This document shows, in pieces, positions 1 to 17,945 of a stretch of 17,945 nt of DNA. This stretch comes from Candidatus Nanohalarchaeota archaeon. GTDB taxonomy: Archaea; EX4484-52; B79-G9. The translations under genes were made by a program, and so were the position numbers. Position 1 is the stretch's first letter; each line of letters begins with the position of its first letter. The stretch covers positions 1-17,945 of the forward strand of contig JAFCBV010000002.1 in assembly GCA_017610545.1 (NCBI GenBank). Reading direction: 5' to 3'. The notes beneath the pieces were generated by a model. It saw nothing but the letters and a program-made list of their open reading frames with translations. It made no database searches and was not told where the DNA came from.

Positions 1-15
1 ATCCGACAAAGACAT
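1..15 (-). CDS. Possible start of a gene running off the left edge (first 5 codons only)
   Basis: An ATG at 15-13 on the minus strand opens a frame reading MSLSD to the window edge. The only support is position: a good archaeal TATA-like box (TTATAAAAG, 43-35) lies with its centre about 24 bases upstream, as expected for a leaderless transcript starting at or next to this ATG. Nothing can be said about function. The five codons could also be chance. Confidence 0.35.
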
Positions 16-34
16 ATAGAGAAATTGTGATAGA

Positions 35-45
35 CTTTTATAAGG
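35..45 (-). promoter_or_regulatory. TATA-like promoter element for the gene leaving the left edge
   Basis: Read on the minus strand the sequence is CCTTATAAAAG, close to the archaeal box A consensus. Its centre is about 24 bases before the ATG at position 15. It lies downstream of the small gene ending at 68, so it would start a new minus-strand transcript. Confidence 0.45.
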
Positions 46-67
46 CTTCTGGTTCAAGATTAACGGA

Positions 68-232
68 TTACAGCCCGTGGAACTCAATCATCTTATTTAT
101 TCTTTTTACTTCTTTCCAGTTTCCCCGCAAAGCCATGTGCTTTTTCATTTCACGAAGTTTTTCCATATTCATAAAATCACCTTCTTTGATCTCCCGATCA
201 AAGGCAGACCTACTTTTTACTTGTTCTGTCAT
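68..232 (-). CDS. Small charged hypothetical protein (54 aa; 34 aa if the internal start is used)
   Basis: I do not recognise a family. The frame is rich in Lys, Arg, Glu and Met and is predicted to be mostly helical (MEKLREMKKHMALRGNWKEV region), without a membrane segment or cysteines. Three starts are possible: TTG at 271, ATG at 232, or ATG at 172. The last has by far the best ribosome-binding site, AAGGTGAT three bases before the ATG, matching the archaeal anti-Shine-Dalgarno sequence, and would give 34 residues starting MNMEKLREM. The 232 start is kept because the preceding residues also look protein-like. A TATA-like run at about 299-308 could supply a promoter. It lies downstream of, and on the same strand as, the 335-895 gene. 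Confidence 0.5.
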   Translation of the reverse strand: MTEQVKSRSAFDREIKEGDFMNMEKLREMKKHMALRGNWKEVKRINKMIEFHGL

Positions 233-297
233 GTAATTTGGCGGAGAAATAGTTTTTTTGTGCCAAAACAACTTGGTCTGTGTAATTGCCTTTCTGA

Positions 298-308
298 GTA
301 TATATACA
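298..308 (-). promoter_or_regulatory. TATA-like element upstream of the small protein gene
   Basis: The minus strand reads TGTATATATAC here, in the 3' spacer after the 335-895 gene. Transcription would start near 277, giving a leader of roughly 45 bases to the ATG at 232 or a near-leaderless TTG at 271. A/T-rich alternating runs are easy to find by chance, so support is modest. Confidence 0.35.
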
Positions 309-334
309 TTTGTATTCTTGAGACAATATATTTG

Positions 335-895
335 TTAGTCCTCAAAAAAGCCCATTGGAACCCATTCATCCCCAGATTTTTCTTTTTTGCGATCAACCTC
401 GCTTTTTTGCGCAGGTATTATTGGAGCAGCAACAGGTTGCGTGGCTGTAACAACAGGACTTTCCGGCAAAAATTCCCTTTTAACAGGCTCTGTTTTTGGA
501 TAAAGTGGTGCTGCAGACCGTTCGAACACATTGATGTTGTGGGGGGCTGCTGTTGCTACTGCTGTCGGGGTTGCAGCTATGGTGGTGGCTGCGTATGGTT
601 GGTGCCTGGGTTGGTATGCCTGTTTTTTAGGGGTTTTGTCAGAAAAATAGTTGAGCAAAACATCAAACTTTGAGTTTTTTGTGTTTGTATTTGTTTTTTT
701 CTCTGTTTGTGATTCATATTCGTAGTGGTTTTCTTTGTCCTCAATGCGTACATAATCTTTTCTGTTTTTTTTGCGCGCTGATGAAAAAGACGCTTTATAG
801 CGGCGTTTCTGGGTGTGTATCATATGGGCGCAGCAGAAACCGGCGATAAATGACACAAGCGCAACAAAAGCCATAACAATATCAAAAGCAGCCAT
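335..895 (-). CDS. Single-pass membrane protein with low-complexity P/A/T-rich tail, function unknown
   Basis: The 186-residue product begins with one hydrophobic segment (about residues 5-27, containing a Cys-Cys pair at 21-22). A strongly basic stretch (HTQKRRYK onward) follows, which by the positive-inside rule puts the tail in the cytoplasm. Residues about 50-75 are charged and Asn/Thr-rich, and about 90-165 are a disordered-looking Ala/Thr/Pro-rich region. The C-terminus is the more ordered DEWVPMGFFED. I see no N-x-S/T sequon, so it is not an obvious glycosylation substrate. The ATG at 895 has a GTGAT motif shortly upstream. The gene diverges from the reductase gene at 956, and the A/T box at 927-935 could serve both. 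I do not recognise the family. Confidence 0.7.
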   Translation of the reverse strand: MAAFDIVMAFVALVSFIAGFCCAHMIHTQKRRYKASFSSARKKNRKDYVRIEDKENHYEYESQTEKKTNTNTKNSKFDVLLNYFSDKTPKKQAYQPRHQPYAATTIAATPTAVATAAPHNINVFERSAAPLYPKTEPVKREFLPESPVVTATQPVAAPIIPAQKSEVDRKKEKSGDEWVPMGFFED

Positions 896-926
896 GAAAT
901 ATCACATGTATTAATGGGCCGTCCAC

Positions 927-935
927 TTTATTTAG
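927..935 (+). promoter_or_regulatory. TATA-like box for the geranylgeranyl reductase gene
   Basis: TTTATTTAG lies with its centre about 25 bases upstream of the ATG at 956, which argues that 956 is the real, leaderless start rather than the longer frame from 914. Its complement (CTAAATAAA) lies about 36 bases from the divergent ATG at 895 and could also serve that gene. Confidence 0.5.
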
Positions 936-955
936 CTTTTGGTTCAATGATTCTT

Positions 956-2008
956 ATGTATCGGGCACAGGTTTCAATTATTGGTGCAGGCCCTATTGGT
1001 TCATATCTGTCTAAAAAGCTTGCTCAAAAGGGAATTGGTACGGTTCTTATCGACAGAAAAAATACGGTTGGCAAATATGCGTGTTCGGGACTCATCAGCA
1101 AGAGGATAACCTCGTTTGTCCGGATGAATGGTGCATTTCTTGAGCATAAAATAGATGGTGCTGTTTTTCATTCTCCAGATAATTCGTTTACCCTGAGGCG
1201 AAACACAACACAGGCATATGTTGTTGACAGGCCGCTTTTTGATAAGCACCTTTTTTCAGAGGCTGTGCGTGCAGGGGCTAAAACGTTTCTTGGCGCGCCG
1301 GTTGAAAAGATCTGTGTTTTGAAAGATGCTGTTGAATGCACTGCCGGGCAAGAAAAAATCACATCAAAAATGGTTGTCGGTTGCGACGGAGCATGCAGCT
1401 TTTTGAGAGATCATCTTGGCTTTCCCGGGAAAACACGTCTTGTAAACGGAATAATGTCCTATGTGGATGAATGCAACAGTTCGTCTCTTGTAGAGCTATA
1501 TTATGGCAAACGCGTTGCTCCCGGATTTTTTGCATGGAAAATACCGCGCGGAAAAAGAACAGAATATGGCCTTGCAGCAAAAGAAAACCACCTATTTTAT
1601 TTTAAAAAATTCCTTTCGTCGCAGGGGGTTTTGTTTGAGAAATATTATGCGCATCCGATTGTTTTCGGTGAGCAGGAATCCTGCAAGGAGCGGGCAATTC
1701 TTGTCGGCGATGCAGCAGCCCAAGTTAAGCCGTTTTCCGGTGGTGGGTTGATTTATGGCTTTATTTCTGCAGACATTGCTGCTCGTGCCATAAAAAAAGC
1801 ATTTGACAAAGATGATTTTTCAAAAGAGTTTTTTCAAAAAGAGTATGAATCGCGCTGGCACAAAAAACTTCTTTCAAAAATACGTATTGGAGGCGCGCTT
1901 AGGGGTATTTTGGATTCTTTAGATAATTCAGAACTTGACGCGCTTTTTGGGGCGTTATCTGAAGAGAAAAAATCTATGGAACAGATTGGGGATATGGATT
2001 TTTTGTAG
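956..2008 (+). CDS. Geranylgeranyl-reductase-family FAD-dependent oxidoreductase
   Basis: This flavoprotein family saturates double bonds of isoprenoid chains, such as archaeal membrane lipids or the dolichol carrier. Visible signatures are the N-terminal FAD-binding beta-alpha-beta motif GAGPIG (residues 10-15, ending in an acidic residue in VLID), the family's CSGLIS motif (43-48), the central VVGCDGACSFLR, and the second FAD motif VGDAAAQVKPFSGGGLIYG (from about residue 250). Starting at 956 gives MYRAQVSIIGAGPIG, the usual short lead into the FAD motif, and matches the promoter position. An ATG at 947 or the frame opening at 914 are alternatives. At 350 residues it is slightly short for the family. 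It converges on the aglH-like gene. Its place beside aglB/aglH makes dolichol saturation an attractive substrate guess, but phospholipid reduction is equally possible. Confidence 0.85.
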   Translation: MYRAQVSIIGAGPIGSYLSKKLAQKGIGTVLIDRKNTVGKYACSGLISKRITSFVRMNGAFLEHKIDGAVFHSPDNSFTLRRNTTQAYVVDRPLFDKHLFSEAVRAGAKTFLGAPVEKICVLKDAVECTAGQEKITSKMVVGCDGACSFLRDHLGFPGKTRLVNGIMSYVDECNSSSLVELYYGKRVAPGFFAWKIPRGKRTEYGLAAKENHLFYFKKFLSSQGVLFEKYYAHPIVFGEQESCKERAILVGDAAAQVKPFSGGGLIYGFISADIAARAIKKAFDKDDFSKEFFQKEYESRWHKKLLSKIRIGGALRGILDSLDNSELDALFGALSEEKKSMEQIGDMDFL

Positions 2009-2010
2009 TG

Positions 2011-2066
2011 CAAACTTTTCTTTACTGCGCCGCCAATTGGTTTGATGGCTTGCAAAGAAAAGTTTG
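2011..2066. terminator. Perfect 13-bp inverted repeat between convergent genes, probable bidirectional terminator
   Basis: CAAACTTTTCTTT at 2011-2023 is perfectly inverted at 2054-2066, with a 30-base loop containing the palindrome CCAATTGG (2033-2040). It begins two bases after the reductase stop codon. Because the arms are inverted, both converging transcripts read the same U-rich CUUUUCUUU sequence, which suits archaeal U-tract termination. The terminator role is inferred; the repeat is seen. Confidence 0.5.
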
Positions 2067-2226
2067 ATCAAAAGAAAGATGCCTGCGGCAGCATACCGTA
2101 TGGCTAAAATTGGATATTGGTTCTGTTCAAACGTTCTTAGTTTCATCCATCAACATATATTTATTGGATGAGAGAACACAGGCAATGAAAAACAAGGTGT
2201 GCTCCGATATGGGTCTGCGTGATGTC

Positions 2227-3228
2227 TTATAGATACAGGCAAAACGCAAGGGCGCACATCACGGCTTCAAAGCAGAGGACGGAAAGCACAACTTTCTTTT
2301 CTGTTGCATGAAAAAACTTCATTGGTATGTGGGTCAGGGAGTTTATTTCGTTGTCAGGCGCATTCAAAGTCCCGTTCTTTTGCAGTATGCCGAAGCTTTC
2401 GGCACGAAACATTTTTTTTGCCTTTAGCGCAAACTCAATAAACCAGGGGAAAAAGGCAACCAGTGCGAATCGTTCAATGTTTCCTATTATTGCAACTGAT
2501 GCGGCAGCTGCGCCAATTGTATAGTCAAGGCTGTCTCCCGGAAATATTTTTGCAGGAGACCAGTTGTAGCGAAGAAACGCGATAAGTGATGATGCGAAAA
2601 TAAGTGCGATAGCAGCAGCCACAAAGGATCCGTTGATATATGCAAAAATGCCGAGGGACCCAAGAAGTAGAATCCCGAGGCCTGCGCTTAGCCCGTTTAG
2701 CCCGGCAAGCATGTTTGTTGCATTTGCAGCACCGAAAACAGCGATTGGGACAATAACTAATGGATAAAGCACACCAAGATTTATGTCTCCTAAAAGGGGA
2801 AGGTAAATTGTTGAGACTCCGGCGTTCACTGCCATTAGAGGTACGGCAGCAGGAAGCGGCAAAAGGAACTTGTGTCTTTGGCGAAAGCCCAGTTTTTTGA
2901 CAAAAGAGCCCGTAGTTTTTTTGCGCGGCAAAAGGGATGTCAGGTCATCAAGCATACCAATCATTGTTATGAGTGTTATTGTGAGTGTTGCTGCAAGAGC
3001 TTTTGTGACATCCACATCCATTACAAATACTGCTGATGCAATGAATAACATCATCCCAAGTATGAATCCTATGAGTGCAACGAAGCCACCCATTTCAGCA
3101 ACTTCTGGCCTGCCTTTTTTATGTATGTCCTGCCCGGTTATGCCAATATTTCTGAAGAACGAAATTATTTTTGGTGCAACAAGATATGTTGCAAGAAACG
3201 CTGCAGCGGCAGACAAGAATAAATACAT
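2227..3228 (-). CDS. aglH: UDP-GlcNAc:dolichyl-phosphate GlcNAc-1-phosphate transferase-like (glycosyltransferase family 4, AglH/Alg7 type)
   Basis: This polytopic membrane protein (333 aa) belongs to the MraY/WecA/DPAGT1 family, which transfers a sugar-1-phosphate from a UDP-sugar to polyprenyl or dolichyl phosphate, the first step in lipid-linked glycan assembly. Motifs in order: KKGRPEVAEMGGF (37-49), the Mg-binding GMLDDL (Asp94-Asp95), NATNMLAGLNGL (169-180), FPGDSLDYTIGA (229-240), and a C-terminal HIPMKFF loop. The AGLNGL version, in place of bacterial DGLDGL, resembles eukaryotic Alg7 and archaeal AglH. The sugar may be GlcNAc but is not proved by sequence. The ATG directly abuts the aglB stop codon (TAAATG), so the two are surely co-transcribed and probably translationally coupled. 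Confidence 0.85.
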   Translation of the reverse strand: MYLFLSAAAAFLATYLVAPKIISFFRNIGITGQDIHKKGRPEVAEMGGFVALIGFILGMMLFIASAVFVMDVDVTKALAATLTITLITMIGMLDDLTSLLPRKKTTGSFVKKLGFRQRHKFLLPLPAAVPLMAVNAGVSTIYLPLLGDINLGVLYPLVIVPIAVFGAANATNMLAGLNGLSAGLGILLLGSLGIFAYINGSFVAAAIALIFASSLIAFLRYNWSPAKIFPGDSLDYTIGAAAASVAIIGNIERFALVAFFPWFIEFALKAKKMFRAESFGILQKNGTLNAPDNEINSLTHIPMKFFHATEKKVVLSVLCFEAVMCALAFCLYL

Positions 3229-5643
3229 TTACTCAGCCTTTTGATAGATTTGCTCATTTCCGTCATAAACCCGAAGACCCGAACCATCAGAGTATATCCC
3301 CCACCAGGGTAAAAGTGCTTCCCGTGAGTTGTGCTCTATTTCATGGTTTATTTCGTAAATCATGACTTCTCCATTATCAAACACCTTGTTTGCATAAGAA
3401 ATATCTTTTCCATTCATGAAAAAGAGATTTGTGAATGCGGAGTTTGCAACATCACCACTTGCAAACAGAGCGTATCCCTGGCCAAGGAAAACGCAGCCGT
3501 CAATTATCTCTTTGTTTTCCGGGGGGTTCATTGGAAATATTCCGTTTTCAGTGCAGACGGATGAAATGTATACTTCTCCTCCGGGTACGGACATAACGAT
3601 TTGCCCTGCAAGGTTTCCATATTCATTTATGGGTACGAGCAAAATGTATGGGTTTGCGGAAAATGCGACAATTGTGATATTTCCCCGTATTTCGCTGCTT
3701 GCCTGCCCGAAGTGGAGGTATGCGTCAATTTTGTTGCCATAGTTTGCAATCTTGGACATTGCAGAGTATTTTCCAATCATTGAGGCATCAAGAAGAATGT
3801 GTGTTGTGCCCATCTTTTCGAGGAAGAATTTTTGCTCGGTTTCATTCATCATGCCTGTAAAATACTGCGCTGTCGGTATGTTGCGTGCTGCTATGCTGTT
3901 CCCTCCATCGAGATTGGTTGCTCTTTCACTCATTAGCTGGAACCAGTATCCATAGTCCCACCAGGACAATATAACTGAATCGGGCGCAGATTCAGTTTTC
4001 ATGAAATTCATTGCTTCAGCCCAGTTCGCGTTATAATGAGAACCCATGTTTTTTGCCATGACACTTCCTGCAGAAAAGTTGACAAATAGAAACAGGCATA
4101 TTATGAGTGCGCCGGCTGCGGAATAGACATTTATTGCAGAGTCTTTTTGCGCACGGAATATTTTTGCTCTGGCTAAATATGAGATTATGTTTGATATGCC
4201 GTATGCTGCTGCAAGTGCTATAAAGGGCCCTACCATGAAAATCATGCGTATGTAAGACATTGCACCAAGCATGGATACAAAAAGAAGTGAGAACAGCAGA
4301 GATGCCAGATAATTCTTTCTTGAGACAAGCAGGATTGCGGCAACAAAAGAAGCCACGAATAGCGGTTGGTATGTTGCTTTTGCAGCAGCTTCTGTTGTTT
4401 TCAGAAAGGCCCAGAAACTATACACCATGATTGCAGATGCTGTATTTGCAAGCCAAAATTCGATATCCTTTTTTTCATAAATTTTGTAAAGAAAAATAAA
4501 GAGCCCTAAAAACCCAATTGCCCATACATCAAACAGGTGGTTTCTTATTAACAGTGCAACAGACGGGACAGCTCCTTGTGCATACGCGGCTCCAAGTTGG
4601 TTTGAAAAAGCATCCCATGTCGGAGGAATGTTTTCTGCCACAGTTGAGCTTATCACACCATGCTGATAAAACAAATAGCCTTGAGCTGACATAAGCAGTC
4701 CGGCAATCTTTGATGAGACAAAACTGCCCACCATAAGGAATACGATGCCTGCGCCGTATATTGATGGTACAACAAGGCGAAGCTTCTCTTTGGCGACAAA
4801 AGAATATTTTTCTGCGAAATATCGTATTGAGAGAATTCCAAGAGCTGCGAGATTCAAAAGAGAATATATTGTCTGTATTTTTGTGAAATTTGTGAGATAT
4901 GCAGACAGCACAACTCCGATTAAAACAACAGGAACATATGTTTTGTACAATCCTTTTGGTGCCTTGTCAACAAGCAAAATCATGAGCACGAATATGGAAT
5001 ATCCAAGGAACAACTGCTGTACTCCACCCCACATTGTTGCAAGGACAAACAAAGAAAGGCCTGAGACGGTTCCTGAAAGCAAAGAATTGTTTTTGATTGC
5101 GCGAATGAAAAAGTAAAGAGAAATCATCATGAAAAACGTTGCCTGAACCTCTTTTTCCATATACCATGCAGAGTTTCTTGCAATAATTGCAGGAATGACT
5201 GCGAAAAAGAATGCTGAGAATAAACCTGTTATCCTGTTGTGCAATTCCTTGCCTATGAAGTATATTGGTATTAGTGTCAGGGCGCCGATAAGTGCAGGGA
5301 ACCACCATGCAAAATGAGCATATTCCTCTGCTATTAGGCTCGTGCCTGTAAGAAGGGCATATGCGATAGATGGAAAATAATAGACTCCAAGATATTCGCT
5401 GCTCATGTCGATATTTGTTGGATAATACCTTTGAGGATCGACTCCAATGATGTGGAAATTGTTTGTCAGAACATGTTCAGACATACGAAATATGTAATAT
5501 GTGTCGATATCCGGGTAGTACGGCGAGTAGGCAGATTCCATTCTAATCGAAAATGCCATGTATAGTGCTGCAATCAGAAGAATTGCCGGAAACATTTTCA
5601 TTGCAAGAGCTCTATCAAAAACAATTTTGTTATCTTGCGTCAT
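3229..5643 (-). CDS. aglB: Dolichyl-(di)phosphooligosaccharide--protein glycosyltransferase (STT3/AglB)
   Basis: AglB is the single-subunit archaeal oligosaccharyltransferase. It moves a lipid-linked glycan onto Asn of N-x-S/T sequons on the outer face of the membrane. The 804-residue product has an N-terminal region of about a dozen membrane spans and a soluble C-terminal domain beginning near residue 515. Catalytic signatures are all present: the first acidic loop motif DID (45-47), the second motif EKE (163-165), the TIxE-like TVAE (334-337), the family signature WWDYG (561-565), and a DK-type motif starting at Asp619 (DASMIGKYSAM). The ATG at 5643 lies about 32 bases from a TATA-like TTTAAAAG on the same strand. 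The aglH-like gene follows without a gap. The DUF362 gene diverges upstream. Confidence 0.95.
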   Translation of the reverse strand: MTQDNKIVFDRALAMKMFPAILLIAALYMAFSIRMESAYSPYYPDIDTYYIFRMSEHVLTNNFHIIGVDPQRYYPTNIDMSSEYLGVYYFPSIAYALLTGTSLIAEEYAHFAWWFPALIGALTLIPIYFIGKELHNRITGLFSAFFFAVIPAIIARNSAWYMEKEVQATFFMMISLYFFIRAIKNNSLLSGTVSGLSLFVLATMWGGVQQLFLGYSIFVLMILLVDKAPKGLYKTYVPVVLIGVVLSAYLTNFTKIQTIYSLLNLAALGILSIRYFAEKYSFVAKEKLRLVVPSIYGAGIVFLMVGSFVSSKIAGLLMSAQGYLFYQHGVISSTVAENIPPTWDAFSNQLGAAYAQGAVPSVALLIRNHLFDVWAIGFLGLFIFLYKIYEKKDIEFWLANTASAIMVYSFWAFLKTTEAAAKATYQPLFVASFVAAILLVSRKNYLASLLFSLLFVSMLGAMSYIRMIFMVGPFIALAAAYGISNIISYLARAKIFRAQKDSAINVYSAAGALIICLFLFVNFSAGSVMAKNMGSHYNANWAEAMNFMKTESAPDSVILSWWDYGYWFQLMSERATNLDGGNSIAARNIPTAQYFTGMMNETEQKFFLEKMGTTHILLDASMIGKYSAMSKIANYGNKIDAYLHFGQASSEIRGNITIVAFSANPYILLVPINEYGNLAGQIVMSVPGGEVYISSVCTENGIFPMNPPENKEIIDGCVFLGQGYALFASGDVANSAFTNLFFMNGKDISYANKVFDNGEVMIYEINHEIEHNSREALLPWWGIYSDGSGLRVYDGNEQIYQKAE

Positions 5644-5670
5644 AGGTACCCTGCAAAACTTGACGCCAAC

Positions 5671-5690
5671 CTTTTAAATGCTTTATTAAT
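5671..5690. promoter_or_regulatory. Divergent promoter region between aglB and the DUF362 gene
   Basis: Two A/T boxes lie side by side in the 69-base spacer. On the minus strand TTTAAAAG (5678-5671) is centred about 32 bases from the aglB ATG. On the plus strand CTTTATTAAT (5681-5690) is centred about 27 bases from the ATG at 5713, which would make that gene leaderless. The first box (CTTTTAAAT) could also act on the plus strand. Confidence 0.5.
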
Positions 5691-5712
5691 TTGCGCAACC
5701 TTATTATTTTTT

Positions 5713-6783
5713 ATGAAATCTTCTTGTGTTGCAGTTCTTTCCACAAAGCCGAAAACAGTTATTAAAGACTATGCGCGCTTGATGGAGCTTGCAGAGTACA
5801 AAAAAAGCATTTCAAAGAGAAGGGAACTTGCGTTAAAGCTAAACCTTTCATGGTCTCTTTATTATCCTGCCTGCTCTACAGAGCCGTGGCAGCTAGAGGG
5901 AGTTCTTTCTAAACTGAAGGCAGACGGCTATAAGAAAATCCTTCCTGTTGAGAATAAAACCGTTGTGACAAACCCGTGGAAAGGGGCACGGCAGAACAAG
6001 TGGCTTCCAATAATCGAAAAACATGGCCTTAAGTTCCAGCCACTAACAGATGTTTCCTGGAATGTATATACGCCAAAGGCAGACACACCTGCAATTGATG
6101 CGATATTTCCGGAAGGGCTTAAAATCCCGGATATGTTTCGCGGAAAAGATGTTATGCACCTGCCGACACAGAAATGCCATGGGCATACCACAATAACAGG
6201 GTCTATGAAAAACGCATTCGGAGGCTTGATAACCGAGCGAAGGCATCACAGCCACAAGATGATTCACGAGGTGCTGGTAGATCTTCTTTCAATACAGAAG
6301 GAGATACATCCGGGTATTTTTACTGTGATGGACGGCACTGTCGCCGGCAATGGTGCCGGCCCAAGGACAATGGAGCCTGTTATCAAAAACAATATTCTGG
6401 CATCTTCAGATTCTGTTGCAATTGACGCCGTTTCTGCAAAGATGATGGGATTTGACCCAATGAAAATACCGTTCATAAAGATTGCGCACGACAAAGGCCT
6501 TGGTTGCGGGGATGTTTCACAGATAGATGTGGTTGGAAAAAGCATCAAGAATGTGAACTACCGGTTTCACACAGGAAAAAGCCCTGTTGTGTTCTGGGAC
6601 CAGATGTTTCGAAAAAAGCTGCCATTTATTGAGCCACTATTGTTTCACACTCCACTGTTTCGCCTTTGCGTTCTTGGCTCGGCATTGTATCATGACAATC
6701 TTTGGTATCCTCTTATCGGGAAAAAGAAAATAAGTGCCTTTGAAAAGACAGAGTGGGGAACCTTATTTCAAAAATATGCCTGA
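5713..6783 (+). CDS. DUF362 domain-containing protein
   Basis: Family DUF362 has no settled biochemical function; some members carry ferredoxin domains, but this one does not. The 356-residue product shows the family's landmarks: an N-terminal acidic region followed by ACSTEPWQLEGVLSKLKADG, the central GHTTITGSMKNAFGG motif (from residue 157), DGTVAGNGAGP (from 207), and ASSDSVAIDAVSAKMMG then GLGCGD near the end of the domain. The frame is open from a TTG at 5635, but that would overlap the aglB start. The ATG at 5713 fits both the family and a TATA box 27 bases upstream. The stop overlaps the next gene by 8 bases, so it forms an operon with the flippase-like gene. Its presence in a glycosylation locus is suggestive only. 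Confidence 0.8.
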   Translation: MKSSCVAVLSTKPKTVIKDYARLMELAEYKKSISKRRELALKLNLSWSLYYPACSTEPWQLEGVLSKLKADGYKKILPVENKTVVTNPWKGARQNKWLPIIEKHGLKFQPLTDVSWNVYTPKADTPAIDAIFPEGLKIPDMFRGKDVMHLPTQKCHGHTTITGSMKNAFGGLITERRHHSHKMIHEVLVDLLSIQKEIHPGIFTVMDGTVAGNGAGPRTMEPVIKNNILASSDSVAIDAVSAKMMGFDPMKIPFIKIAHDKGLGCGDVSQIDVVGKSIKNVNYRFHTGKSPVVFWDQMFRKKLPFIEPLLFHTPLFRLCVLGSALYHDNLWYPLIGKKKISAFEKTEWGTLFQKYA

Positions 6784-7702
6784 TACCATGAATAAAAACG
6801 TATCACGGGTTCTTGTTTTTGGCCTGCTTTTAGTGGTAATTATTCTAAGCGGACCGCAAAAAATAATATCATCCCTGCTTTTGTTTCGCCGCGATTTGAT
6901 AGTTCCTATAATTTTGCTGTCCATTGCAAATTTCATAACGCGCTTTGTTCGCTGGGAGCTTATTACAAAATGTGTTGGAATAAAAATCCGGCTGAAGGAG
7001 AGTGTATTGATTTTCTTTTCTTCATTTCTTTTTAGTATTGCACCCGCAAAAAGCGGAGACCTGATAAAGCCATATTATCTCAAAAAATATACAGGTACAA
7101 AGTATGCATTGAGCCTTCCGGTCATTTTCCTTGAGAGAGTTTTTGATGTTCTTGGAATAATCCTGCTTATTTCAGTTTCCGGCGCGCTCTATTTTGGCGA
7201 AGTTGTTCTATTTGCATTGTTTTTTGGAATTATTATTGCAACGCTTTTTATCGAAACAATTGTCAGCTTGCTTCTGAAAAAGAATTGTATGGCTTTTTTC
7301 GGAAAGCGGGGGGCGCACATTAAAGAGGCACTTCGTACATCAAAAGAACTTTTTTCAAGAAGGATCTCGCTTGTTTCGTTATTCCTGGGGGTAAGCGCAT
7401 GGTTTTTTGAGTGTGCGGGCCTTTATCTTGTAGTTAGCGGCTTTGGGGTATCTGCGGACATCATTCGTGAGACCCTGATTTATTCTGCAGCCACGCTTGG
7501 GGGTGCGGCCAGCATGCTTCCCGGAGGCCTTGGAGCAACAGAAGGCGGCATGGCGTATCTTTTGTCAAGTTTTGCGAGTACGCCTGTTGCTGTGTCTGTT
7601 TCTATAACGTTTGTAATACGGGCACTTACACTATGGATTGCAGTTCTTATCGGATTTTTTGCAAACCTTATGCTTGTGCGTACAGAACCGCAAAAGAAAT
7701 GA
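6776..7702 (+). CDS. Flippase-like membrane protein (UPF0104 / lysylphosphatidylglycerol synthase TM-region family)
   Basis: The 308-residue product is almost entirely hydrophobic with about eight membrane spans. Diagnostic motifs are APAKSGDLIKPYYLKK followed by SLPVIFLERVFDVLG in the first half, and SMLPGGLGATEGGMAYLL (from about residue 246) in the second. Members of this family include the membrane part of bacterial MprF, which flips modified phosphatidylglycerol, and the C-terminal part of haloarchaeal AglD. A role in moving a lipid-linked sugar across the membrane is therefore reasonable but inferred. ATG 6776 overlaps the DUF362 stop by 8 bases; ATG 6788 is an alternative, and neither has a clear Shine-Dalgarno site, which suggests coupling. 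The 3' end overlaps the convergent ubiA-like gene by 35 bases. Confidence 0.85.
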   Translation: MPDTMNKNVSRVLVFGLLLVVIILSGPQKIISSLLLFRRDLIVPIILLSIANFITRFVRWELITKCVGIKIRLKESVLIFFSSFLFSIAPAKSGDLIKPYYLKKYTGTKYALSLPVIFLERVFDVLGIILLISVSGALYFGEVVLFALFFGIIIATLFIETIVSLLLKKNCMAFFGKRGAHIKEALRTSKELFSRRISLVSLFLGVSAWFFECAGLYLVVSGFGVSADIIRETLIYSAATLGGAASMLPGGLGATEGGMAYLLSSFASTPVAVSVSITFVIRALTLWIAVLIGFFANLMLVRTEPQKK

Positions 7703-8522
7703 GCGCCCATAATATGAACGCGAAAAACAATTGTTTGTCAAAAAACAGTCTGTGCGCCTGTCTTGCAGCAATATTTCCTGCAACGGCAAAATGCATGAAC
7801 CGAAAGCACATGAAGCTGACCACCGGAATGGATGCCATCATATATCCTTCAGGATACGCAAGAAAAGCATAAAGGCTGTATGCGACAATCACTGTTGCTC
7901 CGCTTACGTATAATATCCCGCGAAGAAAATCTTCTGTATATACCACGTATAAGCTGTTTTTTTTTGCAGTGCTTCCAAGTGCAATTTTGTCAGACATTCT
8001 TTTTCCTGATGCAAGGAAAAGCGCTACGAAAAACATGCTAAAGACAAGCCAGGGGGATATGGGCGCATCAATCAGGACGGCCCCTGAGACTGCGCGTATC
8101 AGAAAGTTAATTGCAACGATGTGTATATCTACAATAGCAATTTGCTTCAGATAAAAAGAATACAAGGCGCTTAACGCGAAAAGCGCTGATGCAAATAAGA
8201 AGAATGGAATTGAGAGCGAGTGTGCGAGATAAAGTCCGGTAATAAGTAGTGTGCCCGAAAGTGCTATAGCGTCCCTTTTTGTCACACGTTCTGTTGCAAG
8301 CGGGCGGTGCTTTTTTTCGGGGTGCGCCCTGTCAAGGGCGATGTCTTTTAGGTCATTTAGAATGTAGTATGATGAAGACACAAGCGAGAGCGATGCAAAG
8401 CCGAGCAGGGTTTTTACAAGCAGGCTTGTATTGAAAAAATTTACAGAGAACACGAGCGCAAGAAATACGAGACTGTTTTTGTACCATTGTTCCGGCCGCA
8501 TTAGCTTGAGATATGGATTCAT
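7668..8522 (-). CDS. UbiA-family prenyltransferase, decaprenyl-phosphate phosphoribosyltransferase-like
   Basis: The 284-residue product has the UbiA fold with about eight or nine membrane spans. Its signatures are those of the mycobacterial Rv3806c (DPPR synthase) branch, which joins phosphoribosyl pyrophosphate to a polyprenyl phosphate, rather than of quinone or lipid UbiAs: N-terminal MRPEQWYKNSLVFLA (8-22) and the Asp-rich NDLKDIALDRAHPEKKHRP (56-74). The second cytoplasmic motif is YSFYLK (121-126) and D132 with the Arg-containing helix after it. In this locus it may make a polyprenyl-phosphate pentose donor, but no DprE1/DprE2-like epimerase is visible. Start ATG 8522 has GGAG about ten bases upstream. 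The 112-base leader region contains the C/D-box RNA. It overlaps the convergent flippase-like gene tail to tail. Confidence 0.85.
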   Translation of the reverse strand: MNPYLKLMRPEQWYKNSLVFLALVFSVNFFNTSLLVKTLLGFASLSLVSSSYYILNDLKDIALDRAHPEKKHRPLATERVTKRDAIALSGTLLITGLYLAHSLSIPFFLFASALFALSALYSFYLKQIAIVDIHIVAINFLIRAVSGAVLIDAPISPWLVFSMFFVALFLASGKRMSDKIALGSTAKKNSLYVVYTEDFLRGILYVSGATVIVAYSLYAFLAYPEGYMMASIPVVSFMCFRFMHFAVAGNIAARQAHRLFFDKQLFFAFILWALISFAVLYAQA

Positions 8523-8542
8523 TCAAATACTGCTCCAATTAG

Positions 8543-8605
8543 TGGCATCAGACCGCCCATCAGTCATCAAAAGTCAGACAAAAAAAATAGCGTCATCATC
8601 TACCA
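8543..8605 (-). ncRNA. C/D-box guide sRNA (predicted 2'-O-methylation guide for 16S rRNA helix 44)
   Basis: All elements of an archaeal dual-guide C/D RNA occur in order on the minus strand: terminal stem TGGTA (8605-8601), box C ATGATGA (8599-8593), a 15-base first guide (8592-8578), box D' CTGA (8577-8574), a short spacer, box C' TGATGA (8569-8564), a 12-base second guide CTGATGGGCGGT (8563-8552), box D CTGA (8551-8548), and stem partner TGCCA (8547-8543). The stem pairs over five positions with one U.G. The second guide pairs with the conserved 16S segment ACCGCCCGUCA over 11 positions (one G.U). The D+5 rule targets the equivalent of E. coli C1402. A TATA-like box ends about 20 bases upstream. 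The first guide, with eight consecutive U, has no target I can name. Confidence 0.9.
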
Positions 8606-8624
8606 AGCATAGTTTTTATGGGAT

Positions 8625-8634
8625 GATTAAAAAG
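8625..8634 (-). promoter_or_regulatory. TATA-like box for the C/D sRNA
   Basis: The minus strand reads CTTTTTAATC directly after the wecB stop codon (8637-8635). The box centre is about 25 bases before the first stem base of the guide RNA, so the predicted transcript start coincides with the RNA's 5' end. The same transcript could continue into ubiA. Confidence 0.5.
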
Positions 8635-9759
8635 CTATTTCTTTGCTGAAATTTCCTTTTTGCATGCATCAACAATCTTTTTTGCGCTTTTGCCGTCGCC
8701 AAACGGGTTTTTGGCAGACATCACTTTTTTGTAAAATCCTTTTTTCTGCTGTATTTCGTCAACATACTTTAGTGCAAGTTCGTAGTTGTTTCCAACCAAT
8801 ACTGCACTTCCTGCGCGGACTGCTTCCATGCGCTCTGTGTTTTTTCTCCAGACAATACAAGGGACTTTAAGGACGCAGGTTTCTTCCTGCAGGCCACCTG
8901 AGTCAGTTACCATACAGATGGAGTTTTTCATTACTTTCATAAACTCAAGATAGTCATAAAATGGCACTGCTTTAACGTTTTTCATGGCGTTTAGTTCTTT
9001 TTCAAGCCCGAAATCATGAATCTTTTGCATGAGTGTCGGATGCTCAAGAAATATTACTTTTTCTTTAACGCCTTTGATGAATTGGAAAATGTTTTTAATT
9101 GTCTCTTTTGTATGGACGTTTTCCTGTCTATGTATGAAGACAACAACATATTTTTTTGGGAGTTTAGCGCGCGCTTTTTCAGCCAATTTTTTGTGGATTG
9201 ATATTGCGTCAACAATGGTGTTTCCGGTAAGTATTATTTTTCCATGTATCTGGCACTCTTTTTTTAGATTTTTGGCAGAGTCCTCTGTTGCGGCAAAAAG
9301 AAGGTCGCTTGCTTTGTCTGCAATAACTCTTGCGATTTCTTCGGGAAATGGATTAAACAATTCATGCGTCCTAAGCCCTGCTTCAATGTGCCCGAGAACA
9401 GGGCGCTTTGAAACAAGCCTGCCGGCAATAGAGGCAGATGCGATGGCAAGGGTGTCGCCCTGGTAGAGAAGAACTTCTGGATTTTCTTTTTTGATTATTT
9501 TTCTTATTTCTCTTGCAATAACAAAGCTCCACTTTGCTGCCCGAAAAATCCCTGACGCAAGGCCTCCTTTGAATTTTCCTGCGGATTCGGGCGGAAGGTC
9601 AAGAACATAATCCGGCTTTCGTATTTTCAGGTCTGCGAGTAAGGAATCTAAATTGTGCTGCCCTGTATGCACAAGAATGGTTTGTATTTTTCTTTTTTCA
9701 AGTTCTTTGATTACAGGGTCTACTTTGATTATTTCCGGGCGCGTTCCAAAAACAAGCAT
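8635..9759 (-). CDS. wecB: UDP-N-acetylglucosamine 2-epimerase, non-hydrolysing
   Basis: This cytosolic enzyme interconverts UDP-GlcNAc and UDP-ManNAc. Family motifs: GTRPEIIK (5-12), VHTGQH (30-35), GDT (101-103), HIEAGLRTHE (124-133), FPEE (138-141), GNTIVDA (179-185), HRQENV (210-215) and DSGGLQEE (286-293), covering the acidic and His residues used in catalysis and UDP binding. Length (374 aa as given) is normal. The ATG at 9759 leaves an unusually short lead before GTRPE. A CTG at 9768 would give MKFMLVFGTRPE and has AGGTGAT just upstream, so it may be the true start. The gene follows wecC by 17 bases, last in the asnB-to-wecB operon. Together with WecC it would make UDP-ManNAcA. Confidence 0.93.
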   Translation of the reverse strand: MLVFGTRPEIIKVDPVIKELEKRKIQTILVHTGQHNLDSLLADLKIRKPDYVLDLPPESAGKFKGGLASGIFRAAKWSFVIAREIRKIIKKENPEVLLYQGDTLAIASASIAGRLVSKRPVLGHIEAGLRTHELFNPFPEEIARVIADKASDLLFAATEDSAKNLKKECQIHGKIILTGNTIVDAISIHKKLAEKARAKLPKKYVVVFIHRQENVHTKETIKNIFQFIKGVKEKVIFLEHPTLMQKIHDFGLEKELNAMKNVKAVPFYDYLEFMKVMKNSICMVTDSGGLQEETCVLKVPCIVWRKNTERMEAVRAGSAVLVGNNYELALKYVDEIQQKKGFYKKVMSAKNPFGDGKSAKKIVDACKKEISAKK

Positions 9760-9776
9760 GAATTTCAGGGAATCAC

Positions 9777-11030
9777 CTATTTAACCGGGTTTCCTATGCT
9801 TTTGTAGATGAATCCTGGTGGTGCAGAAGAGAGAAGGTTTCGCCCGTCGACAATTACTGGTTTTGTGTTCATTTTTTCTTTCATATTTTTCCAGTCAACA
9901 CTTTTGTATGCAGAGTGCGCTGTTGAAATGATTATGGCATCAGCGCCTTCAACAGCAGAGCCAATATCAGAAACAACAGGATATGCGAATCTTTTTACGA
10001 GGGGGTCGTGGACAACGACATTTGCTTTGTTTGAAATTAGGATTTCGGCGAGTTTTTCTGCAGGGCTTTCGCGCGCGTCATCAACATCCGGCTTGTATGC
10101 GGCGCCAAGCAAAACGACTTTCGCGCCTTCAATACTTTTTCCTGCAGAATGAAGGGCGTTTTTCAGCAGATGAATTGTGTGTTCTGGCATTGATTCATTT
10201 ATTTCTAAGGCTGTTTTTACCAGCGGCGCGTTTTGCCCGTGAATCAGAAAATACGGGTCTACAGGGATACAATGCCCTCCGACACCGGCTCCGGGGGCAT
10301 GGATGTTTACGCGAGGGTGCTTGTTTGCAAGGGAGATGACGTCTTTCACATTGATTCCAAGATTCTCTGAAAGAAGCGCAAGCTCATTTGCAAAGGCAAT
10401 GTTCACTGAACGAAATGTGTTTTCTGATAGTTTTGCTACTTCAGCAGTAACTGTGCCTGCCAGAAGAAGACCTCCTTTGCAGAATGACGCGTAAAGCTCT
10501 TTTGTAAGTTCTTTTCCTTTTTCGGTGTCAGACCCGATTATTCGGTCATTGTTTACGAGCTCAAAGATGAGGTTTCCAGGGAATGCGCGCTCAGGGCAGT
10601 GCGCGAGATAAAAATCAGCATCTGCTTTCATGTTTGTCTTGTTTTCAATAATTTTTCCAATTGATTCGTGTGTGGCTTTAGGCATAACAGTCGATTCAAG
10701 AATTACCAGGTTTCCTTTTTCAACAAGCGGTGCGATGGCATTTGCAGCAGACTCGACATAGGAGTTGTCAGGAGCCTTGTTCTTTAGGGGCGTTGGCACA
10801 CAGATTACAAATACATCTGCTTTTTCGGGGCTCTTTTTTACAACAAGATTTTTTTTGGCGGACGTGAAAAGCTCTTCAAAGCCAGGTTCATTCAATTTGA
10901 AAGAGCCATTGTTTATGCTGTTTACACGTTCCTCGCTTATATCAACCCCGGTGACATTATGCCCTGCTTTTGCCATGAGGCATGCTGTTGGAAAGCCGAT
11001 GTATCCAAGACCGATTACGCACACTTTCAT
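9777..11030 (-). CDS. wecC: UDP-N-acetyl-D-mannosamine dehydrogenase (UDP-sugar 6-dehydrogenase family)
   Basis: The enzyme oxidises C6 of a UDP-sugar twice with NAD+, here most likely UDP-ManNAc to UDP-ManNAcA. Visible are the N-terminal NAD motif GLGYIG (7-12), TPLKNKAPDNSYVESA, ILESTVMPKAT, HCPERAFPGN (the ManNAc/GlcNAc dehydrogenase type), KLSENTFRSVNIAFANEL, the catalytic Cys254 in GAGVGGHCIPVDPYF, and the C-terminal UDP-binding LLGAAYKPDVDDARESP. Length (417 aa) is normal. Substrate choice among UDP-HexNAc sugars rests on the adjacent wecB. The start overlaps the previous stop by one base (TAATG). Confidence 0.92.
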   Translation of the reverse strand: MKVCVIGLGYIGFPTACLMAKAGHNVTGVDISEERVNSINNGSFKLNEPGFEELFTSAKKNLVVKKSPEKADVFVICVPTPLKNKAPDNSYVESAANAIAPLVEKGNLVILESTVMPKATHESIGKIIENKTNMKADADFYLAHCPERAFPGNLIFELVNNDRIIGSDTEKGKELTKELYASFCKGGLLLAGTVTAEVAKLSENTFRSVNIAFANELALLSENLGINVKDVISLANKHPRVNIHAPGAGVGGHCIPVDPYFLIHGQNAPLVKTALEINESMPEHTIHLLKNALHSAGKSIEGAKVVLLGAAYKPDVDDARESPAEKLAEILISNKANVVVHDPLVKRFAYPVVSDIGSAVEGADAIIISTAHSAYKSVDWKNMKEKMNTKPVIVDGRNLLSSAPPGFIYKSIGNPVK

Positions 11031-13144
11031 TAGGACGCCTCTTTTATCTGCTTTGCAACATCAAATGAGATTTTTGTTGCAAGCACGCATTCTTCAAGAG
11101 TGAGCCCTGCACTTGCTTCGCCTTTTATTGCTTTTGCGAATGCTTTTAGTTGGTTCATTTGACCTTTGTCCTGCCCGATTATTTTGAATCCTCCGCCGGC
11201 ACCGAAGACCGAGAGTTCGCGAAAGTCATTTATGACGCACGACACACCGCCGCGGGAAATCTCAATTCTCTCTTTTGGCAAGTCTTTATTTCCGGTACTT
11301 GTGTAGACAAGTGTTGCAATCGAGCCGTCCTTGTATTTGATGCAAGAGACTACATTGTCTTCAGAATGGAAAGAATGTTCTTTGGAATTGACAGAATGCG
11401 CATTTACCGATTCTGTTTCAGATCCTATGAAAAAATTAAATGCATCAAAAAAGTGGCATCCTTCACCTATTATTCTTCCGCCGCCGTCTTTTGCGTCATA
11501 AGTCCAGTGGTCGCTTGGCAGGAGCCCTGCATTGACGGTGTATGTGATTATATACGGGCCTTTTTTTGTTTCAAGAATCTCTTTTGCTTTTATGGCAAAA
11601 GGTGAAAATCTCCTGTTAAAGCCAACCATGTAATGTACTTTGTTTTTCTTTACTGCGCGCACAACGCGGTTCATGTCCTTTTCGTTTAATGCCATGGGCT
11701 TTTCAACGAAAATATTTTTTTTTGCATTTGCGGCAGCAACCGCTATTTCAGCGTGGTTTCCATGCCTTGTTGCAATAATTACAAGATTAACGTTTTTGTC
11801 AGAAAGTGCGTCTTTGTAGTCTGTGAACGCCCATACTGCTTTGTATTGCTTTGCAAGTTGCTTCGCATCCTTGCCGTTGTGTGTGACTATGGCGCGCACT
11901 GTGTAGTCGTCTATTGCTTTTAGGTTTGGAAGATGATGGGCTTTTGCATAGTTTCCGGCTCCAATTAGTGCAACATTAATTTTTCCTTTTTTTAATGGCA
12001 CTATTGAGACGTGTATTTTTCTTTCGGGCTGCTTCTTTTTAGTGTACCTGAAAACAGAGGTTATTACGTCCTTGCCAAGTGAGTTGTACGCCTCTTGCGC
12101 GCGATTAATTGGGTATGTTGCGCTTATCAATGGCTTTACATCAACAGCGTTTTTCGAGAGTAATTTAACGAATGCCTGCATGTTTCTGTTTTCTGTCCAG
12201 CGTACATATCCTATAGGGTAGTCTATGCCTTCGTCTTCGTATTTTCGGTCATATCTTCCGGGACCGTATGATGTTGAGATAAGAAAATCAATTTCTTTTT
12301 TGTAGAATGTTTCGCGTTGTATGTTCATGCCGACATCCCCGACAACAACAACGCGCCCCTTTTTTCGGCACATGTGCATTGCCTGGTTGGCAGGAGCATC
12401 ACTTTTTGTGGCAGCAGTTATTATTACAGCGTCTGCGCCTATGCCTTCTGTGAAGCTGGTGACTTCTTTTAATGGATTGTTTTTTGGTGGTGTGGCGGTG
12501 GCATCCGCACCAAGTGATTTTGCAAGAGCACACCTTTTTTGGTCAAGATCTATTCCAAGAACGCTACATCCTGCGGCTTTGAGTATCTGGACTGAAAGAA
12601 GGCCTATTAATCCGAGGCCTACAACAACAACAGTTTCACCCAGTTTTGCGCCTGCCCTGCGTACACCCTGCATAGCTATGCTGCCGACCGTGGTGAATGC
12701 TGCATGCTCAAACAGCACGTTGTCAGGCAGTTTCACGGCGAGGTTTTTTGGAACATAAATATATTCTGCGTGGTTGGCGTATTTTGCCCCTGCACAGGCA
12801 ACGCGGTCTCCTATCGAGAATTCTGTGACGTTTTTCCCAACTTCAATAACAATGCCTGATGCGCTATAGCCTAACACAAGAAGATCTGAAAGCCGGGATT
12901 GCACAAGTTGCCTTGCTTTTTTGATTCCGGACTGTTTTGCGTATGTCATGACTTTTTTAACAAGATCCGGCCTCTCTTTTGCAAGTGAAATAATGCTTTT
13001 TTTGCGCGAGGATATTGAGTGAAGCTCTGTTCCGGGGCTTATGAGTGAGCACACATTTCTTACAAGAATGCCGTTGTCCTGGCAGACAGGGGCCGGCACA
13101 TCTTCAACTATGATATTTCCTTTTTTCCCAAAAACCTGTTTCAT
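11030..13144 (-). CDS. Two-domain oxidoreductase: zinc-less MDR-type dehydrogenase fused to Gfo/Idh/MocA oxidoreductase
   Basis: The 704-residue product joins two NAD(P)-dependent modules. Residues 1 to about 375 are a medium-chain alcohol-dehydrogenase-like domain with VVVVGLGLIGLLSVQIL as its nucleotide motif (about 165-180). Where zinc-dependent members carry the catalytic Cys, this one reads SLISPGTEL (33-41). From about 390 a Gfo/Idh/MocA domain begins with INVALIGAGNYAKAHHLPNL and contains the lysine motif VEKPMALNEKDM (near 478). Such fusions are known from polysaccharide clusters next to heparinase II/III genes; substrates are generally unknown, and sugar oxidation or epimerisation is an inference. 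The ATG at 13144 overlaps the upstream stop (ATGA). The longer frame to 13189 adds 15 unlikely residues. Confidence 0.88.
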   Translation of the reverse strand: MKQVFGKKGNIIVEDVPAPVCQDNGILVRNVCSLISPGTELHSISSRKKSIISLAKERPDLVKKVMTYAKQSGIKKARQLVQSRLSDLLVLGYSASGIVIEVGKNVTEFSIGDRVACAGAKYANHAEYIYVPKNLAVKLPDNVLFEHAAFTTVGSIAMQGVRRAGAKLGETVVVVGLGLIGLLSVQILKAAGCSVLGIDLDQKRCALAKSLGADATATPPKNNPLKEVTSFTEGIGADAVIITAATKSDAPANQAMHMCRKKGRVVVVGDVGMNIQRETFYKKEIDFLISTSYGPGRYDRKYEDEGIDYPIGYVRWTENRNMQAFVKLLSKNAVDVKPLISATYPINRAQEAYNSLGKDVITSVFRYTKKKQPERKIHVSIVPLKKGKINVALIGAGNYAKAHHLPNLKAIDDYTVRAIVTHNGKDAKQLAKQYKAVWAFTDYKDALSDKNVNLVIIATRHGNHAEIAVAAANAKKNIFVEKPMALNEKDMNRVVRAVKKNKVHYMVGFNRRFSPFAIKAKEILETKKGPYIITYTVNAGLLPSDHWTYDAKDGGGRIIGEGCHFFDAFNFFIGSETESVNAHSVNSKEHSFHSEDNVVSCIKYKDGSIATLVYTSTGNKDLPKERIEISRGGVSCVINDFRELSVFGAGGGFKIIGQDKGQMNQLKAFAKAIKGEASAGLTLEECVLATKISFDVAKQIKEAS

Positions 13145-15156
13145 ACACACACCTTTATGGTCGTCCTGAATTTTGCCGGAAGTACACACTTTTTTGTTAC
13201 TTTTAGTGTTTTGGATTCGGTCTTCCTGCCATAACTATACGAGACAAAATCTTTAATAAGTTCTATTTTTGCATCTTTCGGGGATTCTATTTCGAGGGCG
13301 ATGTTGGTTCCTTTGGTTTTGGTTCTGAGCATGTTTTCTTTAATTGTCAGGTGCATGGGCGCAAAATGAAAGTAAAGGGCAATGTCGTGGGTTCCGTTGC
13401 CGGTTATTTCGTCTTCTATGTGCCAAACACCCTTCTTTTTTTCAGCAGTTATTTTTCTTTTCACGAGGGCGTTTCCAAGGCGTTTATATCCTTCGTGCTG
13501 TCCGGCAAAGAGGTCTTTGTCTTTTCCAGGGTTCCAGCGAATGAGTTTTGCGGTGGTTATGTCTTTGATGTGCCACAAGTCATTTGCGCTAAAGGGCGCC
13601 ATTTCCTTGTTATCAATTTCGATTGTGTTGTGGGATGAAGTTTTTCTGAATCGTGCGCGTCCTACACAATCCCTACTGTACGTATATGTCCCTGAATCGG
13701 TTATGAATGTCTTGTCTCCGGCAAAAAGCTCAAAACTTAATGTGTCGTTGTGGCCGTGGCCTCCAAGTCCTTTAAGTCCAAGGCCGCCGCAGTCAGCAAA
13801 AAGGTAATTGTTTTTATTCCTTGAAATGAAAAAGCCGCCATCACGAAAGCCCGTTGATTTTAGTTCTTCTGATTTTTGTTTTCGAAATTGCTTTTTGCCG
13901 CTTGTTCCAAGAAGCCAGAGTGACTCTTCGTGGAATTTTCCTGCCTGTTTTTTAAGAAGGCTGTTTTTGAAAAGGACAACTCCTGTTGAAAGATGATGCC
14001 TGTGGTCATTCAGGTCTTTATTTTCTTCAAGGATGACGAGGCGTCCATCATCTGCGTCACCAATCATTGGCGCTATGCCGTCTGGTTTTACGTAGTGCGC
14101 AATAAATTCCAGCATCTTAAGAAGCTTTTTGCCAAACCACGCTGGTAGAGGTATTTTGTTTTTCTTGCAGAGAATGTGTGCGTGAATCGCGAAGTCAGAC
14201 ACAAGGCGGTGGTATGCTGTTGATTTCTCAAAGTCCACGCCATCGGCAAGAATCTGATTTTTCATGGAGTTCAGAATAATTTCAACTCCTTTGTCTTTCC
14301 ATTGTTTGCTTTCTTTGAATGGTTCTATGAAAAATCCGACATACAGAAGCCCGATACCGTTTGAAAAATAGTGGTTGCCGCTGTATGTGCTGTTGTATTC
14401 TAAATTGTCCTCAATATGCTTTGCATGAAAGTAGAGGCTCTTGAACATCTTTATTTTTAGTTCATCTGAAAATGATTTTGATTTTTTGAAAAAATGATAT
14501 GCCCAAATCCAGTTGACTGCGCGGATTGCGACTTCCATTGAGGTCGTCCAGTTTACAGAGAAGCCAACAGGATTTTTTTCTATCCAGTCATCAAGTTCAT
14601 CTGCAAATTCCTTTGCATATTTTTCATCATTTGTGTACCAGTACGCTTTTCCAAGAGTTATGAAATGCTGGCAACGTGAGAGTTCCCACGGGATTTTTAC
14701 ATCAGAGCCGTCAAAGCGCACTGTTTTTATGTCTTTGTAGTATTTGTTGTCCCATGATTTTCCTGAAACGAAATCTTTGTTCCAGGGGATTTCTTTTTCA
14801 AGATTTGTCTTTCCGCTTCCAAGAAGGTCGAATTCATGCCTGAGTACGTTTTCTGCTTTTTTTAGGGTTTTGTTTTTTTCATCGGAGTGTTTTTTTAGTG
14901 TATTCAGGAGGTCTTTTTTGTCTTTTTCAGAGAAGAAAAACCAGTTATTTGATTCTATTTCTGTGATGACTTTTTCTAGTGAAGGCTCTCCTGTTTTTTT
15001 AAGAAGTTCTGAATCGCTCATTTTTGGCAGGCTAAAAGAATACCTTATTTTTCTGGCTTTGTGCATGACGTGCTTTTTCGCGCGCCTTGCAAGTTCCTGT
15101 GCCACGAACTTCGGCGGCAGGCTTCTTGCTTTTTTTGCTTTTGATATTAGTGACAT
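13141..15156 (-). CDS. Heparinase II/III family protein (alginate-lyase-like N-terminal domain)
   Basis: The 671-residue product has the (alpha/alpha)-toroid lyase N-terminal domain, with PWELSRCQHFITLGKAY (near 155), WTTSMEVAIRAVNWIWA, and SGNHYFSNGIGLL (near 260, the catalytic Asn/His region). A DGVDFEKSTAYHRLV Tyr/His segment and GDADDGRL come next. The C-terminal heparinase II/III beta domain contains GLGGHGHNDTLSFELF (near 465). The family cleaves uronic-acid polysaccharides by beta-elimination. In exopolysaccharide clusters the homologues are often linked to synthesis. The N-terminus is basic (AKKARSLPPKFVAQELARR) and shows no signal peptide, so an intracellular or membrane-peripheral role is suggested. 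It follows asnB by 7 bases and overlaps the next gene by 4. Confidence 0.88.
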   Translation of the reverse strand: MSLISKAKKARSLPPKFVAQELARRAKKHVMHKARKIRYSFSLPKMSDSELLKKTGEPSLEKVITEIESNNWFFFSEKDKKDLLNTLKKHSDEKNKTLKKAENVLRHEFDLLGSGKTNLEKEIPWNKDFVSGKSWDNKYYKDIKTVRFDGSDVKIPWELSRCQHFITLGKAYWYTNDEKYAKEFADELDDWIEKNPVGFSVNWTTSMEVAIRAVNWIWAYHFFKKSKSFSDELKIKMFKSLYFHAKHIEDNLEYNSTYSGNHYFSNGIGLLYVGFFIEPFKESKQWKDKGVEIILNSMKNQILADGVDFEKSTAYHRLVSDFAIHAHILCKKNKIPLPAWFGKKLLKMLEFIAHYVKPDGIAPMIGDADDGRLVILEENKDLNDHRHHLSTGVVLFKNSLLKKQAGKFHEESLWLLGTSGKKQFRKQKSEELKSTGFRDGGFFISRNKNNYLFADCGGLGLKGLGGHGHNDTLSFELFAGDKTFITDSGTYTYSRDCVGRARFRKTSSHNTIEIDNKEMAPFSANDLWHIKDITTAKLIRWNPGKDKDLFAGQHEGYKRLGNALVKRKITAEKKKGVWHIEDEITGNGTHDIALYFHFAPMHLTIKENMLRTKTKGTNIALEIESPKDAKIELIKDFVSYSYGRKTESKTLKVTKKCVLPAKFRTTIKVCV

Positions 15157-15163
15157 AGAACCA

Positions 15164-17071
15164 CTATATTTTGATTTTCTCGCCGCGTATCCAGTGCTTG
15201 TGCCAGAGCGCGAAGTTCAGGAGAACCCAGATTTTGAAGCTATTGTCCCATGTTTTAGAGTGCTTTGAAATAAGTTTTCTTGCAGCAGGCATGCTGAAAA
15301 ATTGTTTCATTTCAGGGGCTTCAATTTCTTTTTTTGCGTATGTTTTCAGGCTGCCTGCAAGATGTTTTGCAATCGGAACACCGAATCCGACTTTTTTTCG
15401 GTTTACTATTTCAGGAGGCAATTTCGGGCCTATTGCTTTTTTCAAAAGGTATTTTGAAATCCCGTTTTTCATGTGCATGGAGTATGGCGGTATGCTGAAT
15501 GCGTATTCAGCAAGCTTGTAGTCAAGGAATGGCTCCCGTGCCTCAATTGATGCTGCCATGGTAAACTTGTCAACGCGCATCAAGAGAAGTTCTGAGAGGC
15601 GGTTTTTAAGTTCAATTACCCGAACTTTCTGGAGAAATGCGTCTTTTCCATCGCCGCCAACTTCATTGCTTATGTTTCTGAAAAGGTTGTATGAATCTAA
15701 TGCCGGGCTCTTAAGTTCTTCACTGAGGATTTCTTTTTTTTCACGTTCGGTGAATCCTATTATTCCTCTTCGTGAAAATTCGCTTGGTTTTTTCATGCTT
15801 TCAAGGTGGTCTTTTGCGTGTTCGAAAAACGGTTTCTTTTTTACAATCGTGATTGCGCTAAGTGCTGCTTTTGCGGCCAGCCTTGCAGGAGGCATGGCGC
15901 GCAGGAATGTGGAATATGGCGATGTTTTTGCTTCAAGCCCGTATATAGGGTATCCGCAGAAAAGCTCGTCAGCACCTTCTCCCATCTGAAGGACAAGCAC
16001 TTTTTCTTTTCTTGCGTATTTTGAAAGGTAGTACACAGGCACATTTACGGGATCTGCTATTGGTTCGTCTTCGTGATACACGATTTCGGGCAGGGCGCGA
16101 AGAACTTCCTTCTGGCCGATAGTGTATTCGTGGTGGTTTGTGCTGAATTTTTCGGCAACAATCTTTGCGTACTTTAGCTCATTGTATTTTTCATCAGTGC
16201 CGGTTGCAATTGAAAATGTGTTTATTGGTGTGTCGCTTCTTTCAGACATCATGGCAACGAGCGCGCTTGAGTCAAGACCGCCGGATAGGAAAACCCCTTG
16301 AGGTACGTCCGCAATCATGCGCTGGCGCATTGAGTCTTCAAGAAGAAAGCGTATTTTTTTTATTGCATCATTTTCTGTTATATTTGGGTCTATTTTGCAG
16401 TTTTGTATGTCCCAGTATTTTTGCTTTGTTATCTTTACTTTTTCATTGTTTTTTGTTACTGTAAGCGTATGCCCCGGTTCAAGCTTATAGATGTTTTTGA
16501 ATAGTGTGGAGGGCGCAGGGGTATTTAGATATGTCATGTAGTGGTAGAATGCTTCTGTGTTTACTTCTCGTTTTATGAATTTTGCCTGAAGTATTGCCTT
16601 TATTTCAGATGCGAATATGAATTTTTCATTGTCAACGTAGTAGTACAGGGGTTTTACACCAAGGCGGTCGCGCGCGAGAAAGAGTTTCTTTTTATTTGAG
16701 TCCCAAATAGCGAAAGCGAACATGCCGTTGAATTTGTTTACGCAATCTTCACCCCATTCTTCGTAGCCGTGGACTATTACTTCGGTGTCGGATTCTGTCG
16801 TGAATTTATGCCTTGACTTGAGTTTTGGGCGCAGGTCCTGAAAATTGTATATTTCGCCATTGAATACAACCTGAATGGATTCATCCTCGTTTGGCATTGG
16901 CTGGTTTGAGCGGGTGTCGAGGTCTATTATTGCAAGGCGCCTGTGGGCGAGGGAGATGTTTTTGTCTGTGTAAAATCCTTCTGCGTCGGGGCCGCGGTGT
17001 TTTAGTGTTGAGGCCATTTTTTTTAGGAGGGCTTTGTCTTCAAAGCCGAGGAAACCGGTGATTGCGCACAT
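15164..17071 (-). CDS. asnB: Asparagine synthase (glutamine-hydrolysing)-like amidotransferase
   Basis: Residues 1 to about 210 form a class II glutaminase domain: nucleophile Cys2 in MCAITGF, HRRLAIIDL, FNGEIYN, ESDTEVIVHGYEEWG. The synthetase domain has the ATP-pyrophosphatase loop FLSGGLDSSALVA (SGG near 263), GEGADELFCGYP, and a C-terminal EAREPFLDYKLAEYA followed by KKVGFGVPI. The 635-residue length is normal for AsnB. Both active sites look complete, so it may make asparagine. As the first gene of a uronic-sugar operon it may instead amidate a sugar carboxylate, as the AsnB-like WbpS proteins are thought to do in bacterial O-antigen clusters; sequence cannot decide. Start ATG 17071 is placed at leaderless distance from a TATA-like box at 17091-17101. 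Confidence 0.9.
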   Translation of the reverse strand: MCAITGFLGFEDKALLKKMASTLKHRGPDAEGFYTDKNISLAHRRLAIIDLDTRSNQPMPNEDESIQVVFNGEIYNFQDLRPKLKSRHKFTTESDTEVIVHGYEEWGEDCVNKFNGMFAFAIWDSNKKKLFLARDRLGVKPLYYYVDNEKFIFASEIKAILQAKFIKREVNTEAFYHYMTYLNTPAPSTLFKNIYKLEPGHTLTVTKNNEKVKITKQKYWDIQNCKIDPNITENDAIKKIRFLLEDSMRQRMIADVPQGVFLSGGLDSSALVAMMSERSDTPINTFSIATGTDEKYNELKYAKIVAEKFSTNHHEYTIGQKEVLRALPEIVYHEDEPIADPVNVPVYYLSKYARKEKVLVLQMGEGADELFCGYPIYGLEAKTSPYSTFLRAMPPARLAAKAALSAITIVKKKPFFEHAKDHLESMKKPSEFSRRGIIGFTEREKKEILSEELKSPALDSYNLFRNISNEVGGDGKDAFLQKVRVIELKNRLSELLLMRVDKFTMAASIEAREPFLDYKLAEYAFSIPPYSMHMKNGISKYLLKKAIGPKLPPEIVNRKKVGFGVPIAKHLAGSLKTYAKKEIEAPEMKQFFSMPAARKLISKHSKTWDNSFKIWVLLNFALWHKHWIRGEKIKI

Positions 17072-17081
17072 GGGATAGAGT

Positions 17082-17101
17082 GGGGGGGGTTATTTTTTAA
17101 G
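17082..17101 (-). promoter_or_regulatory. asnB operon promoter: TATA-like box separated from the start codon by a C8/G8 run
   Basis: The minus strand reads CTTAAAAAATA at 17101-17091, with its centre about 25 bases before the ATG at 17071. Between the box and the start is a homopolymer of eight C (eight G on the plus strand, 17082-17089). Change in the run's length would change the box-to-start spacing. Confidence 0.55.
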
Positions 17102-17310
17102 GGTTGGTGAACTGTATGTGGTATTGCTCAAAGTACTTTGGTGGTTTGGTATACAAGAGCACCAAAGCCTATGTGAACGCCGCATATAATACAGCACTCG
17201 TAAAATAGTACGGAGTCTCACAGGCATTGGCTGATAGCTTATATTTTCCATAAGGTTTCGTGAGGGTGGTGTGTGTGTGTTTTGGGCGCACAGCCAGAAA
17301 TTCAAAAATA

Positions 17311-17319
17311 TTTTTAAAA
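17311..17319 (+). promoter_or_regulatory. TATA-like box for the GT-C glycosyltransferase gene
   Basis: TTTTTAAAA is preceded by an A-rich stretch suitable as a BRE. Its centre is about 25 bases before the ATG at 17340, which supports a leaderless transcript. Confidence 0.55.
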
Positions 17320-17339
17320 CACAGCGTATAAGTTAGTGC

Positions 17340-17945
17340 ATGTTTACGAGCACGTCATCTGTTAGAGATTTTTTGATAACTCACGCAAAAACTATTTTTG
17401 TACTTCTTATGTTTTCATATATCTACTTTTACTTTAACTATACGTTATATGATATTGATACTGGCTGGGTTGCCGAGCCTGCACATACATGGATTAACGG
17501 AGGCCCAATGGCAATGCCTTCATGGCAGGGTGTATCGGGCTTTGATCAATATTCTTATTGGTATCCGCCAGTAATGTTTTGGTTGCAGATAATTGCTTAC
17601 AAGATTCTTGGTTTTGGCCTAAAGCAAGATCTTGTGTTACTCATATCGATTTTTTTTGCAGCCACATATCTTACTTATTATATGGCGAGGAAGATATACA
17701 ATGAGCGCATTGCACGGATAAGCATTGTTATTGTTGCGTCAAATGTGCTTTATATAACATTTGCTCTTTACGGCAACAGGCCCGATGTTCTCTTAGGTGT
17801 TTGGAATCTGCTTGCGTTACTTTCTTATTTCAAGGGCATGAAAGATTCCCGGTTTTTTATCCTTGCCGGACTTTTTAGTGCAGTGTCCCTCTCATCTCAC
17901 ATGGTTGGAGGTATTATGTTCGCTTCCCTACTAATTGTTCATCTT
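17340..17945 (+). CDS. GT-C family glycosyltransferase (GT39/PMT-like), N-terminal part, runs off the right edge
   Basis: An uninterrupted frame of 202 codons starts at ATG 17340 and is still open at the window end. The product begins with a membrane span (about 19-36). An extracytoplasmic loop with the acidic DIDTGW motif follows, then SYWYPPVMFWLQIIAYKILG, typical of the first part of polyprenyl-phosphate-sugar-dependent GT-C enzymes, and further spans around GNRPDVLLGVWNLLALL, the RPD/RPE motif of the PMT_2/ArnT-like group. Such proteins add sugars from dolichyl- or polyprenyl-phosphate sugars outside the membrane. The acceptor is unknown. The family call is moderately sure, and the specificity is not readable from this fragment. 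Confidence 0.8.
   Translation, partial: MFTSTSSVRDFLITHAKTIFVLLMFSYIYFYFNYTLYDIDTGWVAEPAHTWINGGPMAMPSWQGVSGFDQYSYWYPPVMFWLQIIAYKILGFGLKQDLVLLISIFFAATYLTYYMARKIYNERIARISIVIVASNVLYITFALYGNRPDVLLGVWNLLALLSYFKGMKDSRFFILAGLFSAVSLSSHMVGGIMFASLLIVHL

Follow-up and report, generated by a model that had tools for sequence, protein, structure and literature searches.

Does the 112-base spacer between a wecB-like gene and a ubiA-like gene in the genome of Candidatus Nanohalarchaeota archaeon contain a gene for a small RNA, and what would such an RNA guide? The spacer lies in a stretch of 17,945 nucleotides (contig JAFCBV010000002.1 of assembly GCA_017610545.1, positions 1 to 17,945 of the forward strand; hereafter the window). 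An earlier note, made from the letters of this stretch, had claimed that a complete C/D box guide RNA is hidden there on the minus strand. We compared the locus with related genomes, with their rRNA, and with known RNA families. The best explanation, which we hold with high confidence, is a C/D box sRNA, probably with its own promoter, whose D guide would direct methylation of C1402 in 16S rRNA (E. coli numbering) and whose D' half is probably structural only.

The spacer has the layout of an archaeal C/D box sRNA

We found a predicted 63-letter C/D box sRNA at 8605-8543, on the minus strand, between the wecB-like and UbiA-family genes (Table 1). Boxes C, D', C' and D follow one another in order, as in archaeal C/D box sRNAs, separated by guide-length spacers of 15 and 12 nt and closed by a terminal stem of 5 bp, one pair of which is G-U. 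All four boxes and the TGGTA/TGCCA stem were present as the earlier note had described them, and the length that it gave for the spacer agrees with the ORF limits (8635 and 8522).

Table 1. Features of the predicted sRNA and its neighbors, in window coordinates
Feature	Position	Strand	Remarks
wecB-like UDP-GlcNAc 2-epimerase family gene, upstream	8635..9759	-	PF02350
TATA-like element CTTTTTAAT	8626..8634	-	immediately follows the wecB stop codon; box C lies ~35 nt downstream
Predicted RNA body with terminal stem	8543..8605	-	from boxes, Rfam matches and relatives
Terminal stem, 5' arm TGGTA	8601..8605	-	pairs with 8543-8547; 4 Watson-Crick pairs and 1 G-U
Single G between 5' stem arm and box C	8600	-	
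Box C, ATGATGA	8593..8599	-	
D' guide region CGCTATTTTTTTTGT, 15 nt, with eight-T run	8578..8592	-	no supported target; position of the helix-27 (G902) guide in other genera
Box D', CTGA	8574..8577	-	
Linker CTTT	8570..8573	-	between boxes D' and C'
Box C', TGATGA	8564..8569	-	
D guide CTGATGGGCGGT, 12 nt	8552..8563	-	11 bp with 16S ACCGCCCATCA; N+5 = C1402 (E. coli numbering)
Box D, CTGA	8548..8551	-	
Terminal stem, 3' arm TGCCA	8543..8547	-	
UbiA prenyltransferase family gene, downstream	7668..8522	-	PF01040

In the window, the four boxes in strict arrangement are found once; none of 400 order-1 Markov randomizations contained them on either strand, in keeping with the claim that a chance arrangement is very unlikely. 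The genome has one other strict C-D'-C' match. It (C67) lies inside a 769-aa ORF, and we take it as chance. The fold energy of the RNA was ordinary (z -1.36; 20 of 200 shuffles were equally good). A C/D RNA does not have to form a stable fold by itself. ARAGORN found no tRNA in the window.

A covariance search had been proposed in the earlier note as a check. Five archaeal C/D families of Rfam (sR2, sR3, sR12, sR5 and sR1) all matched inside the RNA on the same strand, but none reached its gathering score. sR2 (RF01139) scored highest, with 28.2 bits (threshold 42; E 0.0087 for the window as a whole); it has the same box layout, its guides differ, and the score falls short of membership. The score of sR12 (RF01147) was 19.3 bits against a threshold of 38, also short of membership. 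Because of this score, and because the consensus guides of the model are not GAYGGGCG, the RNA is not filed in RF01147, a model that is named sR12 and may not equal the sR12 of PMC3511168. Low scores were common for RNAs of this kind. We sampled the two sets of loci described below. Of 20 contigs drawn from 30 loci of the first set, 1 had a C/D family at or above its gathering score (sR3 in L260), and of 18 drawn from the 116 listed loci of the second, 2 did (sR1 in two Archaeoglobi). This shows that annotation at Rfam thresholds overlooks many such C/D RNAs.

The RNA is conserved in a sister species and in other relatives

The one genome in which we found the same spacer is that of G001, a sister species of the same genus, in which wecB, the RNA and ubiA are in the same order. 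Alignment of the two spacers, another check that the earlier note had proposed, largely upheld the RNA: the sRNA was identical at 62 of 63 bases with its boxes intact, compared to 88% identity over a 2200-base alignment. The spacer was identical at 23 of 29 bases upstream of the RNA and at 18 of 20 downstream. The stem fared less well. The single change is a T to C in the outermost position, and the outermost pair becomes a C-A mismatch. The longest identical run was 72 bases (8604-8533) and covers the sRNA minus its first base; when the mismatch positions were shuffled 2000 times, 41 shuffles gave a run at least this long. We regard this run as modest evidence for the RNA, helpful and not decisive.

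Beyond the sister species, the RNA was recognizable by its boxes and one guide. A first DNA-similarity search matched the full 74 bases only in the genome itself and in G001 (2 of 101). We also searched 41 genomes (its own, 33 from the same order and 7 further archaea) with the pattern TGATGANNGATGGGCGNNCTGA, allowing up to two mismatches. Exactly one match was found in each of 31 genomes, and a reversed-pattern control gave none; the pattern was absent from 10 of the 41, including 2 of 11 from the organism's own family. GATGGGCG was intact in all 31 matches, with mismatches confined to box C' and box D. Thirty of the matches could be read in context. Among these relatives the rRNA guide was the most conserved part of the RNA. 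Some of them have variant boxes, and conservation of the second guide stops at the genus. The expectation that boxes and second guide would both be conserved holds for the second guide in the sister species, where it is identical, but fails for other genera in the family and the order, which carry a helix-27 guide at that place.

The RNA probably has its own promoter

Of 22 non-redundant loci, including that in the window, 17 have TATA-like words (picked after reading the sequences) at 40-31 nt before box C; elsewhere in the 150 nt examined they occurred in at most five loci per 10-nt bin. Since the TATA-like box stands at one distance in these loci, the sRNA probably has its own promoter, from which it would be transcribed.

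Eight Ts lie on the coding strand within the RNA gene (in 8578-8592) and are identical in the two species. Such a T tract could terminate archaeal transcription early. This run, together with the position of the spacer upstream of ubiA and on the same strand, would also fit a cis element of ubiA (a leader, a terminator or an L7Ae-binding site) in place of an RNA gene. L7Ae has been suggested to regulate mRNAs (PMC5539422). We consider a cis element very improbable: among 30 loci, wecB or ubiA was found by tblastn in the surrounding 1.6-3 kb only in the organism itself and its sister species, and the part of the RNA that is most conserved is the rRNA guide. A regulatory leader of ubiA was rejected on the former ground, as neither gene lies in that surrounding stretch outside the genus.

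The two genes are part of a glycosylation/surface-polysaccharide neighborhood that occupies 3229-15156 of the window. It contains genes for an STT3/AglB-like protein, an LPG_synthase_TM-family membrane protein, UbiA, UDP-GlcNAc 2-epimerase, a UDP-sugar dehydrogenase and a heparinase II/III-family protein.

The D guide is complementary to the 16S rRNA of relatives at C1402

The MAG (a bin of 953 kb in 184 contigs, 82.65% complete, with 23 tRNA matches) had no 16S or 23S match, and the duplex was therefore tested on the 16S rRNA of relatives. In the family member G009, the decoding region has the sequence ACCGCCCATCAAACC. The D guide (CUGAUGGGCGGU) is paired to the segment ACCGCCCATCA of this 16S rRNA over 11 consecutive Watson-Crick positions, and alignment to E. 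coli rrsB identifies the nucleotide opposite N+5 as C1402. A published criterion for archaeal C/D guides asks for nine or more consecutive Watson-Crick pairs to rRNA across the N+5 nucleotide (PMC4644070), a number that the duplex here exceeds by two. The C1402 site was the best site for the D guide in the G009 16S, and none of 200 shuffled guides was as good. Results with other members of the order were similar: the best site was at E. coli 1402 in all seven 16S sequences (G009 among them). Five of the duplexes, including that of G009, had 11 Watson-Crick pairs, and two had 10 and one G-U; between 0 and 2 of 200 shuffled guides were as good at 1402. By functional class, we predict a Cm1402 guide (U43/snR70-type), since N+5 corresponds to E. 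coli C1402.

We compared guide position 8, which is U or C, to its partner at 16S position 1405, which is A or G. The duplex with G1405 keeps 11 pairs, one of them G-U. The computed duplex energies are -21.5 and -21.1 kcal/mol. G1405 was present in every one of the 15 genomes in which the guide has C8 and a 16S site was found. In contrast, the 15 genomes with a U8 guide had A in seven and G in eight (Fisher p 0.006 over all genomes, with kinship ignored). Seven of these U8 genomes (2 A, 5 G) came from a pattern set of 22 genomes. The other eight (5 A, 3 G) have both a 16S and an sRNA match; G025 and G036, with a 16S and no sRNA match, were omitted. For the pattern set we used 50 of 77 listed archaeal loci, comprising all 23 with C8 and 27 of 54 with U8 (those dropped were mostly Methanobrevibacter), and 22 of the 50 genomes gave the 16S site pattern, which is a pattern match and not necessarily within a whole 16S gene. 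In this set alone, A1405 was found in 0 of 15 C8 genomes and in 2 of 7 U8 genomes (p 0.09). As far as these sequences go, guide position 8 and 16S position 1405 change together.

Genes for fibrillarin, Nop5 and L7Ae are present in the genome. In the mechanism that we propose, the RNA would be transcribed from its own promoter between the wecB-like gene and ubiA, and its C/D and C'/D' motifs would fold as a k-turn and a k-loop and bind L7Ae. The bound RNA would recruit Nop5 and fibrillarin, the D guide would pair with 16S rRNA at about 1398-1408, and fibrillarin would methylate C1402 at its ribose, within the P-site portion of the decoding center. The anatomy of the boxes, the complementarity to the 16S rRNA of relatives with C1402 at N+5, the conservation in relatives and the presence of the protein genes all support the claim of a C/D guide RNA. 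Based on these results we infer that the RNA is probably transcribed, assembled into an RNP and active in methylation.

The bin contains two pairs of fibrillarin and Nop5 genes, on contigs C55 (L266) and C148 (L265). The pair on C55 is 98.6% (fibrillarin) and 88% (Nop5) identical to that of the sister species. The pair on C148, a contig of 3.5 kb, is 96% and 89% identical to that of G002, which is in the same family and a different genus. C148 probably strayed into the bin or was transferred recently.

The partner guide turns over

We found that the D' guide differs between lineages that share the D guide. It contains CAGCCTT in two other genera of the organism's own family (f1g2 and f1g3), in families f2 and f3, and in two DHVE2/Aciduliprofundum contigs. 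In one register, these guides can fall on helix 27 of 16S rRNA, at G902. G902 was the best tested 16S site for the guides of f1g2 (0 of 200 shuffles as good), f2 (2 of 200) and f3 (12 and 36 of 200); for f1g2 this requires reading box D' as TTGA. The guide of f1g3 was best at position 247, with 902 second, and the DHVE2 guide was evaluated on the 16S of a relative. We assign these guides to 902 because the same register recurs in the five lineages. The D' guide of Rfam sR60 (RF01309), UUCAGCCU, is the helix-27 guide of f1g2, f1g3, f2 and f3, which scored 21.8 to 34 bits with this model (threshold 50), but the D guide of sR60 is not the C1402 guide. sR60 did not match the RNA in the window at E up to 1. 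Other D' guides differed again. That of family f7 had its site at position 1197 (0 of 200 shuffles as good), and that of genus g6 in family f4 had no 16S or 23S site better than shuffles.

In the genus of the window, only the letters of CGCTATTTTTTTTGT that adjoin box D' still resemble the helix-27 guide. The duplex in the helix-27 register was computed at -3.3 kcal/mol, compared to -17.5 kcal/mol for the guide of family f2. We found no target for CGCTATTTTTTTTGT in the rRNA of relatives; over nine sequences, 10 to 96 of 100 shuffles were as good. These include three 16S sequences or pieces from the family (30, 41 and 10 of 100) and two 23S pieces from the family (66 and 62 of 100). There was also no target among the 23 tRNA matches of the incomplete bin (195 of 200 shuffles as good). 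Four tRNA matches in this genome (L216, L225, L226 and L228) have long intron-like inserts and were not called by ARAGORN.

We think it likely that the D' guide in the window is dead or dying. Apparently it either took the place of an ancestral helix-27 G902 guide or arose by decay of one, and the D' half would then probably be structural only in this genus. It is also possible that both guides work, and that the U-rich D' guide targets a missing tRNA, the rRNA of the genus itself or an mRNA. The guide is identical at 15 of 15 bases in the sister species, several other lineages have D' guides with 16S targets, and the MAG is incomplete, with no rRNA. However, 15 identical bases are unremarkable at 88% background identity, shuffled guides do as well on the family 16S and 23S and on the tRNA matches, and the helix-27 register leaves a short, weak duplex. 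We find two working guides rather doubtful.

The pairing of guides also bears on what the RNA does at the ribosome. Dual guides to sites that are distant in sequence and close in structure have been proposed to act as chaperones (PMC4644070), and the 902 and 1402 pair of the sister genera could fit this proposal. The RNA might then be mainly a folding chaperone or an antisense binder of the decoding region, not a methylation guide. In this genus, however, one arm has lost its complementarity and with it any bridging, whereas the arm with C1402 opposite N+5 has persisted and boxes D and D' are intact. We judge it improbable that binding or folding is the main role, and we retain methylation of C1402 as the predicted function.

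The C1402 guide is found in many archaeal lineages

We searched public contigs for the exact box-plus-guide pattern TGATGANNGAYGGGCGNNCTGA and found it in at least 116. Judging from the record titles of the 116 matches listed, 112 are archaeal and 4 bacterial. The archaea among the matches listed include Methanobacteria, Methanococci, Thermoplasmata, Archaeoglobi and Thermococci, as well as Methanofastidiosa, Hydrothermarchaeota, Altiarchaeota, Diapherotrites and Aenigmatarchaeota; no title among the 116 names Thermoproteota, Asgard archaea or Halobacteria. Methanogen counterparts include L149, labelled Methanothermococcus, and L151, labelled Methanocaldococcaceae. This set and the 41 genomes overlap (L080, L084, L109 and L117 appear to be contigs of G001, G067, G032 and G024, respectively), and L109 is labelled Nanohaloarchaea, though G032 belongs to the order of the window.

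Most of these loci have the full layout. Among the matches listed, four exact boxes in order were present in 92 of 116, none of them bacterial. The guide precedes box D in 81 of the 116 with four exact boxes and in 13 with one or two relaxed boxes (letters in C or D'). It precedes box D' in 11 with four exact boxes and in one (L083) that lacks an exact box D. The remaining 10, comprising all 4 bacterial and 6 archaeal contigs, have no recognized box set. One contig, L156, was classed by script as guide before D with relaxed boxes and is better read as guide before D'.

The 12 contigs with the C1402 guide before box D' are L067, L074, L083, L092, L101, L104, L123, L134, L136, L162, L165 and L166; ten are labelled Archaeoglobi or below, one Hydrothermarchaeum and one "uncultured archaeon". 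This placement indicates that the guide has swapped arms or arisen again.

In Methanobacteria (L056, L057, L066 and others), the partner guide is ACCCTATGAGCT in 18 of 67 sRNAs and closely resembles the D guide of Rfam sR41. Its complement, AGCTCATAGGGT, looks like the anticodon arm of tRNA-Met with C34 at N+5. If AGCTCATAGGGT is tRNA-Met, then one RNA would serve a P-site nucleotide of 16S rRNA and tRNA-Met.

These counts also weigh on the suspicion that the locus in the window is a chance arrangement or a decayed, unexpressed copy. Its scores below the Rfam thresholds and the outermost stem pair lost in the sister species would suit such a copy. Against this stand the absence of the arrangement from the 400 randomized windows, the single near-match in each of 31 of 41 genomes with none in the control, and the archaeal share of the contigs listed. 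On these three grounds we rejected a chance arrangement, and we regard chance or decay as having almost no likelihood.

Relation to known Cm1402 systems

The target of the D guide is a P-site nucleotide whose ribose is methylated in bacteria by a protein and in eukaryotes under the guidance of U43/snR70. One row of a published comparison aligns yeast 18S Cm1639, human Cm1703, Arabidopsis Cm1645, P. abyssi Cm1369 and E. coli Cm1402 (PMC11542601). In bacteria, RsmI, with RsmH, makes m4Cm1402 (PMC5053481; PMC11542601). The ribose methyl group and the nucleotide are the same as those predicted here, but RsmI and RsmH are protein enzymes that use no guide RNA. The eukaryotic U43/SNORD43/snR70 RNAs (Rfam clan CL00059) target the same nucleotide. 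They are eukaryotic RNAs, and the likeness shown here is that of the target.

Archaeal guides for this site have been predicted before. An archaeal sR12, from crenarchaea and euryarchaea (after Gaspin and co-workers), was predicted to act on the counterpart of the yeast snR70 site (PMC3511168), which is the same target, 16S C1402. The same source holds common descent of archaeal and eukaryotic C1402 guides to be consistent with the data and not provable, and leaves descent or convergence open. The main text of PMC4644070 names helix-44 predictions at E. coli 1408 and 1494, and 1402 is absent from it. In titles and abstracts, with few subscription journals covered, we found no C1402 guide in Aenigmatarchaeota and no pairing of 902 with 1402. 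The RNA in the window is thus an ordinary C/D sRNA, of a Cm1402 guide class already predicted in Pyrococcus and Sulfolobus. New are the occurrence in Aenigmatarchaeota, the wide distribution, and the turnover of the partner guide.

Tentatively, the Cm1402 guide may be one old archaeal gene, found from Euryarchaeota to DPANN and orthologous to U43/snR70, in which the 1402 half is constrained and the other guide is freely exchanged (helix 27 G902, tRNA-like, or the dead U-tract here). It may be among the last C/D guides kept in reduced genomes.

What makes this locus interesting is how widely the C1402 guide is distributed and how its partner is exchanged, not the mechanism. It provides a clear case in which one guide is kept while the partner turns over. 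The guide is recognizable across many archaeal lineages, including reduced DPANN genomes, and this provides material for the question of descent or convergence raised in PMC3511168.
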